From assembly GCA_018725565.1 (NCBI GenBank), contig QLUR01000010.1:1-64000 (forward strand): a stretch of DNA of 64,000 bases, written 5' to 3'. Below the pieces are notes generated by a model. The model had not been told where the DNA came from. It saw nothing but the letters and a program-made list of their open reading frames with translations, and made no database searches. Positions 1-64,000 of the stretch are shown one piece after another. Within the stretch, counting starts at the first letter, position 1. Each line of letters begins with the position of its first letter. Made by a program: the position numbers and the translations under genes. Origin of the DNA: Bacillota bacterium (GTDB lineage: Bacteria; Bacillota; Dethiobacteria; Dethiobacterales; Dethiobacteraceae).

Positions 1-1544
1 AGAGATTCTTTAAATTCAACTTCTCTGGGACATTTGTAGCCTACAAGCTTAGCTTTGCAGAACCGGATAATTTCCTCGCCGGTAACAGACTCTCCCGGCT
101 TGGGAACTATAAAGGCTTTGACAGATTCGCCGTATTCATTGTGTGGTATGCCGATAGTTGTTGCATGCAGCACTTTGGGATGCTCGTACAAAACTTCGTC
201 TACTTCACGGGGATACACATTAAATCCCCCCGAAATAATTAAATCTTTTTTTCTGTCGGTAATAAAGAAATACCCGTCCTCATCCATTTTGGCGATATCC
301 CCGGTGTAGAGCCAGCCGTCACGAAGTGTTTCGGCCGTTTCAGTTAAACGGTTCCAGTACCCGGACATAACCTGCGGACCTTTAATGACCAGTTCCCCTT
401 CATTGCCTGCAGGAAGTTCCCTTGTGCCGGTTTCCAGATCGACAATTCTGCAATCGGTGTCAGGGCAGGGCAACCCAATGCTGCCGGCTTTGCGCACACC
501 AAAAACGGGATTGGTATGTGTCACGGGTGAAGCCTCGGACAACCCATATCCTTCAACAATTTTAGCCCCTGTTTTATGCTCAAAAGACGACATGACTTCA
601 CCCGGCATAGGAGCAGCGCCGCTGTTGCAGATGTCGATTGCGTCAATTCCGTACTTGTCAGCATCAGGGTGGTTTACAATCAGTGTATAGACGGCCGGAA
701 CAGCCGGAAACAAAGTGGGTTTATATTGTTTAATTGCCGTCAGCACTGTTTCGAGATCGAACGTGGGGATAAGCACCAAGGCATCACCTGAACTAAGTCC
801 TTTGTTCATGCTGACGGTCATTCCATAGGAATGAAAAAACGGAAGTACGGCCAGTGCGTATTGCTGCTCATTTTTTGTAGCCCTCCATGCAGTCAGGGTG
901 GCCCGTAATTGTTCACAGTTTGCAATCAGGTTATAATGCGTGAGCATAACTCCTTTTGGAAAGCCTGTTGTTCCTCCGGTATACTGAAACACCGCCACAT
1001 CCTTTTGGGGGATAATGCTGACTTGGGGAGGATCAGGGTTATATTTCTGCAGTATATCATGATACCAGGTCACATCGTCATCTATTTCAATCTCCTGCAG
1101 CCGTGCGACAATAACTTCCTTCAGGTTTACATTGCCGCTTAATTGCCTGACCGTGCTGTAAACAGCGTCTACGGTAAACAGGTGTCTCGCTTCCGAATCT
1201 GATAAAAGAAATTCCAGCTCTCTGGCCGTGTATTTTGGGTTTACCTGAAGAACAACCGCACCAATCCGCATCGCTGCGTAGTATGTAAAAACGAATTGCG
1301 GACAATTAGGCATCATCAAAGCAACGCGGTCACCTTTTTTTATGCCGCGGTCTGACATGAAAGCTGCGACTTTGTTGATGTTCTGCATCATTGTGCGGTA
1401 AGTAGTTTTTTGGCCATGAAATATCAACGCAGGTGATTCGGGGCTTTTGACACTGTTTTCAAGGTACTTATAGAGAGAAACATCAGGATACTCCAGCCCG
1501 GAAGGAAACGGATAATTTCTTAACCAAGGCCTTTTACTTGACAT
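1..1544 (-). CDS. Acyl-CoA ligase (AMP-forming), 3' end outside window
   Basis: Class I adenylate-forming ligase that activates a carboxylic acid to its CoA thioester via an acyl-AMP. Translated by hand from ATG at 1544, which has an AGGAGG site 11 bases upstream. The P-loop reads YTGGTTGFPKGV (the family usually has YTSGTTG), followed by GYGLSEASPV and the adenylate and hinge motif YTGDIAKMDEDGY...DRKKDLIISGGFNVYP. About 514 residues are present. The last few tens of residues, with the catalytic lysine near the C terminus, lie beyond base 1. A sigma-54 promoter sits just upstream and is divergent from the acyl-CoA dehydrogenase gene, so it probably feeds the beta-oxidation enzymes next door. 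Chain-length specificity cannot be read. Confidence 0.9.
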   Translation of the reverse strand, partial: MSSKRPWLRNYPFPSGLEYPDVSLYKYLENSVKSPESPALIFHGQKTTYRTMMQNINKVAAFMSDRGIKKGDRVALMMPNCPQFVFTYYAAMRIGAVVLQVNPKYTARELEFLLSDSEARHLFTVDAVYSTVRQLSGNVNLKEVIVARLQEIEIDDDVTWYHDILQKYNPDPPQVSIIPQKDVAVFQYTGGTTGFPKGVMLTHYNLIANCEQLRATLTAWRATKNEQQYALAVLPFFHSYGMTVSMNKGLSSGDALVLIPTFDLETVLTAIKQYKPTLFPAVPAVYTLIVNHPDADKYGIDAIDICNSGAAPMPGEVMSSFEHKTGAKIVEGYGLSEASPVTHTNPVFGVRKAGSIGLPCPDTDCRIVDLETGTRELPAGNEGELVIKGPQVMSGYWNRLTETAETLRDGWLYTGDIAKMDEDGYFFITDRKKDLIISGGFNVYPREVDEVLYEHPKVLHATTIGIPHNEYGESVKAFIVPKPGESVTGEEIIRFCKAKLVGYKCPREVEFKES

Positions 1545-1590
1545 CTTGAAGAAGACCTCCTGAATAAAGATATATTTTGCAAATTTTTTG

Positions 1591-1606
1591 TGCAAAGGCT
1601 GTGCCA
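1591..1606 (-). promoter_or_regulatory. Sigma-54 promoter for the acyl-CoA ligase
   Basis: On the minus strand the sequence reads TGGCAC-AGCCT-TTGCA, a full match to the -24/-12 consensus with invariant GG and GC at the correct spacing. Transcription would start near 1579, about 35 bases before the ligase ATG at 1544. Confidence 0.85.
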
Positions 1607-1627
1607 AACCAGTTAGCATAGACATTA

Positions 1628-1643
1628 AGGCATGAGTTTTGCA
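1628..1643 (+). promoter_or_regulatory. Sigma-54 promoter for the acyl-CoA dehydrogenase operon
   Basis: Plus-strand AGGCAT-GAGTT-TTGCA keeps the GG and GC dinucleotides at -24/-12 spacing, with one mismatch at the first base. It lies 21 bases from the oppositely directed sigma-54 promoter and would give a leader of about 230 bases before the dehydrogenase at 1884. Confidence 0.65.
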
Positions 1644-1668
1644 AATATGTTATTTTAATGGTCAGCAG

Positions 1669-1680
1669 GGTGATTATTAC
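1669..1680. promoter_or_regulatory. Candidate enhancer half-site GGTGATTATT
   Basis: GGTGATTATTAC here shares its first ten bases with one arm of the inverted repeat GGTGATTATTGTCACC at 7567-7582, upstream of the thiolase sigma-54 promoter. It is 63-89 bases upstream of the ligase promoter, a distance typical of enhancer-binding protein sites. Otherwise the 1545-1883 gap holds only the two promoters and an imperfect repeat around 1790-1812. The binding role is inference. Confidence 0.4.
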
Positions 1681-1883
1681 GCGCTGCATTATTAAACAGA
1701 GCAGCAAACAACCGTGTGGTATCAGCAGCAAGCGCGACGTTGCCGGGAGGGAAGAATTATTGAACATGAAAATTTAGTTATACCTGCAGATTGCTAAGCA
1801 GGCGTTAAGCATTTAAACTGCGCGTTCAATTTGCAGACGGTGAAAGTATTAAAATGGGAGCGAGAAGGAACGGGGAGGAAGCA

Positions 1884-3038
1884 ATGGATTTTAAGTTATC
1901 TGATGAATTGAAATTAATGCAGTTAACTGTCAGAGAATTTGTTGAAAAAGAGGTCCACCCGAAGGAAGCTCAGATAGAAGAAAAAGATAGCATCCCGGAC
2001 GAGCTGATCAATAAAGTGCGGCAATTGGGACTGTTTGGTATCAGTATTCCCGAGAAATATGGCGGCCTGGGATTAGACATGGTGGGAAAGTGTATTATTG
2101 CAGAAGAATTAGGTCGCGGTTGCGCCGGATTTGCGGCTCTCCTGGGTTCGCATACGGGCATAGGCACATCAGGTATTGTAATGGCCGGCTCCGATTTTTT
2201 GCAGGGAAAGTACTTGCCTGCTATGGCAGAAGGAACAAAAATCGGTGCTTTTGCCTTGACGGAGCCGGATGCCGGCTCGGACGCTTCGGCGCTTAAAACT
2301 ACGGCCGTTAAAAAAGGTGATCGCTGGATCTTAAACGGTACGAAGCATTTTATCACTAACGGCCCTGAAGCTTCCGTGATTACAACCATGGCGGTGACCG
2401 ACCCTTCCAGGGGAGCGAAAGGGATTTCTGCTTTCCTTGTGGAAAACACGTTTCCCGGATTTAAGGTTGGTACTGTGGAGAAAAAAATGGGGCTTCGCGG
2501 CTCGCATACCTCGGAGTTAATTTTTGACGACTGTGAAGTCCCGGAAGAAAATTTGCTGGGCAAAGAAAATGAGGGGTTTATTGTCGCATTGCGTGTTCTG
2601 GCCAGCGGCCGGGCGGGTTTGGCGGCGAGAAGTGTGGGGGCCTGCCGCCGCCTGATGGAGCTGTGCTTGAGGTATGCGCACGAAAGAGTGCAGTTTGGCA
2701 GGCCGATTATTGAGAATCAGGCAATTCAGTGGATGCTTGCTGATATGGCTACGGAAACAGAAGCCGCCAGGGCACTGACATATCAAACAGCCTGGCAGGT
2801 TGATCAAGGCATGGATATTATTCGTGCCGCTGCAATGACTAAATTGTTTGCCTCAGAAGTATACTGCCGTGTTGCTGACAAAGCCGTGCAAATTCACGGC
2901 GGAATGGGATATATGAAGGAGCTGCCTATAGAGAGAATTTATCGTGATGCCCGAATTACACGGATTTACGAAGGAACATCTGAGGTGCAGCGGATGGTGA
3001 TTGCTGCGCAACTGATGAAGAATGGCTTTACGTTTTGA
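1884..3038 (+). CDS. Acyl-CoA dehydrogenase (short/medium-chain type)
   Basis: FAD flavoprotein of 384 aa that oxidises an acyl-CoA to trans-2-enoyl-CoA, passing electrons to an electron-transfer flavoprotein. It carries the FAD/substrate signature FALTEPDAGSDASALKT and the catalytic base in IYEGTSEVQR (about Glu363), so it should be active. The start was set at ATG 1884 because GGGGAGGA lies just before it; an in-frame ATG at 1854 lacks a site. The 3-hydroxyacyl-CoA dehydrogenase follows after about 95 bases on the same strand. No enoyl-CoA hydratase is present nearby. Closest in character to butyryl-CoA dehydrogenases of anaerobes, but exact chain length is unknown. Confidence 0.92.
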   Translation: MDFKLSDELKLMQLTVREFVEKEVHPKEAQIEEKDSIPDELINKVRQLGLFGISIPEKYGGLGLDMVGKCIIAEELGRGCAGFAALLGSHTGIGTSGIVMAGSDFLQGKYLPAMAEGTKIGAFALTEPDAGSDASALKTTAVKKGDRWILNGTKHFITNGPEASVITTMAVTDPSRGAKGISAFLVENTFPGFKVGTVEKKMGLRGSHTSELIFDDCEVPEENLLGKENEGFIVALRVLASGRAGLAARSVGACRRLMELCLRYAHERVQFGRPIIENQAIQWMLADMATETEAARALTYQTAWQVDQGMDIIRAAAMTKLFASEVYCRVADKAVQIHGGMGYMKELPIERIYRDARITRIYEGTSEVQRMVIAAQLMKNGFTF

Positions 3039-3132
3039 AACTTCAGGCGGGTACTGAGTGAATTGGGCGAGGCTGCAATTATCCGGGAAGAACGGCTTGC
3101 GCCGCGACAGAGAAAAAAAGGAGGTTTTAGCA

Positions 3133-3999
3133 GTGAAAATCGACGACGTTAAAAGGATTTGTGTTGTTGGGGCAGGAAATATGGGGCACCAGATCTCCCT
3201 GCTCTGTGCTCTGGCCGGGTATCAGACAGTATGTACCGATATCAGCGAAGAGCAGCTGAACAAAGCCAGGGGATTTACAGCGCAATACCTGCCGGAGAGA
3301 GTGGCCAAAGGGAAGCTGACCAAGGAAGCGGCTGATGCAGCCAAGGCGAACCTGAGGTTTACCGCTGACCTGAAAGACGCGGTGAATGACGCTGACTATA
3401 TTATTGAAGCTGCCGTTGAACAGCTGCAGGTCAAGCGGAGCTTATTTGCCAGGCTTGATGAGCTGGCCCCGCCGCACGCAGTTCTGGCTACCAACAGCTC
3501 TTATATTGTCAGTTCTAAAGTAGCAGATGTTACCAGGCGCCCGGCCAAAGTATGCAATATGCATTTTTTTAACCCTGCCCTTGTGATGAAGTGTGTGGAA
3601 GTGGTAAAAGGGCCTCATACGTCTGAGGATACGGCAGAATTAACTATGGAGCTAGCCCGCCGGCTGCAAAAAAAGCCGGTCTTGCTGCATAAAGAAATAA
3701 GGGGTTTTCTGGTAAACCGTATTCTTTCTGTCCTTAGCCGGGAGGCTATGTCGCTTTATGATTTGGGCGTTGCTTCTTTTGAAGATATCGACAGCGCAGT
3801 GGAAAACGCTCTTGGGCATCCTATGGGGCCGTTTAGACTGATGGATTTAACCGGCATTGATCTGGCATATTTATCACGGATGGAAGGGTATGCGGAAAGC
3901 ATGAACCCCACCGACATGCCCTCCCCTTGTGTCGTTGCAAAATATTCTAAAGGTGAATATGGCCGCAAAACTGGCAAGGGCTTTTACAGTTACAGCTAA
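3133..3999 (+). CDS. 3-hydroxyacyl-CoA dehydrogenase (Hbd type)
   Basis: NAD-dependent oxidation of 3-hydroxyacyl-CoA to 3-ketoacyl-CoA, 288 aa, the usual length for monofunctional Hbd enzymes. The N-terminal Rossmann motif is VVGAGNMGHQ; the catalytic His lies in MHFFNPALVMKCVEVV, and the C-terminal domain ends GRKTGKGFYSY as in the family. The GTG start at 3133 is preceded by AAGGAGGT; the longer open frame from 3058 has no such site. It is the third beta-oxidation enzyme of the sigma-54 controlled block and converges with the regulator gene, whose stop is only 17 bases away. Confidence 0.92.
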   Translation: MKIDDVKRICVVGAGNMGHQISLLCALAGYQTVCTDISEEQLNKARGFTAQYLPERVAKGKLTKEAADAAKANLRFTADLKDAVNDADYIIEAAVEQLQVKRSLFARLDELAPPHAVLATNSSYIVSSKVADVTRRPAKVCNMHFFNPALVMKCVEVVKGPHTSEDTAELTMELARRLQKKPVLLHKEIRGFLVNRILSVLSREAMSLYDLGVASFEDIDSAVENALGHPMGPFRLMDLTGIDLAYLSRMEGYAESMNPTDMPSPCVVAKYSKGEYGRKTGKGFYSYS

Positions 4000-4016
4000 T
4001 GGGATTAAGAAGACTG

Positions 4017-5987
4017 CTAACTGTTGCAGGCTTCTGCTTCATCGACGGTCTTCAGTTTTTTCCACAGTGTAGTGCGGCTGATATTTAATTGTTGAGCCAG
4101 AGATGCTTTTTTCTCGGAAGGGTAGAGTTGCTGCATTTTCTCTAAGATTTCTTTTTCCATATTTTCCAGTGTACCGATTGTTATAGAGAGTGTAGTCTTG
4201 TCCAACGGGACAGAGTCATCTGCTATGCCCAGGTATTCATTACCCAGACTGTAGAGGCCTCTGATCTGACTTTGCAGGATGGCAGCGGGGTCGGAGGCAT
4301 CTTCGCTCAAAACAAGAAACCGCTCCACAAAATTCTCAAGCTCCCTGATGTTGCCGGGCCAACTGTAATCTTCAAGCTCCTTTCTGACCTGTTCAAATAA
4401 CGAAAGGCTGGCATGATTGGCGAACCGGGACCGTTTGATAAATGCTTCCAGCAACACAAAAATATCCTCTTTCCGTTCCCGCAGAGGCAGCACATTAATA
4501 GAAAGCACATTTATCCTGAAGTATAGATCTATACGGAAGCGGTTGTCAGCTACCAGCCGTGATAAATCCTGGTTGGAAGCAGCAATAATTCTTACGTCCA
4601 CCGGGATAATTTTATCATCGCCGACCCTGCGGACAGCCTTTTCCTGCAAGACGCGCAGCAGGCGGGCCTGCAATAAAAGAGGTATTTCAGAAATTTCGTC
4701 CAGAAAAATCGTTCCCCCGTGAGCTAGTTCAAATAAGCCCATTTTTCCGCCTTTTTTGGCGCCGGAAAAGGCGCCCTCACTGTAACCGAAAAGCTCGCTT
4801 TCCAAAAGAGTTTCAGGAATTGCAGCGCAGTTAACGGCAACAAAGGGGCCTTCGCTGCAAGGACTTGCGTCATGAATACTGTGAGCAATCAATTCTTTTC
4901 CGGTACCGCTCTCGCCGTAAATCAACACCGTTGACTTAGTTTTTGCGTAACGGCGGGCTGATTCTATAATGCGTTTCATGGCCGGCGAGCGGTGAACAAT
5001 ATCACCAAACGAGTAACGTGAAACTAATCCCCGGGCGTACAGCTCTTTTCTGATCTTTGCTTCCAGTAGCTGGATTTTATTGACCCCCTCAAGGGAAAGC
5101 ATTACTCCGAAAGGTGTTTCCTCATTGAGAAGCGGAATACTGTTAACCAGAATTTTGCTCCCTCCAATATTTACCATCTGAGTAGGAATGCTGCTGTTGT
5201 TTTCAATATAATCTTTGAGCTCATAGCTGATATTTGGAACGTCTCTTAGAGCCAGGCCAACTGCCTCCTCTTTTTTTATACGGAGAAGTTTCTCCGAGGT
5301 CGTGTTAAAATGACTGATTTTCTTGCGCTCATCTAAAACAATAATACCGGTATCAGAATTGTCGATCACTGTTTTCAGCAGCTTAGCCAATTTTTGATCA
5401 TTGCGGCGGGTTGTAATCAGGTCGATGGCACGCTGAAAGGCGTCGATAACGGCGTCACGTGTCGAAGAAATCATTACACCTTGCATGCCCCGCTGTTTTG
5501 CCATGTGCAGCGTACAGTGGCCTGTGGCTACAGCAACCTCGGCTTGTCGCCGGGCTGCGCTTTCTACCTGAGATTCGATAGACTTAACATCTTTATAATA
5601 AAAAATGTCTACATCATCGGCTGAAAGGTTAAGAACTTCGAAGATTTGCTGCAAGGCGTGGGTATTCTTGCGCATAAAATGCTCAAAATATGCAATTTTT
5701 TTACCAAGAGTCTTAGCTTTGTAAAGCGCCTGCAAAACGTCAAAAGTCGAAATCTGGACAAGAATAACCGGAACAGATACATTATTTTTGATCAGAATGC
5801 CGGTGGCACCGCGGCTGATGATGCAGTCGGTATCGTCCTTTTTCAGCTGGCAGGCGAGGTGGACCGCTTTTTCCAGGACCTCTTCATGAATAGAAATCGG
5901 AATATTCATTTCTTTAGATACCTGCGCTGCATATGAGGATAACTCCGGATAGGGGGAAATCATTACAATTCGGTGATGTTCTTTCAT
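4017..5987 (-). CDS. Sigma-54 enhancer-binding regulator, PrpR-N/PAS/AAA+/Fis
   Basis: Transcription activator of 656 aa. Residues 1-200 look like the PrpR N-terminal sensor domain (propionate catabolism activator family) and about 215-320 is a PAS domain. The AAA+ core follows with Walker A GESGTGKE, sigma-54 contact loop GAFSGA (usual GAFTGA, conservative change) and Walker B GTIFLDEISEI. A Fis-type helix-turn-helix (LAQQLNISRTTLWKKL) ends the protein. The start is ATG 5987 after GGGAGG. Three sigma-54 promoters lie in the flanking gaps, so it most likely activates the ligase, dehydrogenase and thiolase units in response to an acyl-CoA or organic acid. That link is inference from position. 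Confidence 0.93.
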   Translation of the reverse strand: MKEHHRIVMISPYPELSSYAAQVSKEMNIPISIHEEVLEKAVHLACQLKKDDTDCIISRGATGILIKNNVSVPVILVQISTFDVLQALYKAKTLGKKIAYFEHFMRKNTHALQQIFEVLNLSADDVDIFYYKDVKSIESQVESAARRQAEVAVATGHCTLHMAKQRGMQGVMISSTRDAVIDAFQRAIDLITTRRNDQKLAKLLKTVIDNSDTGIIVLDERKKISHFNTTSEKLLRIKKEEAVGLALRDVPNISYELKDYIENNSSIPTQMVNIGGSKILVNSIPLLNEETPFGVMLSLEGVNKIQLLEAKIRKELYARGLVSRYSFGDIVHRSPAMKRIIESARRYAKTKSTVLIYGESGTGKELIAHSIHDASPCSEGPFVAVNCAAIPETLLESELFGYSEGAFSGAKKGGKMGLFELAHGGTIFLDEISEIPLLLQARLLRVLQEKAVRRVGDDKIIPVDVRIIAASNQDLSRLVADNRFRIDLYFRINVLSINVLPLRERKEDIFVLLEAFIKRSRFANHASLSLFEQVRKELEDYSWPGNIRELENFVERFLVLSEDASDPAAILQSQIRGLYSLGNEYLGIADDSVPLDKTTLSITIGTLENMEKEILEKMQQLYPSEKKASLAQQLNISRTTLWKKLKTVDEAEACNS

Positions 5988-6225
5988 GTTGAATGGCCTC
6001 CCGTGTACCCTGAAATGGTTTGACAATTCCCGGCGAACAAATCCGACAAGCAAGCCATACCCCCTGCCCATACCGGGGTAAAATCAGGACAGACACAGCC
6101 CATTTTACCTATGATGCCAGCGGCGATTGCAAACTCAAAGCCATCGTTACACAGGTGAAGGGCTGCGCCGTCCGTAACAAAACAGGGGTTCCTGTGCCAA
6201 TTTGCGCCTAAAATGGTCTGGTATG

Positions 6226-7395
6226 CTAGATCCTCTCGATAATTGTAGCTACACCCTGCCCGCCGCCGCAACAGGCAGTCACGAGCCCATAGCGCGCCTT
6301 TTGGCGCTGAAGCTCATAAATCAGTTTGACAGTCAACATGGCCAGGGAACCGGCAATGGGATGCCCCAAGGCAATGGCTCCGCCGTTGGGGTTAACTTTG
6401 TCAATATTCAGGCCCAGTTCCCTGATGCAAGCCAGGGCCTGAGAGGCAAACGCTTCATTCAATTCAATTACGTCCAAGTCGTCCGCTGTAATTCCGGCTC
6501 TCTTTAGGGCAAGTTTGGTTGCCGGCACAGGTCCGATACCCATGATGTTGGGATCTACTCCGGCAGCGGCGGCAGCGCGGATGACACCCATCGGCTTCAG
6601 ACCCAGCGCCTCAGCTTTGCCGCGCTCCATAACCACTAAAGCGCCCGCGCCGTCGTTAATTCCGGAAGAGGTACCCGCTGTCACCGTACCGTCTTTTTTG
6701 AAAACGGTCGGTAGCTTGGCCAGCGCTTCCAAGGTTGTGCCAAAACGGGGGTGTTCATCGGTATCAAATACTACCGGATCCCCCTTTTTCTGTGGAATGA
6801 CAACCGGCACAATCTGCTCTTTGAAGCGTCCTTCCTTGATAGCCCTCTCCGCTTTTTGCTGACTGGCCAGACCGAAAGCATCCTGATCTTCGCGGCTGAC
6901 CTTATATTTCTCCGCGACATTCTCCGCGGTAATGCCCATGGGCGGGTCCCCGATATGCTTCGGAGAAAGCGGGCGGGGTTGAACAAAGACTGGCGCCGAC
7001 CTCTGGTAGGGTGAGGTTGGTTTTTCCAGCAAATAAGGCATCCTGGTCATACTTTCTGTTCCTCCGGCAACCACTACTTCCGCCTGACCTGCCATAATCA
7101 GGGCTGCCGCCAGGTTGACAGCTTCGGAACCAGAGCCGCACTGACGGTCAATAGTCAGGCCGGGCACTGAAAAAGGAAAACCGGCCTCCAGCCAGGCTAT
7201 GCGGGCTATACAACCTGCCGCACCCAGGCAATGTCCCATAACAACTTGGTCTACTGTCGCCGGATCAATTCCAGCCCTATTGACTGCTTCGCGGATCACC
7301 AGAGCGGCATACTTTTCAGGCGGCACATCTCTTAAGGCGCCGCTTTCTCTGGCAATCGGAGTCCTTGCACCTGAAATAATAACTGCTTCTTTCAT
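6226..7395 (-). CDS. Acetyl-CoA acyltransferase (thiolase)
   Basis: Thiolytic cleavage of 3-ketoacyl-CoA, or the reverse condensation; 389 aa. Nucleophile Cys86 sits in TIDRQCGSGSEAVN, then NEAFASQALA, the His motif GGAIALGHPIAGS and the second Cys in TACCGGGQG, so all catalytic residues are present. Start ATG 7395 follows AAAAGGAGA. It is transcribed alone from a sigma-54 promoter 60 bases upstream and completes the beta-oxidation set encoded around the PrpR-like regulator. Confidence 0.92.
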   Translation of the reverse strand: MKEAVIISGARTPIARESGALRDVPPEKYAALVIREAVNRAGIDPATVDQVVMGHCLGAAGCIARIAWLEAGFPFSVPGLTIDRQCGSGSEAVNLAAALIMAGQAEVVVAGGTESMTRMPYLLEKPTSPYQRSAPVFVQPRPLSPKHIGDPPMGITAENVAEKYKVSREDQDAFGLASQQKAERAIKEGRFKEQIVPVVIPQKKGDPVVFDTDEHPRFGTTLEALAKLPTVFKKDGTVTAGTSSGINDGAGALVVMERGKAEALGLKPMGVIRAAAAAGVDPNIMGIGPVPATKLALKRAGITADDLDVIELNEAFASQALACIRELGLNIDKVNPNGGAIALGHPIAGSLAMLTVKLIYELQRQKARYGLVTACCGGGQGVATIIERI

Positions 7396-7453
7396 TACTA
7401 GTCTCCTTTTAGTTATTTTTTTGTTAACTCTGCCTCGTCTGATATCTAAACAC

Positions 7454-7469
7454 TGCAAAAATTATGCCA
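7454..7469 (-). promoter_or_regulatory. Sigma-54 promoter for the thiolase
   Basis: Minus-strand TGGCAT-AATTT-TTGCA matches the -24/-12 consensus with correct spacing. The predicted start is about 45 bases before the thiolase ATG at 7395. Confidence 0.85.
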
Positions 7470-7566
7470 GTTAACCGGATTGCTTCCACAGCAGGGAAAA
7501 GGCTTTGAAAACGTTGATTTGTTGATTATTTGAACGGATCTGTAACAGAAATTTTTCAATCCGAGT

Positions 7567-7582
7567 GGTGATTATTGTCACC
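7567..7582. promoter_or_regulatory. Inverted repeat GGTGATTATTGTCACC, candidate enhancer site
   Basis: Five-base arms GGTGA/TCACC around ATTATTGT-like centre, about 100 bases upstream of the thiolase sigma-54 promoter. The left ten bases recur at 1669-1678 beside the other sigma-54 promoters. The rest of the 7396-7700 gap shows no gene and no convincing terminator. Assignment to the PrpR-like regulator is inference. Confidence 0.45.
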
Positions 7583-7700
7583 GACGGTTATATTATTCAG
7601 CAGATTTTCTCTAAATGTATTGAGATAACCTAATTTTTCCCTTTGCTAAACCACCGCTTTCATCTGAGCGTCTCTTGTTACAGGTAATTGTGCCGGTTGC

Positions 7701-8864
7701 TTACCAGGCTTTGTGGAATATCTCGAGGGCCTCTTCAGCAGTGTTAATCGGTTTTGGATTGTAAATTATCGCCCCGTCAGACAGGCATGCGGCGGCGGCA
7801 GCAGCCAAGCCTTCCCGTGGCACACTAACTTCCCGCAAGCGCTGCGGCATACCCATCCTGTCTGTCAGTTCCCAAATAGTTGAAGCAAGGACGCTGCCCA
7901 CCTCTTCTTCCCCGATTTCCCGTACAGCCAGACTCATAGCCTGTGCTATCAGCAGGCAGCGGTCAGGACAACTGGCCGCGTTATGCATAATGACGTGCGG
8001 CAGCAGGATGCTGTTGGCCAAACCGTGCGGCACGCCGTACAGTGCACCTACGCTGTGGGCCATGGCATGGACCAGCGCCACCTGGGTATTGGAAAAAGCG
8101 ATCCCGGCCATTGTCGCCGCCAGTTGCTGCTGACCGCGGGCCACCAGGTCGTCTCCCTGCTCCACACAACGGGGTAAGTATCGTGTAATCTGCCTGATGG
8201 CATGCAGCGCCAGAGCATCCGCCAGTGGTTCCCGCTCTGTGGAATAAACAGCTTCCACCGCATGAGTCAGCGCGTCCATGCCGGTGCTGGCAGTCAACTG
8301 TGGCGGCAGTCCCTTGGTAAGCAACGGGTCAAGGATCGCCACGTTAGGGATGATATGGTTATCGCAAAACAAAATTTTAATATTTTTTTCCCAATCTTTA
8401 ATAACAGCGGCATAGGTCACTTCACTGCCGGTTCCTGCCGTGGTGGGAATGGCAATATGCGGTGTCTGCGGCCTGGAGAGTAACTGGTAGCCGGCATAGT
8501 CCTGCAATCGCCCTCCTTCCTTCAGCAGGACAGCTATCCCCTTAGCCGTGTCAATCGCGCTGCCCCCGCCAACGCTTACCAGCGCCTCGGCGCCCACTTC
8601 CCTGGCATATTCCGCCCCTTCGTTTACCACCTGCAGGCCGGAATCCTGCAGGCACCCTTCAAAGATACCGGCACAGCGCCTTCCCAGCGCCTTCTGCACT
8701 TGCCCGGCCAGCCCGGCCTCTGCCACGCCCCGGTCAGTTACAAGCAATGCCCTGGACACACCCAGTCCGTCCAGCTCAACACCTGTCTCACTGACTGTTT
8801 TTTCGCCGAAAACAATACGGGTGGGATTGTTGAAGATAAACGAGAGTTCCCTGCCATAGTCCAT
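7701..8864 (-). CDS. Iron-containing alcohol dehydrogenase
   Basis: Group III NAD(P)-dependent alcohol dehydrogenase, 387 aa, interconverting a primary alcohol and an aldehyde in the cytoplasm. It has NAD-binding GGGSAIDTAK, IPTTAGTGSE, and the metal-ligand region with MDALTHAVE and HAMAHSVGALYGVPHG (His ligands). It is the last gene of the 13-gene minus-strand operon, 15 bases after the SCP2-like gene. Sitting with an aldehyde:ferredoxin oxidoreductase, it suggests an alcohol to aldehyde to acid sequence. Substrate unknown. Confidence 0.9.
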   Translation of the reverse strand: MDYGRELSFIFNNPTRIVFGEKTVSETGVELDGLGVSRALLVTDRGVAEAGLAGQVQKALGRRCAGIFEGCLQDSGLQVVNEGAEYAREVGAEALVSVGGGSAIDTAKGIAVLLKEGGRLQDYAGYQLLSRPQTPHIAIPTTAGTGSEVTYAAVIKDWEKNIKILFCDNHIIPNVAILDPLLTKGLPPQLTASTGMDALTHAVEAVYSTEREPLADALALHAIRQITRYLPRCVEQGDDLVARGQQQLAATMAGIAFSNTQVALVHAMAHSVGALYGVPHGLANSILLPHVIMHNAASCPDRCLLIAQAMSLAVREIGEEEVGSVLASTIWELTDRMGMPQRLREVSVPREGLAAAAAACLSDGAIIYNPKPINTAEEALEIFHKAW

Positions 8865-8879
8865 TTGCTGCTTTCTCCC

Positions 8880-9443
8880 CTAAAACCCGAATTCTGCTTT
8901 GAGGGCGCGCAGTTCCTCCCTGAACTGCTCCCGCTCTTCACTGCTCAGCTGAGACAGCTGTTTTGTCGGAATCCGGGAGGCTATCTCGGTCAGCAGTGTG
9001 GAAGCCCGGACATAGCGGACAATGGTTGCCAAGTCCCCCTTGAGCTTAATTTTCCCCTGCATCATCGCTTTCGTCACATCGAGCGCTCCGGAAATCACCG
9101 CTTCCCACCGTTCCAGCTCCCCGGAAAGAATGTAATCCGCTTGTTCACCAACCGCCCGCGGTACAAGCAGCGCGAAACGGCACTCCCCGTGCCACAGGTC
9201 GAGCAGCTGAAAACTGTCTTCATCAAGGCCCAGTGCCGGATTGGCCGTCACCCGGATTACAACTTTACCCTCCCAGCCTTTTGCCGCCTCCTTGTACTCT
9301 CCGCTTTCCCTGATCAACTTTTCATAAGTGGCCACCCATTCCGGGCTGCCCATTATATACGGAGGCGACACCACGGACAAACGTTGTCCCACCATCTCCC
9401 GATAAGCTTTCTCCCACTCCGGGGTACCGTAAAGATTAGCCAT
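8880..9443 (-). CDS. SCP2-like lipid/acyl-CoA binding protein with N-terminal extension
   Basis: 187 aa. Residues from about 60 onward resemble the SCP2 sterol-carrier fold, with the typical MMQGKIKLKGDLATIVRY segment. SCP2 proteins hold acyl chains or acyl-CoA in a hydrophobic tunnel. The N terminus carries a duplicated short motif, GTPEWEKAY and GSPEWVATY, not part of the usual SCP2 domain. Start ATG 9443 follows GAGGAGGA; an upstream in-frame ATG would overlap the preceding gene. A second, shorter SCP2 protein is encoded near the start of the same operon. The role as substrate carrier is inference. Confidence 0.75.
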   Translation of the reverse strand: MANLYGTPEWEKAYREMVGQRLSVVSPPYIMGSPEWVATYEKLIRESGEYKEAAKGWEGKVVIRVTANPALGLDEDSFQLLDLWHGECRFALLVPRAVGEQADYILSGELERWEAVISGALDVTKAMMQGKIKLKGDLATIVRYVRASTLLTEIASRIPTKQLSQLSSEEREQFREELRALKAEFGF

Positions 9444-9474
9444 AGCGCTATCCTCCTCATTTTTCTTGCGGGGG

Positions 9475-9747
9475 TTAACCTCCGCTGATCTTAAGGCCAA
9501 CGGACACGCGATCCCCATCATCAAGAGAACGCGTTTCTCCGTCTGGTTGGACCACCCTCTTGTTTACCGCCACAATAAGGCCGCCGCTAACCCCGGATAA
9601 CTGCGGGCAGCGGTTAAAAACAGACTGCAGCAAGGCCTGCAAACTGTACTCATCCTCAAGGGTTAGCTGCTCTTCCTTTTTCCCGGCCAACCCGGCGGCA
9701 AAGCCCAAGTACTCCACCTCAACAGTTATTTTTCTCTCCGCTGCCAT
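9475..9747 (-). CDS. MoaD/ThiS-family sulfur carrier protein
   Basis: Beta-grasp protein of 90 aa ending in SGG, the C-terminal Gly-Gly that is thiocarboxylated in MoaD and ThiS. Start ATG 9747 is preceded by GGGGAGG. It lies directly downstream of the aldehyde:ferredoxin oxidoreductase gene, as dedicated MoaD-like proteins often do. A role in making the pterin cofactor of that enzyme is therefore likely, though not shown by sequence alone. Confidence 0.82.
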   Translation of the reverse strand: MAAERKITVEVEYLGFAAGLAGKKEEQLTLEDEYSLQALLQSVFNRCPQLSGVSGGLIVAVNKRVVQPDGETRSLDDGDRVSVGLKISGG

Positions 9748-9789
9748 TTTCCGCCTCCCCGCTTTATTCACCGCCGCAATATGTGCTGC

Positions 9790-11676
9790 TCACCTGCGGC
9801 GGGTTTCTGCCAGCGCGAGGGACACATCCTCCAGTCCCAGGGCGATCATTTCTTCTTGTGCAGGATAGCCTTCCCAGTCAAGGGTACGCAGCTTGTAAAA
9901 CTCTTTCAGCATCAACTCCATATCAACAACTGACCCGGCTGCCCCTCCTTCCGCCAGCGGGTTTTGCACAAGCTCAGGCAGGCAATCATCCTCCGGCCGT
10001 GAACCACGCAACAGGTTAATCGCCCGTTTCAGCGTCCAGATGCGCCTTCCACAGCGCATCACTTCCTCCAGCGTCCACTCCCGGCCGGTAATACAGCACA
10101 GGCTGTCTACAAAGTCCCTTTCGTCGTAAACCATGCCGCCCAAAATACAGACAACAGCGGCAGTCGAGAAAGCCATGCCATAGTCTTGGCTTAAGGCAAC
10201 CAGTTTCGCCTTGCCTGTACTTGTCTGCCCCCCGTAAGAACCGTCCAGCCCCAGTTCTTCCAGCAGCATATTTCCCTGTTCCACACCAAGGCTTACTCCG
10301 GAAACATGGCAGGCACCGCGGACTGCTGTGGCATAAGCCAGGCCCAGACCGTGATAAGCCCGCGGGTCATGCATCGGCAGTTCCATTTTTTTTACTGCAG
10401 CCACATATTTTCCCGCTTCACCCCCTAGCCTCTCAGCCAGGCGCTGACTTCCCAAGGACAGTTCATCCCCAAATCCCTGCCGTGCGGCAATCATCTCTAC
10501 CAGTCGCAGCACCGCCTCCGGTTTGCCCCAGGACAGTTCCAGCCCGCCCGTCCGGTCTTGTGTAATAAGACCCTTCGCATAGCAGTCGATGGCAAAGGCT
10601 ATGGTGCAGCCGCAGCTGATCGTATCCAGGCCAAGCTGGTTACAGCGTTCGTTAATCTTGGCTATAGCTGCCGCATCCGGTATCAGGCACATCGTGCCAA
10701 AGGAGGTAATGGTCTCATACTCGGGCCCCGGCCCTGCCGGCATCCGCCACGGTCCGTCTTTGACCTCCACCACTCGCTTGCAATCCACCGGGCAGGCGTA
10801 ACAAGAGGCTCTGCCGGTTAAAATCTTGTCAAAAGCCGGCCCGTTCAAGGCGTTGATCCCTGCTTCCCATTCGCCCGATTGCCAGTTTTTCAGCGGAACG
10901 TCACCTGAGAGATGACCAATGTCGATGCCGCAGTTGGTTCCATAAAGACGAAACAGCTGCACAGCCAAACTTTCTTTCATCTTCTCTGACAAGCGCTGCC
11001 GGACTTTTCTATAGCCTTCCGGGTCGCCAATGGACACTTTACCCGTGCCGCTTACTACCAGACCTTTCAGTCTTTTACTACCCATCACCGCTCCCAGACC
11101 GGTTCGTCCAAAATGGTGCCCCTTGTTATGGGCGATGCTGGCATATAGCACTCCGTTTTCCCCGGCCGGGCCAATTACGGCTACCGCCGGCTTGCGGCTG
11201 CCCACTCTGTGACGTTCCTGCAGCAAATCTGTTGCCTGGTATGTTTCCTGTCCCCATAAATCAACAGCTGAAAGCAAACTGGTCTCATGGTCGGTAATAT
11301 GCAGATAAACCGGCGAGTCGGCGGCTCCAAGAAAAATAACGCCGTCCCATCCAGCAAACTTCAATTGGCTGGACAGCCGGCCTCCCACGTTGGCTTCACC
11401 CCAGATGCCGGTTAAGGGTGAAAGCGCGTTAACAGTCATGCGTGGCGTTGAAGGCAGCATGGTTCCGCTAAAAGGTCCGGTCATAAACACCAAAGGGTTT
11501 TCAGGAGCGAGCGGGTCGACGGCGGCTATGCTTTTTCCGAGCAACTCAAACAGCAGCCGCGCTCCGATACCGCTCCCGCCAAGATATTTCCTTGTTAAAT
11601 CATCGCGTAAGGGAAGAGTTTCTATTTTCTTTGTACCCAGGTTAACCAGCAACAGCTTGCCGCAATATCCCCCCAC
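9790..11676 (-). CDS. Aldehyde:ferredoxin oxidoreductase (tungsten/molybdopterin)
   Basis: Oxidises an aldehyde to the carboxylic acid with ferredoxin, or the reverse; cytoplasmic, with a W- or Mo-bispterin centre and one [4Fe-4S] cluster. 628 aa, within the AOR family range. The N-terminal pterin-binding domain has YLGGSGIGARLL, TGPFSGTMLPSTPRM and GRTGLGAVMGSKRLK; cluster cysteines are in SCYACPVDCKR, with a distal Cys in the C-terminal third. The GTG start at 11676 was chosen because AAAGGAGG precedes it by 6 bases; the longer frame would place that site inside the gene. Operon partners are the MoaD-like protein downstream and the hydrolase and dehydratase genes upstream. Confidence 0.93.
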   Translation of the reverse strand: MGGYCGKLLLVNLGTKKIETLPLRDDLTRKYLGGSGIGARLLFELLGKSIAAVDPLAPENPLVFMTGPFSGTMLPSTPRMTVNALSPLTGIWGEANVGGRLSSQLKFAGWDGVIFLGAADSPVYLHITDHETSLLSAVDLWGQETYQATDLLQERHRVGSRKPAVAVIGPAGENGVLYASIAHNKGHHFGRTGLGAVMGSKRLKGLVVSGTGKVSIGDPEGYRKVRQRLSEKMKESLAVQLFRLYGTNCGIDIGHLSGDVPLKNWQSGEWEAGINALNGPAFDKILTGRASCYACPVDCKRVVEVKDGPWRMPAGPGPEYETITSFGTMCLIPDAAAIAKINERCNQLGLDTISCGCTIAFAIDCYAKGLITQDRTGGLELSWGKPEAVLRLVEMIAARQGFGDELSLGSQRLAERLGGEAGKYVAAVKKMELPMHDPRAYHGLGLAYATAVRGACHVSGVSLGVEQGNMLLEELGLDGSYGGQTSTGKAKLVALSQDYGMAFSTAAVVCILGGMVYDERDFVDSLCCITGREWTLEEVMRCGRRIWTLKRAINLLRGSRPEDDCLPELVQNPLAEGGAAGSVVDMELMLKEFYKLRTLDWEGYPAQEEMIALGLEDVSLALAETRRR

Positions 11677-11758
11677 AAGCCACCCTCCTTTTTTCACCGG
11701 TGTGCAGCTGGCAGGTTATTTATTGGCTCTGCCAGCGGTATCCCTGGCCCCAACTATG

Positions 11759-12754
11759 CTACTTGATGATGTTATAGGTCAGCCGGCCGCCTGAAGCGGT
11801 AGTTTCTGCCAGGGCATCATGGCCGGTAAGCCAGTCCAGGTGCGCGCTGACTTCAGAAACTGCCAGCAGCACGTCCCAGCCGCTTAAGCGGCCATATAGC
11901 CGGCCGGCCAGCTCAAAAGCAGTACACGGCCCACAGTCACGCACCATTTCCCTGATGTATTGCAAGCGCTGCCGGTGGTGGTTTTTTATTTCTGAGATGC
12001 GTTGCGCGGGCTCTTCCAGTGCTTCACCGTGTCCTGTCAGGGCCAGCTTAAAAGCCAATTTTCCGAGCCTGTCCAGGGTCGCTAAATACTGGGCAAGGCT
12101 TCCGGACCTTTCCCCGGGCTTGGCTGGATGTACCTCTGGCATCGGGTTGGGGCTGATTCTTTTCAGCAGTGCATCGCCGGCCAGCAACACCCCGCTTTCT
12201 TCCTGATAAAAAGCGAGGTGCCCGCCGCAGTGACCAGGAACAGCCAAAACCGACAGGCGGAAGCTGCTGAAATTCAGCAGGTCTCCATCCTGCAGCAGCC
12301 GGCAGTCTGTCAGACAGCCGCCCCGGTAAGCTTCGCGCCGGGGCAAAGAGTACGCCGTCAACAGCTTGTCGGGGACGCCAAGCCGCCGAAGATTATCGAT
12401 TAGCACCGGCCAAAAGTCAAGCCCGGACAATTTTTCCGCTTCCATCGGGTGCAAAAGCACTTCCGCCCCCATTTCCCGGAACCAGGCGGCCAGGCCGGAG
12501 TGGTCACTGTGGGCGTGGGTTACCAACACCTGCTCTATATCTCGCGGAGCAAAGCCTGCCTTGTTCAAAGCTGCGGTCAGTACCGAACGCGCCTCGGGAG
12601 TGTCAGGACCGGTGTCAACCAGTGTCAAGGGCCGTGACGGCAGCAGGTAAACATTTACCGGACCAACCGGGAACGGCGTCGGCAAGGTTATTCTTTCCGG
12701 GAAGAATTTTTCTTGCCCGTTGGCCAGCAGTTGAAGTCTTCGCTTATCTGACAT
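11759..12754 (-). CDS. Metallo-beta-lactamase-fold hydrolase (LACTB2/glyoxalase II-like)
   Basis: 331 aa with the metal motif THAHSDHSG, a downstream GHCGGHLAFY His and GDALL Asp, and a C-terminal helical region (from about 250) like the winged-helix end of LACTB2-type proteins. Such enzymes hydrolyse thioesters or other esters. In this operon it could act as an acyl-CoA thioesterase or as a hydrolase of a ring or lactone intermediate; which cannot be told. It precedes the oxidoreductase and follows the dehydratase activator after 9 bases. Confidence 0.8.
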   Translation of the reverse strand: MSDKRRLQLLANGQEKFFPERITLPTPFPVGPVNVYLLPSRPLTLVDTGPDTPEARSVLTAALNKAGFAPRDIEQVLVTHAHSDHSGLAAWFREMGAEVLLHPMEAEKLSGLDFWPVLIDNLRRLGVPDKLLTAYSLPRREAYRGGCLTDCRLLQDGDLLNFSSFRLSVLAVPGHCGGHLAFYQEESGVLLAGDALLKRISPNPMPEVHPAKPGERSGSLAQYLATLDRLGKLAFKLALTGHGEALEEPAQRISEIKNHHRQRLQYIREMVRDCGPCTAFELAGRLYGRLSGWDVLLAVSEVSAHLDWLTGHDALAETTASGGRLTYNIIK

Positions 12755-12763
12755 ACTTAGTTC

Positions 12764-13561
12764 CTAATCAACGTGATCAGCAGCCAGACGGAATTTTTCA
12801 AAGGCATAGAGTGCAGCCCCTAAGGCGCCGTTAGTCTGGGCAAACTGCGGGACGAGCAACTCGCAGCCGAGCTTTTCCGCTAGCGCGCTCACCACGCCCC
12901 GGTTCTGGGCCACACCTCCAGTTACCAGTATTTTTTCTTCCGGCCCGACGCGATAGGCCAGGCCGGCAATTCTCCTGGCAATTGATTCATGGATTCCGGC
13001 CACAATGTCGGCCACCGGACAGCCTGCCGCGAGACTGGAAATAACTTCTGACTCGGCAAAGACTGTGCAGGTGCTGCTGATGCTGACTTTTCCCGTGGCC
13101 TGGCTGCCCAAGCGAGCCAGCTCCGCAACCGGATGCGAGAGAGCCTGGGCCATGACTTCCAGGAAGCGGCCGGTGCCGGCGGCACACTTTTCATTCATGG
13201 CAAAGTTCGACACGCGTCCTCCGGCACCCAGGCGGATAACCTTGGCATCCTGGCCGCCGATGTCGATCACGGTGCGTGCCTCCGGTTCCTGGAAATAAGC
13301 GCCTTTGCCATGACAGCCTATCTCGCTCATTTCCTCATTAGCACCGGCAAAAATCACCCGTCCGTATCCGGTGGCCACTGTATAAGCAATATCAGTCAAA
13401 GCAGCGCCGGCCCTGTGCAGCGCCTCGGTCACCGCTTTCTGCGCTCCGTCCCCGATCATTCCGCCTTTAACGACACAGTCGGCCAGCACCCGGCAGCCGT
13501 CCTGCAGGAGCACACATTTAGCCGTAATGGAACCAAGATCAACACCCATAGTTAAAGTCAT
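12764..13561 (-). CDS. ATP-dependent activator of 2-hydroxyacyl-CoA dehydratase / BCR family (HgdC-like)
   Basis: ASKHA ATPase of 265 aa, the standard HgdC length. Nucleotide-binding motifs are MGVDLGSITAK, VIDIGGQDAK and VTGGVAQN. The two cysteines that hold one [4Fe-4S] cluster between subunits are present in NEKCAAGTGRF and SSTCTVFAESE. It drives ATP-dependent one-electron transfer from ferredoxin to the dehydratase. It overlaps the downstream-subunit gene by 4 bases (ATGA), showing translational coupling. Only one such ATPase is in the operon, which fits a dehydratase-type system better than a BcrABCD benzoyl-CoA reductase, which uses two. Confidence 0.92.
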   Translation of the reverse strand: MTLTMGVDLGSITAKCVLLQDGCRVLADCVVKGGMIGDGAQKAVTEALHRAGAALTDIAYTVATGYGRVIFAGANEEMSEIGCHGKGAYFQEPEARTVIDIGGQDAKVIRLGAGGRVSNFAMNEKCAAGTGRFLEVMAQALSHPVAELARLGSQATGKVSISSTCTVFAESEVISSLAAGCPVADIVAGIHESIARRIAGLAYRVGPEEKILVTGGVAQNRGVVSALAEKLGCELLVPQFAQTNGALGAALYAFEKFRLAADHVD

Positions 13562-14694
13562 CTACCTGCTCCTTGCGCCAAAATTTCCAGGAAGGCCTGC
13601 AGCCTTGTGCGCACTTGGCCAAGCGCCGACATTTGCTGCTCCACCTCCAGCAACAGCAGCGGGAGCCCGGCCGCCTCCAGCTCCGCTTTCAGGACCGGGT
13701 AGTCGAAGTCTTCAGCCTCACAAAATTTCATGCTCAGAAACAGCACGCCGTCAGCGTTGTGCCTGGCGGCCAGTCCCAGCAAATGGGAGCCCCGTTCCTT
13801 CCGGCAATCATACAGCGTGGAACAGGGCCCAAGCCGCAGGTGCCTGTCCACCAGAGCGGAAAGCGGCGGCAATGTCTCGTCGGCCGGAGCGCGCAGGATT
13901 CTGGCCCCCAGCGCCAGGTCGTCAGCCACAACAGCGCCGCCGAGTTCATCAATGACCTGCAAAATCCCCTGGGGCTCGGCCATGATGCCGGTAGCAACCA
14001 GGCGCACTTTTGGCCGCGGCCTGACCGTCCTGCGTGCCAGCCACGGCAGGAGCTCCGCCAGGCGCCGGTTATACTCTGTTTTTTCCAGGAACAGTGCCGA
14101 CTTGGTGATCAGCGAAAACTCCAGATCGGACATGCACTCCGGCCGGCTGGAGCGTAAAGCAGCCAGTTCAGCGCTTAAAGCACGGTAATGGTTGTAAATG
14201 CCGATACTTTCCCTCAGTCTCCCTTCGCTGGCTGCGCTGCCGGTCAGTGCTGCCAGCCACTCTTGCAGGCCGGTAAAGAGCCGCTCCAGATAAGCGGCGG
14301 ATGCTTTGCTTTGCCTGTTGGCCGGATAGACCAGGTCAAACTTGGGGCGGCCGGGGAAAACGGCAGCCCAAATATCCGAAGTGTTCTGAATATGGTCGCA
14401 GGTAGACGGGAAAATAAAGCCATCTACCATGTTATAAGTACCTTTCAGGCCGTATTCCAACACTGACCGCACCACCGAGCAGGCAAAACCCTGCAGGTGA
14501 GCATCGGCCCTGGCAATCTCTGTACTACCGCCCCACAAGCTGACCGGCAAGGCGCCGGCAGCATGGATCAGTTCCTCGGGCACATAAATGGGCAGCCAGC
14601 CTATCACCTTGCCATTCGTCCCCTGTTTCCAAGCGGTCACCGCCGGGGCCGGGTTCCTGGCCACCTCCAGCAAACTTTGCAGCACACTTTCCAT
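13558..14694 (-). CDS. 2-hydroxyacyl-CoA dehydratase / benzoyl-CoA reductase family subunit (HgdB/BcrC-like)
   Basis: 378 aa. Family pattern GWLPIYVPEELIHAAGALPV at the N terminus, candidate cluster cysteines in GFACSVVRS, FPSTCDHIQNT and SMKFCEAEDFDYP, and the C-terminal LPLLLLEVEQ. With its partner encoded just upstream it would form the heterodimer in which an activated [4Fe-4S] cluster makes a ketyl radical on the acyl-CoA. Start ATG 14694 follows GGAGGG. The open frame from 14817 overlaps the preceding gene and lacks a site. Substrate is unknown: dehydration of a 2-hydroxyacyl-CoA and reduction of an aromatic or cyclic thioester are both possible. Confidence 0.88.
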   Translation of the reverse strand: MESVLQSLLEVARNPAPAVTAWKQGTNGKVIGWLPIYVPEELIHAAGALPVSLWGGSTEIARADAHLQGFACSVVRSVLEYGLKGTYNMVDGFIFPSTCDHIQNTSDIWAAVFPGRPKFDLVYPANRQSKASAAYLERLFTGLQEWLAALTGSAASEGRLRESIGIYNHYRALSAELAALRSSRPECMSDLEFSLITKSALFLEKTEYNRRLAELLPWLARRTVRPRPKVRLVATGIMAEPQGILQVIDELGGAVVADDLALGARILRAPADETLPPLSALVDRHLRLGPCSTLYDCRKERGSHLLGLAARHNADGVLFLSMKFCEAEDFDYPVLKAELEAAGLPLLLLEVEQQMSALGQVRTRLQAFLEILAQGAGR

Positions 14695-14716
14695 TCGTCT
14701 CGCCCTCCTGTAACCT

Positions 14717-15928
14717 TCAGCGTGTCCGGGACAGCGCCAGCGTTTCCATAAACGACTGGAACCTGGTCTCAAACTGAGCCCAGGAAAAATGGCGCGGGTC
14801 GGTCTGGTCGCCGTCAAAAATCATTTCCGGCACAGCATGGCTGCCTGCCTGCAACTGTCTGCTCAGGTCATAAAGCCCGAAGCAATAAGGCTTGCAGCTG
14901 CGGTTGGAATGATGAATAACGCCGTCCAAGTCAAAATCTCGCAGCATCTTTTCCATTCTATTTAACTTTAACCCCAGACTCTGATTAATCATGATCGCCG
15001 TGTATACTTTCGCCATGCTGCGCAGCAGGTTATCCGGGTCAAACTCCAGCACCCAGGCGTTGGTGTAGGTTGAGCAGACCAGGTTGGCCCGGTGCTTGGC
15101 AAGTAATTGCAACATGGGCCTCATCGAGTACCAGACCGGAATCCCGTTCCACAACAAGCGGTACTTCTCGCTCTCGACAGCGGCAGTGCCCTCCTTTACC
15201 TTTTGCAGCAATTCATCCAGGAGCAGGCGGTAATATTCCTTTGCCTCCGGCGTTCCCCGCATGGTAACTATCGGCGCCATATAATTAAAGGTGTCAAAAG
15301 CAGAAAAGGGGGCTGGCTTGTGCTTGGCCAGAGTCAGGACCTCCCTCCATAGCCTGGAGGTCTCATTTGAAACAATGGCTATTTCCTGGAAACGGTCATA
15401 ATCAAACACTTTGCCGGTTACCCCTTCCAGCCATGGTATAAATTCACGCAGCTGCCCTTCAACATACTGCAGGCTGTGTTCCGGGATTTCCCGCTCATGA
15501 TTGAAAGGTGTGTCCAGCAGAAACAATGGAACCTGAAAGTGTCGCGACAGGTTTTCGTACCACTTGATCACTGTGCCGCAAATGTTGTTGCAGCAGACCA
15601 GAAAGTCGGGTTTGGCCAGCCCGTCCACCGGACTTTTCCCGGTTAGGATGTGACCGATGTCGGCCCTGGCATAGGAGCAGATATTGTTGGAGTAACCGAT
15701 AGCCTCTGCTGCTTCGGCCAGTTCTACTCCCATTTTTCTGGCGCCGATCAGGGCAGCGTGGTTTTCCGGGAAAAGCGGCAGAACATCCATGTTACGCAAG
15801 AATTCCACCGGCACAATGGAAGAACACCAGGCTACCGGATTCTTTTTTCTGTCAGCCTGCCTGGGAGCCGTATAGTAAAGCATGGTCAGCCCAAGCAAAA
15901 AGTTGGCGGACCGGCTCATTTCTCTCAC
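14717..15928 (-). CDS. 2-hydroxyacyl-CoA dehydratase / benzoyl-CoA reductase family subunit (HgdA/BcrB-like)
   Basis: About 403 aa, second member of the dimer. Cysteines typical of the family appear in AWCSSIVPVEFL, NICSYARADIGH, VCCNNICGTVIKWYE and SCKPYCFGLYDL. The start is taken as GTG 15928, with AGGAGG 8 bases upstream; an ATG three codons later is possible. The gene lies 20 bases after the acyl-CoA dehydrogenase and 22 before its partner. Its sequence is clearly different from the partner, so the enzyme is a true heterodimer rather than a tandem duplicate. Confidence 0.87.
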   Translation of the reverse strand: MREMSRSANFLLGLTMLYYTAPRQADRKKNPVAWCSSIVPVEFLRNMDVLPLFPENHAALIGARKMGVELAEAAEAIGYSNNICSYARADIGHILTGKSPVDGLAKPDFLVCCNNICGTVIKWYENLSRHFQVPLFLLDTPFNHEREIPEHSLQYVEGQLREFIPWLEGVTGKVFDYDRFQEIAIVSNETSRLWREVLTLAKHKPAPFSAFDTFNYMAPIVTMRGTPEAKEYYRLLLDELLQKVKEGTAAVESEKYRLLWNGIPVWYSMRPMLQLLAKHRANLVCSTYTNAWVLEFDPDNLLRSMAKVYTAIMINQSLGLKLNRMEKMLRDFDLDGVIHHSNRSCKPYCFGLYDLSRQLQAGSHAVPEMIFDGDQTDPRHFSWAQFETRFQSFMETLALSRTR

Positions 15929-15948
15929 ACTTTGCACCTCCTGAGCTT

Positions 15949-17091
15949 TTACTGTTCAAAAAGCGACTTGGTAAGCAGCAAGCGCTGTATCTGCGACGTC
16001 CCCTCGTAAATCTGCATTACCTTAGCGTCGCGCATCAGCTTTTCCACCGGATACTCCCGGCTGTAGCCATAGCCGCCGAAAATCTGCACTGCCTCGGTTG
16101 CAACACGCATGGCCACATCGGCGGCGAACACTTTGGCCATGGCGCTCTCTCTGGAGTTGCGCTGCCCCTCATCTGCCAGCCAGGCAGCGCGCCAAGCCAG
16201 CAGGCGGGCGGCGTCCAGGTCTTTCTGCATATCGGCAAGCATGAAGCCGATAGCCTGGTGCAGGATAATCGGCACGCCGAACTGCACCCTGGTCTTGGCA
16301 TACCTCACTGCGTGCTCCATGGCCGCTCTGCCAAGGCCGACCGCCGCCGCCGCCACCCCTGGCCTTGAGCGGTCAAACGTTTGCATAATCAAACGAAAGC
16401 CGTCGCCTTCCTCTCCCAGGCGGTTTTCTGCCGGTACAACAGCCTCAGCCAGGGAAACGCCCGCTGTGTCTGAGGCACGCTGCCCCATCTTGTCTTCCTT
16501 TTTCCCCACTGAGAAACCCGGCGTCGAACGCTCGACCACAAAGGCGCTAATGCCGCGATGTCCTTTTTTCCTGTCTGTGGCGGCAAAGACGATGAAATAG
16601 TCGGCAATGCTGGCATTGGTGATAAATTGTTTATTGCCGTTTATAATATAGCTGCCGCCGTCGCGGACAGCGGTGGTGGCAAGAGAGGCCACGTCCGAAC
16701 CCGCTTCCGGCTCGGTGACACACAGGGAAACCATTTTCATTTCGTGGCAGACCGGCCTTAGCCAGCGCTCCTTCTGCTCCGCGGTGCCGGTCAGAACAAT
16801 GGGTGTGCAGGCCAGATCGGTCAGGGCCAGCGTAGCCGAGATGCCGGCGCAGGCTGCCGCCAGTTCCTCAGAGACCAGACAGCTGGCCAGGACACCCTGC
16901 CCTCCCCCGCCGTACTCCTCCGGCACCCCCATATTCAGAAAGCCGGTTTCCCAGGCCTTCTTAATCACCGGCCAGGGCACTTCGCCGCTGCGGTCATACT
17001 CCGCCGACACCGGCAGGATTTCCGCCTTGGCAAACTCCCTGGCCAAAGAGCGCAGCGATTCCTGTTCCGGGCTTAATCCAAATGATAGCAT
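15949..17091 (-). CDS. Acyl-CoA dehydrogenase
   Basis: 380 aa FAD-dependent dehydrogenase forming an enoyl-CoA. Signature CVTEPEAGSDVASLATTAV and catalytic Glu in IYEGTSQIQR (about residue 363) are intact. Start ATG 17091 has GGGAGG upstream; the frame start at 17109 does not. It is one of two dehydrogenases in the operon and the more conventional one. It lies directly upstream of the dehydratase subunits and after the thiolase gene. Confidence 0.92.
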   Translation of the reverse strand: MLSFGLSPEQESLRSLAREFAKAEILPVSAEYDRSGEVPWPVIKKAWETGFLNMGVPEEYGGGGQGVLASCLVSEELAAACAGISATLALTDLACTPIVLTGTAEQKERWLRPVCHEMKMVSLCVTEPEAGSDVASLATTAVRDGGSYIINGNKQFITNASIADYFIVFAATDRKKGHRGISAFVVERSTPGFSVGKKEDKMGQRASDTAGVSLAEAVVPAENRLGEEGDGFRLIMQTFDRSRPGVAAAAVGLGRAAMEHAVRYAKTRVQFGVPIILHQAIGFMLADMQKDLDAARLLAWRAAWLADEGQRNSRESAMAKVFAADVAMRVATEAVQIFGGYGYSREYPVEKLMRDAKVMQIYEGTSQIQRLLLTKSLFEQ

Positions 17092-17126
17092 CAATGTTCC
17101 TCCCGCCAAAATTTGCCGGATTTTAT

Positions 17127-18278
17127 TCAGTCAAGACGTTCAACAATGGTGGCATTGGCCATTCCATATCCTTCACACATGGTCTGCAAGCCGAAGCGCC
17201 CGCCGGTCCGTTCGAGTTCATGCAGCATAGTGGTCATCAGGCGGGCACCGCTCGCTCCCAAAGGATGACCGAGGGCGATAGCACCGCCGCTGGGATTGAC
17301 TTTCTCCAAGTCAATCCCAAGCTCCTTAGCCCAAGCCAGCGGTACCGAGGCAAACGCCTCGTTTACTTCGAAGGTATCAATATCTTGCAGCTTCAGCCCT
17401 GCTTTGGCCAGAGCCATTTCTGTGGCCGGGATGGGTCCGGTCAGCATCAGCGTCGGGTCGGAGCCGACCACAACCCGGCAAACAAAGCGCGCCCGGGCTT
17501 TAAGTCCCAGCTCCCTGGCCTTGCCGGCCGACATCAATAGCACTGCTGCCGCCCCGTCACTGATTTGGCTGGAGTTGCCCGCCGTCACCATTCCGTCCTG
17601 CCGGAAAGCCGGCTGCAACGCCGCAAGCTTCTCCATTGACGTTGCCGGCCGCGGGCCTTCGTCCGCGGCAACAGTCTGCAGTGCGCCGTCGGACTGGGGA
17701 GCCTCTACCGGCACAATTTCCGCCTGGAAGCGCCCCTCCAAAGCAGCATGGACAGCCCGCCGGTGGCTGGTCAGGCTAAAGCTGTCCAGTTCATCCCTGG
17801 ACAGCTGCCACTGATGAGCAATCAACTCGGCCGAAACCCCCTGCGGCACGATTTCATACAGTGCGCAAAGCGCGGGGCTAAAGCCGGTGTTTAACCATGA
17901 GGAACCCATCGGCACGCGGCTCATACTCTCCACTCCGGCGGCGACAACTATATCCATATCGCCGGCCATAATCGCCTGAGCGGCAAAATGAATAGCCTGC
18001 TGACTCGATCCGCACTGCCGGTCTATGGTCACTGCCGGCACATGAACCGGGTACCCGGCGACCAGGGCCGCCACACGGCCGACATCCATTGCTTGCTCGC
18101 CGACCTGTGAGACACAGCCCATAATCACATCCTCCACCAAGCCGGCATCAATGCCGGCACGCCTCACCACCTCCCGCAACGGGACAGCAGCCAGTTCCTC
18201 TGCCCGTATTCCTGAAAGTTTGCCGCCCCGCCGTCCGATGGGCGTCCGCGCGGCTGCCACGATCACTACTTCATGCAA
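17127..18278 (-). CDS. Thiolase (acetyl-CoA acyltransferase)
   Basis: 383 aa; nucleophile Cys89 in TIDRQCGSSQQAIH, NEAFASVPLAW, His motif GGAIALGHPLGASGARL and C-terminal Cys in TMCEGYGMANATIVERL. That C-terminal form (CE-x-G-MANAT) is one I associate with thiolases of branched or steroid side-chain degradation rather than acetoacetyl-CoA thiolases; this is a recollection and not a test. It cleaves the 3-ketoacyl-CoA made by the adjacent SDR or another dehydrogenase. Confidence 0.9.
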   Translation of the reverse strand: MHEVVIVAAARTPIGRRGGKLSGIRAEELAAVPLREVVRRAGIDAGLVEDVIMGCVSQVGEQAMDVGRVAALVAGYPVHVPAVTIDRQCGSSQQAIHFAAQAIMAGDMDIVVAAGVESMSRVPMGSSWLNTGFSPALCALYEIVPQGVSAELIAHQWQLSRDELDSFSLTSHRRAVHAALEGRFQAEIVPVEAPQSDGALQTVAADEGPRPATSMEKLAALQPAFRQDGMVTAGNSSQISDGAAAVLLMSAGKARELGLKARARFVCRVVVGSDPTLMLTGPIPATEMALAKAGLKLQDIDTFEVNEAFASVPLAWAKELGIDLEKVNPSGGAIALGHPLGASGARLMTTMLHELERTGGRFGLQTMCEGYGMANATIVERLD

Positions 18279-18302
18279 TTCCAGTCAGCCTCCCGACAAA
18301 AA

Positions 18303-19127
18303 TTAAAAGGTAAACAGCTCAATACCGCCGGAAACGTTTAAAGAAATGCCGGTTATGTACCTGGCGTTGTCGGAAACAAGAAAAACAATGGCACCCGCGA
18401 TGTCTTCCGGTTCGCCCGGGCGCCGGAAAGCGGTGCGGTTAATCATGCGCTCGTTCATTTTGGGGTTACCCAGGCGGAAGGCTTCAGTGTTAATAATGCC
18501 GGGGACAATGGCGTTGACGGTAATGTTGTGCCTGGCGCCTTCCAGGGCCAGGCTGCGGGTCAGCCCCAGCACACCGGCTTTGGTAGCGGAATAGCTGGCC
18601 TGTCCGAAGCCGCCGAGTGTACCTGCCACCGAAGCCATATTGATAATCCGCCCCCAACCGCGTTCTTTCATATACGGCCAGACTGCCTTGCAGCAGTTAT
18701 AAGTGCCGGTCAGATTGACGCGCAGGTCCCTTTCCCAAAGGTCATCGCGCTGGTTTTCCAGCTGCGCCGTATGGTCCAGGGTAGCGGCATTGTTCACCAG
18801 GATATCAAGCGAGCCAAATTCCTCCTTCACCCGGGCCATCACCTGCCTGACTTCCTCCCGGTCGGTAACATCCAGCCTCAGCGCTGCGGAGCGCCGGCCC
18901 ATGGTCCGGATTTCCGCAGCTGTCTGCTCGGCATACACCGCCCCTGAACTCTGCAGGAATTGGCTTAAAACACCGTATTTTTCTGCCGTTGTCGCGGCAC
19001 TGCGGTCACTCTCCAGCAAAATATCAGTAATCACCACATCGGCGCCGGCACGCGCCAGTGCCAGTGCGTCAGCCCGGCCCAGGCCCCTGGAGCCTCCGGT
19101 AACAACAGCTACTTTTCCCTGCAGCAT
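18303..19127 (-). CDS. Short-chain dehydrogenase/reductase with an insertion
   Basis: 274 aa NAD(P)-dependent enzyme. Cofactor motif TGGSRGLG, NNAA, catalytic Ser in NMASVAG and YSATK are all present. An extra segment of roughly 25 residues (about 40-70) follows the second strand, longer than in classical SDRs. By position it is the probable 3-hydroxyacyl-CoA dehydrogenase of this operon, since no Hbd-type enzyme is encoded in it. A plain alcohol dehydrogenase role is also possible. Confidence 0.88.
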   Translation of the reverse strand: MLQGKVAVVTGGSRGLGRADALALARAGADVVITDILLESDRSAATTAEKYGVLSQFLQSSGAVYAEQTAAEIRTMGRRSAALRLDVTDREEVRQVMARVKEEFGSLDILVNNAATLDHTAQLENQRDDLWERDLRVNLTGTYNCCKAVWPYMKERGWGRIINMASVAGTLGGFGQASYSATKAGVLGLTRSLALEGARHNITVNAIVPGIINTEAFRLGNPKMNERMINRTAFRRPGEPEDIAGAIVFLVSDNARYITGISLNVSGGIELFTF

Positions 19128-19139
19128 TTTCTCGTCTCC

Positions 19140-19454
19140 TTAGCTCAGGAAAGACTGTAATTTCATGGCCAGGCTCATGTCGCCCTTTATTTTCAGCTTC
19201 CCGCTCATGAAAGCTGCCGCCGCGTTAAGTTCACCGGCCAGCATGGACCTGAAATCTCCGCTGTTCATGGTCACTGTCAAACTTGGGTCCGCGACAGGCC
19301 CTTCACCGACTTTACCGGCGCCGTCAGTAAACTTCAGATGATAAACCCCTGATTCCTCGCCTTCCAGTTCAAACTGGTACACTGCGTTTAACCCTTTCAT
19401 CTGCTGACCGTCAAGCTTTTGTTGCAGCCCCTGGAAAACTTCCCGTAAACTCAT
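19140..19454 (-). CDS. SCP2 sterol-carrier-fold protein
   Basis: 104 aa, the size of a single SCP2 domain, ending in MSGKLKIKGDMSLAMKLQSFL, which is the typical C-terminal helix region. It probably binds an acyl chain or acyl-CoA. A site GGGGTAAGGCTG lies before the ATG at 19454. About 100 bases separate it from the dehydrogenase upstream, the widest gap in the operon, so an internal promoter cannot be excluded. Confidence 0.85.
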   Translation of the reverse strand: MSLREVFQGLQQKLDGQQMKGLNAVYQFELEGEESGVYHLKFTDGAGKVGEGPVADPSLTVTMNSGDFRSMLAGELNAAAAFMSGKLKIKGDMSLAMKLQSFLS

Positions 19455-19553
19455 CAGCCTTACCCCTTTCTATAATAGAAAATTTCCAAATACTCTGAAA
19501 TTCGCTGCCTGATTAGATTTCCCTGCACAAATTTTTCTTGTGTTGATTATTAT

Positions 19554-20789
19554 TTATTCATAGACCTTTTCCTCCGAATTATCGGCCTCAACCGCATCCA
19601 TTTCGATATTTCTGCCCTGCGGCCCGGCAGCCAGCTGCTCTTTGTAGAATTCATGCTGAATGATTAAGTCCATGATTTCGTTGGTCCCGGTCCAAATCAT
19701 GATTAAACGAATATCACGCAAAATACGCTCCACCGGGTAAACATTGGTATAGCCGATACCGCCCAGCACCTGCATGGCGTGATTGACAACGTCCCAAGCC
19801 ATTTCCGTGGCAAACTTTTTCGCCTCGGAAACAAGCCGGCGTTGCAGAGCGGGGGAGACCCCGCGGTCAACCGCTGCCGCCGCCGTGTAAACAAGCGAGC
19901 GGGCCGCGTCCAGTTTGGTGATACTGTCGGCTATTTTAAAACTGACCGCCTGGTAATCTTTGATTTTACGGCCAAAGGCCTTCCTCTTACTGCTGTAGTC
20001 CAGAGCCACTTCCAGCGCCGCCCGTGCCATCCCGAGCGCCGCGGCTGCGCTGGTCATCCGCTCCGGAATCATCATCTGGTAAAAAATCTCCGCCGCCCCG
20101 TTCTCCCGTCCGACCAGGTTGGCAACCGGAACACGCGCCTCCCGGAAAAGAACTCTGCCGGCTCCGCCACCCCGCGTGCCCATCAGTCCATACAAATGCT
20201 TCACTTCCACACCGGCGCCGCGATCAACCAGAAATGCGCTCATAGACTCGTGAGGCGGCGCCGCCGGGTTGGTCTTGGCATAAACAAGAAAGTAATCCGC
20301 GCCTTCCGCGCCAACAATAAAGCGCTTCTGGCCGCTTAAAACGTACTCGTCGCCCTCCAGCCGGGCTACGGTGGTGGCACCGAAAAAGTCCGACCCGCCG
20401 CGAGGCTCGGTCAGCGCTTCCGCGGTAAAGAGTTTTCCGGACAACGTGCCTTTCAGGTATTTTTCCCGTTGTTCTGCCGTGCCGAAGCGGTGGATAGCCT
20501 CACCGACAATGCTAGGCAGGGAATACAGGCAGCCGAGCGAGGTGCCCAGCACTCCTACTTCTTCCAAGGCCACGATTTCTTCTTCCCAGCCTAAGCTCCT
20601 TCCGCCGAATTCCTCCGGGAAGCGCAGTCCAAGCAACCGCCCCGCCGCCAAACCGCGGACGTAGTCTGCCGGGTAAGTAACTTTGTCCGCGTCCATATCC
20701 AGGATTAACTGCCGGTCAACGCCCCGTACAAAAGTCCGCACCTCCTCCCGCAAACGCAATTGCTTCTCGGTCAGCAAAAAATCAAACAT
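19554..20789 (-). CDS. Acyl-CoA dehydrogenase, LCAD/isovaleryl-CoA dehydrogenase-like active site
   Basis: 411 aa and first gene of the 13-gene operon. The usual YEGT catalytic Glu is replaced (IWTGTNEIM, Thr at about 367). A Glu is instead present in [14 protein letters not shown], the helix where isovaleryl- and long-chain acyl-CoA dehydrogenases place their base. That suggests a branched or bulky acyl-CoA substrate. Start ATG 20789 follows GGGAG. The C terminus carries an acidic tail of about 25 residues. Upstream is a gap with twin AT-rich repeats and the divergent chemoreceptor. Confidence 0.88.
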
Positions 20790-20815
20790 ACAATCACTCC
20801 CAAAATGTTTTTTAG

Positions 20816-20847
20816 AAATAATATTTTGATAAGACAAATAATATTTT
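20816..20847. promoter_or_regulatory. Tandem AAATAATATTTT elements in the divergent gap
   Basis: The 12-mer AAATAATATTTT occurs at 20816-20827 and 20836-20847, 20 bases (two helical turns) start to start, each followed by GAT or CGAT. They sit 27-58 bases upstream of the first gene of the 13-gene operon. A paired operator is plausible; no regulator gene is adjacent. Base composition is AT-rich, so chance similarity is a real alternative. Confidence 0.4.
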
Positions 20848-21020
20848 CGATATTGCGGAGAAAACTTCCTGCTTTATTATCTCTGGAAGCCAGCACAGCG
20901 GCGCTGTCTTTTTTTTTTATTTTTCTGCTGGCCGACAGCAGGAGAAACACAGTCTATGGTGAAAAAAACCAAATATTCCTGCCTTGCCAATTTTTTTTAA
21001 TCAAAGGAGATGATCATGTC

Positions 21021-22139
21021 TTGCAGCAGTTTCGGACCAGAATAATGTTACTTGCCGCCATCCTGAGTTTCTTAACCGCTGTGTTCGCCACCGCAGGCTG
21101 GCATTGGGGCGGTTGGGCAGGCCTGCTGCCGGCACTGGGCCTCGGTGTAGCGATAGCAATGACCACATCTTATCTTGTACTTGCCTCGGTGGATAGAGCA
21201 GTCAGCGCCTCCCTGAAAAACACTGCCAAATCCATTGCGGGCGACCTTTCCGAGGTGCCTGAAAAACAAGACTACGGTTGGGGGCAGATTAATGAACTGG
21301 CCGAGAATATCCGCCGTATGTTTAAAGGCACGCGCAAGTGGTTTGGACTGGTAAAGGAAATTAACGACAAATTGGCTTCCGCCGTCGGTCAGATTATGGC
21401 TGGAACGGAGCAGGTGCGCAACGGCAGCAGGGAACAGGCGGTGCAGGTAGGGCAACTGCTTACAAGTATTGAGAAAATGGCTGCTTCATCGGAACAGTCC
21501 GCCAAGCAAGCACACGATGCTGCCCAAGTAGTGGACACCACAGGCCGTACAGCCAGGCATGGCGGAGATGCGGTGGAAAAGGTCAGCCAAAGTATGACCC
21601 GGGTAGGGGAGCAGATGGCCATATTGGAGCAAAGCTCTGCCAAGATTGTAGAATTTATGCAGGTTATTGAAGATATTGCTTCACAGACCAATTTGCTGGC
21701 TCTCAATGCTGCCATAGAGGCCGCCCGGGCCGGGGAGCAGGGGCGCGGCTTTGCCGTGGTAGCTGAAGAAGTGCGCCGCCTGGCAGAAAACTCCGGCGCA
21801 GCCACTCAGAAGGTAGCTGCCATTGTTGCTGAAATTCAGATGGCTGTAAAGGGTACTGTAAATGCCATCCAGACCAGCACGAACTTGACCAAAGATACGG
21901 CTGAAGCCTTCAACTCAATTATCGGGCAGATGGACATAACTGCGGCCACTATCAACCGTCTGGCGGAAACGGCGCAGCAACAGGCTGACAATACGGGAGG
22001 GATGGTGGGCAACGTGCAGTCTATTTCGGCAGTTGCCCAAAATTCAGCGGCCAGCTCCCAGGAAACCAGTACTGTAGTGCAGGAGCTGATGACTGTTTCC
22101 ACCGAGCTGAAAAAAGTAGCTGACATTTGGAAATTTTAG
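21021..22139 (+). CDS. Methyl-accepting chemotaxis protein with minimal sensor region
   Basis: About 372 aa. Two hydrophobic segments with almost no extracellular loop lie at the N terminus ([17 protein letters not shown] and [20 protein letters not shown]). A short linker and the cytoplasmic signalling domain follow, with the conserved hairpin [20 protein letters not shown]. The start is uncertain: TTG 21021 after AAAGGAG, or ATG 21045; the long open frame back to 20760 is AT-rich and unlikely to be translated. It is divergent from the 13-gene operon. Lacking a periplasmic domain, it may sense through a partner or the membrane. It converges with and overlaps the next gene by 4 bases. Confidence 0.88.
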
Positions 22140-23281
22140 GCGGTACTCAGTGCCAGTGCCCGGTCAAGTCCCTGTTTTAAGTCAGCAAATGACTCCAGTC
22201 CGACCGACAGCCGCACCAAGTCATCCCCTACGCCAAGCTCGTCCCTCCAGACTGCGGGCAGGGCGGCATGAGACATGGTCGCCGGGTAGGTTAAGATGCT
22301 TTCAACACCGCCAAGGGAAACCGCCGGTACCGGCAAATGTACGGAATGCAAAAAGCGCTTTGCCGCCTCGCCATCTGACAGGGTGAAACTCAGCACACAG
22401 CCAGGTCCGCTGCTTTGAGTACTGTGAAGTTTTGCGCCGGGATGCCCCGGCAGCCCCGGGTAGTAAACCGTGCCGACCAGCGGGTGCGCGCTCAGCCATT
22501 CCGCCAGTTTTTGCGCCGTTTCCTGCTGGGCATCCATACGCACTTTCAGCGTCCGGATGCCGCGCATCACCAGCCAGCTGTCCTGCGGACCGAGTACGGC
22601 GCCAAAAGCGGTCTGCACAAAGCGCAGGCGGGCCGCCAGTTCTCGGCCGGTGACCACCGCCAAGCCGGCCACCACATCACTGTGCCCGCCCAGGAACTTC
22701 GTGGCCGAATGGACCACCGCGTCACAGTCCAGCTCCAGCGGGCGCTGCAAGTACGGCGTCATAAAAGTATTGTCAACAACGGTAAGGAGCCCGCGCTCCC
22801 GGGCCAGCCTGGCGCAAGCCGCCAGGTCTGTTATTTTCAGCAGCGGGTTGGACGGCGTTTCCAGAAAAAGTGCTTTTGTTTCCGGGCGGATGGCGCTGGC
22901 CACCGCCTCCGTGTCGGTGGCGTCCACAAAGCTGTGCGTGATGCCAAAGCGCGGGAAAAGCCCGGTCAGCAGCCGGTATGTACCACCGTAAATATCCCGG
23001 CAAGCCAAAACATGCTGTCCCGCTTCCAGCAGGCAGAGGACCGAGGCGATGGCCGCCACACCCGAGGCAAAGGCAAAGCCGTATTTGCCCCCCTCAAGAC
23101 CGGCAATAAGCTCTTCCAAAGCGTTGCGGGTCGGATTGCCCGAGCGGCCGTATTCGTAGCGTCCCGGTTCCTCCACGGAGCGCTGCCGGTAAGTTGAGGC
23201 ATGGTAAATCGGAACGCTTAACGCACCATAGTGCTCATCCGGATCTAGCCCGGCATGAATCAGCTTTGTCTCCCAATCCAA
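22136..23281 (-). CDS. Cys/Met-metabolism PLP enzyme (cystathionine gamma-synthase/lyase family)
   Basis: About 381 aa fold-type I PLP enzyme of transsulfuration. It has [28 protein letters not shown], Asp in [14 protein letters not shown] and the PLP lysine in [11 protein letters not shown]. The start is best placed at TTG 23281 after AAGGGGAGA; ATG 23299 lacks a site. Synthase, lyase or O-acetylhomoserine sulfhydrylase activity cannot be separated by sequence here. A paralogue follows 1.9 kb away on the same strand, with a Phd-Uma2 gene between them on the opposite strand. Confidence 0.88.
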
Positions 23282-23344
23282 GTATTCTCTCCCCTTCATC
23301 AATAAAATTATAGGATAAGGAAACGATTATTGCCTTTGCGGTGG

Positions 23345-23404
23345 TATCGTACGATATTTTCAGTATTGCATAATTTCGCCCGATATGCTATAGTGATCGT
23401 ACGA
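23345..23404 (+). promoter_or_regulatory. Promoter with two ATCGTACGA operators for the Phd-Uma2 gene
   Basis: A -35 TTGCAT (23366-23371) and -10 TATAGT (23389-23394) are spaced by 17 bases. A perfect 12-base palindrome TATCGTACGATA (23345-23356) lies just upstream of the -35, and a second copy of its core, ATCGTACGA (23396-23404), covers the start point. The arrangement is that of toxin-antitoxin autoregulation by a Phd-type DNA-binding domain. Confidence 0.7.
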
Positions 23405-23415
23405 GGTGATGGGTA

Positions 23416-24168
23416 ATGAACGACACCACAAAGGTGATCACGGCTACCGAGCTTAAAACCAACCTGGGGCTGTATCTTGACTATGTGATGGCCGACCATG
23501 AAGTTATTATTACCAAGAACGGCAAAAAAGCGGTGCGGCTTACTCCTTACGTCACGGAAATTGAGCGCTATTTCACGGTTAAAGAGCAGGCGCTTGATTA
23601 CCTGTACGGCGGCAAGAAAGTTTCCTACGAGGAGTTCATGGAGATCTACGAAAAAAGCGAGCTCAGAATGGAATATATCAACGGTGAAATTGTGCTCTTA
23701 TCTTCTCCCGACACCTTCCACCAGGATATTTCCGGCAACCTGTTTGTCATTTTGCGGGCATACCTGAAGGATAGCGGCTGCAAGGTTTTTTACGCGCCTT
23801 TTGATGTGCATTTCCACAAAAAGGACTTTAAGACTCCGGATGTGATGCAGCCTGATCTGCTCATTGCCTGCGATTTGGAGACGGCGGTCAACGAAAAGGG
23901 AAGGTATATGGGCACACCGGCCCTGTGCGTCGAAATCCTGTCCAAAAGCACCCGCTCCAAGGATATGGTGGATAAGCTCAACACCTACATGTTATCCGGG
24001 GTAAGGGAATTCTGGGTCGTTGACCCCTATAAACAAGCGGTGCTGGTCTACGGCTTCAGTGATTTTGCCGTTGATGAGTACACCGCTTACAAGTCCGGTG
24101 ATACGGTGAGATCATATTTCTTTGCCGGGCTGGAGATCGCCGTAAGCGAAATATTTAAGCTGCAGTAG
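23416..24168 (+). CDS. Phd/YefM antitoxin-like domain fused to a Uma2-family PD-(D/E)XK nuclease-like domain
   Basis: 250 aa. Residues 1-50 read as a Phd/YefM DNA-binding domain (ITATELKTNLGLYLDYV ... VIITKNGKKAVRLTPY). From about 70 it is a Uma2 (DUF820) domain, with MEYINGEIVLLSSP, the acidic pair around VMQPDLLIACD, and CVEILSKSTRSKD, the ExK-like element. Uma2 domains are predicted PD-(D/E)XK nucleases. Start ATG 23416 follows a GAGGTG site. Fusion of an autoregulatory antitoxin fold with a nuclease fold in one chain is unusual; no separate partner gene is adjacent. Confidence 0.83.
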   Translation: MNDTTKVITATELKTNLGLYLDYVMADHEVIITKNGKKAVRLTPYVTEIERYFTVKEQALDYLYGGKKVSYEEFMEIYEKSELRMEYINGEIVLLSSPDTFHQDISGNLFVILRAYLKDSGCKVFYAPFDVHFHKKDFKTPDVMQPDLLIACDLETAVNEKGRYMGTPALCVEILSKSTRSKDMVDKLNTYMLSGVREFWVVDPYKQAVLVYGFSDFAVDEYTAYKSGDTVRSYFFAGLEIAVSEIFKLQ

Positions 24169-24212
24169 GGAACAGTCTTGACCGTTTCAACTGGTTTTCA
24201 TCGTTGAGCTTG

Positions 24213-25346
24213 TTATTGCTGGGAAAGCGCTTGTTCCAGGTCGTCGCGCAGGTCGCTGATATGCTCAATGCCTGCGGAAAGCCGCAGCAGCCGGTCGTCA
24301 ATGCCAAGACGCCGGCGCGTATCTTCCGGGACATCGGCGTGGGTCTGCAGGAGGGGGTAGGTGACAAGCGACTCCACACCGCCCAGGGACTCCGCGTAAG
24401 AAATTATCTTCACCTTGCCCAGCACCTGACCGACAAGAGCCGCATCTCTCAGGCGAAAAGAGAGCATCGCCCCCAGACCCGGGTAATAGACTGCTTCCGC
24501 CAGCGGATGCTCACGCAGCCAGTTCGCCAGCATGGTTGCATTTTCCTGCTGCCGGTCAAGCCTGACGGCCAACGTCTTCAACCCGCGCAGCAGCAGCCAG
24601 CAATCGTGCGGGGACAGCACAGGGCCGCAGGCGTTTTGCACAAAGGCCACTTCCTTAGCTAATTGCTCATTGCCAGCCACTACCACGCCTGCCAGCAGGT
24701 CGTTATGGCCGCCGAGATACTTGGTGGCACTGTGCACGACAAGGTCGCAGCCCAGCTGCAGCGGCCGCTGCAGGTAAGGAGTAAGCAAGGTATTATCCAC
24801 TACGCTGAGCACGCCCCGTCCCCGGCAAAGCTGCGCGATATTTGCCAGATCGCTTATTTTCAGCATGGGATTTGACGGTGATTCCAGCACGAGCGCCTTC
24901 GTATTGTCCCGCAGGGAGGCTTCCACCGCCGCCAGGTCGGTGGTATCGACATAATCGGCCGTCAGGCCGAACCGGGAGAATATGCGGTCCAACAGGCGGT
25001 ATGTGCCGCCATATAGGTCTTCCCCCAGCAGCAGATGGTCGCCGGACTTAAACAACAAAAAGACCGCCGTCAGCGCCGCCAGTCCGGAAGCAAAAGAGTA
25101 GGCGGCATATCCGCCTTCCAGGCCGGCCAGAGCCTCCTCCAGTGCCTGCCGGGTGGGATTGCCCGAACGCGTATAGTCGTAGCCGGTGGATACGCCCAAC
25201 CCCGGATGGGCAAAGGTGGCCGACTGGTAAATAGGCACGCTGAGTGCCCCGGTGGCCGTGTCAAAACGCACGCCGCTCTGCACCAGGCGCGTGGAGATCT
25301 CCCTGCCGCGCCCGCGCGCGCTGCCGAACCGTTTTTGTTCCGTCAT
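24213..25346 (-). CDS. Cys/Met-metabolism PLP enzyme, second copy with a deletion
   Basis: 377 aa paralogue of the enzyme at 22136-23281: YDYTRSGNPTRQALE, ESPSNPMLKISDL, VVDNTLLTPYLQRP and PLP lysine in SATKYLGGHND are intact. After VYYPGL the protein runs straight into GAMLSF, skipping about 17 residues (the PGHP...Q-x-G loop) that the first copy retains. The loop is near the active-site entrance in this family, so substrate choice may differ. It is probably co-transcribed with the ABC transporter genes upstream, 20 bases away. Confidence 0.87.
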   Translation of the reverse strand: MTEQKRFGSARGRGREISTRLVQSGVRFDTATGALSVPIYQSATFAHPGLGVSTGYDYTRSGNPTRQALEEALAGLEGGYAAYSFASGLAALTAVFLLFKSGDHLLLGEDLYGGTYRLLDRIFSRFGLTADYVDTTDLAAVEASLRDNTKALVLESPSNPMLKISDLANIAQLCRGRGVLSVVDNTLLTPYLQRPLQLGCDLVVHSATKYLGGHNDLLAGVVVAGNEQLAKEVAFVQNACGPVLSPHDCWLLLRGLKTLAVRLDRQQENATMLANWLREHPLAEAVYYPGLGAMLSFRLRDAALVGQVLGKVKIISYAESLGGVESLVTYPLLQTHADVPEDTRRRLGIDDRLLRLSAGIEHISDLRDDLEQALSQQ

Positions 25347-25366
25347 CTCCGGCCTCCTTAACTCTA

Positions 25367-26182
25367 TTACAGGTAATATTCCACCGGCTCTTTATAGCCG
25401 AGGGAAAGGGAGGCGAACACTTTTTCCCGCAGCCGGACAAAATCATAGCCCGTTCTGTCCCGCGGCCGGCCGGCAGCGACCGGGATAATTTCGCGGATGC
25501 GCCCGGGCAGGACGGAAAATACGGCGATGCGGTCAGCCAAGTACACCGCTTCGTCAATATCATGGGTGACAAAGACGATCGTCTTTTTTTTCTGCAGCCA
25601 GATCCGGACCAGTTCTTCCTCCATCCGGATTCGTGTCAGAGCGTCAAGGGCGCCGAACGGCTCATCCATAAACAAGATATCCGGGTCAACGGCGAGCGAG
25701 CGCGCGACCGCCACGCGCTGGCGCATCCCACCGGAGAGCTCCCGGGGCATCATGCCTTCCGCGCCCGTTAACTCCACCAGCTCAAGCAGCTCTCTTGCCT
25801 TGCCCTGTCTTTCTTTTTTTGGCACCCGCGCCATCTCCAGGCCGAACTCCACGTTACCCAGCACCGAGCGCCAGGGCAGCAGGGCGTACTCCTGAAAAAT
25901 GGTGATGCGCTTGGGATGCGGCTTCTGCACGGCCTCGCCGTCGATCAGCACGTGTCCGCTGGAAGGACGCTCAAAGCCGGCCAGGATATTAAGCAGGGTT
26001 GTTTTACCGCAGCCGCTTGGCCCAAGCAAGCAGAGGAACTCCCCTTCGTAAATCTCCAGGTCAACGGCCTCCAGGGCAGCAAGGCTTTTGTTCTCTCCTA
26101 ACCCCTGTTCGCCAGCCGCTAAAGGCCACTTTTTGCCGACAGCGCACACTTTTATTTTGACGCGCGGCTTATTTTCCTGCAT
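25367..26182 (-). CDS. ABC transporter ATP-binding protein, NitT/TauT (SsuB-like) family
   Basis: 271 aa; Walker A GPSGCGKTT, Q-loop FQEYALLPW, signature LSGGMRQR, Walker B ILFMDEPFGALD and H-loop VTHD. The PW after the Q-loop and overall length are typical of nitrate/taurine/sulfonate importers. Start ATG 26182 follows AAAGGAG. It is the ATPase of the transporter encoded with the two upstream genes. Confidence 0.93.
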   Translation of the reverse strand: MQENKPRVKIKVCAVGKKWPLAAGEQGLGENKSLAALEAVDLEIYEGEFLCLLGPSGCGKTTLLNILAGFERPSSGHVLIDGEAVQKPHPKRITIFQEYALLPWRSVLGNVEFGLEMARVPKKERQGKARELLELVELTGAEGMMPRELSGGMRQRVAVARSLAVDPDILFMDEPFGALDALTRIRMEEELVRIWLQKKKTIVFVTHDIDEAVYLADRIAVFSVLPGRIREIIPVAAGRPRDRTGYDFVRLREKVFASLSLGYKEPVEYYL

Positions 26183-26207
26183 CAGCAATCTCCTTTCCAG
26201 CTCATTA

Positions 26208-26972
26208 TCAGGCGCGGCGCACGCCAAAACGGCTCAAGGTGCGCAGCTCGATGGCGCGCATCAGACGGTCAATGACCAGTCCCAGTACGCCGATGATCAC
26301 CATGGAGGCCATGACCAGGTCGTAACGCACCTGATTGCGGCCGTCAATAATTAAAAATCCAAGCCCGGAGCGCACACCCACCATCTCGCCGGCCACCAGG
26401 AAGATCCAGGCCGCTCCCAGGGCCATATGCAGTCCGGCCGCCAGGTAGGGAAACGATGCCGGGGCTACGATCTTGAGCAGGATTTGCCCAGGCGCGGCGC
26501 CAAAGTTTTGCGCCACGCGCAAGAGCAGGGGATCGACGCTTTTAACGGCGGCGATGGCGGAGAGTGTAATCGGGAAAAAAGCCGCCAGAAAGATAATAAA
26601 GATGGTCGGCTGGTTGCCGATGCCAAACCAGAGGATGGCGAGCGGCATCCAGGCGATGGGGGAAATGGGCCGCACGGTCTGCAGCAGCGGCTCCACCAGC
26701 GCCTCCAGGCGGCGGGACCAGCCTGCCAGCAGGCCGAAAGGCACCCCGAGCACCACCGCCAGGAGATAACCGGCAAGGAAGCGATAGAAGCTGTCGGCAA
26801 CAGACCTTAGCAGCACCCCACGCACCCATAGTTCCTGGATGGCCGCCGCTACTGCCAAGGGGGAAGGCAAAAGTCCGGGTGGGAAAATTTCCGCCCAGCT
26901 GACTGCCTGCCAAACAGCAAGCAAGATCAAAAAACCGGCCGTCGATAAAAATATCTGTTCCGTTTTCTTCAT
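26208..26972 (-). CDS. ABC transporter permease, NitT/TauT (SsuC-like) family
   Basis: 254 aa integral membrane protein with about six hydrophobic segments and the EAA-type coupling loop around RVAQNFGAAPGQILLKI. It pairs with the ATPase downstream (26 bases) and the binding protein upstream (33 bases). Start ATG 26972. Confidence 0.92.
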   Translation of the reverse strand: MKKTEQIFLSTAGFLILLAVWQAVSWAEIFPPGLLPSPLAVAAAIQELWVRGVLLRSVADSFYRFLAGYLLAVVLGVPFGLLAGWSRRLEALVEPLLQTVRPISPIAWMPLAILWFGIGNQPTIFIIFLAAFFPITLSAIAAVKSVDPLLLRVAQNFGAAPGQILLKIVAPASFPYLAAGLHMALGAAWIFLVAGEMVGVRSGLGFLIIDGRNQVRYDLVMASMVIIGVLGLVIDRLMRAIELRTLSRFGVRRA

Positions 26973-27005
26973 AATTCGCCGCAACTCCTCCCCGGCAAAG
27001 CCGGA

Positions 27006-27995
27006 TTATCTCTCTTTGGCCAGCTCCTCGTTAATCAGTTCCTCCAGCGCCACAGGCTCCGTCAAAACCCCCAAATCAAGCAAATACTGCTGATGTTCGG
27101 CAAACTCCTGGACGGTTGGCGCAAGCTCACGAAAGGTCGTTCTGGCCAAACCGGGAAGCAGAATATCTTCCGCGTGGCCAAAGTATTGGCGACTGACAGC
27201 GACAGCTTTTTGTGGGTCCGCCTCTGCCGCTTCGCCTGCAGCCAGCAGCGCAATGGTCAGCTCCGTTGCCGCCTCCGGATGATCACGCAGCACTTCCTCC
27301 CGCAGCGCCAGCACGCAGCAGGTGGAATTCTCCCATATTTCCTGCGACGGCAGCAGTATCTTTCCTACACCCTGCACTTCCGCGACCGCGCCGAACGGTT
27401 CCGCCACCAGGTATGCGGCGATTTCGCCTCCGGCCAGGGCCGCCATCATATCCGGCGGTGCCATCTCCACGATCTCCACGTCCGCAAGGGAAAGCCCGGC
27501 GTTTTGCAGCGCTTTATACAGCAGGATATGATGGACGGAAAAGCGGCTGGGGATAGCCACACGTCTGCCTGACAGATCAGCCACCGCGGCAATTTCCGGC
27601 CGGGCCACCATGACGTTGCCGTCCCGGTGCCCAAGCGCTACTGCCTGCAGCGGGATACCTCTCTGCCGTCCGGCCAGCGCCAGTTCAAAGAGCATTACCG
27701 CGCCGTCGATGTGCCCGGCGAACAAAGCCTCCGTCAGTTCGGGCCAGGAACCGAACTTTACCACTTCCATGTCGAAATTGGCAAAAGCACCGCCGCGCTC
27801 CTGGTGGGCCATCACCAGCGCAGTGGCATGGGTAATCGGCAGGTAGCCGATCTTCAGCAGCGGTTTATCCTGGCTGACAGGAACCGCCGGTGCCGGTGTT
27901 TCCGTGCGCCGACCATAACCGGTGACAACAACCGCCAAGGCTACAGCCGCCACAACCGGCAACAGCAGCCGCAGATTCTTATTGTTCATCAGCAT
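27006..27995 (-). CDS. ABC transporter substrate-binding protein, NMT1/NrtA-like
   Basis: 329 aa. An N-terminal hydrophobic segment (residues 7-26) is followed by GYGRR rather than a lipobox Cys, so it is likely a membrane-anchored or secreted protein. The mature part starts LKIGYLPITHATALVMA, the pattern of NrtA/CmpA/SsuA binding proteins for nitrate, bicarbonate or sulfonates. AGGAGG precedes the ATG. The company of cysteine and methionine genes favours an organosulfur ligand, but that is inference. The ancestral lipoprotein cysteine appears lost. Confidence 0.9.
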   Translation of the reverse strand: MLMNNKNLRLLLPVVAAVALAVVVTGYGRRTETPAPAVPVSQDKPLLKIGYLPITHATALVMAHQERGGAFANFDMEVVKFGSWPELTEALFAGHIDGAVMLFELALAGRQRGIPLQAVALGHRDGNVMVARPEIAAVADLSGRRVAIPSRFSVHHILLYKALQNAGLSLADVEIVEMAPPDMMAALAGGEIAAYLVAEPFGAVAEVQGVGKILLPSQEIWENSTCCVLALREEVLRDHPEAATELTIALLAAGEAAEADPQKAVAVSRQYFGHAEDILLPGLARTTFRELAPTVQEFAEHQQYLLDLGVLTEPVALEELINEELAKER

Positions 27996-28014
27996 CTCTT
28001 CCTCCTCGTAATTT

Positions 28015-28035
28015 AAGGGACACCATACTTAATTA
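28015..28035. repeat. Copy 1 of dispersed GGGACACCATACT motif
   Basis: AAGGGACACCATACTTAATTA in the gap between the CO dehydrogenase and binding-protein genes. The same 15-base core AAGGGACACCATACT recurs at 48972 and 50522. Similar GTATGGTGTCCC ends accompany REP-associated tyrosine transposases in other genomes, from memory. No transposase is present here. Confidence 0.6.
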
Positions 28036-28082
28036 TTGGTTTTCTGCCTTCTTGTTAGCTGATTCTGACCGGCAGAACTGTA

Positions 28083-30056
28083 CTAATCCCAGCCCAGTGC
28101 CTGCCGCTTGCGTCTGATATGCAGCCTGGCTGTCTGAGCAGCCAGTTCCGGGTAAGGCTCTGTATAAACCTTTGCTCCGACTTTTTCGCGCAGCCCTTCC
28201 CCGGCAAAGAAATCGGCGATCTCGTTGCTGCCGCGCTCCAGGTCGTCTTCGGCCGCCGCTCCCGCAGGTTTACGCGGCAACGGAACCGGGATGGGGGCCG
28301 GGAAACCAATGACGTTGCTGACACCATGCGCCAGGAAACTGACCCCCTGCCCCACCGTCTTTTCGTTGCCCGGCTCAGGCCCGACAAAGAGGTAAGGCAT
28401 CTCCGGCATGGACCTTCCGGCGGCATCCGCCACATCAATGAACAGTCGCATGGTGCGCGTGTTATCAACGCAGCCGCCGACAGCCAGCACCGGTGGAATA
28501 TCTAACTCGCGGCAAACCTCGGCCAGCGCAGGTGCGGCCAGCTCCGCCGCCGCCGGCGCGCAAAGGCCGGCGTTTAGCAAGGCGTGGGCGGAGCAGCCGG
28601 TCGTCGTCACCAGGATGCCGCCGGCAATCAGCTTTTTGGTGATGGTCACATGGTTGTATTCGTAGGGCACTTTGGGGTTGTTGCAGCCAACCACCGTAGC
28701 CAGGCCTTTTATCTTGCCATCCCGCAAAAGTCCCGCTATTTGCTTCGGCCCGCCGAAGCGCTCCATGATCGCCTCGTAGCTCCAGCCGCTGACGGCAGCC
28801 GTTGTCTCCCGGGGGATGCGGATACGTTGGCGGTCACGTCCGGCAAAAGCCTCCACGGCCAACAAGGCCAGTTTGTGCGCGTCATCCTCTAAGGTCTCCG
28901 GATTTTCCGGGTCAAAGGGGATGTGCACGGCGCCGGGAATCCGGTTAGAGGCACAGGTAGTGATAATCCTGGTGCCGTAGCAAGCAGCCACCTGCTGAAG
29001 GCTGGGCAGTACGCACTGCATATCGACCACCACGGCGTCCACCGCCCCTGTGCCAAGCGCCAGTTCCTGCCCCATGATGTTGGTCACTGTCGGAATCCCG
29101 TAGCGGGCCAGCAGTTCGTCTCCGGTGCAGCACAGGCCGCCTACCACGATTCCGGCGGCGCCAAGCTCTCTGGCCCGTGCCTGTATCTCCGCGGAATTTA
29201 ACTTATCAAGAATCTTCTCCACCATGACCGGAGAGTGGCCGTGAACCAGGATGTTGACATGGTCGCTTTTAAGTACGCCGTAATTAACGGTTGTTACCCG
29301 CGGCTGGGGGATACCGTAAAGAATCTCCGTGGCGAGGGAAGAGCCAAACAGCGTGCTGTAACAATAAGCCAGCGCCGCCCGTAACTCCTGTGCGGCCAGC
29401 GCCCGCCAGTCTGAACAGCCGCCAAGCGTCGTCATATGCAGCGCTTCCATAACCTCAAAAGCGGCCGAGCGCGGCATTACCCCGAGGCGCTCCCAGGTTT
29501 CCCGGCGCTCACGCGGTGCATAGGCGGCCAGCATGGCCATCGGCTCGGCCTCCATGCGTGACAGGTCAAAAAGCAATATACCGGCTACCTGGTCGGCCAG
29601 CTCCGACGCCGGCCGCGTCGTGTCCAGTCCAAACCTGCCGGCCAGGTCCATAAGCCGCTCAGTACCTTTTAGCGGGATAGCGGCTTTTCCGGCAGCAGCC
29701 GCCCGGATGGAAAGATAAATCTCATGGGCATGCCGGGCATGGGCTGAAAGACCGGCCACCAGCGCGCGCAGGAGATTGCCGATAATAGCGGAAGCTTGGT
29801 CCTTGCCGCAGATGCCGGTAGGGTTTTTTTCCGAAATGCGGCAGGGTCCCCACTGGCACATACGGCAGCAGGTCCCGCGCAACCCAAAACCGCATTGGGG
29901 CTGCTGCTGCTCAAAGCGGTCAAAACAGGTCTCGCAGCCATCGTCGGCCATTTTCTCCAGCAGCTCTCGCGTAGCCGGGTTCGGCGTCAGTTTTTGCACA
30001 TCTTCCTTGCCCGGCATCTCCGCATTCAGTATCGGCACATTGTATTTATACTTCAT
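28083..30056 (-). CDS. cooS: Anaerobic Ni-Fe carbon monoxide dehydrogenase catalytic subunit
   Basis: 657 aa; oxidises CO to CO2 with ferredoxin-level electrons. D- and B-cluster cysteines are in QCGFGLRGTCCRMCQWGPC (about 55, 63, 64, 67, 72) and GICG (83). C-cluster ligands are all visible: His in VHGHSP, Cys in GGLCCTGDE, DMQCVLP, VVGCNNP, TTGCSAH and GGCVDN, and the catalytic Lys region in GNEKTVG. No acetyl-CoA synthase, CooF, CooC or hydrogenase genes flank it. Instead it stands between a cysteine synthase and an ABC importer on the same strand, an uncommon setting whose meaning is open. Confidence 0.94.
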   Translation of the reverse strand: MKYKYNVPILNAEMPGKEDVQKLTPNPATRELLEKMADDGCETCFDRFEQQQPQCGFGLRGTCCRMCQWGPCRISEKNPTGICGKDQASAIIGNLLRALVAGLSAHARHAHEIYLSIRAAAAGKAAIPLKGTERLMDLAGRFGLDTTRPASELADQVAGILLFDLSRMEAEPMAMLAAYAPRERRETWERLGVMPRSAAFEVMEALHMTTLGGCSDWRALAAQELRAALAYCYSTLFGSSLATEILYGIPQPRVTTVNYGVLKSDHVNILVHGHSPVMVEKILDKLNSAEIQARARELGAAGIVVGGLCCTGDELLARYGIPTVTNIMGQELALGTGAVDAVVVDMQCVLPSLQQVAACYGTRIITTCASNRIPGAVHIPFDPENPETLEDDAHKLALLAVEAFAGRDRQRIRIPRETTAAVSGWSYEAIMERFGGPKQIAGLLRDGKIKGLATVVGCNNPKVPYEYNHVTITKKLIAGGILVTTTGCSAHALLNAGLCAPAAAELAAPALAEVCRELDIPPVLAVGGCVDNTRTMRLFIDVADAAGRSMPEMPYLFVGPEPGNEKTVGQGVSFLAHGVSNVIGFPAPIPVPLPRKPAGAAAEDDLERGSNEIADFFAGEGLREKVGAKVYTEPYPELAAQTARLHIRRKRQALGWD

Positions 30057-30095
30057 CGTTAACCACCTATTCAGCCGGCTGGAAGCGGCGTTATT

Positions 30096-31022
30096 CTACT
30101 GCTCCTGAAAGAGGACGGTGGAAAGATAGCGCTCTCCGGTATCCGGCAGGACCACCACGATAGTTTTACCCCGGTTCTCCTCCAGACGGGAAAGGGAAAG
30201 AGCAGCGTAAGCCGCCGCCCCGGAAGAAATACCGACCAGCAGACCTTCTTCCCGCGCCAGGCGGCGCGCCGTAGTCAGCGCCTCCTGTTCAGTAACCTGA
30301 ATAATCTGGTCAATAACATCCACATCGAGGATTTCCGGGACAAAACCGGCGCCGATGCCCTGGATTTTGTGCGGCCCCGGCATCCCGCCGGATAACACCG
30401 GCGAAGCGGCCGGCTCCACCGCCACGATGCGCAAATCTTTCTTTCTGGACTTTAAAACTTGCCCCACCCCGGTAATCGTCCCGCCCGTACCCACACCGCC
30501 GACGAAAATATCCACCCGGCCGTCCGTATCGCGCCAGACCTCTTCAGCAGTGGTTTCGCGGTGTATTTGCGGGTTGGCCGGGTTTTTAAACTGCTGGGGA
30601 ATAAATGAATCCGGGGTTTCCAGCGCCAGCTCCTCCGCTTTACGGATTGCCCCTTTCATGCCCTCCGCGCCGGGGGTAAGCACCAGCTCGGCCCCGTACC
30701 CTTTTAACAGGCTGCGCCGTTCCACCGACATCGTCTCCGGCATGGTCAGAATCAGACGGTATCCCTTGCCGGCGCAGACCAGCGCCAAGGCAATGCCGGT
30801 GTTGCCGCTGGTCGGCTCAATAATAACCGTCTTGCTGTGGATAAGGCCTTGTTCTTCAGCCGCCTCAACCATGGAAATACCTATGCGGTCCTTGACACTG
30901 CCGCCCGGGTTGAACGACTCCAGCTTGGCCAATACTTCGGCGTAACCATCGTTTACTTTGTGCAGCCTAAGCAGTGGTGTCCCGCCGATCAGTTCAGCGA
31001 TGTTATCATACACTCGACCCAT
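30096..31022 (-). CDS. cysK: Cysteine synthase (O-acetylserine sulfhydrylase)
   Basis: 308 aa PLP enzyme making cysteine from O-acetylserine and sulfide. PLP Lys44 lies in [10 protein letters not shown], with substrate loop PTSGNTG and phosphate loop [12 protein letters not shown]. Start ATG 31022 uses GGTAGGG upstream; the longer frame from 31040 has no better site. It is the first gene after a strong promoter at 31078-31106 and is likely co-transcribed with the CO dehydrogenase gene 40 bases downstream. Confidence 0.93.
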
Positions 31023-31077
31023 TACATTCCCTACCTTCATAAAAAGTATTCATATTCCTATATGTTTAATTGGTTTT

Positions 31078-31106
31078 ATTTTACCTCTAAACATTTTCTT
31101 TGTCAA
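31078..31106 (-). promoter_or_regulatory. Sigma-A promoter for cysK-cooS
   Basis: Minus strand TTGACA, 17-base spacer, TAAAAT. An 8-base palindrome GACCGGTC lies upstream at 31124-31131 and could be an operator, though it is short. Confidence 0.8.
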
Positions 31107-31181
31107 GCAACTTTATCCAAAATGACCGGTCCAAATATGCCGCTATTTTACCATCATCATAACCCACGCCGCTTGCATAAC

Positions 31182-31209
31182 AAAAAAAAGCGGCAGACAA
31201 GCTGCCGCT
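31182..31209 (-). terminator. Rho-independent terminator
   Basis: Perfect 8-base stem AGCGGCAG/CTGCCGCT with a 5-base loop, followed on the minus strand by a run of seven T. It closes the operon that runs from 37466 to 31223. Confidence 0.92.
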
Positions 31210-31222
31210 CCCAAGGTGAGTG

Positions 31223-31921
31223 CTATTCTGCTGGCGTAACAAACAGCGCCAGCAATTCGTCAATCTCGGCTATCATCTCTTTTAAAATCCGCTTCCTGGC
31301 TTCCTGCACCGCAAAGATGTTATCCACGTTGCCCCGCAGGCCCGGGCCGTTTTGCTTCCTGTTTTCCTTTAACTGTTCCCGCTCTTCACGGATATCCCCC
31401 AGCGTATCCGCAAATTTAGCCCTCTGTTCCCGGATCAGACGCAGCTGCTCCCTTACGGCAGCCTCTTTCCCTGCCGGGAACAGTTCCGGATTTTCACGCA
31501 ACTCCTTGATCAGCTCGCGAATTTCCTTCATTTTTACCCGAATTTCCCGGTTAAGCGCCTTGATAATCCGTTGGTCTCGCTTTATTTCCGCCGCTCTCAT
31601 CCGGGCAATTTCGCGCTGTGTGTAAACCCGGTTGTAAACCGTCTCCGCGACCCGCCCCCGTCGCCTGTCAACTTCTTTAGCAACCTGTTCCTGCTTACGC
31701 TGTTGCCTGTACACCTTTGCCGTGACCTGCTCCCTGACAGGCTGTTGTCTGTACACTTCAGATGTTACCTGCCGCCTATTTATCGCAGAACCAACCTGTT
31801 CTTTGGCCTTTTCACGGGACCCCCGTCCCTCGCCCCTGGCTTCCGCATGACCCGCAAAGTAAGCGCCGGTTGCCAGCAGCAACACGACAACCATGCTGAC
31901 CGAAACAATCTTTTTCAACAT
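31223..31921 (-). CDS. Secreted Arg/Gln/Glu-rich coiled-coil protein
   Basis: 232 aa with an N-terminal signal peptide (residues 1-30, cleavage near GHAEA). Then come near-repeats with VYRQQPVREQVTAK / VYRQQRKQEQVAKE, and a long helical region from about 110 with regular charged heptads. The family is not recognised; the layout recalls periplasmic Spy/CpxP-like or cell-wall spacer proteins, but no LTxxQ motif is visible. Last gene of the ABC/two-component operon, 20 bases after the lipoprotein gene. Probably an envelope component under control of the adjacent two-component system. Confidence 0.75.
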   Translation of the reverse strand: MLKKIVSVSMVVVLLLATGAYFAGHAEARGEGRGSREKAKEQVGSAINRRQVTSEVYRQQPVREQVTAKVYRQQRKQEQVAKEVDRRRGRVAETVYNRVYTQREIARMRAAEIKRDQRIIKALNREIRVKMKEIRELIKELRENPELFPAGKEAAVREQLRLIREQRAKFADTLGDIREEREQLKENRKQNGPGLRGNVDNIFAVQEARKRILKEMIAEIDELLALFVTPAE

Positions 31922-31941
31922 AGGGCTTCAGCCTCCTTAGG

Positions 31942-32406
31942 TTAAAAGTTTAACTCTTCTTCCGGGATTTCGTCTGCCGACTCCAATATGCCCAGAAACA
32001 GCTCCAATTCCTTGTCAAGCTCCGCCAACAGCTGCCCGGTATCCGCAAAGACGGGGTTTCCCGAAACTATTACCAGCGGCTTTTCCTGTCCGGCCGGAGG
32101 CTGTTGAGGCGGCGTGCCGCTTGGCTGCTCCCGCGCGTCAGGCTGCTTAGCCTCCGCAGTTTCTTGCCTTGCGCCTTCTTCCGGTACAGTTTCGCTTGCC
32201 TCCTCCGACAGTGTTCCGGCCGTTTGCGGTTCCTGACGGGTTACCGCCGTCCTTGTCTCTGCCGCCTTACCTGCCTCATCCCTGCCAGCCACTGTTTCCG
32301 CCGGTCCGGACCTTTCCGCGGCACAGCCGGTAACGAGGACTGCCGCCAGCACAATCGCTGCCATCAGCTGTACATTTGAGTTCTGCAACAGCACACCACC
32401 CCTCAT
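31942..32406 (-). CDS. Small lipoprotein with Pro/Glu/Gln-rich linker
   Basis: 154 aa; signal sequence ending in the lipobox LVTGC, a low-complexity region rich in E, A, T, P and Q (about 30-110), and an acidic C-terminal helix (QLLAELDKELELFLGILES). The ATG at 32406 follows GGGGGAG. No known family recognised. It lies between the histidine kinase and the coiled-coil protein and may be a surface partner of either. Confidence 0.75.
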   Translation of the reverse strand: MRGGVLLQNSNVQLMAAIVLAAVLVTGCAAERSGPAETVAGRDEAGKAAETRTAVTRQEPQTAGTLSEEASETVPEEGARQETAEAKQPDAREQPSGTPPQQPPAGQEKPLVIVSGNPVFADTGQLLAELDKELELFLGILESADEIPEEELNF

Positions 32407-32495
32407 GCAATTTCACTCCCCCGGCTTGCCTGGTTTAATTTTACCCTGACCATGTAAAAGGCTGATAACCCGAATGTAAACATTCTGTAAACAAA

Positions 32496-33896
32496 TTATT
32501 TCCCGGGCAACACCATACTTGCCAATGTCCCCTTTTCGTCGCTCTCCAGGGTAAGGCGGCCGCCATGCAATTCAACAATGCTCTTGGCGATAGACAGACC
32601 CAGTCCCGTACCGCCTGTTGCCGCATCCCTGGACTTCTCCACCCGGTAAAACTTTTCAAACACCAGCGGCAATTCCCGGGAAGGAATGCCGGGACCGGTA
32701 TCCCATACCTCAGCTGTCACCGTATGTTCTCCTGCGGACACGCGGATCCCCACCCTGCCGCCGGCAGGCGTGAATTTAATGGCATTGGACAGCAAATTGG
32801 CGATAACCTGCCTGATCCTGTCACCGTCCGCACAAACCGGCACCTTTGTTTCGCAACCATGCACCTCAAGCGCAATGTCCTTAGAGTTTGACTGAATAAG
32901 AAAAAGCTCTGCCACTTCTCTGACCAGAAGACATAAATCAGTTTCATTTTTTTGCAAGGCAACAACTCCCGCCTCCAGTCTCGCCATTTCCAGCAAATCA
33001 TTTGTCATGTCAGTCAGGCGGTTGGTCTCCTGTAAGACAAGGGCCAGGCACCGTGACCGCTCCCGGGGAGGAATGACATCGTCCTGTATGCCCTGCACAA
33101 ATCCTCTGATAGCCGTCAGCGGTGTACGCAATTCATGAGAAATAGCGGCAATCAGGTCCCGCCGCATATTCTCCATTCTCTGCAGTTTATTCTTCATGTC
33201 GTTAAATGAGCGAACCAGACGACCTATCTCATCACTGCCGCTTTCAACCAGGTCTGCTACCTCTTTGCCGCCGGCCATGACCTCTGAGGCTCTGGTCACA
33301 CGGATAAGCGGTCTGGTGAGGCGGTGTGAAACAAAATACACCACAATAAAAGCCAGTCCCAGCAACACGACGCCGCTTAGCCAGACGATTCTTCTTCCCT
33401 GAGCCAGAACGCCTTCCAACTCGTTTAGCGGTGAAAACAAAATCACTGCGCCCGCTACTTGCTCGCCGGATAGTGAAGGTACACCTACCGCCACCACGTA
33501 AGCGCCAATTTCCGGAGAAAACTGCCGTCTTCTGACGACAGCATCTCCCTGCCAAATTCCGTCCAATAGTCCGGTCAGCCATTCATCGGGCAAAGTTTCC
33601 CGCCAAGCAGCCTGCTCCGGAAAGTCTCCGTCCGGTATGTCTAACAACACCACTCTGGCGTTCGCAGTTTCCCCGGCGACATTAGCCGCCATGGCCAGTT
33701 CGTTTTCTGTCATCAGACCCCGCCTGGTCCTGACCAGCAGGGTGTTCAGGTAATAACCCGTTTCCAGCAGTGCCTCCTGTTTTGCCAAAAACAGGTGTTC
33801 TTTCATAAACATGTACAGCAAAACAGAAAACAACGCGATGGCAACAGCGATAATCAGCACATAGGTCAGCAGCAGGCGGCCAAAAATGCTTTTCAT
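32496..33896 (-). CDS. Membrane sensor histidine kinase
   Basis: 466 aa. A transmembrane helix at about 7-30, an extracytoplasmic sensor of about 130 residues, and a second helix (WLSGVVLLGLAFIVVYF) are followed by HAMP, the phospho-acceptor in AAISHELRTPLTAIRGF, and an ATPase domain with N-box LLSNAIKF, WDTGPGIP and GTGLGLSI. It overlaps the response regulator gene by 4 bases, so the two are a translationally coupled pair. The stimulus is unknown; position in an ABC transporter operon suggests it responds to the transported ligand or to envelope state. Confidence 0.94.
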   Translation of the reverse strand: MKSIFGRLLLTYVLIIAVAIALFSVLLYMFMKEHLFLAKQEALLETGYYLNTLLVRTRRGLMTENELAMAANVAGETANARVVLLDIPDGDFPEQAAWRETLPDEWLTGLLDGIWQGDAVVRRRQFSPEIGAYVVAVGVPSLSGEQVAGAVILFSPLNELEGVLAQGRRIVWLSGVVLLGLAFIVVYFVSHRLTRPLIRVTRASEVMAGGKEVADLVESGSDEIGRLVRSFNDMKNKLQRMENMRRDLIAAISHELRTPLTAIRGFVQGIQDDVIPPRERSRCLALVLQETNRLTDMTNDLLEMARLEAGVVALQKNETDLCLLVREVAELFLIQSNSKDIALEVHGCETKVPVCADGDRIRQVIANLLSNAIKFTPAGGRVGIRVSAGEHTVTAEVWDTGPGIPSRELPLVFEKFYRVEKSRDAATGGTGLGLSIAKSIVELHGGRLTLESDEKGTLASMVLPGK

Positions 33897-34579
33897 GGTG
33901 TCGCCTCAAATTTATAGCCTACGCCGCGGATCGTTCTGAAACTAAAGCCGCAGCCTTCAGATTCCAGCTTTTCACGCAACCTCTGGATGTGTACATCAAC
34001 CGTCCGCGTCTCCCCGGCATAGTCGTACCCCCAGACTTTTGCCAACAACTGCTCGCGGTCAAAAACTTTGCCCCGGTTTCGCCAGAAAAAAAATAGAAGC
34101 TGCAACTCTCTCGGCTTTAGCTCAACCGCTTTCCCGTCAAGACGCACTTCATAAGATTCCATGTTGATTTCCATGGTCCCAATCCTGTCAACGGGGGATT
34201 CCTCAGCACTGCTTCCGGCCGCTCTTCTCAGCAGGACCCTTACTCTCGCCACCACTTCCAGCGGGTCAAAGGGTTTCACCACATAATCATCAGCGCCAAA
34301 CCTGAACCCCGCCAGCTTGTCCTCCACTCCGTCCCTGGCCGTCAGCATTAACACCGGCACATTGCTTTCCCGCCGCAAGACCCGGCAAATCTCAAACCCG
34401 CTTTGCCCCGGCATCATCAGATCGAGAACGACCAAATCCGGCGTGTCCCGGCGAAAAAGAGCCAGCGCACCGTCTCCGTCCCCGGCCAGAAAAACGGCAT
34501 AGCCCTCAAACTCCAGATAAAGTTTCAGCACTTCCCTGATATTGGCGTCGTCATCAACAACCAGAACCTTTTTAACCAT
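33893..34579 (-). CDS. OmpR/PhoB-family response regulator
   Basis: 228 aa: receiver domain with phospho-acceptor Asp53 in LVVLDLMMPG, acidic pair DD at 9-10, and switch Lys in DYVVKPFDP. A C-terminal winged helix (ELQLLFFFWRNRGKVFDREQLL, TVDVHIQRLREKL) follows. Start ATG 34579 overlaps the ATPase gene by 8 bases. Likely autoregulates the operon from the promoter at 37461-37489; no direct evidence. Confidence 0.94.
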   Translation of the reverse strand: MVKKVLVVDDDANIREVLKLYLEFEGYAVFLAGDGDGALALFRRDTPDLVVLDLMMPGQSGFEICRVLRRESNVPVLMLTARDGVEDKLAGFRFGADDYVVKPFDPLEVVARVRVLLRRAAGSSAEESPVDRIGTMEINMESYEVRLDGKAVELKPRELQLLFFFWRNRGKVFDREQLLAKVWGYDYAGETRTVDVHIQRLREKLESEGCGFSFRTIRGVGYKFEATP

Positions 34580-35363
34580 TGTTTTCCCTCTCCGGAGGAA
34601 AGATTAAATCGTGATAATCAGCAAGCCATTCTTCTTTCAGCTCTTTCAGTTTGCCTTCGCCGTAGCGTCGTTCTCCCCGTGGAATCTTAACCTGCAGTGA
34701 CTTATTCACCCTGGCCGGCAATCCGCTTAATACATAAATTTCATCACCCAGGTAAAGTGCTTCGTCTAAATCATGAGTAACAAAAATAACCGTCCGCAAG
34801 TCTTGCTGCCATAACGCAGCAAAGGAATCCATCAACGAGATTTTAAGTTGCAGATCGAGCCCCTTAAAGGGCTCATCCATCAGCAACAGGTCTGAAGGAA
34901 ACACGAAGGCACGAGCGATACTGACCCTTTGTTTCATGCCACCACTGAGCTTCTCAGGCCAATAGTCCCTGAAATCGTATAAGTCAACCATTTTAAGGTA
35001 TTTATCAACTATTTCTGCCCGCTGTTTTTTGGGATATATATCTTTGCTGACAAAGTCAATATTCTGCCAGACGGTTTTCCAGGGCAGCAGTCTTGGTTCC
35101 TGAAAAAGATACGAGACCGTTTTACCGGCAAAACCCTTAAATTCCCCGCTGTCAGGCTTGAGTAATCCGCTGATTAAATTTAATAATGTTGTCTTTCCAC
35201 CCCCTGAGGGCCCCATAATACAGGTTATTTTTTTTTCGGGTACAGTGAGACTAAAATTCTCATATACTTTTAGAGACTTAACCCCTTTCCCCACTTTAAA
35301 TTCTTTTGCCAGGTTTGTGATTTGTAATGCCTTCTGCATCGTCCGGTCCATCCTTATTTCCAA
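34572..35363 (-). CDS. ABC transporter ATP-binding protein, NitT/TauT family (region 4 operon)
   Basis: 263 aa if started at TTG 35363 (GAGGA 7 bases upstream); ATG 35351 and ATG 35339 are alternatives. Walker A GPSGGGKTT, LFQEPRLLPWKTV, LSGGMKQR, LLLMDEPFKGLD, VTHDLDEAL. It overlaps the permease stop. Similar in family but clearly different in sequence from the ATPase at 25367-26182. Confidence 0.92.
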   Translation of the reverse strand: MEIRMDRTMQKALQITNLAKEFKVGKGVKSLKVYENFSLTVPEKKITCIMGPSGGGKTTLLNLISGLLKPDSGEFKGFAGKTVSYLFQEPRLLPWKTVWQNIDFVSKDIYPKKQRAEIVDKYLKMVDLYDFRDYWPEKLSGGMKQRVSIARAFVFPSDLLLMDEPFKGLDLQLKISLMDSFAALWQQDLRTVIFVTHDLDEALYLGDEIYVLSGLPARVNKSLQVKIPRGERRYGEGKLKELKEEWLADYHDLIFPPERENNG

Positions 35364-36106
35364 ACTTCCATCCTCTTCCTTAAAGTAGAAACACTGTAAT
35401 CAAACAGGGCAGCTAAGGCGATGGCCACCACCGTCCAGGCAAAAACCCCGGCAGTGTTCAGAAAGACACGTGCTGTCTGCAGGCTCGTCCCCATTGAGAT
35501 AGGAGGCTGGCTTAACACCTCAGTCATGATGACCACGCGCAAATTAAGCCCCAATGCTGTGGAACAGGCTGCCAGCACATACGGCATGATAGAAGGAAGA
35601 TATATTTCCAGCAGCTTCCTCAGCCTGCCGATCCTATACATGGCAGCCATTTCAATCAATTTATGGTCCACATTGTCTACCCCGGCTATGATGTTGGTGT
35701 AAATAATAGGGTATATTACCAGAGACCCGACTAAGACAGGTGCTTTTTCTGTACCAAGCCAGATCAGGGCGAGCAAAATAATCGAGATAGGAGGAGCCGC
35801 CTTTGTGATTACCACCAGCGGGCTGAACAGGTAGTACAGCGGTTTCCACAACCCGGCCAACACAGCAAAAAGTAATGCTGTCAAAAACGTCAGGGTAAAA
35901 CCGATCAGGCTCCTGGTTGTAGTATTAAATACCGCCGTCCAGAAGTTTTCGTAAGTGATGATTCGGACAAGTTCCTGCCAGGTTTCGCCTGGAGGAGGAA
36001 GGATAATACTCGCCCCCACTGCCCGGGAGACGACCTCCCACAGGATCAGCAGGCATAGCACCGCCCCCGCCGTATAAAGCTTATCTTTGGAAGTAAAAAG
36101 CTTCAC
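35354..36106 (-). CDS. ABC transporter permease, NitT/TauT family (region 4 operon)
   Basis: About 250 aa with six hydrophobic segments and the coupling loop around EMAAMYRIGRLRKLLEIYLPS. The start is taken as GTG 36106, with GGAGGG 10 bases before it; the ATG 36124 frame extends further into the preceding gene. In either case the start overlaps the 3' end of the binding-protein gene (stop at 36081), so translation is coupled. Confidence 0.9.
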   Translation of the reverse strand: MKLFTSKDKLYTAGAVLCLLILWEVVSRAVGASIILPPPGETWQELVRIITYENFWTAVFNTTTRSLIGFTLTFLTALLFAVLAGLWKPLYYLFSPLVVITKAAPPISIILLALIWLGTEKAPVLVGSLVIYPIIYTNIIAGVDNVDHKLIEMAAMYRIGRLRKLLEIYLPSIMPYVLAACSTALGLNLRVVIMTEVLSQPPISMGTSLQTARVFLNTAGVFAWTVVAIALAALFDYSVSTLRKRMEVWK

Positions 36107-37424
36107 CGGGCAAGCGCCCTCCAATCGCCTCAGGAGAAAAGTCCCGCAGCACTGTTAAGAAAGCCTCAATTGCTCCGCGCGCCTCTTTTGCGCCCACAAA
36201 CCGGATGTTGCTCCGGGGAACTGCCTTTTCCACGACTCCGGCAGTCATCCCTGTCAACAGCCCTTCCGCCCATACTCCCGCTGTTTGCGGGTTATTATTA
36301 ACCCAAACCGCGCTTTGCGCCACCTCATGCAAGAATCTGTCCACAAATTCCGGGTAACCGTTAATCACGGCGTTGCTGATCAGCAGCGAGGCCTGCGGAT
36401 AGCTGACCCCCAGTCCGGTTGCCCTTGCCCACTCCTGCTGAAAGTCCAGCACCACCGAAAAATCCTGCCTTCTCGTCAGCACCTGGGTCACTGCCGGCTC
36501 TGCCAGCACGGCCGTTTTGACCCGGCCGGCAAGCACCGCCTGAGCCAGTTCCGTTACACTGCCCAAGTACCTTAAAGTAACGTCCCGGTCAGGATTCAGA
36601 CCGTTTTGAGCCAACAGGTATCTCAATACTATATCGGGGGTACGCCCTCTGCCAAAAGTGTAGAGTTCTTTCCCGCGCAAATCTTGCCAGTTGCTGATAT
36701 TCTCGCTGCTTATCAGATATAGCGTCCCCCAGATATTTACTGCGGCAAGCCGGTAAGGGATGTTTCTGTTATAAAAGATAGCCGCCTCGTTGGTGGGAAC
36801 AATGGCGATGTCGGCTTCTCCTGATACTACCTTGGCGGCCAGTAGTTCCGGGGAGCGGACTATTTCATAGCTGACGGTTACATTTCTGCCCATGGGGGGG
36901 CGTTCTCTAAGCAGCCTGACCATGCTTAGGGCTGTAACGCCGTCCGGAATTGCCACCCGCACAGTAAGAGCCGGGACAGAGCTCAACTGAACAGTCCTGG
37001 TCGCCGCTTCCCAGTTGACGCGCCAGCCAAGACCGGTACCCAGAAAGCGCAAAGGAACAAAGAGGCGTCCATCCAGCAGTACCGGTGCCGTATCCAACCG
37101 GATCTGGCGACCGTTGCTGGCGGCCACAGCCTGTCCTGCCGTCAGCCTGATAACGGTATCGCCATCAGTCACGGTTACGCTTCTTTCCCCAGCGTTCCAG
37201 CTGACACGGGCACCAAGCCGCTCGGCAACAACCCGGTAAGGCACCATAACCCGGCGATTGACCAGCTGCGGTGACACACCCCCAAGCTCTGTACCGTCGA
37301 CAACAACCCGGATCGGCCGTGTGTCAGCAGCATGAACAACGGGCGTAGCACCCGTCAGCAAAACAAATACTAACATTAAAAATATACCAAGATTTCCTGG
37401 CCTAACCTTGTCTATGCCTTTCAT
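36081..37424 (-). CDS. NMT1-type binding protein fused to N-terminal copper-amine-oxidase-N-like repeats
   Basis: 447 aa. A signal peptide (to about 32) is followed by a Cu_amine_oxidN1-type region (about 40-150; MVPYRVVAERLGARVSWN and FVPLRFLGTGLGWRVNWE are its two repeats), a fold common in Firmicute surface proteins. An NMT1-like solute-binding domain (about 155-447) follows, with VRVAIPDGVTALSMVRLL, ADIAIVPTNEAAI and DLRGKELYTFGRG. The stalk fusion would replace a lipid anchor in this ABC system. ATG follows GGGAGGT. A paralogue lies at 45726-47048. Confidence 0.88.
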   Translation of the reverse strand: MKGIDKVRPGNLGIFLMLVFVLLTGATPVVHAADTRPIRVVVDGTELGGVSPQLVNRRVMVPYRVVAERLGARVSWNAGERSVTVTDGDTVIRLTAGQAVAASNGRQIRLDTAPVLLDGRLFVPLRFLGTGLGWRVNWEAATRTVQLSSVPALTVRVAIPDGVTALSMVRLLRERPPMGRNVTVSYEIVRSPELLAAKVVSGEADIAIVPTNEAAIFYNRNIPYRLAAVNIWGTLYLISSENISNWQDLRGKELYTFGRGRTPDIVLRYLLAQNGLNPDRDVTLRYLGSVTELAQAVLAGRVKTAVLAEPAVTQVLTRRQDFSVVLDFQQEWARATGLGVSYPQASLLISNAVINGYPEFVDRFLHEVAQSAVWVNNNPQTAGVWAEGLLTGMTAGVVEKAVPRSNIRFVGAKEARGAIEAFLTVLRDFSPEAIGGRLPGEAFYFQR

Positions 37425-37460
37425 AAATGAACCTCCCTGAGCTTGGGGTCGCTCGCCTAC

Positions 37461-37489
37461 ATTGTAGCATGAGTACTGGAAGCTGACAA
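37461..37489 (-). promoter_or_regulatory. Sigma-A promoter of the ABC/two-component operon
   Basis: Minus strand TTGTCA, 17-base spacer, TGC-TACAAT. The same -10 block (ATGCTACAATGTAGG) recurs upstream of vapBC at 56842. The remainder of 37490-37688 shows no gene. Confidence 0.75.
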
Positions 37490-37688
37490 CAGCAAGTCCC
37501 CGCTGCGACTGGCGGCTTTGTGCCGTTCCTTAAAGTCTGCCCTGCATCTGGTTCAGTGGGGCCGGAACGCTCTCCGCTGCAACCCGGCTGTCAGTCTATG
37601 CTGTCCAACGCCCGGAGATAACGGTCTTTTAGATCGCAAAGAATACGCAGCCGTCAATTGTTAAGAACGTCTTAAACCACACCGTGGC

Positions 37689-38099
37689 CTACCTTGGGGC
37701 ACGTATGCCAAGGTACTCCATTAGGGCTGTTTGCAGCACTTTAGAGAAGTTCACGCCTTGCTCCTCAGCTGACTCTTTTAGCCACGCAGGGATAGTCACG
37801 TTGGTCTTGACAGCCCTATTATCCAGTTCGTTCCGAGCAAGTTCAGGGAAAACAGAAACAGGGGCCACAATGTACCCGTCTGCCGTCTCAGGATCGATCT
37901 GCGGTTTCTTTGAAGGCACGGGGATTTCATCGCCATCTTTCTCCATCCCGTAGATGTGTAAGCCAAGTGCCTCAGCAACATTCAGCTGGGCCTGCTCAAA
38001 ATCTTTACCCATACTCACACACCCCGGAAGATCGGGAAAATACACTCCGTAACCATCCTCTGTAGGCTCAAACACGGCAAGATAAGTAAGTTTACGCAT
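37689..38099 (-). CDS. hicB: HicB-family antitoxin
   Basis: 136 aa. N-terminal HicB fold (YLAVFEPTEDGYGVYFPDLPGCVSMG, here in two parts: VFEPTEDGYGVYF and DLPGCVSMG) and a C-terminal ribbon-helix-helix-like segment (NVTIPAWLKESAEEQGVNFS). Start ATG 38099 follows AAAGGAG. It neutralises the HicA-like RNase encoded just upstream and probably represses the operon. Confidence 0.9.
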   Translation of the reverse strand: MRKLTYLAVFEPTEDGYGVYFPDLPGCVSMGKDFEQAQLNVAEALGLHIYGMEKDGDEIPVPSKKPQIDPETADGYIVAPVSVFPELARNELDNRAVKTNVTIPAWLKESAEEQGVNFSKVLQTALMEYLGIRAPR

Positions 38100-38134
38100 A
38101 ACCGTGACTCCTTTCTTTTGGCTTGGCAGGGTTA

Positions 38135-38323
38135 TCATTTTAGCCCCGCCTGCCTAAGAATACTGTTTAGAGTTCCGGGAGGAATATCGCCTGAGTGGTC
38201 TGAGACTGTGACTTTTCCTTTTTTCGTCGGATGCTTTAGCTGTATGTGAGACCCTCTGTTTCGGGTTTCTATCTCCCGCCATCCGTCCTTATGCAGTAGT
38301 TTTAGTATTTCTCTGACCGTTAT
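38135..38323 (-). CDS. hicA: HicA-family mRNA interferase with ATA in place of a start codon
   Basis: 62 codons translated by hand: TVREILKLLHKDGWREIE, then RNRGSHIQLKHPTKKGK (catalytic His about 26 in GSH), VTVSDHSGDIPPGTLNSIL, ending RQAGLK. Every HicA hallmark is in place and the frame is open. The codon where HicA proteins begin is ATA (38321-38323), preceded by GGGAGGG at normal distance; no in-frame ATG, GTG or TTG is nearby. Either ATA is used inefficiently or the toxin has lost its start. HicB follows after 35 bases. Confidence 0.8.
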   Translation of the reverse strand: MTVREILKLLHKDGWREIETRNRGSHIQLKHPTKKGKVTVSDHSGDIPPGTLNSILRQAGLK

Positions 38324-38396
38324 TGTTGCTCCCTCCCCACATCTTTGGTATACGCATAAATTATACGCATGTTAAGAGGAATCCAGCGTGCTGTAG

Positions 38397-39125
38397 TCAG
38401 CGCTCAGCCACTGCAACCGTGGCCTGAGAATCAGCCGACTGATATTCTCCATAGTTATAATCCCCGTATACCCTGACCTTGGCAAAGCCTGCCTCCAGGA
38501 GCAAGGTTTCCAACTCAGTCCGCCGGATTGGCCGCAGCGTGATCCTGTTTTCAAAACGGTCTGTGCCCTTATCCTTCCGGGTCACTTCCAGGACGGAATC
38601 AAACAGCAGACACTCCTCTCCCCGTGGGCGGTATATACGGGAAAAGCGTAAGCCTTCCCGTTCAATCAGCGGCAACTCCGTGTCTCCTGAAGCGAGGATA
38701 CGGTCAAAATTGACGATTTGCAGCACAGCCCTGCCGGGACTGCGCAGCACTCTGTGCATGGCTGCCAACGCCATTTTTAAATCATTCTTTTCCAGCAAAT
38801 GAGCCAGCGAATTGCCGATGCAAAAAAGGCCGCCGAACACAAGTCCAAGAGCATCGGGTTCACGCATGTCGCCCACCGCGAACTTAGCCGCCCCGGCTGC
38901 TGCTGCCTTTTTTTGAGCTCGTTCCACCAGGGCCGGCTCCAGGTCCGTCCCCCATGCCTCATAACCGAGACGCGCCAGTTCAAGCGCGTATGTGCCCGTA
39001 CCGCAGGCCAGGTCAAGAACCCTACGGGCCCCCACAGCAGAAAATTCTCTGTGCAGGAATGCAGTTTTGCTTTGTTCCAGAGGAAAGATTAAATCATAAT
39101 GGCCGGCCAGGCTGTGATAAAACAT
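38397..39125 (-). CDS. Class I SAM-dependent methyltransferase
   Basis: 242 aa; motif I VLDLACGTGTYALELA, acidic GTDLEPALVERA, and post-motif FCIGNSLAHLLE, characteristic of small-molecule methyltransferases. ATG follows TTGGAGG. The target is not predictable, and neighbours (toxin-antitoxin genes) give no help. Confidence 0.87.
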   Translation of the reverse strand: MFYHSLAGHYDLIFPLEQSKTAFLHREFSAVGARRVLDLACGTGTYALELARLGYEAWGTDLEPALVERAQKKAAAAGAAKFAVGDMREPDALGLVFGGLFCIGNSLAHLLEKNDLKMALAAMHRVLRSPGRAVLQIVNFDRILASGDTELPLIEREGLRFSRIYRPRGEECLLFDSVLEVTRKDKGTDRFENRITLRPIRRTELETLLLEAGFAKVRVYGDYNYGEYQSADSQATVAVAER

Positions 39126-39158
39126 CGGACCTCCAAAATTGCCGTCAGTGGACCTGAC

Positions 39159-39377
39159 TCATTCCATCTCGTCCCACATCTCATCCACCGAAGCGTAAGC
39201 TTTCAATTTTCCTTCTCGGGCTTCTTTGCGCCCTTCCTCGATGGCGGCGCGGATTTCCGGTTTCCAGGCCCATATTTCGTCTTTTGGAATTACCGTAATC
39301 GGTGTAATAATTACCCGGCCTCTTTTGATTTCAATCTCCAGATCATCGCCATTTTTTAACCTCAGGGCCTTGACCAC
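39159..39377 (-). CDS. AbrB/MazE-like antitoxin, N-terminally truncated
   Basis: 72 aa from GTG 39377. The sequence NGDDLEIEIKRGRVIITP matches the second half of an AbrB/MazE swapped-hairpin domain. The first half (usual KWGNSxxVRIP part) is missing: an in-frame TAA lies a few codons upstream. The C-terminal tail with EIRAAIEEGRKEAREGK resembles antitoxin tails. No toxin gene is adjacent. Probably a remnant; expression uncertain. Confidence 0.45.
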   Translation of the reverse strand: MVKALRLKNGDDLEIEIKRGRVIITPITVIPKDEIWAWKPEIRAAIEEGRKEAREGKLKAYASVDEMWDEME

Positions 39378-39542
39378 TGTGCGAAATTCGTACTTTTATT
39401 ATATTGCTCCGAGCGTCAAAAGTAAACGACGGCGCCAGTGCTTTTTCGTTAAATGGACCAGGTGGGGTTAGCTTATCCGGCCGTCTGCCCATTTTCTCCA
39501 GAGTTGTCCAGCGGCTTCCACTACCAGCGGGTCAAATTATGT

Positions 39543-39818
39543 CTATCCTTTTCCGTTCCTTAATGCCTGCTTCAGGTCTGCCACCCCTCGTTTGGTAAAG
39601 ATGATGGGCAGCCGGCGGCGCTTGGCCTGTCCTTTGACACAGTCCATCAGCGCATGGTTGACATAGTCGTGAACAATCAGAATCATATCAACATGCCGCG
39701 GAATGTCCTTTTTCCTTTCCTTGCGTCCCGACCAATGAATAATTTCACTGGCTCCGTAATCTTCGAGTTCCTTGGGCATGTTACCAAGCCTGTCCGCCCC
39801 CACCAATAAAACAGTCAT
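39543..39818 (-). CDS. DUF2325 protein, Fur-box controlled
   Basis: 91 aa; begins TVLLVGADRLGNMPKEL and contains HVDMILIVHDYVNHALMD and RLPIIFTKRGVADLKQAL, the layout of the DUF2325 family (function unknown, common in Firmicutes next to iron genes). Start ATG 39818 follows GGAG. A canonical promoter with a Fur box at its start site lies 26-75 bases upstream, so iron limitation should induce it. Confidence 0.75.
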   Translation of the reverse strand: MTVLLVGADRLGNMPKELEDYGASEIIHWSGRKERKKDIPRHVDMILIVHDYVNHALMDCVKGQAKRRRLPIIFTKRGVADLKQALRNGKG

Positions 39819-39843
39819 GTTGTTCACTCCATTTCAGCGATAT

Positions 39844-39858
39844 TGAAAATCATTCTCA
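39844..39858. promoter_or_regulatory. Fur box upstream of the DUF2325 gene
   Basis: TGAAAATCATTCTCA, two mismatches to the 7-1-7 consensus TGATAATNATTATCA. It lies immediately downstream of the -10 of the promoter at 39865-39893. Confidence 0.7.
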
Positions 39859-39864
39859 CAACAA

Positions 39865-39893
39865 AGTATATAGCTTAGTTCTCCCGCTGTCAA
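39865..39893 (-). promoter_or_regulatory. Sigma-A promoter, Fur-regulated
   Basis: Minus strand TTGACA, 17-base spacer, TATACT, with the Fur box starting 6 bases after the -10. Confidence 0.8.
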
Positions 39894-39944
39894 GTATTTT
39901 TGCCGCCCTAAACGGTCCTGCCGGAAGGTTTTCCTCCAGGGGCT

Positions 39945-40481
39945 TCAGCTGATTCCAACAACCGTAAACAAGTCGCCTGCGGCGGAGGCCATCAAAAAGG
40001 CTGCTATCTCCTCTTTTAGCTTCTGCAGCTGAATCGCTTCTTCCGATGTAATCGTACCGGCATGAACTTTATGCGAAAGCTCGATAAATTCGGAAGGGAT
40101 AAGCCCGTGCTTCAGGGTCAGACTGACCTTCTTCCCGTTATACGCCACTTCAAAATAGTATTTGCCTCCGACTCCGTCAGCGGCATCAGGCGCCTCCTTA
40201 TCAATGGCGATACTCTGGTCGACTGTCAGCCTGCCTTGGGTGTTCGCCCTGGTGACCATTTCAATTCCGTCGATAATTCCCGGGCCGTTAACAGCAAGCC
40301 GGATAATGATTTTATCGCGGGGCACGATTTCCCCGCCTGCCAGACAGGACAGCGCCAGTTCCAGCATTTTATAAGCCATGGCGACTCCGGCCACAAATGA
40401 GCAACCGTGGTATTTTAACATCTCCTGATGGGATACTTGAATAACTGTTCCCTGGTCCCTGACACATATGACATCGGCCAC
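39945..40481 (-). CDS. Uncharacterised protein, possibly FmdE-like
   Basis: 178 aa. Start GTG 40481 was chosen because GGAGGTG lies 5-12 bases before it; the ATG at 40496 overlaps that site. The segment KYHGCSFVAGVAMAYKMLELAL and the later NGPGIIDGIEMVTRANTQGRL vaguely follow the FmdE pattern (H-x-H-CPG...GxR, then GC-x-DAIQ). The CPG cysteine and the second His are not conserved, so any metal site would differ. It follows the H-cluster protein by 38 bases and is probably in the same operon. Function unknown. Confidence 0.55.
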   Translation of the reverse strand: MADVICVRDQGTVIQVSHQEMLKYHGCSFVAGVAMAYKMLELALSCLAGGEIVPRDKIIIRLAVNGPGIIDGIEMVTRANTQGRLTVDQSIAIDKEAPDAADGVGGKYYFEVAYNGKKVSLTLKHGLIPSEFIELSHKVHAGTITSEEAIQLQKLKEEIAAFLMASAAGDLFTVVGIS

Positions 40482-40519
40482 TTTGTTCACCTCCATTGCT
40501 GAATTAACGGGGACGCCGA

Positions 40520-41599
40520 CTAATAATAAGTCACAAAATCCGACAAATTCAGTTCCCGGTTAAATCTGCGGAACATCTCCTGCACTATGCGATGGTTCTC
40601 CGCCGCCTCAGGACCGGCGTGACTGACAACCAGCTTCTGCAAAGAGTCGGGCGCCGGCACCTGTCCGGTACCCGGGCCGCCGTCGCAGGGGTCGGCACAG
40701 TTATATGCTTCGAGCAAGTCGGGCAGCTTACCCTTCTGCCGCACTACTTCCCTGAATTCTGCCAAATACTCATAAACCCTTTCAGGTCCGCTGATTTTCT
40801 CAAAACACCCGGTTGGGAGATGGGGAAGTATACTTTCGCGCAACCCGCCATAGAACCCCAGGGTTCTGCCGTTGCCGACTGCGTCGTCGTCGAAGCCTGC
40901 GGCCGGATAGGTGTCAAGTTCTATTCCCTGTTCACTGAAATATTCCTTTAGACGACCGAGCGTAACGTTGTAGGAAACCAGGGCACTGCCGACGGTACGC
41001 ATCTCTGCCCGCTTCGCAATGCAAGGTGAAAGGAAAGCCAGTTTTTCCTCCGCTCTCCTGTATTTCCTGAGAAAAATTGCCGCGCAATGCAGCGGGCTGA
41101 AAACCGGGATAAGCTGCCGCCGCAACCCCGGCAGGTGGCATTGAATGAATCGGGAGACCGCCGCACAGGGCGAGGCTATAAGCCCGGCGCCGGGATTCCG
41201 CCGCAAGACCTCCACATATGCCCAAATTGTTATATCCGCGTAAAAAAGGACATTGTAAATTGAGTCAACTCCTGACTGCTTCAGGAATCCGAACAGTTTT
41301 GCCGGCGATGCAAACTGGCTGTGAACCGCCGGCGCCACTAAAAGGGAAATAGGTGTTCCCCGTCGCAGGTCTTCAAGAAATAAAGCGGTATCGTCTTGAT
41401 AACTAATCGCCCGGCGGGGGCAGGCGGACAGGCACTCGCCGCAGCCGACACAACCGTTTTGCATGACGCTGTTCAGCGAAGATGTTCCCCTTTTTGCTGC
41501 CGGGCAGATTCTGAGGCACCTCTTGCATTCGGCACAATCGCTGTTGACGGCCATATCACCAGCCGTTAATTGCTCGGCTGAAGGATCATCCGGCATCAT
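40520..41599 (-). CDS. [FeFe]-hydrogenase-like H-cluster protein with two ferredoxin clusters
   Basis: 359 aa. Two [4Fe-4S] motifs at the N terminus (CAECKRCLRICP, CVGCGECLSACP), then an iron-hydrogenase large-subunit domain. H-cluster ligands are discernible: SPCAAV (L1), LSPCIAKRAE (L2) and NCADPCDGG (L3, C-x3-C). The neighbouring L1 cysteine that relays protons in catalytic enzymes is replaced by Pro. That resembles sensory or group C/D relatives rather than a fast hydrogenase. ATG 41599 starts 5 bases after the stop of the giant activase, so the two are coupled. Confidence 0.82.
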   Translation of the reverse strand: MMPDDPSAEQLTAGDMAVNSDCAECKRCLRICPAAKRGTSSLNSVMQNGCVGCGECLSACPRRAISYQDDTALFLEDLRRGTPISLLVAPAVHSQFASPAKLFGFLKQSGVDSIYNVLFYADITIWAYVEVLRRNPGAGLIASPCAAVSRFIQCHLPGLRRQLIPVFSPLHCAAIFLRKYRRAEEKLAFLSPCIAKRAEMRTVGSALVSYNVTLGRLKEYFSEQGIELDTYPAAGFDDDAVGNGRTLGFYGGLRESILPHLPTGCFEKISGPERVYEYLAEFREVVRQKGKLPDLLEAYNCADPCDGGPGTGQVPAPDSLQKLVVSHAGPEAAENHRIVQEMFRRFNRELNLSDFVTYY

Positions 41600-41603
41600 C
41601 TCT

Positions 41604-44600
41604 TTAACCTCTGGAACCAACGCTGTTTAACCTTACTCTGTCAAGATTAATGCCGCCATCATTTTCTTTTTTCAGCGGCAGGTTATGAACAAAAGTCTGC
41701 AAACGCATTTCATCATTCTCGTTCTTCTTCCCGTCTATCCCGATATTCAGCCAGGCGCCATGCTCCTTGAACCGCTCAGAAAAAATGTTCGTCAGCAACG
41801 CTGTATTTTCATACAATGATGCCACGTTAATAATGGCGTGCGCGCCCTCTTCACGGGCCAGCATTGCCTTGCCGATGCGGTACATGCCAAAACCGCCGTA
41901 CAGACAAGGGAGATACTCTTTGCTGAAGCGGGTAATTTTTTCTGCCCGCTGCTGCAGAAGCTTACCGGCGCCGGAGAAAACTTGTTCCGCTTCAGCAGAC
42001 AACCTGCCAAGGACTGACCGGTATCTGAGATAAATGAACAGTTCCTTCTTGGCTTTTGCTTCCGCCTGCTTCTCAGATAAATAATGATAAATGACCTCTG
42101 CTAACGGCGCCAACTTAATTTGCGCGCCAAGCCGTTCTGCGCTTTCTACCAGGTTAGCGTTCAGTTCCGGCCTGTAAAGCAGGTACGGCTCTCCCACCAA
42201 GGCCAGCAGCGGCCTGGTCTTTGGCTGTGTGGCCAAACGCGCAAAATCCGCGCCGGCCGCGGCTACCATTGCCTTAAGGTCCCGGACTCCGGCTAGCTGC
42301 TGCAGATACCCGGCAAACAGGTGATTGGCCATAGCCGGGTCATCGGTATATGGCCTGCTGTCCAGCAGCATTTCAGACAATACGTCTACCGCAAAAATCA
42401 TTCTAAACATTGCTGCGGTCAAGTCTGGTTCAAACAAAGATTTTTCAGTAAACAAGTCTTCCAGGAACGGCGCCACTACCTCTACTTGAGTCAGGCCTTG
42501 TTTATTGAGGAAAGTTTTAAGGAGCCTGGCATACTGGCCGTCGACCTCCGCGCCTTCCAGCGCCGGTATTAAGATCGCAATCCTGTCCAGGCGTTCTTTT
42601 TCTTTGGTTAATGTTGTCACCACGCTGCCAAGCAAAGCTGTCAAGGAGAAACACTCTTTGCCCGTGGTAAATGAACGTACCGCCTCTACGACCTCCTCCT
42701 GCGGAGGTTCCAGCAGCTGCGCCTTGTAACCGAACCGCCCCAGTGTGTTGGAAAGAGCAGTCGCATGCGGTCCCAAGTCGGGGAGAAATAGTTGTTTGCC
42801 GGCGCTGACAGCTGAAGATAGCGCCACTTTGGGCAAGCTGACACACCCGGCCTGCGGGCGTTGACTATTCAGGCTGCTGATAAATGCTTCCAGCCTGGTA
42901 ATGATACCAACCGGGGAGGAGTGCTCATCCACCTCCAGGTGCAAATACGGCTTATCCCCCATAATTTCCGACACATAATGCGTAAGCGCGGTGTCAGGAC
43001 CGCACCCGTGATTTGTAATAAATACCGGATAAAGATTGGGATGCTCTCTGGCAATCTGGACCGCAGCCAGAATATGCTGCCCAAAAGGCCAGTACATATT
43101 AGCGCAAAAGTCAGATACATCATAATCAGCAATGGGCAAGGCATCTTTAGGGATTATTTTAATGCCCATTTTGGCCAGTTCCTGAGGGATGCGCATATTC
43201 AAATGGCGGTCAATAATTCCGTACGGCCGGGTGATTAACACAAGAGCCTTTTCATCGGGAGATAAGTTCCGCAGGAACTCTCTCCCCGCTTTTTCCACGG
43301 CCTGTTCAAAGGCGTCCTTGGCCAGGAAGCCCGCCTTGATGGCTGGTAATAATTGCATCGCGCTTTTGCCCAGCTCGGCGCCCATTTTTAAGAATGTTTT
43401 AAGCAAATGCTGCCTGCCAAATTTAAACGACAGGACAGGGCTGATCAGTTTTACATTCTTTTGCCGCATCTGGCTGCCCAGCAAAACTTCTATGATTTTA
43501 GCCGCGCTTTGCATAAAAATACACGGGTAATCCTGTCTCGTCCTGGAAACCTGGTGTTTCATCGTGGCCAGCGCCGGCAGAAAGATATAATCCACATTTT
43601 TTTCCAGCAAATCCAGCACATGACCGGCAATCAGTTTCACCGGGAAGCACGTTTCCTCATATGTCACGCTTTCACTTAAACCCACGATCCGCTCGTCGGT
43701 GTGCCCGGAAATGACCACATTGTAACCGAGATAATGAAACATGGCCTGAAACATGGGAAACAGTTTATACATATACAATACACGCGGGATACCCACAGTT
43801 GGCGCCTCAGGATTCAACTTCCCGCGGTAATCCTTCATGAACAGGGCCTCCCGCAGGGCAAACAAAGGCGGCAACTGCACCTCTGTATTGCCGGCGGTGC
43901 CTTTGTCAAACATGTTACCGCGCGCGCCGCAGCCGCCTGACCCTGCTTCCCAGCCATGAAACTTGCTGGACAACCCCTGGCCCTGCAACTGCTCCCGGGC
44001 CTGCAGCGCCGCGCCCCAAGCCCCGGTTACGCTGAAAAACGGGGAAACTGTAATCTGCCGGCCGGTAATATTTTGCAGGGCGGCCAATACGGCCCTGTTA
44101 AAGGCCACTCCCCCCTGAAAATTAATTTTTGCGCCGATTTTTTTAAACCCCACAACCCGGTTCAGATAATTTTGGGCCACGGCATAACACAGTCCGGACA
44201 CGATATCCGGCAGAGGCGTGCCCAGCGCCAGGTGATGACGGACATTGGTGTCCATACAGACTGTGCAGCGTTCGCCCAAAGACACCGGCGTACTGGAGCT
44301 GAAAGCCAGCGGCGCGATCTCTTCTGCCGTAATGCCCAGTTTTTTGGCCTGCTCTTCCAGAAAAGAACCGGTACCGGCGGCGCAGACCTTATTCATTTCA
44401 AAACCGGTTACCACTCCGTTCTCCAGACGGATGAATTTAGCGTCCTGGCCGCCGATTTCAAATACCGTATCTGCCTCAGGGTCCGCCTCCACAGCGGCAC
44501 GCGCCTGAGCGAAAATTTCATCTGCCACCACATCCCCGCCCACCAGGCCACCTATTAAATAACGGCCGGAGCCGGTCACCCCCACCCCCAGAACGCGTTC

Positions 44601-45689
44601 TCCGTGGTAACGGGCCTTAAATTCCTGCAACCCCTGCCGCACTGCCGCAATCGGGTCCCCGGCCGTGCGCAGGTACACCAGGTCCACCACCCGCCCCGCC
44701 GGGGTCATCAAAACCAGATTGGTGCTGGTAGAGCCCACATCAATGCCCAGATAGCAGTCGCCCTCATAAGCTGCAGCCTGATGTAACGAGTCGGTGTCAG
44801 CGGCGGGCATAACCAGGGGACGATGATAAGCAGCGGCGCAGGTCTTTTGTTTTTGTTCCAGCGCCTCTTTTAGTTTGCTTAAAGAAAGATAATCTCCGGC
44901 TGCCAAGGCCAGCAGGGCTGTCCCGCTGCTGTTCATATTCCTGCTTTCTCCCGGAATAAAAATGTCCTCCGTGCCCAGCGAAAAAAGCTCCCTGACCGCC
45001 CTGACAATCCCCTTGTTCTCCGTCATTCCTCCATGCAGCAGAAGCGGCGGGACCATTCGAGCGGAGCGAACCACTGATGCTTTAAATGTCCGGATTACCG
45101 CGTAGCAGAGCCCTGACAAAATGTCGCTTACCGCTCTGCCCTCCTGTTGCAGGTGGACAATGTCCGTTTTGGCAAAGACACTGCAGCGTCCCGCTATCCG
45201 CGGCACAGAGGAAGCCCGTTCTGTCAAGCCGGAAAGTTCGCACAAGTCTATGCCAAGGCGCAAGGCCTGCTCCTCAAGAAATGAGCCGGTACCGGCCGAA
45301 CAATCGGTGTTAAAAGAAAAATGTTTAACGGACTTATCCGGGTGCAAGGCAATAAATTTGCTGTTCTGGCAGCCCAGCTCAACGATTGTACCCACCCGGG
45401 GATAACACTCTTTAACAGCCGCGCACTGGGCCTGCACCTCCGGGTAATTTTTCAGACCGGCCTCTGCGGCCAGTTTCAGGCCGCCGACGCCGGTCAGCGC
45501 GCCATACTGCAAGTCCTGCAGCTTGAACCGCAGAGCCAGACCATCGATTTCTTCTGCCAAAACAGCATAGGGCCTGCCCTTATGTTCTCTGCTGATATGG
45601 CAGAGATTTTCTTTAGCAAGCGTCAGTAAGGAAATTTTAACCGCCGACGCTCCAATGTCAATGCCGATCGCAAATAATGACTTTTCCAT
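41604..45689 (-). CDS. Giant acyl-CoA dehydratase activase-like protein (two ASKHA domains + DUF2229 + C-terminal region)
   Basis: 1361 aa. The first ASKHA domain (about 5-275; IGIDIGASAVK, DCSAGTGSFLEE, AGRCSVFAK) and second (about 315-590; LGIDVGSTSTN, IGGQDAKFI, KVCAAGTGSFLEE, GERCTVCMDT) each keep both cluster cysteines. From about 630 comes a DUF2229 domain (VGIPRVLYMYKLFPMF, ETCFPVKLIAGH) and further dehydratase/double-cubane-like sequence (FITNHGCGPDTALTHY). Such single-chain proteins are widespread in anaerobes; their substrate is unknown. They are thought to couple ATP hydrolysis to very low-potential electron transfer. ATG 45689 follows GGAG. Unusual here is the coupling to an H-cluster protein. 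Confidence 0.9.
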   Translation of the reverse strand: MEKSLFAIGIDIGASAVKISLLTLAKENLCHISREHKGRPYAVLAEEIDGLALRFKLQDLQYGALTGVGGLKLAAEAGLKNYPEVQAQCAAVKECYPRVGTIVELGCQNSKFIALHPDKSVKHFSFNTDCSAGTGSFLEEQALRLGIDLCELSGLTERASSVPRIAGRCSVFAKTDIVHLQQEGRAVSDILSGLCYAVIRTFKASVVRSARMVPPLLLHGGMTENKGIVRAVRELFSLGTEDIFIPGESRNMNSSGTALLALAAGDYLSLSKLKEALEQKQKTCAAAYHRPLVMPAADTDSLHQAAAYEGDCYLGIDVGSTSTNLVLMTPAGRVVDLVYLRTAGDPIAAVRQGLQEFKARYHGERVLGVGVTGSGRYLIGGLVGGDVVADEIFAQARAAVEADPEADTVFEIGGQDAKFIRLENGVVTGFEMNKVCAAGTGSFLEEQAKKLGITAEEIAPLAFSSSTPVSLGERCTVCMDTNVRHHLALGTPLPDIVSGLCYAVAQNYLNRVVGFKKIGAKINFQGGVAFNRAVLAALQNITGRQITVSPFFSVTGAWGAALQAREQLQGQGLSSKFHGWEAGSGGCGARGNMFDKGTAGNTEVQLPPLFALREALFMKDYRGKLNPEAPTVGIPRVLYMYKLFPMFQAMFHYLGYNVVISGHTDERIVGLSESVTYEETCFPVKLIAGHVLDLLEKNVDYIFLPALATMKHQVSRTRQDYPCIFMQSAAKIIEVLLGSQMRQKNVKLISPVLSFKFGRQHLLKTFLKMGAELGKSAMQLLPAIKAGFLAKDAFEQAVEKAGREFLRNLSPDEKALVLITRPYGIIDRHLNMRIPQELAKMGIKIIPKDALPIADYDVSDFCANMYWPFGQHILAAVQIAREHPNLYPVFITNHGCGPDTALTHYVSEIMGDKPYLHLEVDEHSSPVGIITRLEAFISSLNSQRPQAGCVSLPKVALSSAVSAGKQLFLPDLGPHATALSNTLGRFGYKAQLLEPPQEEVVEAVRSFTTGKECFSLTALLGSVVTTLTKEKERLDRIAILIPALEGAEVDGQYARLLKTFLNKQGLTQVEVVAPFLEDLFTEKSLFEPDLTAAMFRMIFAVDVLSEMLLDSRPYTDDPAMANHLFAGYLQQLAGVRDLKAMVAAAGADFARLATQPKTRPLLALVGEPYLLYRPELNANLVESAERLGAQIKLAPLAEVIYHYLSEKQAEAKAKKELFIYLRYRSVLGRLSAEAEQVFSGAGKLLQQRAEKITRFSKEYLPCLYGGFGMYRIGKAMLAREEGAHAIINVASLYENTALLTNIFSERFKEHGAWLNIGIDGKKNENDEMRLQTFVHNLPLKKENDGGINLDRVRLNSVGSRG

Positions 45690-45725
45690 TCTCATTCTCC
45701 ATTTACAATATATGCAATGTTAAGC

Positions 45726-47048
45726 CTACCTTTGGAAGTAAAAAGCTTCACCAGGCAAGCGCCCCCCAATCGCTTCAGGAGAAAAGTCCCGCAAGACTCT
45801 TAAATAAGCCTCAATTGCTCCGCGCGCCTCTCTTGCGCCAACAAACCTGATATTGCTTCTGGGAAGCGCCTGTTCCACGACCCTGGCCGTCATGCCCGTC
45901 TGCAATTCTTCCGCCCATACCCCCGCTGTCTGTGGGTTATTGTTAACCCACGCGGCGCTTTGCGCAACCTCATGTAAAAATCTGTCCACAAACTCCGGAT
46001 AACCGTTTAACACGGCGTTGCTAATCAAGAGCGAAGCCTGCGGATAGCTTAAACCCAGTCCGGTTGCTGTTGCCCACGCTTGCTGAAGGTCAAGCACAGC
46101 CGCAACATCCTGCCTCCTCGTCATTACCTGTGTTGCTGCCGGCTCGGGAAGGACAGCGGTCTTAACCCTGCCGGCAATCATCGCCTGGGCCAGCTCCGTT
46201 CCGCTGCCCAGGTACCTTAAAGTGACGTCCCGGTCTGGATGCAGGCCGTTTTGAGCCAACAGGTATCTGAACACTATATCTGGTGTGAGTCCCCGGCCAA
46301 AAGTGTGTACTTCTTTGCCCCGCAAATCTTGCCAGCTCCTGATATTCTCGCTGCTTACCACATGCAACATCCCCCACACATTAGCCGCGACAAGCCTGTA
46401 GGGAACGTTTCTGTTATAAAGGACAGCCGCTAAATTAGTGGGAATGATGGCAATATCAGCTTCACCCGCTACAACTCTGGCCGCCATTAGTTCGGGGGAG
46501 CGGAGCACTTCATAGTTGATAGTCACATTTCTGCCCATCGAAGGCCGCTCTCTAAGCAGTCTGACAATACTTAAGGCAGGAACTCCGTCCGGAACCACCA
46601 CCCGCACAGTAAGAGCAGGAATAGACCTCAACTGAACGGTCCTGGTCGCCGTTTCCCAGTTGACGCGCCAGCCAAGTCCGGCGCCCAAAAAGCGCAAGGG
46701 AACTAAGACACGCCCGTTCACCAGCACTGGCGGCACATCCAGCCGGATATTACGACCATTGCTGATCGCCTCAGCCTGGCCCACAGTCAGTCTCAGGCTC
46801 GTATCACCATCAGTAACAGTCACGCTTCTTTCCGCCGCATTCCAGCTGACACGAGCCCCCAGCCGCTCGGCAACAACCCGGTATGGCACCATAGTCCGGC
46901 CGTTAATCACTTGCGGCGCCACGTCAAAGGTCACCGGCTTCTCGTCTATGCTAACAGTGATGTTCCCGCCGGCGGCCGCGGCCGGTGCAGTTGCCGGCAA
47001 GGCCGCTGCCATGACAAACAAGGCAATACACAACCAATTGCGAAACAT
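45726..47048 (-). CDS. Paralogous stalk-NMT1 binding protein, orphan
   Basis: About 440 aa with the same architecture as the protein at 36081-37424: signal peptide, two Cu_amine_oxidN1-like repeats (MVPYRVVAERLGARVSWN, LVPLRFLGAGLGWRVNWE) and NMT1-like domain (IPDGVPALSIVRLLRE, ADIAIIPTNLAAVLYN). The two genes are so alike in DNA that duplication must be fairly recent. No permease or ATPase follows; the giant activase gene does, after 36 bases. Start ATG 47048 after GAGGAG. Confidence 0.87.
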   Translation of the reverse strand: MFRNWLCIALFVMAAALPATAPAAAAGGNITVSIDEKPVTFDVAPQVINGRTMVPYRVVAERLGARVSWNAAERSVTVTDGDTSLRLTVGQAEAISNGRNIRLDVPPVLVNGRVLVPLRFLGAGLGWRVNWETATRTVQLRSIPALTVRVVVPDGVPALSIVRLLRERPSMGRNVTINYEVLRSPELMAARVVAGEADIAIIPTNLAAVLYNRNVPYRLVAANVWGMLHVVSSENIRSWQDLRGKEVHTFGRGLTPDIVFRYLLAQNGLHPDRDVTLRYLGSGTELAQAMIAGRVKTAVLPEPAATQVMTRRQDVAAVLDLQQAWATATGLGLSYPQASLLISNAVLNGYPEFVDRFLHEVAQSAAWVNNNPQTAGVWAEELQTGMTARVVEQALPRSNIRFVGAREARGAIEAYLRVLRDFSPEAIGGRLPGEAFYFQR

Positions 47049-47161
47049 AAAATCCATCTCCTCTCAAAATTTAAGCTTTTATTATTGGCCTGGACTATCT
47101 TTGGCAAGGTTGAAAAACCAGTTTCACCCTCCATAAAATCAAACTAAAAAGGGATTGACCA

Positions 47162-47176
47162 TGATAATCATTTTCA
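47162..47176. promoter_or_regulatory. Fur box in the divergent gap
   Basis: TGATAATCATTTTCA, a single mismatch to the 7-1-7 consensus. It lies between the orphan binding-protein gene (minus) and the Crp/Fnr gene (plus). AT-rich -10-like TATAAT (minus, 47188-47193) is nearby, but no clean -35 was found, so which side is controlled is unclear. Confidence 0.75.
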
Positions 47177-47276
47177 TTTATAATTGGATTATACAGTTGA
47201 CCTTTATAAAAAAAAAGTATCTCTTGTTACACTTTATCTATTTTCCATGAAAATATTTTAATAAAGGGGCAGGGCT

Positions 47277-47957
47277 ATGAACAGCATGATCCAGCTGCTC
47301 AATAAATGCAGCCTGTTTAACCATTTATCCGTTGAAGAGACAGAAAAGCTCTTAATGGATATTACCTTCAGCTTCAAGTACTATAAAAGAAAAGAGGTGA
47401 TATTTTCACCTCTTCATCCTGCTGACACGTTGGGGATTCTCCTAGCAGGCAGCATAGACGCGCAGAAGATTTTTGCCTCCGGAAAAGTTATCACCATAAG
47501 CAGAAGGTTTCCCTACGACCTAATTGCCGATGTTCCTATGTTTGCCAACACCAGCTGTTACCCTTCTATTATTTCGGCCTGCGAAAACAGTCACATCTGG
47601 CTGGTAAATAAAGCCAACCTCTTAAAAATATTTACCAAGGATCCCCGGGTAATGCTTAAATTTTTAGAGTCTGTATCTAACAGAGCTTTAGCGTTAAATA
47701 GCGTGGTAGAACTTCTATCGTTAAATTCCGTCCCCGCTAAAATAGCCTATTTTCTAACAATGGAACAGAAAAAACAAAGAAGCAGCACCATCTCGTTAAA
47801 GTTTCCGAAAAAGTCTTTGGCTGAACAGATAAATGTATCAAGACCTGCGCTATCAAGGGAGCTTAAGAAGATGCAAAGCGAGGGAATCATTTCTTGCCAT
47901 AAAAGGACCATTAGAATCCATAGCACAGAAAAATTGGCCGACCTCTGCTCCCATTAA
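47277..47957 (+). CDS. Crp/Fnr-family transcription regulator
   Basis: 226 aa. An N-terminal cyclic-nucleotide-binding-like barrel (about 15-125) has Cys only at scattered positions, with no FNR-type cluster of four. A C-terminal helix-turn-helix KKSLAEQINVSRPALSRELKKM follows. Divergent from the Fur-box operon and likely its regulator, or one responding to the same stress. The effector cannot be read; the heme-ligand pattern of CooA is not apparent. Confidence 0.88.
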   Translation: MNSMIQLLNKCSLFNHLSVEETEKLLMDITFSFKYYKRKEVIFSPLHPADTLGILLAGSIDAQKIFASGKVITISRRFPYDLIADVPMFANTSCYPSIISACENSHIWLVNKANLLKIFTKDPRVMLKFLESVSNRALALNSVVELLSLNSVPAKIAYFLTMEQKKQRSSTISLKFPKKSLAEQINVSRPALSRELKKMQSEGIISCHKRTIRIHSTEKLADLCSH

Positions 47958-48001
47958 GCTGACTGACCGGGATAATACAGCGCTTAGCAGATTTGGGCTT
48001 A

Positions 48002-48030
48002 TTGTTTGCTGTTCAACCAAATGGTATAAT
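48002..48030 (+). promoter_or_regulatory. Promoter of mntA-hepT
   Basis: TTGTTT, 17-base spacer, extended TGG-TATAAT. The AAATGGTATAATT block recurs at 52401 and 52745. Confidence 0.7.
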
Positions 48031-48080
48031 TTAACCAGGCTCATATGTTTCTTTGAATCTGCAGAGCAGTGAGGGAAAGC

Positions 48081-48449
48081 ATGATGGATGACGCTAAAAT
48101 TTTGAAAATGAAGGCAACATGGGAAAAACGGGAAATCAGAAAACAAGAGCAAGAAAAAACCAGGCGCGAATATGCATGGAAATGTGCCCGGAAGGCAGCA
48201 GCCCTGCTCAAGGAAAAATACGGCATCAAGAATCTCTGGCTCTTCGGCTCTTTGGTTTCGGGAAAGCATTTTACAATCCACTCGGATATAGACTTGTACG
48301 TGGAGAGTTTCCCTGTAAAAGTTGATTTTTGGGAAGCCCTAAGCCAGACTGAATATGCAGCCGCACCATTCCCAATAAATTTGATTACAGAAGCGGACGC
48401 GCCGCCAGGGTTAAAAGATAAAATCCGCGAAGAGGGGGTACCGTTGTGA
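48081..48449 (+). CDS. MntA-like nucleotidyltransferase antitoxin
   Basis: 122 aa. The N-terminal charged helix (about 1-45) is followed by a minimal nucleotidyltransferase domain with WLFGSLVSGKHF and SDIDLYVE, i.e. the GS-x-x-x-G and D-x-D metal motifs. In MntA-HepT systems the antitoxin AMPylates the HEPN toxin. Start ATG 48081 after GAGGG. It overlaps the next gene by 4 bases (GTGA). Confidence 0.83.
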   Translation: MMDDAKILKMKATWEKREIRKQEQEKTRREYAWKCARKAAALLKEKYGIKNLWLFGSLVSGKHFTIHSDIDLYVESFPVKVDFWEALSQTEYAAAPFPINLITEADAPPGLKDKIREEGVPL

Positions 48450-48952
48450 CCTACAAAGAATTGAAGTTGATTGAAGCTCGTATTAAAGCAGAATTGGCCA
48501 ACATGAGCTCTCTACTTTCCGAACTTGAAAAGCACGGTTTTATGGTAACGGACGGCAATGGCAGCAAAATCCAGTTCGATGAGGATAACAGCTTTATGCT
48601 AAGGGCCATAGGTTCTGTGCTTCACGATTTTTATGTGGCAGTGGAAAATATCTTAGAAATCATTGGCCGCGAGATTGATGAATATCTTCCGGAGGGACTA
48701 GACTGGCATATTCAGCTTTTGCGGCAGATGGCGTTAGAAGTAGAGGGCATAAGAACGGCTGTTATATCCGGAAATACATTGTTCCTTCTCGATAAATATC
48801 GCTCGTTCAGACATGTTTTCCGCAATGTGTATGGATTTAGTCTGGACGCAGCAAAATTAAGAACCTTGCTGGATGACCTGGCAAATACATCTAGGCAATT
48901 CAGTAAAGAGATTGAAACATTTTTAAGTGATATGAGAAGCTTGATGGAGTAA
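48446..48952 (+). CDS. HepT-like HEPN toxin
   Basis: 168 aa all-helical protein starting GTG 48446 within the antitoxin stop. Contains FMLRAIGSVLHDFYVAVE and DKYRSFRHVFRNVYGF, the conserved region around the HEPN RNase site (R and H residues) of HepT-like families. Predicted RNase neutralised by the adjacent nucleotidyltransferase. A shredded copy of the pair lies at 52466-52711. Confidence 0.78.
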   Translation: MTYKELKLIEARIKAELANMSSLLSELEKHGFMVTDGNGSKIQFDEDNSFMLRAIGSVLHDFYVAVENILEIIGREIDEYLPEGLDWHIQLLRQMALEVEGIRTAVISGNTLFLLDKYRSFRHVFRNVYGFSLDAAKLRTLLDDLANTSRQFSKEIETFLSDMRSLME

Positions 48953-48971
48953 AAACACAGACTGCGAATTA

Positions 48972-48986
48972 AAGGGACACCATACT
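48972..48986. repeat. Copy 2 of dispersed GGGACACCATACT motif
   Basis: AAGGGACACCATACT preceded by AATTA, just after the hepT-like gene and before the first copy of the 49-bp repeat. Confidence 0.6.
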
Positions 48987-49008
48987 AATAATTATGCAGC
49001 GTTTGATT

Positions 49009-49057
49009 CCCGTTATCCGCCTGCCAAACCGCCATAACCGGCCATGATCGCGCTGAT
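49009..49057 (+). repeat. 49-bp direct repeat, left copy
   Basis: Begins CCCGTTATCCGCCTGCC and ends ATGATCGCGCTGAT; identical over 49 bases to 49687-49735. The two copies bracket the yefM-relE module and its promoter exactly. Confidence 0.92.
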
Positions 49058-49068
49058 GCATTTTTTTC

Positions 49069-49097
49069 TTGTGGTATGTACAATATAATGCTATAGT
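49069..49097 (+). promoter_or_regulatory. Promoter of yefM-relE
   Basis: TTGTGG, 17-base spacer, TATAGT. GTAT/ATAC-rich inverted sequence around the -10 (GTATGTAC, GTATAC) may be the antitoxin operator. Confidence 0.65.
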
Positions 49098-49124
49098 TAT
49101 GTATACGAAAGGAGGTGCCCCTTT

Positions 49125-49388
49125 ATGCCTCAGATCAGACCGATTACGGATTTAAGAAATACCAGCGAAATCTCCGAATTATGCCACGCCAAAAAAGAAC
49201 CGATTTTCATTACGAAAAACGGTTATGGCGATCTGGTAATTATGAGTATTGAAACCTATGAAGCCATGCTGGAAGAGCGGGAACTTGACGCAGCTATTGC
49301 GGAAGCCGAAGCCGGGTATGCTTCTGACAACCGTCTGTTGGATGCAAAGGAAAGCCTTTCCACATTAAGAAGGAACCACTTTGGATAA
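49125..49388 (+). CDS. YefM/Phd-family antitoxin
   Basis: 87 aa: ITDLRNTSEISELCH and EPIFITKNGYGDLVIMS are typical of the Phd/YefM DNA-binding half; the acidic C-terminal tail binds the toxin. ATG preceded by AAAGGAGGTG. Overlaps the toxin gene by 8 bases. Confidence 0.9.
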   Translation: MPQIRPITDLRNTSEISELCHAKKEPIFITKNGYGDLVIMSIETYEAMLEERELDAAIAEAEAGYASDNRLLDAKESLSTLRRNHFG

Positions 49389-49683
49389 ATACGCTGTTAA
49401 ATTGCTAACCCGCGCTTATCAAGATTTAGACAGCATTTATGCTTACATTGCCGAGATTCTGCTTGAAACCGGGACGGCGAAAAAACTACTGGAAGAGATG
49501 GAAGACGCAATCTTCAGTTTAGAGGAATTGCCCCAGCGTGGCTCCCTAAGAAAAAATGGCGCATATGCCAATAAAGGTTATCGTCAGCTTTTCATCAAGA
49601 ATTTTACTGTGATATACCGTGTGGACGAGGGGAAAAAGCAGGTTGTAATCGTTGCAGTAAGATATTCCAAAAGCCAATTCTGA
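49381..49683 (+). CDS. RelE/ParE-family toxin
   Basis: 100 aa from TTG 49381. LTRAYQDLDSIYAYI, LEELPQRGSL and YRQLFIKNFTVIYRVDEG follow the RelE/ParE pattern, with the terminal basic residues before the C terminus (VAVRYSKSQF). Ribosome-dependent RNase or gyrase poison; the two cannot be separated by eye. Its stop is 3 bases before the right copy of the direct repeat. Confidence 0.9.
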   Translation: MDKYAVKLLTRAYQDLDSIYAYIAEILLETGTAKKLLEEMEDAIFSLEELPQRGSLRKNGAYANKGYRQLFIKNFTVIYRVDEGKKQVVIVAVRYSKSQF

Positions 49684-49686
49684 TAG

Positions 49687-49735
49687 CCCGTTATCCGCCT
49701 GCCAAACCGCCATAACCGGCCATGATCGCGCTGAT
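49687..49735 (+). repeat. 49-bp direct repeat, right copy
   Basis: Identical to 49009-49057. Downstream sequence differs, so the repeat ends abruptly at GCGCTGAT. Confidence 0.92.
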
Positions 49736-50130
49736 TAACGCCGCGGCCTGTATGCGCAAGCACGCGCTCTTGTGTGCCGCCTTGCGGCGGGCTTGCTCTG
49801 GCTGACAGGATTTTCGCCGGGCGCCGCGCCCGCTCTGCGGCGCCTGCCATATCAGGCAGACACCCTGACTCCCTTTTGCTCTTTGGTGGCGCCGGCTTCC
49901 AGCCGGCTGCCCGCCGCTCACCTCCTTTTTTAATGAAAACCGGGGGATTCCACCCTCAGTAATTGCCCCGGCTGATAACGCCCTTGGCCCTCCCTGCGGC
50001 GCCGCTTGAAACCGGCAAACCTGAGGCGGGCTTTGCCCACAACCCAATCTTGACTGTCCAAACAACTTGTTTTTTATCGCAGTTCTGAAACTGTAAGGTA
50101 CTCATGCCGGTAAATCACACGTACAAGCTT
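49736..50130. other. GC-rich non-coding stretch with a series of hairpins
   Basis: No convincing gene. Hairpins: GCCGC/GCGGC (49776-49788), GGGCG/CGCCC (49819-49831), GCCTG/CAGGC (49842-49857) and a perfect 7-base GCCGGCT/AGCCGGC stem (49891-49907). Composition differs from the flanking toxin-antitoxin and Fur-box sequences. May be a decayed mobile element or a repeated intergenic element; no terminal repeats were identified. Confidence 0.4.
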
Positions 50131-50144
50131 GGCGGTAAGCGGCG

Positions 50145-50363
50145 TCAGGAGGACTCTCCGCTCACAGCGGCTTCGCTTGCCGGCCGCTGCTCCGGGTAAT
50201 CCACAATAAAACGGTACTGTTTACCGCAGTAGATAACCACTTCTTTCTGGCCGCGCTTCAGGATCCGCATCTCGACCCGCATCTCGCCAAAACCGTCATG
50301 GCGGAAAAGCGTTTCGTACAACTGCCGCATCTTTGCCAGCACCATCTCGTTGGTCTGCGCCAT
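50145..50363 (-). CDS. Small protein under a Fur box, unknown function
   Basis: 72 aa from ATG 50363, preceded by GGGGTGG. The open frame extends to 50423 but would run through the Fur box and -10, so that start is rejected. The middle part, RVEMRILKRGQKEVVIYCGKQYRFIVDY, looks like a small beta-rich domain. Not recognised. The promoter and Fur box predict expression under iron limitation. Confidence 0.65.
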   Translation of the reverse strand: MAQTNEMVLAKMRQLYETLFRHDGFGEMRVEMRILKRGQKEVVIYCGKQYRFIVDYPEQRPASEAAVSGESS

Positions 50364-50398
50364 GCAATCCACCCCGAACCTATAAATACGTATGCGAT

Positions 50399-50413
50399 TG
50401 AGATTCATTTTCA
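50399..50413. promoter_or_regulatory. Fur box upstream of the 72-aa gene
   Basis: TGAGATTCATTTTCA, three mismatches to the consensus, placed directly after the -10 of the promoter at 50414-50442 as in the two other cases in this window. Confidence 0.6.
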
Positions 50414-50442
50414 ATGCTACCATGCTTTTTCTAATCTGTCAA
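50414..50442 (-). promoter_or_regulatory. Sigma-A promoter, Fur-regulated
   Basis: Minus strand TTGACA, 17-base spacer ending TGG, TAGCAT. Confidence 0.65.
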
Positions 50443-50521
50443 TCACAAAAAATTGTTTGCTTCGCGATTTTAAAATGCACTGCTCATTTTTTCATCGGGG
50501 CACCCTTTTGCGGGGAAATTA

Positions 50522-50536
50522 AAGGGACACCATACT
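50522..50536. repeat. Copy 3 of dispersed GGGACACCATACT motif
   Basis: AAGGGACACCATACT preceded by AATTA, as in copy 2; downstream sequence differs. Confidence 0.6.
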
Positions 50537-50580
50537 GAATTACGCACGTGTCCATTCCTGTTTTCAACAGGATCGCCCAA

Positions 50581-50900
50581 CTAAAAAGCCTTGGCAATAC
50601 CCAGTCCCCAAGATTGCGCTTCTCCCAACGCCGGTTCAATATCTCCATCAATCTTCAAGCTCTCCGCAACAACTTCAGCATTGCATTCTCTTAATTTCTT
50701 TTCAATCATGACGACCGCTTCACAAAAAAAATCCGGATACGACTCGCTGTCGCCAGGGCCAAACACTGCGGTCTTTTTCCCCTCAAAGTACTCCTTGCTC
50801 ATGGCATTATAAAATTCAACAAAGTCGTCCTGTAATGCACCATCGCCCCAGGTCGAGCACCCAAGTACAATTAGCTCAAAATCTGCCAAACAACCTTTCC
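50581..50900 (-). pseudogene. Flavodoxin remnant lacking its N terminus
   Basis: About 106 residues match the C-terminal two thirds of a short-chain flavodoxin: DFELIVLGCSTWGDGALQDD, then GKKTAVFGPGDSESYPDFF and IDGDIEPALGEAQSWG. The FMN-loop residues W and the GD-x-x-x-Y region are kept. The phosphate-binding loop (T-x-T-G-N-T-E) that should precede them is absent, and the upstream bases encode something else in another frame. Flavodoxins replace ferredoxin under iron starvation, in keeping with the nearby Fur boxes. Confidence 0.7.
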
Positions 50901-51118
50901 AGCAAAAAAGCGACATAGTCTTCTATCGAATATCGTTCCGGATAACCCCTCCCCCGTAGAAACTTTAAGTTAGCCTCCTCGGAGAGGACGTTATCCAGCG
51001 ATAGCTGATGATAAAAGAAAACTTGCTTTCTGCCGTTCTGTTTATTTATTTCTCGTAACTTTAATTTCTTATATCGCAAAAGACAACCCCTGAATTCTTC
51101 CCAATCTGCTTGTTTCAA
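50876..51118 (-). CDS. Unrecognised 80-aa open frame
   Basis: Reads into the flavodoxin remnant at its 3' end and overlaps the end of the metal-ATPase-like gene at its 5' end. The residues from about 25 to 75 (KQVFFYHQLSLDNVLSEEAN, FLRGRGYPERYSIEDYVAFL) have protein-like composition, but I recognise no family. It may be the middle of a decayed gene. Low confidence that it is expressed as such. Confidence 0.3.
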   Translation of the reverse strand: MKQADWEEFRGCLLRYKKLKLREINKQNGRKQVFFYHQLSLDNVLSEEANLKFLRGRGYPERYSIEDYVAFLLERLFGRF

Positions 51119-51746
51119 TCTGCCACCGCCGATGGGAATGTTTAATAATTCCGCTTTGTTTGGCCGTATACTGGGTCAGCACCTCCCCGAAATTGGAAAG
51201 GGTAACGATGAGTAAAGCTGAACCGGCCTTCCCCTTCACCGCCGCGGCAAGGATAGCCAGCGCTGTTAAGGTAATCGCGTTTACCTGCTTCGTGAACAGC
51301 AGGCTGTCAATGCCGCTGTGGATAATTTGTTTGGAGGCAAACAGCAAAGCCAGCACCGTTGGACTGATGAGGCGGCGCGGCAGGCTTGCCGCGCTTTTCC
51401 AGCCGGGCGCCAAGATATCTTCAATGGCGTAGACCGCAATAGCCAGGATGTTTATAAAAATCTCCGATGGCAGCGCCGCCGGCCCGTTTTCCCCGCAGTC
51501 AGGCAGCCCGGCTGTTTTTTTATGGCGCGAAAACTGCCCTATCACCCATAGCATGACCCTGCTCTCCGGTAATGACGCGTTATAGTAGAGCAAGAGCGTT
51601 CCCGTCTGCTCAGTGTAGCTTGCCGCATATACCTCTGGCAGCCGGCGGCATTTGCTTTCAATCAGCGCCGCGCGGCCCAAGCCCTTGCCGATGCGCACCC
51701 TTATCCGCCCGGGCAGGCGATGGAGCAGCTGTATAGAGCTTTTCAT
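51069..51746 (-). CDS. N-terminal part of a P1B-type metal ATPase-like protein, no catalytic domain
   Basis: 225 aa. It starts with an HMA-like fold (LLHRLPGRIRVRIGKGL ...). Membrane segments follow that read like the first helices of heavy-metal P-type ATPases (IIHSGIDSLLFTKQVNAITL, ALLIVTLSNFGEVLTQYTA). The chain then ends before the actuator and the DKTGT phosphorylation domain. Either a truncated ATPase or a stand-alone regulator. It overlaps the preceding HMA gene by 4 bases and is in the Fur-controlled unit. Confidence 0.65.
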   Translation of the reverse strand: MKSSIQLLHRLPGRIRVRIGKGLGRAALIESKCRRLPEVYAASYTEQTGTLLLYYNASLPESRVMLWVIGQFSRHKKTAGLPDCGENGPAALPSEIFINILAIAVYAIEDILAPGWKSAASLPRRLISPTVLALLFASKQIIHSGIDSLLFTKQVNAITLTALAILAAAVKGKAGSALLIVTLSNFGEVLTQYTAKQSGIIKHSHRRWQIETSRLGRIQGLSFAI

Positions 51747-52273
51747 ATTACCTGTCTCCCGCCCCGCAGCAGTCTGTACACCCAGAATAACTGCTGCAGC
51801 GAGTTGGCCCGGTTGCCCCGAAAGCCCTTAACTGCCAGTGTAGCCAGGGCAATACTAAAAAGAGACGGCAGATCAAAGATCCCATTTGTTGCTGTTTTTA
51901 CCCGGTTGTCCAGGCTATTAACGATACGGCTCATCAAGAGCGTTGCGCTGGCGGATTCTTGTTCCAGGCCTGCCTTTGTTTGCTTCACTACCAAATCCAT
52001 AAATTTGTCAAACTGTCCCCGGGCCAAGTGCTTTTGCGTAAAATGGATCAGCAGGCTCCCGGTAATCGCAGAGGCGCTGACCTGCTCTACAAGTCTATGT
52101 CTCCGGAGGGAATCTGCCAGCCTTGCGGCAACAGCCTCACTTTTCCAGGCATTGCACTGCAGGCGAATCCTGCCGGGCATAGCGTGTAAAATACGGATGT
52201 TCAGCGTGCAAAAATTCTTCATTATGACGCCGCCCACCAACGAAAGAATAATTCTGTCAAGAAACGCTGCCAC
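51743..52273 (-). CDS. HMA2-like metal-associated domain protein, Fur-controlled
   Basis: 176 aa from GTG 52273 (GAGGTG 6 bases before); ATG 52222 is an alternative. The part LNIRILHAMPGRIRLQCN begins an HMA-like domain without the C-x-x-C metal motif. The remainder (SRIVNSLDNRVKTATNGIF) resembles sequences preceding the membrane part of metal ATPases. First gene after a canonical promoter with a Fur box, so probably tied to iron homeostasis. Confidence 0.6.
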   Translation of the reverse strand: MAAFLDRIILSLVGGVIMKNFCTLNIRILHAMPGRIRLQCNAWKSEAVAARLADSLRRHRLVEQVSASAITGSLLIHFTQKHLARGQFDKFMDLVVKQTKAGLEQESASATLLMSRIVNSLDNRVKTATNGIFDLPSLFSIALATLAVKGFRGNRANSLQQLFWVYRLLRGGRQVI

Positions 52274-52298
52274 TGCTTTCACCTCAAATAGATGATAT

Positions 52299-52313
52299 TG
52301 AAATTCGTTATCA
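52299..52313. promoter_or_regulatory. Fur box upstream of the HMA2-like gene
   Basis: TGAAATTCGTTATCA, three mismatches to the 7-1-7 consensus with the right arm nearly perfect, starting 5 bases after the -10. Confidence 0.65.
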
Positions 52314-52318
52314 TTTGG

Positions 52319-52347
52319 ATAATACAACTTATCTGCGCCGCTGTCAA
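52319..52347 (-). promoter_or_regulatory. Sigma-A promoter, Fur-regulated
   Basis: Minus strand TTGACA, 17-base spacer, TATTAT. Confidence 0.85.
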
Positions 52348-52383
52348 GGGGCTCTGGCTTTATGATTACAGATTTTGAGCCGC

Positions 52384-52412
52384 TTGTCCGGTTTTTTGCC
52401 AAATGGTATAAT
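52384..52412 (+). promoter_or_regulatory. Promoter of the decayed mntA-hepT copy
   Basis: TTGTCC, 17-base spacer, extended TGG-TATAAT; still intact although the genes it served are broken. Confidence 0.65.
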
Positions 52413-52465
52413 TAAGCAACCAGAAAACAAACCCGGGGAAAATTCAAGCCAGCGAGGTAAATCGC

Positions 52466-52711
52466 GATGGATAAAGCAAAGATGATGAATATAAAAGCCG
52501 CATGGGGAAAAAAGAGAACTCAGAAAACAGGAGCAAGAAAAAACCAGGCGTGAACATGCATGGAAATGTGCCCGGAAGGCAGCAGCCCTGTTAAAGAAAA
52601 AGTCCGTAAAGAGGGGGTATTGCTGTGACCAACAAAGAATTGAAGTTAATTGAGAGGGATCGGACTGGCATATTCAGCTTTTACGACAGATGGCCTTTTC
52701 AAAACTGAATC
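52466..52711 (+). pseudogene. Decayed mntA-hepT copy with internal deletions
   Basis: The sequence follows 48081-48730 in blocks. The antitoxin N-terminal helix region (AAAACCAGGCG..., CATGGAAATGTGCCCGG) has a frameshifted segment. Then there is a jump that removes the whole nucleotidyltransferase core, rejoining at GAAGAGGGGGTA-like sequence and the toxin start (AAAGAATTGAAGTT). A second deletion jumps to CTGGCATATTCAGCTTTT. About 400 bases have been lost in total. Fills most of the 52274-52791 gap. Confidence 0.85.
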
Positions 52712-52728
52712 AGCATATTTGGGCTCGC

Positions 52729-52756
52729 TTGTCCAATTTATATTAAATGGTATAAT
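52729..52756 (+). promoter_or_regulatory. Promoter of the HD-domain gene
   Basis: TTGTCC, 16-base spacer, extended TGG-TATAAT, again the AAATGGTATAATT block seen at 48019 and 52401. Confidence 0.65.
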
Positions 52757-52791
52757 TTGAGCGATAAGTCGCACAGGAAGGATGACGTTAT

Positions 52792-53358
52792 ATGGATACT
52801 GCTCCTGACAGGGCTGCGGCCCTGTCACTGCTAAAAGAATACCTGAAAAACGAGGGTCTGCTCAGGCACGCCTTGGCGGTGGAAGCGGTGATGGCCCATT
52901 TTGCCGGGCTGTTTGGCGAGGACAGGGAGAAGTGGTCTGTAATCGGGCTGGTTCACGACATTGATTACGAAATGTACCCAGACGAGCATTGCCTGAAAGC
53001 GGGCGAGATTTTGCGAGACCATAACTGGCCGGCGGACTACATACGGTCTGTGCAAAGCCACGGCTGGAAGATTTGCACGGAGATTGAACCGGTCCACCGC
53101 ATGGAGAAAGTCCTTTATGCCATCGACGAGCTGACCGGCCTGATTGCCGCCACTGTCTATATGCGCCCGGACCGGAACATCGCGGGGCTTGAGGTAGGCT
53201 CCGTGAAAAAGAAATGGAAGCAAAAGAGTTTTGCGGCCGGGGTCAACCGCCAAGTGATTGAGGAAGGTGCCTCCATGCTGGGGATGGACCTTGATACGCT
53301 TATCGGAGAAACCATCAGGGGAATGCAGCAAACCGCCCGGGAAATTGGTTTGGGATAA
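52792..53358 (+). CDS. HD-domain phosphohydrolase-like protein
   Basis: 188 aa; HDIDYEMYP is the central HD doublet, with an upstream His in LLRHALAVEAVM and downstream His in VQSHGW, a standard HD metal site. Substrate unknown (nucleotide hydrolysis is usual). The GTG/ATG choice is simple: ATG 52792 after AGGAAGGATG. Stands alone ahead of the yyaL-like gene. Confidence 0.85.
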   Translation: MDTAPDRAAALSLLKEYLKNEGLLRHALAVEAVMAHFAGLFGEDREKWSVIGLVHDIDYEMYPDEHCLKAGEILRDHNWPADYIRSVQSHGWKICTEIEPVHRMEKVLYAIDELTGLIAATVYMRPDRNIAGLEVGSVKKKWKQKSFAAGVNRQVIEEGASMLGMDLDTLIGETIRGMQQTAREIGLG

Positions 53359-53477
53359 TTCCTTGTTATTTAAGCCGCAGCTTAACGGATTTATGTGAAC
53401 CAGCAGTTTTCTGCCGCAGCCTCTGTTAAAACAGCGCGATTGGCGCATCCTAAGCTCAAGGAGGCTCTATTTTTGAT

Positions 53478-55574
53478 ATGCAGCATACAAAAAAGAAAAA
53501 AGCGAACCGGCTAATTCATGAACAGTCCCCTTATCTGTTGCAGCACGCCTATAACCCCGTGGACTGGTACCCCTGGGGGGAGTTGGCGGTTGAAAAAGCC
53601 AAAAACGAAGACAAGCCGATATTTTTAAGTATCGGCTATTCAACCTGCCACTGGTGCCATGTGATGGAAAGAGAGTCTTTCGAGGACGATGAAGTTGCCG
53701 CGGTGCTGAACCGGGTTTTTGTCTGTGTCAAGGTTGACCGTGAGGAACGCCCCGATATCGACAGTATTTATATGACCGCCTGCCAGGCGATGACCGGCAG
53801 CGGCGGCTGGCCGCTCACCATCCTGATAACACCCGACAGGCGACCGTTTTTTGCCGGCACCTATTTGCCCAAAAAGGCGCATTTCGGCCGGATGGGCCTT
53901 CTGGAGCTGACAGAGCGTGTGGAGCTTCTTTGGCAGACAGCGAGGGAAGACGTTGAACAGACGGCGGACAGCGTCATAGCCGGTCTGCAGGCAGCTAACA
54001 GCGTAAATCCGGGAGAGAGTTTAGATGAGGATGTGCTGCACCTGGCTTACGAGCAGCTGGCCACGCGCTACGACCCGGAATACGGCGGATTTGGACGCGC
54101 ACCAAAATTCCCCATGCCGCACAACCTGACCTTCCTGTTGCGCTACTGGCAGCGGACCGGCAAGCCGGAGGCGCTGGAAATGGTGGAAAATACCCTGGCG
54201 CAAATGTCCCAGGGCGGAGTTTATGATCATCTCGGCTTTGGTTTTCACCGCTATTCTACCGACCGTGAATGGCTGCTGCCTCATTTTGAAAAAATGCTTT
54301 ATGACCAGGCGCTACTGGCCATAGCCTGCCTGGAAGCTTATCAGGCTTCCGGCCGGAGCAGTTTTGCACAGATCGCGGAAGAAATTTTTGCTTATGTTTT
54401 GCGGGACATGACTGACCCGGAAGGGGGCTATTACTCTGCAGAAGATGCCGACAGCGAAGGTGAGGAAGGCAGGTTCTACGTCTGGTCGGCTGATGAGATT
54501 CAGGCGGTGCTGGGGAAAGAAGACGCCGCACTGTTCGGCAAAGCTTATCATATCCGCTCGGAAGGAAACTTTCTGGATGAGGCTACACGCCGGCCGACGG
54601 GGAAAAACATTTTGCACTTGGCCACAACACTGCCGTCACTGGCAGCGTCGTTTGGTATGGATGACAGCAAGCTGACCGAAAAGTTGCGGGAAATGAAAGA
54701 GAAGCTGTTCCTGGCGCGCAAAAACAGAGTTCCTCCCTACAAGGACGACAAGGTGCTCACCGACTGGAACGGCCTGATGATTGCCGCCCTGGCCGCAGGC
54801 GGCCGGGTACTCGAGAGGGGTATCTTTACTTCAGCTGCCCAAAAGGCAGCTGAATTTATCCTGACCCGCCTGAAAAAAGACGGCCGGCTGCTAAAGCGCT
54901 ACCGTCAAGGACAGGCCGCCCTGCCGGCGCACCTGGATGATTATGCCTTTATGGTCTGGGGGTTGCTGGAGCTTTATGAAACCACCTTTGACCCGCATTA
55001 CCTGAAAGAGGCGCTGGCTCTTAATCAAACTCAGGTTGAACGCTTCTTTGACGATAGCAGCGGCAGCTTTTTCTTTACCGCTGACGACACTGAGGAGGTC
55101 CTGATACGGCAGCGGGAGTTTTATGACGGCGCCATACCCTCCGGCAATTCAATTGCCGCCATGAACAACCTGCGCCTGGCCAGGCTGACGGGCAACATGG
55201 AGCCGGAAGAAACGGCACTTGGTATTTTCCGCGCCTGTGCCGGCGAGTTGCGCCGGCATCCGGCGGCCTATACGCAAATGCTGGCAGCACTCAGTTTTGC
55301 CCTTGGGCCTTCCCTGGAAGTAGTGATCGCCGGCGACCAGGCAGCCACCGACACCAGGGAAATGCTGAAAGTGCTGCATTCCCGGTTTATCCCTAACATG
55401 GTCGTTTTGTTGCGTCCTGCGGGAGAGCAGGGCATCGAACTGGTCAAGCTGGCGCCGTTTTGCGCGGCAATGCCGGCTATAGACGGCAAGGCGACCGCCT
55501 ATGTGTGCCGCAATCACTCTTGCCTGACACCCATAATCGAGGCCGCGCAGCTGCCGACGCTGCTGTCCGGCTGA
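53478..55574 (+). CDS. Thioredoxin-domain protein of the YyaL/DUF255 family
   Basis: 698 aa, the family's usual size. The N-terminal thioredoxin-like domain has [20 protein letters not shown] and [10 protein letters not shown] (C-x-x-C). The rest is an (alpha/alpha)6 barrel resembling cellobiose-2-epimerase-type folds ([28 protein letters not shown]). Widely conserved from bacteria to mammals (spermatogenesis-associated protein 20); biochemical role not established. AAGGAGG lies 14 bases before the ATG, somewhat far. Confidence 0.9.
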
Positions 55575-55617
55575 CACGACAGAAACATCCCGGGCAGGAA
55601 CCCCTGATCGCTGTTGC

Positions 55618-55646
55618 TTGACGTCATAACAAGCTGTACGTATAAT
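55618..55646 (+). promoter_or_regulatory. Sigma-A promoter
   Basis: TTGACG, 17-base spacer, TATAAT, 18 bases before the GTG start at 55664. Confidence 0.85.
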
Positions 55647-55663
55647 ATGGCTGAGGTGATAAA

Positions 55664-56086
55664 GTGCACAAGAAAAGTTTGATTATCATCGTGTTGCTGC
55701 TGGTTTTGGCCGCAGTATTTGCCTATCCCCGCCTTGCCGGCAGGGGAGAGACGGCGGTCAGCGTAAAAGATGTAACAGCAAACCCCGGCAAATATCTCGG
55801 CCCATTGACTATTACAGATATCGTAGGCGATGTCAAGCCTGATGACGGTGTGATCGTATTGGTTGACTACGGCTGCAAAGGTTGCCAGTTACATGTTTTT
55901 GTGCCGTTTACGGCAGAGCAGCAAGCCAGGTGGCAGACTGCTTCTCTTTATAGCGGGACGCTGCCTGCTGCCGGTGAAACTGTTACGGTCAGCGGGACGC
56001 TGAAAAGGCAGGATGGATATTTTGTGTTCGATGTCGAATATATTATCCGTGATGGCCAGGTTATCCTCAGCAAGGTTCGCAAATAA
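55664..56086 (+). CDS. Membrane-anchored small protein with CKGC motif
   Basis: 140 aa from GTG 55664 (GAGGTG site). N-terminal transmembrane anchor (about 5-22), then an extracytoplasmic beta-rich domain with PGKYLGPLTITDIVGDV, YGCKGCQLHVF and ETVTVSGTLKR, which reads like an OB-fold. The C-x-x-C could be a redox or metal site. Family not recognised; a CcmE-like or nucleic-acid-binding OB-fold is a guess only. It has its own strong promoter. Confidence 0.7.
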   Translation: MHKKSLIIIVLLLVLAAVFAYPRLAGRGETAVSVKDVTANPGKYLGPLTITDIVGDVKPDDGVIVLVDYGCKGCQLHVFVPFTAEQQARWQTASLYSGTLPAAGETVTVSGTLKRQDGYFVFDVEYIIRDGQVILSKVRK

Positions 56087-56117
56087 GGCAACACAAAAAT
56101 CCTGCCAATCAATACTA

Positions 56118-56564
56118 TCAAAGTTCTTTTAAGAACGTCAGTTGCATGTTTTCCAACCGGCGAGGAAGTTTTAGGTCGTTGGTCAGGAAAAGTGTGGCGT
56201 TATGTTCCAGTGCAGTAGCTAATTGAATAGCATCTGCTGTCCGGATGCTGTATTTGGCGCGAACGGCTGCACTGCGCACTGCCAAATCCAAAGTAACTGG
56301 AACCACTTCGAGATTTGGATAGGACCCCAGGAGCGTTATATATTCCTGACAAATATCTTCGCGTGACAATGATTTGGGTTTGACCAGGATTTCAGTAATT
56401 GTCAGAACAGACGTTACAGCCTGTATTTCTCCGCGCTCAAGAGGGATAAAAAGGCTGTCTCTGAGATATTCAGCCAGTGCCGATCCTTCAAGAACGTAAA
56501 TAAAGACGTTCGTATCAAGAGCTATCTTTTTGTGACCCTGTAAGACTTTTTTCAGGTCTCCCAT
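56118..56564 (-). CDS. PIN-domain RNase toxin (VapC-like)
   Basis: 148 aa; acidic active-site residues in IALDTNVFIYVLEG, ITEILVKP, RTADAIQLA and LTNDLKLP. Start ATG 56564 after GAGGAAAGAG; the longer frame from 56612 lies inside the antitoxin gene. Toxin of a vapBC pair, overlapping the antitoxin by 13 bases. Confidence 0.9.
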   Translation of the reverse strand: MGDLKKVLQGHKKIALDTNVFIYVLEGSALAEYLRDSLFIPLERGEIQAVTSVLTITEILVKPKSLSREDICQEYITLLGSYPNLEVVPVTLDLAVRSAAVRAKYSIRTADAIQLATALEHNATLFLTNDLKLPRRLENMQLTFLKEL

Positions 56565-56803
56565 GAATCTCTTTCCTCTTTGATGTATTGGTCCAGATCT
56601 ACATCTCTCCAAATCTCACTATGAAGACCGCAGAGACGGTTAGCATAGCTTTTGGGTTTGGGAATAATAACTGCGGTTTTTCCAACCATCCTAATCAATA
56701 CTTCGTCTCCTTCACCAATGCACAGGACTTTTCTGACTCCAGCCGGCAACACCATCTGATTCCTGCGGCCAAGCTGCGCCCTTTCAATAGTTTTGTCTGA
56801 CAT
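56552..56803 (-). CDS. AbrB-fold antitoxin (VapB-like)
   Basis: 83 aa; RAQLGRRNQMVLPAGVRKVL and GEGDEVLIRM form the AbrB/SpoVT domain, and the C-terminal tail RDVDLDQYIKEERDSWE binds the toxin. Start ATG 56803. Confidence 0.9.
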   Translation of the reverse strand: MSDKTIERAQLGRRNQMVLPAGVRKVLCIGEGDEVLIRMVGKTAVIIPKPKSYANRLCGLHSEIWRDVDLDQYIKEERDSWET

Positions 56804-56841
56804 AATAGTCGCTCCTCATACATAACTTATTTTTTACCTAC

Positions 56842-56870
56842 ATTGTAGCATAGATATCAGCTGCTAACAA
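56842..56870 (-). promoter_or_regulatory. Promoter of vapBC
   Basis: Minus strand TTGTTA, 17-base spacer, TGC-TACAAT. Shares the block ATGCTACAATGTAGG with the promoter at 37461-37489. Confidence 0.7.
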
Positions 56871-56875
56871 CTTTG

Positions 56876-57090
56876 TGCCGTACGAAAGCCCCTATATATC
56901 CAAATCGCCGGCAATGGCTCTTTCAGCAGCCGCCGGTAAGACTGAGTGCCTTCCAACACAATCTGGTGATGGTAAAGAACATTAGCCGTCACAGCAAGTT
57001 GTCTGAGAAGGATATTCTTTTTCAGAAACTCAAAATTAGCGCGCTCATCCTCCCGCGTGGAATCCGGGTAACGGCCTCATTATTTGCCCC
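56876..57090 (-). pseudogene. Possible gene fragment, unknown
   Basis: A frame without a start codon reads RYPDSTREDERANFEFLKKN, then LRQLAVTANVLYHHQIVLEG and YRRLLKEPLPAIWIYRGF. Composition is protein-like and an in-frame TGA lies just upstream. I do not recognise the family. It fills most of the 56871-57108 gap. Confidence 0.3.
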
Positions 57091-57108
57091 CTGTATCAGA
57101 CTCGCCGC

Positions 57109-58386
57109 TTAAGCCAGGCCAAAATACGCTGACGCTGCCCGGACGGCACATTCACGCCCGCAAATGGCGCATTCCTCCCCGTGCCCCTCCATTAATGCTG
57201 CTCTAACTTTCCCGGGGTCAATAGCCTCTTTAATCTGTCCCTCCGCGTCCCGCGCCACCCTCGCCTGTGCCATACGCAAATCCCTTTCCCAGGCCGCTCT
57301 TACTCCTCTGGCCAGGTCGGCGGCATGAGCGGCGATACGGGCGGCGACCACGCCGTCCTTGACGTCATCTTCATTGGGCAGACCCAAGTGTTCCGCCGGT
57401 GTAACGCAGCAGAGAAAATCTGCGCCGGCCGCAGCCGCCAGTGCGCCGCCCACGGCCGCCGTGATATGGTCGTAACCGGGCGCCACGTCCGTGGCCAAAA
57501 GCCCCAGGATAAAGTAAGGCGCGTCCCGGCACAGACGCTTCTGCAGCAAAATGGTAGCCTCAGCGTGGTGCAGCGGCACATGCCCCGGCCCTTCCACCAT
57601 CACCTGCACCCCGGCCGCCCGCGCCCTGGCGGCCAGCCGGCCCGCCACAATCATCCCCTGCAGCTGCGCCCCGTCCAGCGAGTCCGCGGTGGAGCCGGGG
57701 CGGATGGCGTCTCCCAGGCTTAAGGTCACGTCATACGCCTTCAGGATGGTCAGCAGCCGGTCAAATTGCTCGTAGAGCGGGTTTTCCATCCGGTTGTGCA
57801 ACATCCAGCCCGTCAGAAAGGCGCCGCCCCGGCTGACCACATCCGTCACGCGCCCGTCTGTTTGCAAGGATTTTAGCACGTCAAAGTTCAAGGCGCTGTG
57901 GATAGCCATAAAGTCGATACCATCGGCCGCCTGTTTTTCCACGGCGGCAAAAATATCTTCCGCGGTCATCGCCACGATGCTGCCCCGCTTTTCGATGGCT
58001 TCAATTACCGCCTGGTAAACCGGCACGCTGCCCACCGGCACATTGGCTTTAGCCAGGGAAGTCCTTCTCATTTCGTCAATGTCTCCCCCGGTGCTAAGGT
58101 CCATGATGGCGTCACAGCCCGCCGCTTCCGCCACGGCCAGCTTCCGCGCCTCCATGCCGATCTGGTCCCTGTCGCTGGAAGTGCCAATCAGAGCGTTGAC
58201 TTTCACTCGCAGCCCTTTCCCGATTCCACAGGTTCTGATCGCTTTCCGGTATATATTGCGGGGAATAACGATATTGCCCGCCGCCACCCCTTCCCTGACG
58301 ACTTCTACCGCCAGTTTTTCAGCGGCAGCCACCGCCTCCATCTCCGGCGTAACCTTGCCGGCGCGCGCCGCCAACACTTGCGTCAT
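57109..58386 (-). CDS. bzaB: ThiC-family radical SAM enzyme, BzaB-like (5-hydroxybenzimidazole synthesis)
   Basis: 425 aa, short clostridial ThiC-type. C-terminal cluster motif CAICGREC (C-x2-C-x3-C) and core motifs MVEGPGHVPL, SLGDAIRPGS, HSALNFDVL. Downstream of a close paralogue under a cobalamin riboswitch, the arrangement known for bzaA-bzaB. Those two together convert aminoimidazole ribotide to 5-hydroxybenzimidazole, the lower ligand of a cobamide. A role in thiamine HMP-P synthesis cannot be excluded from sequence, but the riboswitch type argues for B12. A or B assignment is by gene order. Confidence 0.78.
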   Translation of the reverse strand: MTQVLAARAGKVTPEMEAVAAAEKLAVEVVREGVAAGNIVIPRNIYRKAIRTCGIGKGLRVKVNALIGTSSDRDQIGMEARKLAVAEAAGCDAIMDLSTGGDIDEMRRTSLAKANVPVGSVPVYQAVIEAIEKRGSIVAMTAEDIFAAVEKQAADGIDFMAIHSALNFDVLKSLQTDGRVTDVVSRGGAFLTGWMLHNRMENPLYEQFDRLLTILKAYDVTLSLGDAIRPGSTADSLDGAQLQGMIVAGRLAARARAAGVQVMVEGPGHVPLHHAEATILLQKRLCRDAPYFILGLLATDVAPGYDHITAAVGGALAAAAGADFLCCVTPAEHLGLPNEDDVKDGVVAARIAAHAADLARGVRAAWERDLRMAQARVARDAEGQIKEAIDPGKVRAALMEGHGEECAICGRECAVRAASAYFGLA

Positions 58387-58401
58387 CTGTCCTTCATCCT
58401 T

Positions 58402-59694
58402 TCAACAGGCCTGTTTGGCAGAGCCCAGGTATTCGGAAACCAGTTCCATGGCGCAGTATTTTCCGCACATGGTACACTTAGAGGAAAACTCGGACGTCCG
58501 TTCTTTCCTTAAGGCTTCAGCCCGCGCAGGGTCGATGGAGAAGCAAATCTGTCTCTCCCAGTCCAGCTTCTTCCTGGCCCGTGAAATCTCCAGGTCCCAT
58601 TCCGCCGCGCCCGGCAACCCCCTGGCCAGGTCGGCGGCGTGGGCGGCGATGCGGGCAGCCAAAACACCTTCCCGCACCTGGTCCGCATCAGGCAGACCTA
58701 AGTGCTCGGCGGCAGTCACATAGCACAATAACTCCGCCCCGGCCCAGGCGCTGATGGCGCCGCCTACAGCAGCGCTGATATGGTCGTAACCCGCGGCAAT
58801 GTCCGTCACCACCGGCCCGAAGACAAAGTAGGGCGCACCGTGGCAGAGACTCTTCTGCAGCGTCACGGTAGCCTTTAACTGGTTCAGAGGCACATGGCCC
58901 GGCCCCTTGACCATGACCTGCACGCCAGCTTCCCTTGCCCTCTTCACCAGTTCCCCCAGCACGACCATCTCCTCCACCTGGGCGCCATCCAGAGAATCGG
59001 CGAGGCAGCCGGGCCGCATACCGTCGGCCAGACTAACCACGACATCATATTTCCCTGCGATCTCCAATACCCTGTCAAAATGTTCGTACAGTGGGTTTTC
59101 CCGTTGGTGATGAACCATCCAGCCCGTCAGGTGCGCCCCGCCGTAACTCACCAGCGGGTCCGCACGCTTCACCAGCCGGGCCCGCTCCACCACGCGCATA
59201 GTCATGCCGCTATGCAGCGCCAGAAAATCCACTCCGTCCGCCGCCTGCCGCTCAATCACCTCGAAAAGCTCTTCCGCCTCCATCTTTAGCGAAGACCCAT
59301 ATTTCCCCGCCGCTTCGGCCAGGGCCTGGTAAAGGGGCAGCGTCCCCACGGGCACGGGAGCCAAAGCCAGCGTCTCCCGGCGCATGGCGTCGATCTCCCC
59401 GCTCACGCTTAAGTCCATGAGCGCATCTGCCCCCGCCTCCAGAGCCGCCCTGATTTTCGCCGTCTCCTCTTTCACGCTTCCCTCGGCGCCGTACAAACCA
59501 ATGCTGGCGCTCACTTTGGTCCGCAAGCCAGTGCCGATTCCTCTGGCCGGGAAACTACGCCGCCTGTTTTTAGGGATGACAATCCTTCCCTCGGCCAGCC
59601 CCAGCCTGACAAATTCCGGCGTAGTCCCTTCCCATAAAGCCGCCTGCTCCATTTCCGGTGTAATTTTCCCCGTCAAACCGCTTGTCAGTTGCAT
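58402..59694 (-). CDS. bzaA: ThiC-family radical SAM enzyme, BzaA-like (5-hydroxybenzimidazole synthesis)
   Basis: 430 aa; CTMCGKYC cluster motif, MVKGPGHVPLNQL, SLADGMRPGC and HSGMTMRVVERA. Compared with its partner, MVEGPGHVPL has become MVKGPGHVPL. ATG 59694 follows GGGAGGG, and the longer frame from 59763 is rejected because it would include the riboswitch terminator. 15 bases separate it from the second gene. No cobT or methylating bzaCDE genes are present in the window, so unmodified 5-hydroxybenzimidazole (factor III) would be the predicted product. Confidence 0.8.
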   Translation of the reverse strand: MQLTSGLTGKITPEMEQAALWEGTTPEFVRLGLAEGRIVIPKNRRRSFPARGIGTGLRTKVSASIGLYGAEGSVKEETAKIRAALEAGADALMDLSVSGEIDAMRRETLALAPVPVGTLPLYQALAEAAGKYGSSLKMEAEELFEVIERQAADGVDFLALHSGMTMRVVERARLVKRADPLVSYGGAHLTGWMVHHQRENPLYEHFDRVLEIAGKYDVVVSLADGMRPGCLADSLDGAQVEEMVVLGELVKRAREAGVQVMVKGPGHVPLNQLKATVTLQKSLCHGAPYFVFGPVVTDIAAGYDHISAAVGGAISAWAGAELLCYVTAAEHLGLPDADQVREGVLAARIAAHAADLARGLPGAAEWDLEISRARKKLDWERQICFSIDPARAEALRKERTSEFSSKCTMCGKYCAMELVSEYLGSAKQAC

Positions 59695-59710
59695 TTTCTT
59701 CCCTCCCGTC

Positions 59711-59747
59711 AAAAAATAAAATCCCCAGCCGTTATGACCGGGGATTT
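59711..59747 (-). terminator. Intrinsic terminator of the B12 riboswitch
   Basis: Minus strand: AATCCCC ... GGGGATT stem around a 13-base loop, then TTATTTTTT, directly before the bzaA ribosome binding site. Folding would stop transcription when cobamide is bound. Confidence 0.85.
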
Positions 59748-59789
59748 TACCATCATCCCACACCCTCTTCTCATACGAAAGGGCAGTTT

Positions 59790-59965
59790 ACCCAAACAGG
59801 CAGGTTTCCTGGCTACCGGTTCAAGGCTCCTCCGCGCCTTCCCACCCGGTTGATACCGGACAGTGGCTGCAAGCGGATTCGCTCCCCGTTACAGTGGCGG
59901 GACCACCCGGGATTTCCACCCGGTTCCCTTTTACCCTCATAATTTGAGGCACCTGTCTGGCTATT
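59790..59965 (-). promoter_or_regulatory. Cobalamin riboswitch
   Basis: The minus strand contains the conserved core GCCACTGTAACGGGGAGCGA, a second GCCACTG, GGGAAGGCGC...GAGCC and the 3' box AGCCAGGAAACCTGCC, with ACAGG/CCTGT ends closing the aptamer. It is followed by a terminator hairpin and the two ThiC-like genes, and occupies most of 59695-60009. Confidence 0.95.
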
Positions 59966-60009
59966 TAGTTTTGGTTGCTTATCCTCTTACGGGCAAGAGA
60001 TCTTACCTG

Positions 60010-60342
60010 CTACAGTGCAAAAACGTCCTCTATCTTTTTTTTCAGCTGCTCCTTGGACACAAAGCCCACTATGGTATCCGCCCTGCTGCCGTTTTTAAAA
60101 AAAACAAGCGTCGGAATGCTCATCACCTGATAGTTGCCGGCTGAGATGCGATTTTGGTCAATATTTACTTTGGCGATTTTAACTTTACCATACAGCTCGC
60201 GCGCCACTTCTTCCAGGACCGGGGCCATCATGCGGCAGGGACCGCACCAGGCAGCCCAAAAATCTACCACTGCAGGCTTATCAGACTGCAAAACTTCCTC
60301 CGCAAAATTGGCGTCACCGATTTCCAGCACATATTCGCTCAT
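60010..60342 (-). CDS. trxA: Thioredoxin
   Basis: 110 aa; active site AAWCGPCRMM (Cys33, Cys36), cis-Pro in VMSIPTLVFFKNG. Reduces protein disulfides with electrons from the reductase encoded 20 bases upstream. The two form one transcription unit. Confidence 0.95.
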   Translation of the reverse strand: MSEYVLEIGDANFAEEVLQSDKPAVVDFWAAWCGPCRMMAPVLEEVARELYGKVKIAKVNIDQNRISAGNYQVMSIPTLVFFKNGSRADTIVGFVSKEQLKKKIEDVFAL

Positions 60343-60362
60343 TGTTTCGCCCCCTTAAATTA

Positions 60363-61295
60363 TCAGCTGTGTTCATCCACATATTTTACCGCACTGATAG
60401 CGGCTATGGCTCCATCAGCAACTGCGGTGACAACCTGCCGCAAACCCTTCTCGCGGATATCCCCGGCCGCAAAAACCCCGGCGATTGAGGTTTCCATGGC
60501 CTCACCGGTGATTAAGTACCCTTGTTCATTCCTTGCCAAATCTCCATTCAAGAAATCAGTATTGGGAATCAACCCCACATAAAGGAATACGCCGTCTACC
60601 GCCACATCCCATGTCCTGTTCATCTCAACATCATGCAGCGTTACGCCTTGCACCCGTTCCCTGCCGTTGATTCTTTGCACTACCGTGTTATAAATTACCT
60701 CGATTTTGGGATTATTTTGTATGCGTTCCTGCAGAATACGAACGGCACGCAACTCGTTACGGCGGTGGACAATATATATCCTAGCGGCAAATTTAGTCAA
60801 CACCAGTGCTTCCTCCAGCGCAGAATCGCCGCCGCCTACCACCATCACCGACTTGTCCCGGAAAAAAGAACCGTCACATGTTACACAGTAAGAAACACCC
60901 CTGCCCTTTAGTTCCTCTTCACCAGGGACTCCGAGAGGGCGTGCCCGCGTTCCGGTAGCGATCAATAACGTTCGGCCCCGGAACGAGCCTTCCGTAGTCT
61001 TTACTTCCTTAATCGCTCCTGAAAGATTAACCTTTTCCACTGTAGCCAGCACCATTTCCGCACCAAAATTTCTGGCCTGTTCTTCCAGCCGCTGGCCTAA
61101 TTCCAAACCATCAATCCCTTCAGGAAAGCCGGGGTAGTTTTCCACTTTTTCCGTTGTAGCTATCTGGCCGCCGGAAAGCATCTGCTCAATAACCAGCACC
61201 GAAAGTCGTGCGCGTGCCGCATAGATGGCCGCCGTCAGTCCTGACGGACCCGCTCCCAGCACTAACAGGTCATAGATTTGTTCCTGTCTGCTCAT
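60363..61295 (-). CDS. trxB: Thioredoxin reductase
   Basis: 310 aa low-molecular-weight flavoenzyme: FAD motif VLGAGPSGLTAAIYAAR, redox pair Cys137/Cys140 in YCVTCDG, NAD(P)H motif GGGDSALEEA and HRRNELRA (the basic residues favour NADPH), C-terminal FAAGDIREKGLRQV. Start ATG 61295 after GGGAGGAG. Confidence 0.95.
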   Translation of the reverse strand: MSRQEQIYDLLVLGAGPSGLTAAIYAARARLSVLVIEQMLSGGQIATTEKVENYPGFPEGIDGLELGQRLEEQARNFGAEMVLATVEKVNLSGAIKEVKTTEGSFRGRTLLIATGTRARPLGVPGEEELKGRGVSYCVTCDGSFFRDKSVMVVGGGDSALEEALVLTKFAARIYIVHRRNELRAVRILQERIQNNPKIEVIYNTVVQRINGRERVQGVTLHDVEMNRTWDVAVDGVFLYVGLIPNTDFLNGDLARNEQGYLITGEAMETSIAGVFAAGDIREKGLRQVVTAVADGAIAAISAVKYVDEHS

Positions 61296-61328
61296 AACTC
61301 CTCCCTGCCGCACAGAAGATATATCATC

Positions 61329-61357
61329 ATTTTAACAAAAGGCGGTATAAAACGCAA
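61329..61357 (-). promoter_or_regulatory. Promoter of trxB-trxA
   Basis: Minus strand TTGCGT, 17-base spacer, TAAAAT, 34 bases before the trxB start codon. Confidence 0.65.
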
Positions 61358-61429
61358 CTAACTGCGGAATTTAGCAAAGCTGCGAAAGACATGGGAGAAG
61401 GCTGGCGGTCAAAACTTACTCCCATAAGC

Positions 61430-62260
61430 TTAGATAACTTTCAAGGACAGATCCAATGAGCGTGTACTGTGGGTCAGGTAGCCCAGAGACAGCAAGTCCA
61501 CGCCGGTTGCGGCAACTTCTTTTATTCTGTCGGGCGTGATACCGCCGGAGGCCTCGACCAGTGTCCGGCCGTTTATCAGTTTTACCGCTTCGCGCAGCAT
61601 TTCCAGGGTCATATTGTCCAGCATGATAACATCAACTGCGTTTGCCAACGCCTCCTGCACATCCGGCAGAGTTCCGGCCTCGACCTCTATTTTGACGGTA
61701 AAGCCGCAACGCTTGCGCACCCTGTCCACCGCTTCGGTTATTGTTCCGGCACAGCGGATGTGGTTGTCTTTTATCAAAATCATGTCTGACAAGTTCAGGC
61801 GGTGGTTTTCGCCGCCACCGGTCCTGACTGCGTATTTTTCCAATACCCGCAACCCCGGGGTTGTTTTACGCGTATCAACTATGCGGGCTTTCGTGCCACG
61901 GACACTTGCCACAGCCCGGCTGGTAGCTGTGGCAATTCCTGACATGCGCTGCAAAAAGTTCAGTGCCACTCGTTCACCCGTCAAAATTCCGGATACCGGG
62001 CCTTGCAGCAAAGCCAGACGGTCTGCGGGACGAAGGTGATCCCCATCCCGCAGGCAGGCATTAAAATTAATGCGCGTGTCAATTTGGGCAAAAACCTCCT
62101 GCGCAACAGCCAATCCCGCAACTACGCCCTCTTCCCTGGCAACGATTTCCGCCTGTCCCGTTTCTCCCAACAAAAAAATACTGTCCGTTGTCCGGTCACC
62201 TGACCCCAGGTCCTCAGCAATAGCAGCGGCAACAATTCCTCTATACAGAAAGCGGTGCAA
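61430..62260 (-). CDS. nadC: Nicotinate-nucleotide pyrophosphorylase (quinolinate phosphoribosyltransferase)
   Basis: 276 aa; converts quinolinate and PRPP to nicotinate mononucleotide. Motifs EDLGSGDRTTDS, RVALNFLQRMSGIAT, DTRKTTPGLR, GGGENHRLNLSDMILIKDNH and DVIMLDNM. The TTG start at 62260 is well placed after GGAGGGG, giving a family-typical length; the open frame to 62380 lies inside nadB. Overlaps nadB by 20 bases. Confidence 0.95.
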   Translation of the reverse strand: MHRFLYRGIVAAAIAEDLGSGDRTTDSIFLLGETGQAEIVAREEGVVAGLAVAQEVFAQIDTRINFNACLRDGDHLRPADRLALLQGPVSGILTGERVALNFLQRMSGIATATSRAVASVRGTKARIVDTRKTTPGLRVLEKYAVRTGGGENHRLNLSDMILIKDNHIRCAGTITEAVDRVRKRCGFTVKIEVEAGTLPDVQEALANAVDVIMLDNMTLEMLREAVKLINGRTLVEASGGITPDRIKEVAATGVDLLSLGYLTHSTRSLDLSLKVI

Positions 62261-63818
62261 AGCTGTCTCCCCTCCTGACGGCTGGCAAGCTGCGGCGGAC
62301 TGGCGTAGCCCCGGTTTGCGGAAAGTCCAGACGATAGTGAGCGCCACGGCTCTCCTGCCGCACCTGTGCAGCGTAGACAATTAAACCTGCTGTCACGAAC
62401 AGGTTTTGCAGTTCTGAAACTTCTCGTGTGGCCGGTCGTCCCCGCAAAAGGGGAAGTTGCTGACGTATAAATTCATCCAGCTGCGCCAGTCCATCCCGGT
62501 GCCTTAAAATACCGGCTTCTTCAAACATCAGGCAGCGCAGATGCTGGCGCAGGCTGGCAATCCGCTCAGGCAGCAATTTTAGTAAAGGGAGCTGCCGTGA
62601 CGATTTTACAGCCATGGCAAAATCTGCTCCTTCCTGTTCAATCCGGCTGACACTGCGGGCGGCAAACACCAGACATTCCAACAGTGAATTGCTGGCCAGG
62701 CGGTTAGCGCCATGCACTCCGGTACAGGCAACTTCGCCGCAGGCATAAAGAGCACGCAGACTGGTTTCACCGTAAAGACCCGTCAGAACGCCACCCATGG
62801 CGTAATGCGCCGCCGGCCAGACGGGCAGCCTGTCAACGGCAAGGTCGTACCCAGCCTGCTGGGCGAGCCGGTAAACCGTAGGAAAGCGTTGCCGCAAAAA
62901 AGATGCTTCCCGGTGAGTAATATCCAGGTAGACGGGACCAGGATATTTTTTCATCTGCTCCATGATGGCCCGGGATACCAAATCACGCGGGCCCAGTTCC
63001 GCCAGTTCATGATAAGCGGGCATAAACCGCTCCCCTTTGGCGTTGCGCAGCAGGGCACCCTCGCCACGCAGTGCCTCTGTTGCCAAAAAAGTTTCACCTT
63101 CCAAACTGCCCCGAAAAGCGGTAGGGTGAAACTGAATAAACTCCATATCGGTAATTTCCGCTCCGGCCTGCCAGGCCAGCGCCACGCCGTCGCCTGTCGC
63201 GCCGGGTGGATTGGTGGTATGAATGTAAACTTGGCCCAGGCCTCCGGTCGCTAAAATAACCGCCCTGCTGCGCAGGACCTGACCGGACAATGTCCGCACT
63301 CCGCAAACGGTATCTGCGGACAGCAACAACTCCGTTACCAGAGTTTGTTCGCGCACCGTAATCATTTCAGACTGCAGCACCTGTGCCTGTAATGTCTCCT
63401 GCACCAGGCGCCCGGTGGCATCTCCCCCGGCGTGCAGAACCCGGCCTTTGCTATGGGCCCCTTCCCGGGCCAGTGCAAAGTGCTCACCTACTTTATCAAA
63501 AGGCACCCCCAGCTCCGACAACTCCCGGACATAGCGCGGCCCTTCTTCCACCAGCACGCTGACGGCCGCCTCATTGCAGAGTCCTGCCCCGGCTGCCAGG
63601 GTGTCATAGAAATGTTGTGCCGTGCTGTCGTTATCGCCAAGGACCGCGGCAATACCTCCCTGGGCATGCCAGGTGTTGCTGTCATCCAAACGACCTTTGG
63701 ACAGCACACAGACGCGGGCAAAGGCGGACGCCTTAAGAGCCGCAAAAAGGCCGGCAATACCGCTGCCTACAACAAGAATATCAAATTCGGCAGGGTGTTC
63801 CTTGCGCAAGATAGCCAT
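62241..63818 (-). CDS. nadB: L-aspartate oxidase
   Basis: 525 aa flavoprotein making iminoaspartate in NAD synthesis. FAD motif ILVVGSGIAGLFAALKA, SKGRLDDSNTWHAQGGIAAV, HTTNPPGATGDG, FIQFHPTAF and GGVLTGLYGETSLRALYACGEV (in two parts). Anaerobic members use fumarate as electron acceptor. Middle gene of nadA-nadB-nadC; starts 15 bases after nadA. Confidence 0.95.
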   Translation of the reverse strand: MAILRKEHPAEFDILVVGSGIAGLFAALKASAFARVCVLSKGRLDDSNTWHAQGGIAAVLGDNDSTAQHFYDTLAAGAGLCNEAAVSVLVEEGPRYVRELSELGVPFDKVGEHFALAREGAHSKGRVLHAGGDATGRLVQETLQAQVLQSEMITVREQTLVTELLLSADTVCGVRTLSGQVLRSRAVILATGGLGQVYIHTTNPPGATGDGVALAWQAGAEITDMEFIQFHPTAFRGSLEGETFLATEALRGEGALLRNAKGERFMPAYHELAELGPRDLVSRAIMEQMKKYPGPVYLDITHREASFLRQRFPTVYRLAQQAGYDLAVDRLPVWPAAHYAMGGVLTGLYGETSLRALYACGEVACTGVHGANRLASNSLLECLVFAARSVSRIEQEGADFAMAVKSSRQLPLLKLLPERIASLRQHLRCLMFEEAGILRHRDGLAQLDEFIRQQLPLLRGRPATREVSELQNLFVTAGLIVYAAQVRQESRGAHYRLDFPQTGATPVRRSLPAVRRGDSFAPLSV

Positions 63819-63832
63819 TGTGATGAAACCCC

Positions 63833-64000
63833 CTAAGCAATTTCCAGCATGCGCAGCAACGCCCTGCGGGCACCTTCACGGACGTTGTCAGGTACGGTGA
63901 TCTGCGGTTGTAACGTTTCCAATGCTCTAACCACTTTTTCCAGCGTCGTATATTTCATGTTAGGGCAGATAAGCCCCTGGCTCAGCAGGAAAAATTCCTT
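63833..64000 (-). CDS. nadA: Quinolinate synthase, C-terminal end (5' part outside window)
   Basis: The last 55 codons are visible, hand-translated: LICPNMKYTTLEKVVRALE with the Fe-S ligand Cys in ICPNMK, then ITVPDNVREGARRALLRML. Catalyses condensation of iminoaspartate with dihydroxyacetone phosphate using a [4Fe-4S] cluster. First gene of the nad operon as seen here. Confidence 0.9.
   Translation of the reverse strand, partial: KEFFLLSQGLICPNMKYTTLEKVVRALETLQPQITVPDNVREGARRALLRMLEIA

Follow-up and report, generated by a model that had tools for sequence, protein, structure and literature searches.

Phd-Uma2 fusions of Bacillota as probable solo, self-repressing and horizontally exchanged PD-(D/E)XK-fold enzymes

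The YefM-YoeB/Axe-Txe and Phd-Doc toxin-antitoxin systems combine an N-terminal Phd/YefM fold with palindromic operators that overlap the promoter (PMC7730913, PMC4803016), and the published operator core of YefM/Axe is TGTACA (PMC7730913). In the product of EzeT, a solitary gene, an antitoxin-type domain forms the N-terminal part and an effector the C-terminal part (PMC4803016). Uma2 (COG4636, DUF820) has been an abundant orphan family of nuclease-like proteins since 2005, and is a suspected solo toxin with no known trigger or control. For Uma2-type proteins, Feder and Bujnicki proposed a PD-EXX-K site in which the lysine has migrated and a histidine takes part (PMC551604), and Makarova and colleagues called Uma2 a likely solo toxin that is rarely tied to known antitoxins (PMC2701414). 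A Uma2 domain is also found in the PADLOC candidate defence family PDC-S03, which is named in no paper that our literature search found.

The gene described here lies in a 64,000-nucleotide stretch of Bacillota DNA (the window, to which all coordinates refer) and joins a Phd-type domain to a Uma2 domain. It shares with the YefM and Phd systems the N-terminal fold and the operators overlapping the promoter. It differs from them in lacking a partner toxin gene, in having an unrecognisable toxin-binding half, and in carrying three sites, with a spacing of 21 bp (two turns) instead of 12 bp. One clade of such fusions (clade A) has the GTAC core of the YefM/Axe TGTACA (PMC7730913, PMC4803016), and the fusions of a sister clade (clade B) use an AGCT core at a spacing of 9 bp.

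We consider it probable, at roughly 0.72, that Phd-Uma2 is a solo, horizontally exchanged, self-repressing PD-(D/E)XK-fold enzyme. The computational observations behind this reading are the domain architecture, phased operators, a clade-specific operator, intact catalytic residues, the lack of a conserved partner, and horizontal spread. The components of the fusion are known, and its domain architecture is presumably visible in domain databases. The operator architecture, the clade-specific switch and a third DNA-binding class, with repeats phased at 10 bp, appear to be undescribed in the papers searched; the search, with most subscription journals and preprints outside its scope, returned no paper on a Phd-Uma2 fusion or its operators. 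The fusions offer a first testable control logic for an abundant and uncharacterised family. With a defined operator sequence and geometry, and a gene short enough for work in a laboratory strain, they open repression, induction and substrate to direct tests.

The fusion gene and its predicted enzyme

The gene and its parts are as follows.

23416-24168, + strand: Phd-Uma2 fusion gene, 250 aa, solitary (ORF list, Pfam, NCBIfam, structure model)
23431-23550, + strand: Phd/YefM DNA-binding domain, aa 6-45 (PF02604, TIGR01552)
23629-24144, + strand: Uma2 PD-(D/E)XK-fold domain, aa 72-243 (PF05685)
23719-23721, 23854-23856, 23932-23934 and 23974-23976, + strand: predicted catalytic residues H102, D147, E173 and K187, respectively (alignment of 169 fusions)

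The first-pass annotation read this frame as a Phd-Uma2 fusion in one chain, and profile matches bear this out. In Pfam, PF02604 (PhdYeFM_antitox) matches aa 6-45 (E 7.5e-9; 35.7 bits against a cut-off of 29.8) and PF05685 (Uma2) matches aa 72-243 (E 3.8e-28; 98.6 bits against a cut-off of 27), while the N-terminal domain is also matched by TIGR01552 of NCBIfam. In an AlphaFold2 model built from 85 aligned fusions (mean pLDDT 88.5), both domains are folded, and the linker that joins them, at about aa 51-64, is poorly ordered and of low pLDDT. According to Foldseek, the C-terminal domain of the model resembles 9y1l, 6okh, 3ot2 and 1wdj, and the N-terminal domain resembles that of VapB46 (6jqy) and operator-bound Phd (4zm2), with weak E-values and a probability near 1. 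The fusion has the fold and PD-EXX-K site of the putative Uma2/COG4636/DUF820 nucleases (PMC551604), to which it adds a DNA-binding domain at the N-terminus and a dedicated array of operators. Among the matches listed, relatives from plasmids and the PDB correspond to the Uma2 part and at most a few linker residues.

Of the 74 positions in the Phd profile, the fusion matches 2-42 and leaves 43-74 unmatched, so that the toxin-binding half appears to have been replaced by the low-confidence linker. The earlier suggestion of a single-gene toxin-antitoxin unit gains no support on this point. If the protein were a cis-acting unit of the EzeT kind, Uma2 would be restrained by the Phd domain and the linker of its own chain, and linker cleavage or a conformational change would free the toxin. 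An antitoxin domain tethered in this way has a precedent in EzeT (PMC4803016), the low pLDDT of the linker is as expected for a cleavable or flexible tether, and the likely solo-toxin nature of Uma2 (PMC2701414) fits as well. We nevertheless think a cis-acting unit unlikely: the part of Phd that wraps a toxin is the part that cannot be recognised, the domain that remains is already explained by the operators described below, and related Uma2 proteins stand alone without such a domain. The folds of EzeT differ from those of the fusion, whose N-terminal domain has operator evidence by conservation.

The Uma2 domain of the fusion most likely cuts DNA. Its H102, D147, E173 and K187 correspond to the residues proposed for the PD-EXX-K site, including the migrated lysine, and these four are invariant, together with Q103, D183 and W200, in 169/169 aligned fusions. 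The loss of nuclease residues in an alignment, which the first-pass annotation had foreseen as a possible objection, is thus not seen. PDC-S03 models match the Uma2 domain with E-values down to 2.4e-54 and cover that domain only. Both this listing and the solo-toxin call fit a conditional, self-limiting nuclease.

Promoter layout and operator conservation

The region upstream of the fusion gene contains the following elements; A1 denotes the supported subclade of clade A that includes the window gene.

23347-23354, no strand: predicted operator O1, TCGTACGA within TATCGTACGATA, a palindrome of 12 bp, ahead of the -35
23366-23371, + strand: -35-like hexamer TTGCAT, 3/6 to consensus, its TTG kept in the A1 consensus
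23376-23383, no strand: predicted operator O2, TCGCCCGA, between the -35-like and -10 hexamers and exactly 21 bp before O3
23389-23394, + strand: -10 hexamer TATAGT, 17 bp past the -35-like hexamer, conserved among A1 genes
23397-23404, no strand: predicted operator O3, TCGTACGA, an exact match, just past the -10 and abutting the Shine-Dalgarno
23403-23410, + strand: Shine-Dalgarno GAGGTGAT, overlapping the end of O3 (sequence, A1 consensus)

The 9-mer ATCGTACGA occurs exactly at 23346-23354 and 23396-23404. Its count in the window alone is unremarkable (4 matches with ≤1 mismatch against 5.2 expected), and what speaks for operators is pairing and conservation. Exact TCGTACGA is rare in the 2.67-Mb host genome, with 5 places against 47 for a reversed control pattern, and two of the five lie 50 bp apart at the fusion promoter. 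The other three are found in long open frames (C40, C80) or in a short frame only (C25:153207).

Conservation was assessed in 169 distinct fusions. They were drawn from a set of 99 related genomes, of which 45 gave a match at 1e-10, from 398 genomes sampled across the phylum, of which 60 gave a match at 1e-35, and from 80 titled loci of species genomes. The titled loci belong to Bacillota such as Desulfosporosinus, Ruminiclostridium, Syntrophomonas, Dethiobacter, Evansella, Bacillus and Paenibacillus, and include a few records without a named phylum. Filtering removed matches below 100 bits, without the Phd motif pattern, with fewer than 225 residues past the motif or with fewer than 120 bases upstream, as well as exact duplicates; near-copies remain, so that the counts given here are not independent events. 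The set was drawn without many of the lower-scoring genome matches, and outside it stand the divergent fusions L172, L173 and L175 and a second copy in L048.

A tree of the fusions separates two operator classes. On side A, 68/89 rows have the TCGTACGA motif, including 54/54 of subclade A1, and on side B, the sister clade, 77/80 rows have TTAGCTAA. Division by pattern gives 91 A and 78 B rather than the 89 and 80 of the tree; because the two splits differ, the A2 set (n=37, by pattern) holds L072 and L194, which the tree places in B. Relative to dinucleotide shuffles, and with A1, A2 and B grouped by pattern, at least one TCGTACGA site with ≤1 mismatch precedes 54/54 A1 genes (3.6 expected) and at least two precede 46/54 (0.1 expected). 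The operators of A2 are degenerate, with such a site in 14/37 (0.9 expected). In B, TTAGCTAA is found with ≤1 mismatch in 76/78 (15.5 expected) and exactly in 51/78 (1.0 expected). The motif of the opposite clade is at or near chance in each clade. Such sites thus precede other fusions, as the first reading had asked, and homologues in both clades retain an operator upstream.

The sites are also phased. The preferred spacing is 21 bp in A1 (47 pairs in 54 genes against 0.2 expected), which is the O2-O3 phasing, 22 bp in A2 (22 pairs against 0.1) and 9 bp in B (52 pairs against 0.7). Many A1 genes keep the spacing of O1 as well, at 29 bp to O2 and 50 bp to O3. When all 256 8-bp palindromes were scanned in a smaller set, with neither motif specified beforehand, TCGTACGA came first in A1 (21/25 against 0.07 expected) and TTAGCTAA first in B (38/59 against 0.77), in groups made by pattern with a few rows misplaced (e.g. 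L005, L006, L043, L062, L067).

An A1 promoter consensus was taken from the 45 of 54 A1 genes with a locatable O3. It has the order of the window promoter (O1, the -35-like TTGCAT, O2 in the spacer, the -10 TATAGT, O3, Shine-Dalgarno), with TATAAT between O2 and O3. TATAAT with ≤1 mismatch occupies the O2-O3 gap in 44/45 of these genes against 24/270 control stretches, and a Shine-Dalgarno of GAGGTG or GGGGTG abuts O3 in 45/45. The first-pass annotation had described a clean promoter bracketed by two sites. Both exact sites and the -10 stand; there is in addition a third site, O2, which is TCGCCCGA in the window and has no GTAC core, and the promoter is less clean than described, since its weak -35 left TTGCAT-17-TATAGT unreported by a consensus scan.

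Free-standing Phd-family genes served as a control, with 100 bp scanned upstream of 89 distinct genes from related genomes. TCGTACGA with ≤1 mismatch precedes 0/89, and TTAGCTAA with ≤1 mismatch precedes 13/89, 3 of them exactly. Free-standing Phd genes of another type also carry TTAGCTAA, so that fusions share the B motif with other genes. TGTACA lies upstream of 6/7 genes judged YefM-like by sequence reading, which indicates that the method recovers a known operator. In the window itself, a free-standing Phd-family antitoxin-type gene at 49134-49313 has a TGTACA site upstream.

The sister clades, which have the same domain order and different operators, form a ready set for the study of DNA choice by Phd/YefM domains. 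Residues 14-15 are K-x in clade A and Q/K-N in clade B, with N15 in 78/78. A two-residue operator code at these positions was rejected, because free-standing Phd genes with an A-K-T-N/S-L motif carry TTAGCTAA and share K-T with many clade A proteins. Three such genes (L291, L299, L304) have an exact TTAGCTAA, the clade B operator.

The operator motif and its phasing accompany the gene and change from one sister clade to the other, and free-standing Phd genes lack TCGTACGA upstream. We infer, with strong support from these footprints, that the fusion represses its own gene through its Phd domain. A search for a wider regulon, at ≤1 mismatch, gave 5 genome matches to the phased O2-O3 pattern, where the reversed control gave 13. 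At zero mismatches the pattern occurs only at the gene's own promoter and at C72:1264, and with this one other match no wider regulon is apparent. These results also bear on the reading of the protein as a catalytically idle regulator, a transcription factor whose Uma2 fold would act as a sensor or oligomerisation module. The strong operators would suit it, the literature searched gave no enzymatic activity for the Uma2 family, and non-catalytic PD-(D/E)XK folds exist (PMC551604). However, the lack of an apparent wider regulon and the seven invariant residues, D147, E173 and K187 among them, count against this reading, which we hold to be quite unlikely.

As a self-repressing enzyme, the protein would act in the following way. 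Its N-terminal Phd/YefM domain, presumably dimeric, would bind the three palindromic operators. O2 (between -35 and -10) and O3 (past the -10, on the Shine-Dalgarno) lie two helical turns apart, with O1 upstream, and operator occupancy would block RNA polymerase and keep the protein scarce. Derepression would permit a conditional rise of active enzyme, and the Uma2 domain, with its full PD-EXX-K site including the migrated lysine and the histidine, would then cut DNA, harming foreign DNA in a defence role or the cell itself as a solo toxin.

Genomic context and spread

Autoregulation through palindromic operators, in the style of type II toxin-antitoxin systems, is matched here by the conservation of predicted sites. 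The layout of a two-gene toxin-antitoxin operon is not found, as the genes on either side of the window gene lie on the opposite strand. Among loci whose flank is long enough, a same-strand open reading frame follows within 60 bp at 8/82 in clade A and 6/45 in clade B. At the loci examined, fusions have no recurring partner family in their vicinity other than further Uma2 genes and genes for generic transport and redox functions, and no recurrent DNA methylase neighbour was recognised there; these family names come from reading the sequences. The neighbours of the window gene were likewise named from sequence.

22136-23302, - strand: cystathionine gamma-synthase/lyase-type gene, half of an interrupted tandem pair
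24213-25346, - strand: second cystathionine gamma-synthase/lyase-type gene, the other half of the pair

The fusion gene is on the strand opposite to these tandem genes. Such pairs are practically contiguous at C74 of the same genome and in G002, G003, G012, G016 and G018, and the fusion gene therefore appears to interrupt the pair at 22136-25346. Its closest relative (L120, 92%) has a neighbour gene of the same family, with the flank beyond it shared. In L120 that neighbouring gene looks broken into several frames, and an open reading frame at 1081-1500, minimal-nucleotidyltransferase-like by sequence reading, lies between it and the fusion. No defence island was recognised at 20.5-27.5 kb of the window, where the gene sits between metabolic genes.

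The fusion gene probably moves horizontally. Its distribution is patchy, and distant genomes resemble each other more in the fusion than in RecA: identity is higher for the fusion in 8/9 genomes of other families (e.g. G245, 84% versus 71%) and lower in 2/2 genomes of the same family. This comparison was made without G128 (motif not found), G088 (no RecA match) and G002 (unpaired with a fusion). At the G128 RecA locus (L213), the usual RecA Walker motif was not found in an open frame, although the family profile matches; an insertion or a variant sequence is possible. Candidate mobile carriers were rejected: among 72,556 plasmid records and 50,697 phage records none covers ≥80% of the protein, partial matches being limited to 24 of the former and 1 of the latter, and viral contigs gave three short matches to the Phd part and no full-length fusion.

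A homing-like nuclease, which the Phd domain would deliver to TCGTACGA-type sites in invading DNA or in DNA lacking the locus and which would thereby drive its own spread, would suit the horizontal movement, the position of a single inserted gene within a tandem pair and the rarity of TCGTACGA in the host, but is very improbable, given that the best-conserved sites are in its own promoter, where cutting would be self-destructive, that the window locus has no insertion-type flanking repeats of note, and that neighbours differ across fusion loci, which implies no fixed target or insertion site.

Other Uma2 proteins with DNA-binding domains

In a tree of the Uma2 domain alone, built on 90 of 202 rows, the Phd fusions form a group of their own, separate from most stand-alone Uma2 proteins; a single stand-alone protein lies within this group, at a divergent edge. 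Another branch has an excisionase-like helix-turn-helix, named from sequence, in place of Phd. Direct repeats resembling TAGTTGAT, mostly 10 or 20 bp apart, precede the start codon of 11 of these genes (11 of 12 upstream regions found, one near-copy left out), namely L200 from the window's own genome and L029, L030, L031, L033, L091, L093, L110, L136, L141 and L196. AGTTGA occurs 11 times in these regions against 0.5 expected, where the largest total for any 6-mer in the shuffles was 15. The sample is small, and the repeats were found by looking.

These two classes permit a tentative and rather doubtful generalisation, in which Uma2 tethered to a DNA-binding domain would be a one-gene, self-titrating nuclease switch, at once its own repressor and sensor, and a general design for solo defence. 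Foreign or damaged DNA might engage Uma2, or offer decoy operators, and the protein would leave its promoter array; transcription from the vacated array would rise and a burst of nuclease would follow. Bacillota Uma2 proteins would have arrived at this logic on at least two occasions, through DNA-binding domains unrelated to each other: Phd, acting on GTAC- or AGCT-core palindromes, and the excisionase-like helix-turn-helix, acting on 10-bp-phased TAGTTGAT repeats. The window genome has three Uma2 genes, none of them stand-alone, and one of each kind.

Follow-up and report, generated by a model that had tools for sequence, protein, structure and literature searches.

A four-gene operon on the minus strand of the window (the whole 64,000-nucleotide stretch analysed here) encodes a substrate-binding protein (SBP1), a giant activase-like protein (the giant), an [FeFe]-hydrogenase-like protein (HYD) and an FmdE-like protein. 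We propose, with confidence about evenly divided, that it is part of an iron-starvation module in which an importer is coupled to a fused, ATP-driven reductase, with HYD feeding electrons to the giant or gating it. What the sequence shows directly is the arrangement of the genes, their domains and cysteines, the Fur boxes, the linkage and the ancestry of HYD.

In the proposed mechanism, iron-loaded Fur would repress the module, and scarce iron, probably together with a Crp/Fnr-family regulator sensing its own signal, would lead to production of the importer and the giant. An NMT1-type ABC importer would then take up a small organic molecule. The two ASKHA domains of the giant would share one [4Fe-4S] cluster between them and hydrolyse ATP, single electrons being pushed from this pair to a [4Fe-4S] cluster in the C-terminal half of the same protein; there the imported molecule would be reduced or dehydrated. 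HYD would be a former H2 or redox sensor stripped of its signalling half, whose H-cluster and two ferredoxin-like clusters would most likely feed the giant with electrons or gate it; the FmdE-like protein would accompany HYD. Import, catalysis, electron flow and iron response are the steps of this scheme that we infer. A bolder version, an H2-fuelled reductase in which the ex-H2 sensor is the electron inlet of an ATP-driven, single-chain super-reductase that breaks the imported molecule so that the cell gains or saves iron, seems quite unlikely; if true, it would be anaerobic iron-response chemistry of a kind not described before.

Among the reductions of lowest potential in biology are those performed by ATP-driven activase/reductase pairs. 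If controlled by Fur, an importer-linked single-chain activase/reductase would tie such chemistry to iron homeostasis, a connection for which no report was found in the literature searched. With HYD, an enzyme operon would have recruited an H-cluster sensor, a case that bears on what sensory-type H-cluster proteins do, and the operon could point to a way in which anaerobes respond to iron starvation that has gone unrecognised. Both the tie to iron homeostasis and the recruitment are directly testable through the conserved Fur box and the transporter.

Organization of the operon

All four genes, as well as the Fur box ahead of them, are present as described in the initial annotation. The activase-like gene is likewise there, yet its product measures 1363 rather than 1361 aa, probably owing to a different start codon. 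SBP1 and the giant are separated by 30 bases and HYD and the FmdE-like gene by 23 bases, and the giant and HYD genes overlap by 17 bases (about +7 with an internal start). The features considered are the following.

47277..47957, plus strand: Crp/Fnr-family regulator, 226 aa, divergent (Pfam cNMP_binding and HTH_Crp_2)
47157..47175, no strand: Fur box of the main operon, core TGATAATCATTTTCA at 47162-47176, 3 mismatches to the 19-mer
45726..47057, minus strand: SBP1, 443 aa, with signal peptide, Cu_amine_oxidN1 stalk domain and NMT1/SsuA-like binding domain (Pfam)
41604..45695, minus strand: giant, 1363 aa, with ASKHA 1 (C132, C171), ASKHA 2 (C438, C477) and DUF2229 (C683, C725, C898)
40520..41620, minus strand: HYD, 366 aa, with two [4Fe-4S] motifs and H-cluster domain, no output domain
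39945..40496, minus strand: FmdE-like protein, 183 aa (PF02663)
39839..39857, no strand: second Fur box, ahead of the DUF2325 gene, likewise positioned in L075 and L087
39543..39827, minus strand: DUF2325 protein, 94 aa (PF10087, 57 bits)
38397..39125, minus strand: SAM-dependent methyltransferase-like protein
36081..37424, minus strand: SBP2, paralogue of SBP1
35354..36124, minus strand: ABC permease
34572..35363, minus strand: ABC ATPase

The second Fur box, the DUF2325 gene, the divergent Crp/Fnr gene and the methyltransferase gene (38397-39125) were absent from the initial annotation, as were the ABC permease and ATPase genes at 34572-36124 with the second binding protein. No known RNA family was found between 34000 and 50000.

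Fur boxes and probable iron control

The 15-base core of the main-operon box, TGATAATCATTTTCA, agrees with the Fur consensus of C. difficile, TGATAATVAWHWTCA (PMC6311696). Only two unmismatched TGATAATNATTNTCA sites occur in the 2.67-Mb genome, one being the main-operon box and the other lying upstream of feoA-feoB; sharing its promoter-region box with known iron genes makes the operon a predicted member of the Fur regulon. Within the window, two sites at 3 mismatches to the 19-mer were observed versus 0.01 expected. A Fur box is found in the operon-head region of eight of the ten loci examined, through several families up to a Paraclostridium plasmid. With at most two mismatches it is present in the window, L075, L087, L088, L089, L090, L093 and L140, and a box of this quality arises in 0-2.1% of Markov resamples; in the same region of L091 and L092 none was seen. 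The iron control suggested initially gains in weight from a box that feoAB has in common with the operon and that is kept across lineages, and the operon is very probably switched on under iron scarcity, as predicted from its promoter. The module is itself rich in iron, an odd product for an iron-short cell, which counts against the iron-starvation reading.

Control in common with feoAB would equally suit direct iron scavenging, in which a chelate of iron or another metal complex would enter through the importer and be reduced by the giant to free the iron. This would be in line with the gene neighborhoods in G401 and G359, where Fur-family genes adjoin the system, accompanied in G359 by a FecCD-type transporter; the same neighbors also favor the iron-starvation module. 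We nevertheless hold it to be unlikely, because NMT1-type importers as a rule take up small organic anions or vitamins and because ferric iron does not need ATP-driven low-potential electrons.

The conserved core and its importer

The conserved unit consists of a Crp/Fnr gene, the giant and the genes of an NMT1-type ABC importer. A Crp/Fnr gene is found next to the giant operon, or close by, in L075, L087, L088, L089, L090, L091, L092, L093 and L140, and ABC genes adjoin the giant in most loci. In L075 and L087, the permease orthologue sits between the genes for the binding protein and the ATPase, ahead of the giant, and the ATPase orthologue is immediately upstream of the giant. A complete importer contiguous with the giant in relatives thus strengthens the earlier suggestion that the binding protein supplies the substrate. 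The DUF2325 gene and the methyltransferase-like gene (77-78% identical products) also occupy the same places in L075 and L087. Loss of the permease and DUF2325 genes from L087 was considered and ruled out, as tblastn matches show both to be present. A different methyltransferase is encoded 3' of the giant in L090 and L093, with only a short motif in common with that of the window according to BLAST.

The resemblance of the binding proteins and the permease to SsuA/SsuC/SaoP raises the question whether the system scavenges sulfur or carbon from a sulfonate-like substrate, iron control then merely following from the co-regulated supply of sulfur and iron for Fe-S clusters. A parallel exists in C. 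difficile, where the ssuA2-ssuB2-ssuC2-CD630_29920 operon is induced by iron limitation and by loss of fur, and no Fur site was found ahead of it (PMC6311696). However, membership of the Sao/Ssu transporters was rejected on score, every value lying far under the curated cut-off (78.7 for the permease against SaoP, cut-off 295; 50.5 for SBP1 against the SsuA family, cut-off 163.5), and the operon contains no known desulfonating enzyme; we regard this explanation as rather doubtful. The C. difficile operon places an SsuA-type importer beside the 'iron hydrogenase-like' CD630_29920, whose likeness to HYD is by description only, and unlike the window operon it has no giant listed (PMC6311696). A search by the 16S route for a close Peptostreptococcaceae genome, seeking CD630_29920, returned none in the genome sample.

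A giant with activase and reductase-like halves

The giant was initially described as an activase. This holds for its two ASKHA domains, but the protein seems to be more than that, its other half resembling an electron acceptor. It belongs to the BadF/BadG/HgdC activases (TIGR00241, 245 bits; cut-off 125.4), and ASKHA 2 matches HgdC, MbdQ and the DCCP-R chain of 7yyl. Seven cysteines are invariant in giants, i.e., C683/C725/C898 and the four ASKHA residues C132, C171, C438 and C477, equivalent to those that bind the cluster in an activase dimer; the further domain that follows DUF2229 has no conserved cysteine.

For the C-terminal half, hhalign gives a 90% probability over 71 columns to the HGD-D profile, and one member of the giant family exceeds the PF06050 cut-off, the window giant itself having no listed PF06050 match. 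The top Foldseek matches are the 3-methylbenzoyl-CoA reductase MbdON and DCCP (E about 4e-4 to 3e-3, TM to query about 0.25), obtained with an AlphaFold model that is weak (mean pLDDT 52.5) because its input consisted of the window and two further loci. A profile search of PDB sequences returned no credible match to this half. These profile and model matches agree with each other and suggest that the giant is self-contained, with an activase and a BCR/DCCP-like reductase half in one chain.

Similar to DCCP/DCCP-R of Carboxydothermus (6eno, 7yyl, 7yzm), the giant would combine an ATP-driven activase with one [4Fe-4S] cluster and a BCR/HGD-type acceptor. DCCP and DCCP-R are separate chains, whereas the giant is a single chain with two ASKHA domains, linked with importer genes and preceded by a Fur box. 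Moreover, its acceptor half has only three invariant cysteines per chain, which argues against an [Fe8S9] double-cubane cluster. The benzoyl-CoA reductase and 2-hydroxyacyl-CoA dehydratase systems with their HgdC-type activators (MbdONPQ, 9gai; 1hux; 4eht) share the activase family and, through the weak model, the fold matches of the C-terminal half; the giant differs in being fused and under putative iron control. No acyl-CoA enzymes were seen adjoining the giant in relatives. Ordinary giant 'acyl-CoA dehydratase activases' (C18 of the same genome, Listeria, Fusobacterium) resemble it in their paired ASKHA domains, in DUF2229 and in all seven invariant cysteines, but fall on a separate side of the tree and carry an extra CX6CX3CX17C motif together with cysteines in the last domain. 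Absence of this motif from the operon giants makes an outside electron donor plausible.

HYD, a probable former sensor next to the giant

HYD is a member of the Fe_hyd_lg_C family (PF02906, 76 bits; cut-off 22.1), with invariant H-cluster ligands (C152, C200, C308, C312) and two [4Fe-4S] motifs (C29/32/35/39 and C57/60/63/67). It does not qualify as a group A catalytic enzyme, as a motif alignment places P151, S198 and Y306 at Cys299, Met353 and Met497 (CpI numbering). The proton-relay cysteine is thus missing although all H-cluster ligands are kept, and turnover is probably slow. In a quick tree built without named group references, the four HYDs form one clade within a larger one of 35 rows, all the others being of sensor type (SH-aLRT 100). 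This nesting substantiates the sensory ancestry put forward initially. Putatively sensory group C/D [FeFe]-hydrogenases such as TmHydS and TamHydS resemble HYD in combining Fer4 and H-cluster domains and in having replaced the proton-relay cysteine and its framing methionines; in contrast to them, HYD is encoded in an enzyme operon, has neither an output domain nor the PAS domain of group C (Pfam) and lacks the C-terminal CX2CX4CX16C cluster. This cluster is present in nearly all relatives and absent in the stand-alone HYDs (the G473 copy being incomplete), and the near relatives examined carry MCP, GGDEF, histidine kinase, sigma-54 activator or CheX outputs.

HYD may still be a sensor of H2, CO or redox state that feeds no electrons but signals by touching another protein, be it the giant, the Crp/Fnr regulator or one of the FmdE-like/DUF2325 proteins. 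Its near relatives are sensors and its three substitutions recall TamHydS, a putatively sensory enzyme of group D, which has Ala, Ser and Leu at these positions. Having lost both output domain and C-terminal cluster, however, a stand-alone sensor would need a further partner, and the gene follows that of an enzyme rather than a signalling gene; we consider this possible, at well under even chances.

The initial annotation had set conserved linkage as a check beforehand, and the giant-HYD pairing is indeed kept in all four genomes found to carry HYD (four of 12 giant loci). In three of these loci the HYD gene overlaps or nearly abuts that of the giant. It accompanies two very different giant lineages, its presence or absence having changed at least three times on the giant tree, and between G315 and the window HYD is 66% identical as compared to 40% for the giants. 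In the window, G013 and G315, HYD is followed by the FmdE-like gene (PF02663, marginally assigned to the FmdE family at 23.5 bits, cut-off 22.9), with 73-77% identity; in G473 the contig ends inside HYD. HydF, the maturation marker, is above cut-off in all four HYD genomes.

A necessary partnership between HYD and the activase, in turn, is not supported. HYD was not seen at eight of the 12 giant loci, two of which belong to genomes with HydF below cut-off, which are thus probably unable to make an H-cluster, and one giant of 81% identity occurs without the HYD-FmdE pair. Missing from two thirds of the loci, HYD cannot have a central role. One might even see HYD and the FmdE-like protein as passengers, brought in by chance or operon hitch-hiking and functionally unrelated to the giant, given these absences, among them a clean one in G003; linkage in every case, with overlapping or nearly abutting genes and in two giant lineages, renders this highly improbable. 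An accessory electron-feeding or gating cassette is the best reading of the HYD-FmdE pair. HYD was found in no viral contig, and on plasmids the closest matches did not exceed 34% identity; among contigs of named GTDB species, true orthologues are confined to Dethiobacter sp. CROMO_SB6 and Firmicutes bacterium UBA994.

Gene Organization and Predicted Iron Control

The operon and its neighbours comprise the following genes, with domains assigned by Pfam and NCBIfam for the first four:

45726-47057, minus strand: SBP1, a binding protein with a Cu_amine_oxidN1 stalk and an NMT1-type domain
41604-45695, minus strand: the giant, a 1363-aa double-ASKHA protein (BcrAD_BadFG in two stretches, TIGR00241 at 245 bits; DUF2229)
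40520-41620, minus strand: HYD, a stand-alone H-cluster protein (ferredoxin motifs and Fe_hyd_lg_C)
39945-40496, minus strand: FmdE-like gene (marginal FmdE match)
from 47277, divergent from the operon: Crp/Fnr gene
farther downstream, minus strand: DUF2325 gene with its own Fur box
farther downstream, minus strand: methyltransferase
34572-37424, minus strand: second binding protein, ABC permease and ATPase

Iron control of this module is well supported by its predicted Fur sites. The core of the operon's box, TGATAATCATTTTCA, agrees with the consensus TGATAATVAWHWTCA derived for C. difficile Fur (PMC6311696). Six sites in the window's own genome match TGATAATNATTNTCA with no more than one mismatch. 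Two of them, the box of the giant operon and another upstream of feoA-feoB, match it fully; the DUF2325 site is one base off. Among relatives, boxes differing from TGATAATNATTATCA at two positions or fewer occupy the intergenic region at the operon head in loci L075, L087, L088, L089, L090, L093 and L140, and lie upstream of HYD in L076. When each region was resampled under a Markov-1 model, between 0 and 2.1% of draws did equally well. These loci represent fewer than ten independent cases, since L088 is closely related to L089, and L075 and L087 are to each other and to the window. No box was found in the regions of L091 and L092 scanned against TGATAATNATTATCA. Fur-family genes flank the module in genomes G401 and G359, the latter also carrying a FecCD-type transporter nearby. 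SufC-like and SufD-like genes in L090 (2900-4654) have a perfect Fur box upstream, TGATAATCATTATCA.

This kind of giant occurs in 9 of 398 genomes sampled from the phylum, and a search of the class adds two carriers, G013 and G473. On a Paraclostridium bifermentans plasmid, Crp, giant, binding protein, permease, ATPase and two cupin genes are contiguous. The order in G013 is Crp, Fur box, binding protein-permease-ATPase-giant-HYD-FmdE, Fur box, DUF2325 and methyltransferase, and G003 shares it minus HYD-FmdE. By this comparison the layout in the window is a rearranged one: SBP1 adjoins the giant, and the ABC genes lie apart from it. The plasmid set (L140, NZ_CP094935.1, 12445-27017) adjoins two hcp genes, hemerythrin proteins, a ferredoxin and NifU, possibly a stress or nitrosative island. 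In G143 and G208, an AmmeMemoRadiSam-like gene set is found close to the giant (L088, 16178-19450).

The Giant as Activase and Possible Acceptor

Each ASKHA domain has two cysteines (C132 and C171; C438 and C477) that do not vary among Fur-linked or ordinary giants. HgdC-type activases hold one [4Fe-4S] cluster jointly between two subunits, so a single giant chain could hold such a cluster. The second half has just three invariant cysteines, C683, C725 and C898, a number that would by analogy fit a cluster in which one iron site is left free, like that of 2-hydroxyacyl-CoA dehydratases. Three lines point to an acceptor fold here, individually modest and mutually consistent: an hhalign match to HGD-D proteins at 90% probability, spanning 71 columns, a family member in G359 exceeding the PF06050 cut-off, and a Foldseek search of 350,542 chains in which ranks 1-4 and 8 for a weak model (pLDDT 52.5) went to chains of 3-methylbenzoyl-CoA reductase and DCCP.

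Ordinary giants form a separate set on the giant tree, which carries a long-branch warning, and possess an extra CX6CX3CX17C motif and last-domain cysteines, whereas Fur-linked giants lack both. One ordinary giant with these motifs adjoins a ClpB-like gene in the window's own genome (L131, contig C18, 4169-8449); others are present in Listeria and Fusobacterium records.

Origin and Linkage of the H-Cluster Protein

HYD retains all eight ferredoxin cysteines and all four H-cluster ligands, and the CpI-numbered C299, M353 and M497 are replaced by P151, S198 and Y306. TamHydS has Ala, Ser and Leu at these positions (PMC8163306, PMC11803613). In a quick tree, the four stand-alone HYDs form a single clade nested in a 35-row clade of sensor-type proteins. 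The relatives examined bear MCP, GGDEF, histidine kinase, PAS/sigma-54 or CheX output domains; a four-cysteine motif in the C-terminal part, present in nearly all of them, has been lost from HYD. One sensor-type gene (39% to HYD) is lined up with those of an NMT1-type binding protein and an HD-GYP response regulator (L160, 510-3238), a further importer/H-cluster neighbourhood. Conserved H-cluster-like proteins of 406-413 aa occur in a DRTGG/ATPase/PHP-like neighbourhood (L197, 1177-2418; also L198, L199, L205, L206).

HYD adjoins the giant in all four genomes where it was found (the window's own, G013, G473 and G315), the search covering 60 relatives, the 398-genome phylum sample, G315's class and part of the window's class. 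G315 shares 40% identity with the window in the giant, yet 66% in HYD and 74% in the FmdE-like protein, and explaining where HYD occurs takes no fewer than three changes on the giant tree; the cassette therefore either joined or stayed with two separate lineages of the giant. The G473 giant and HYD (L130) are 82% identical to the window's despite the genome belonging to another family; as this assembly is 69% complete and the contig has just 4,980 bases, the copy may reflect recent transfer or assembly contamination. In the giant carriers G002 and G394, HydF gave no match above the cut-off, and their giants therefore probably need no H-cluster.

Proposed Mechanism

In our favoured reading, an imported molecule would undergo ATP-driven reduction or dehydration under iron scarcity, and HYD-FmdE would be an optional accessory that lets in electrons or acts as a gate. 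The initial annotation had HYD serve the activase as sensor or redox partner; since an acceptor half appears fused into the giant, HYD need not be its client. An outside electron donor is plausible for Fur-linked giants because the extra ferredoxin-like motif is missing; in most loci a different ferredoxin would then have to fill this role. H2 is plentiful in serpentinizing environments, the Coast Range Ophiolite among them; one relative may come from there, as hinted solely by its name, CROMO_SB6, and we speculate that such a habitat would suit an H2-fed HYD.

The individual parts are of known kinds. In the open-licence literature searched, no report was found that joins all four: a Fur box, an NMT1 importer, a single-chain activase-reductase and an H-cluster protein derived from a sensor. 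The closest published parallel is the ssuA2-B2-C2 operon of C. difficile, which responds to low iron with strong induction (PMC6311696); its 'iron hydrogenase-like' gene may be a relative of HYD.

Elsewhere in the window (12764-15937), a conventional HgdC-type activase gene (12764-13561) and two HGD-D proteins have genes for acyl-CoA dehydrogenase and thiolase around them; they make up an ordinary set of the 2-hydroxyacyl-CoA dehydratase or benzoyl-CoA-reductase-like type. Named by reading are another NMT1/SsuA-like ABC importer set (binding protein, permease, ATPase; 25367-27995), with no tie to the Fur boxes, and a putative anaerobic CO dehydrogenase (CooS-like; 28083-30056).
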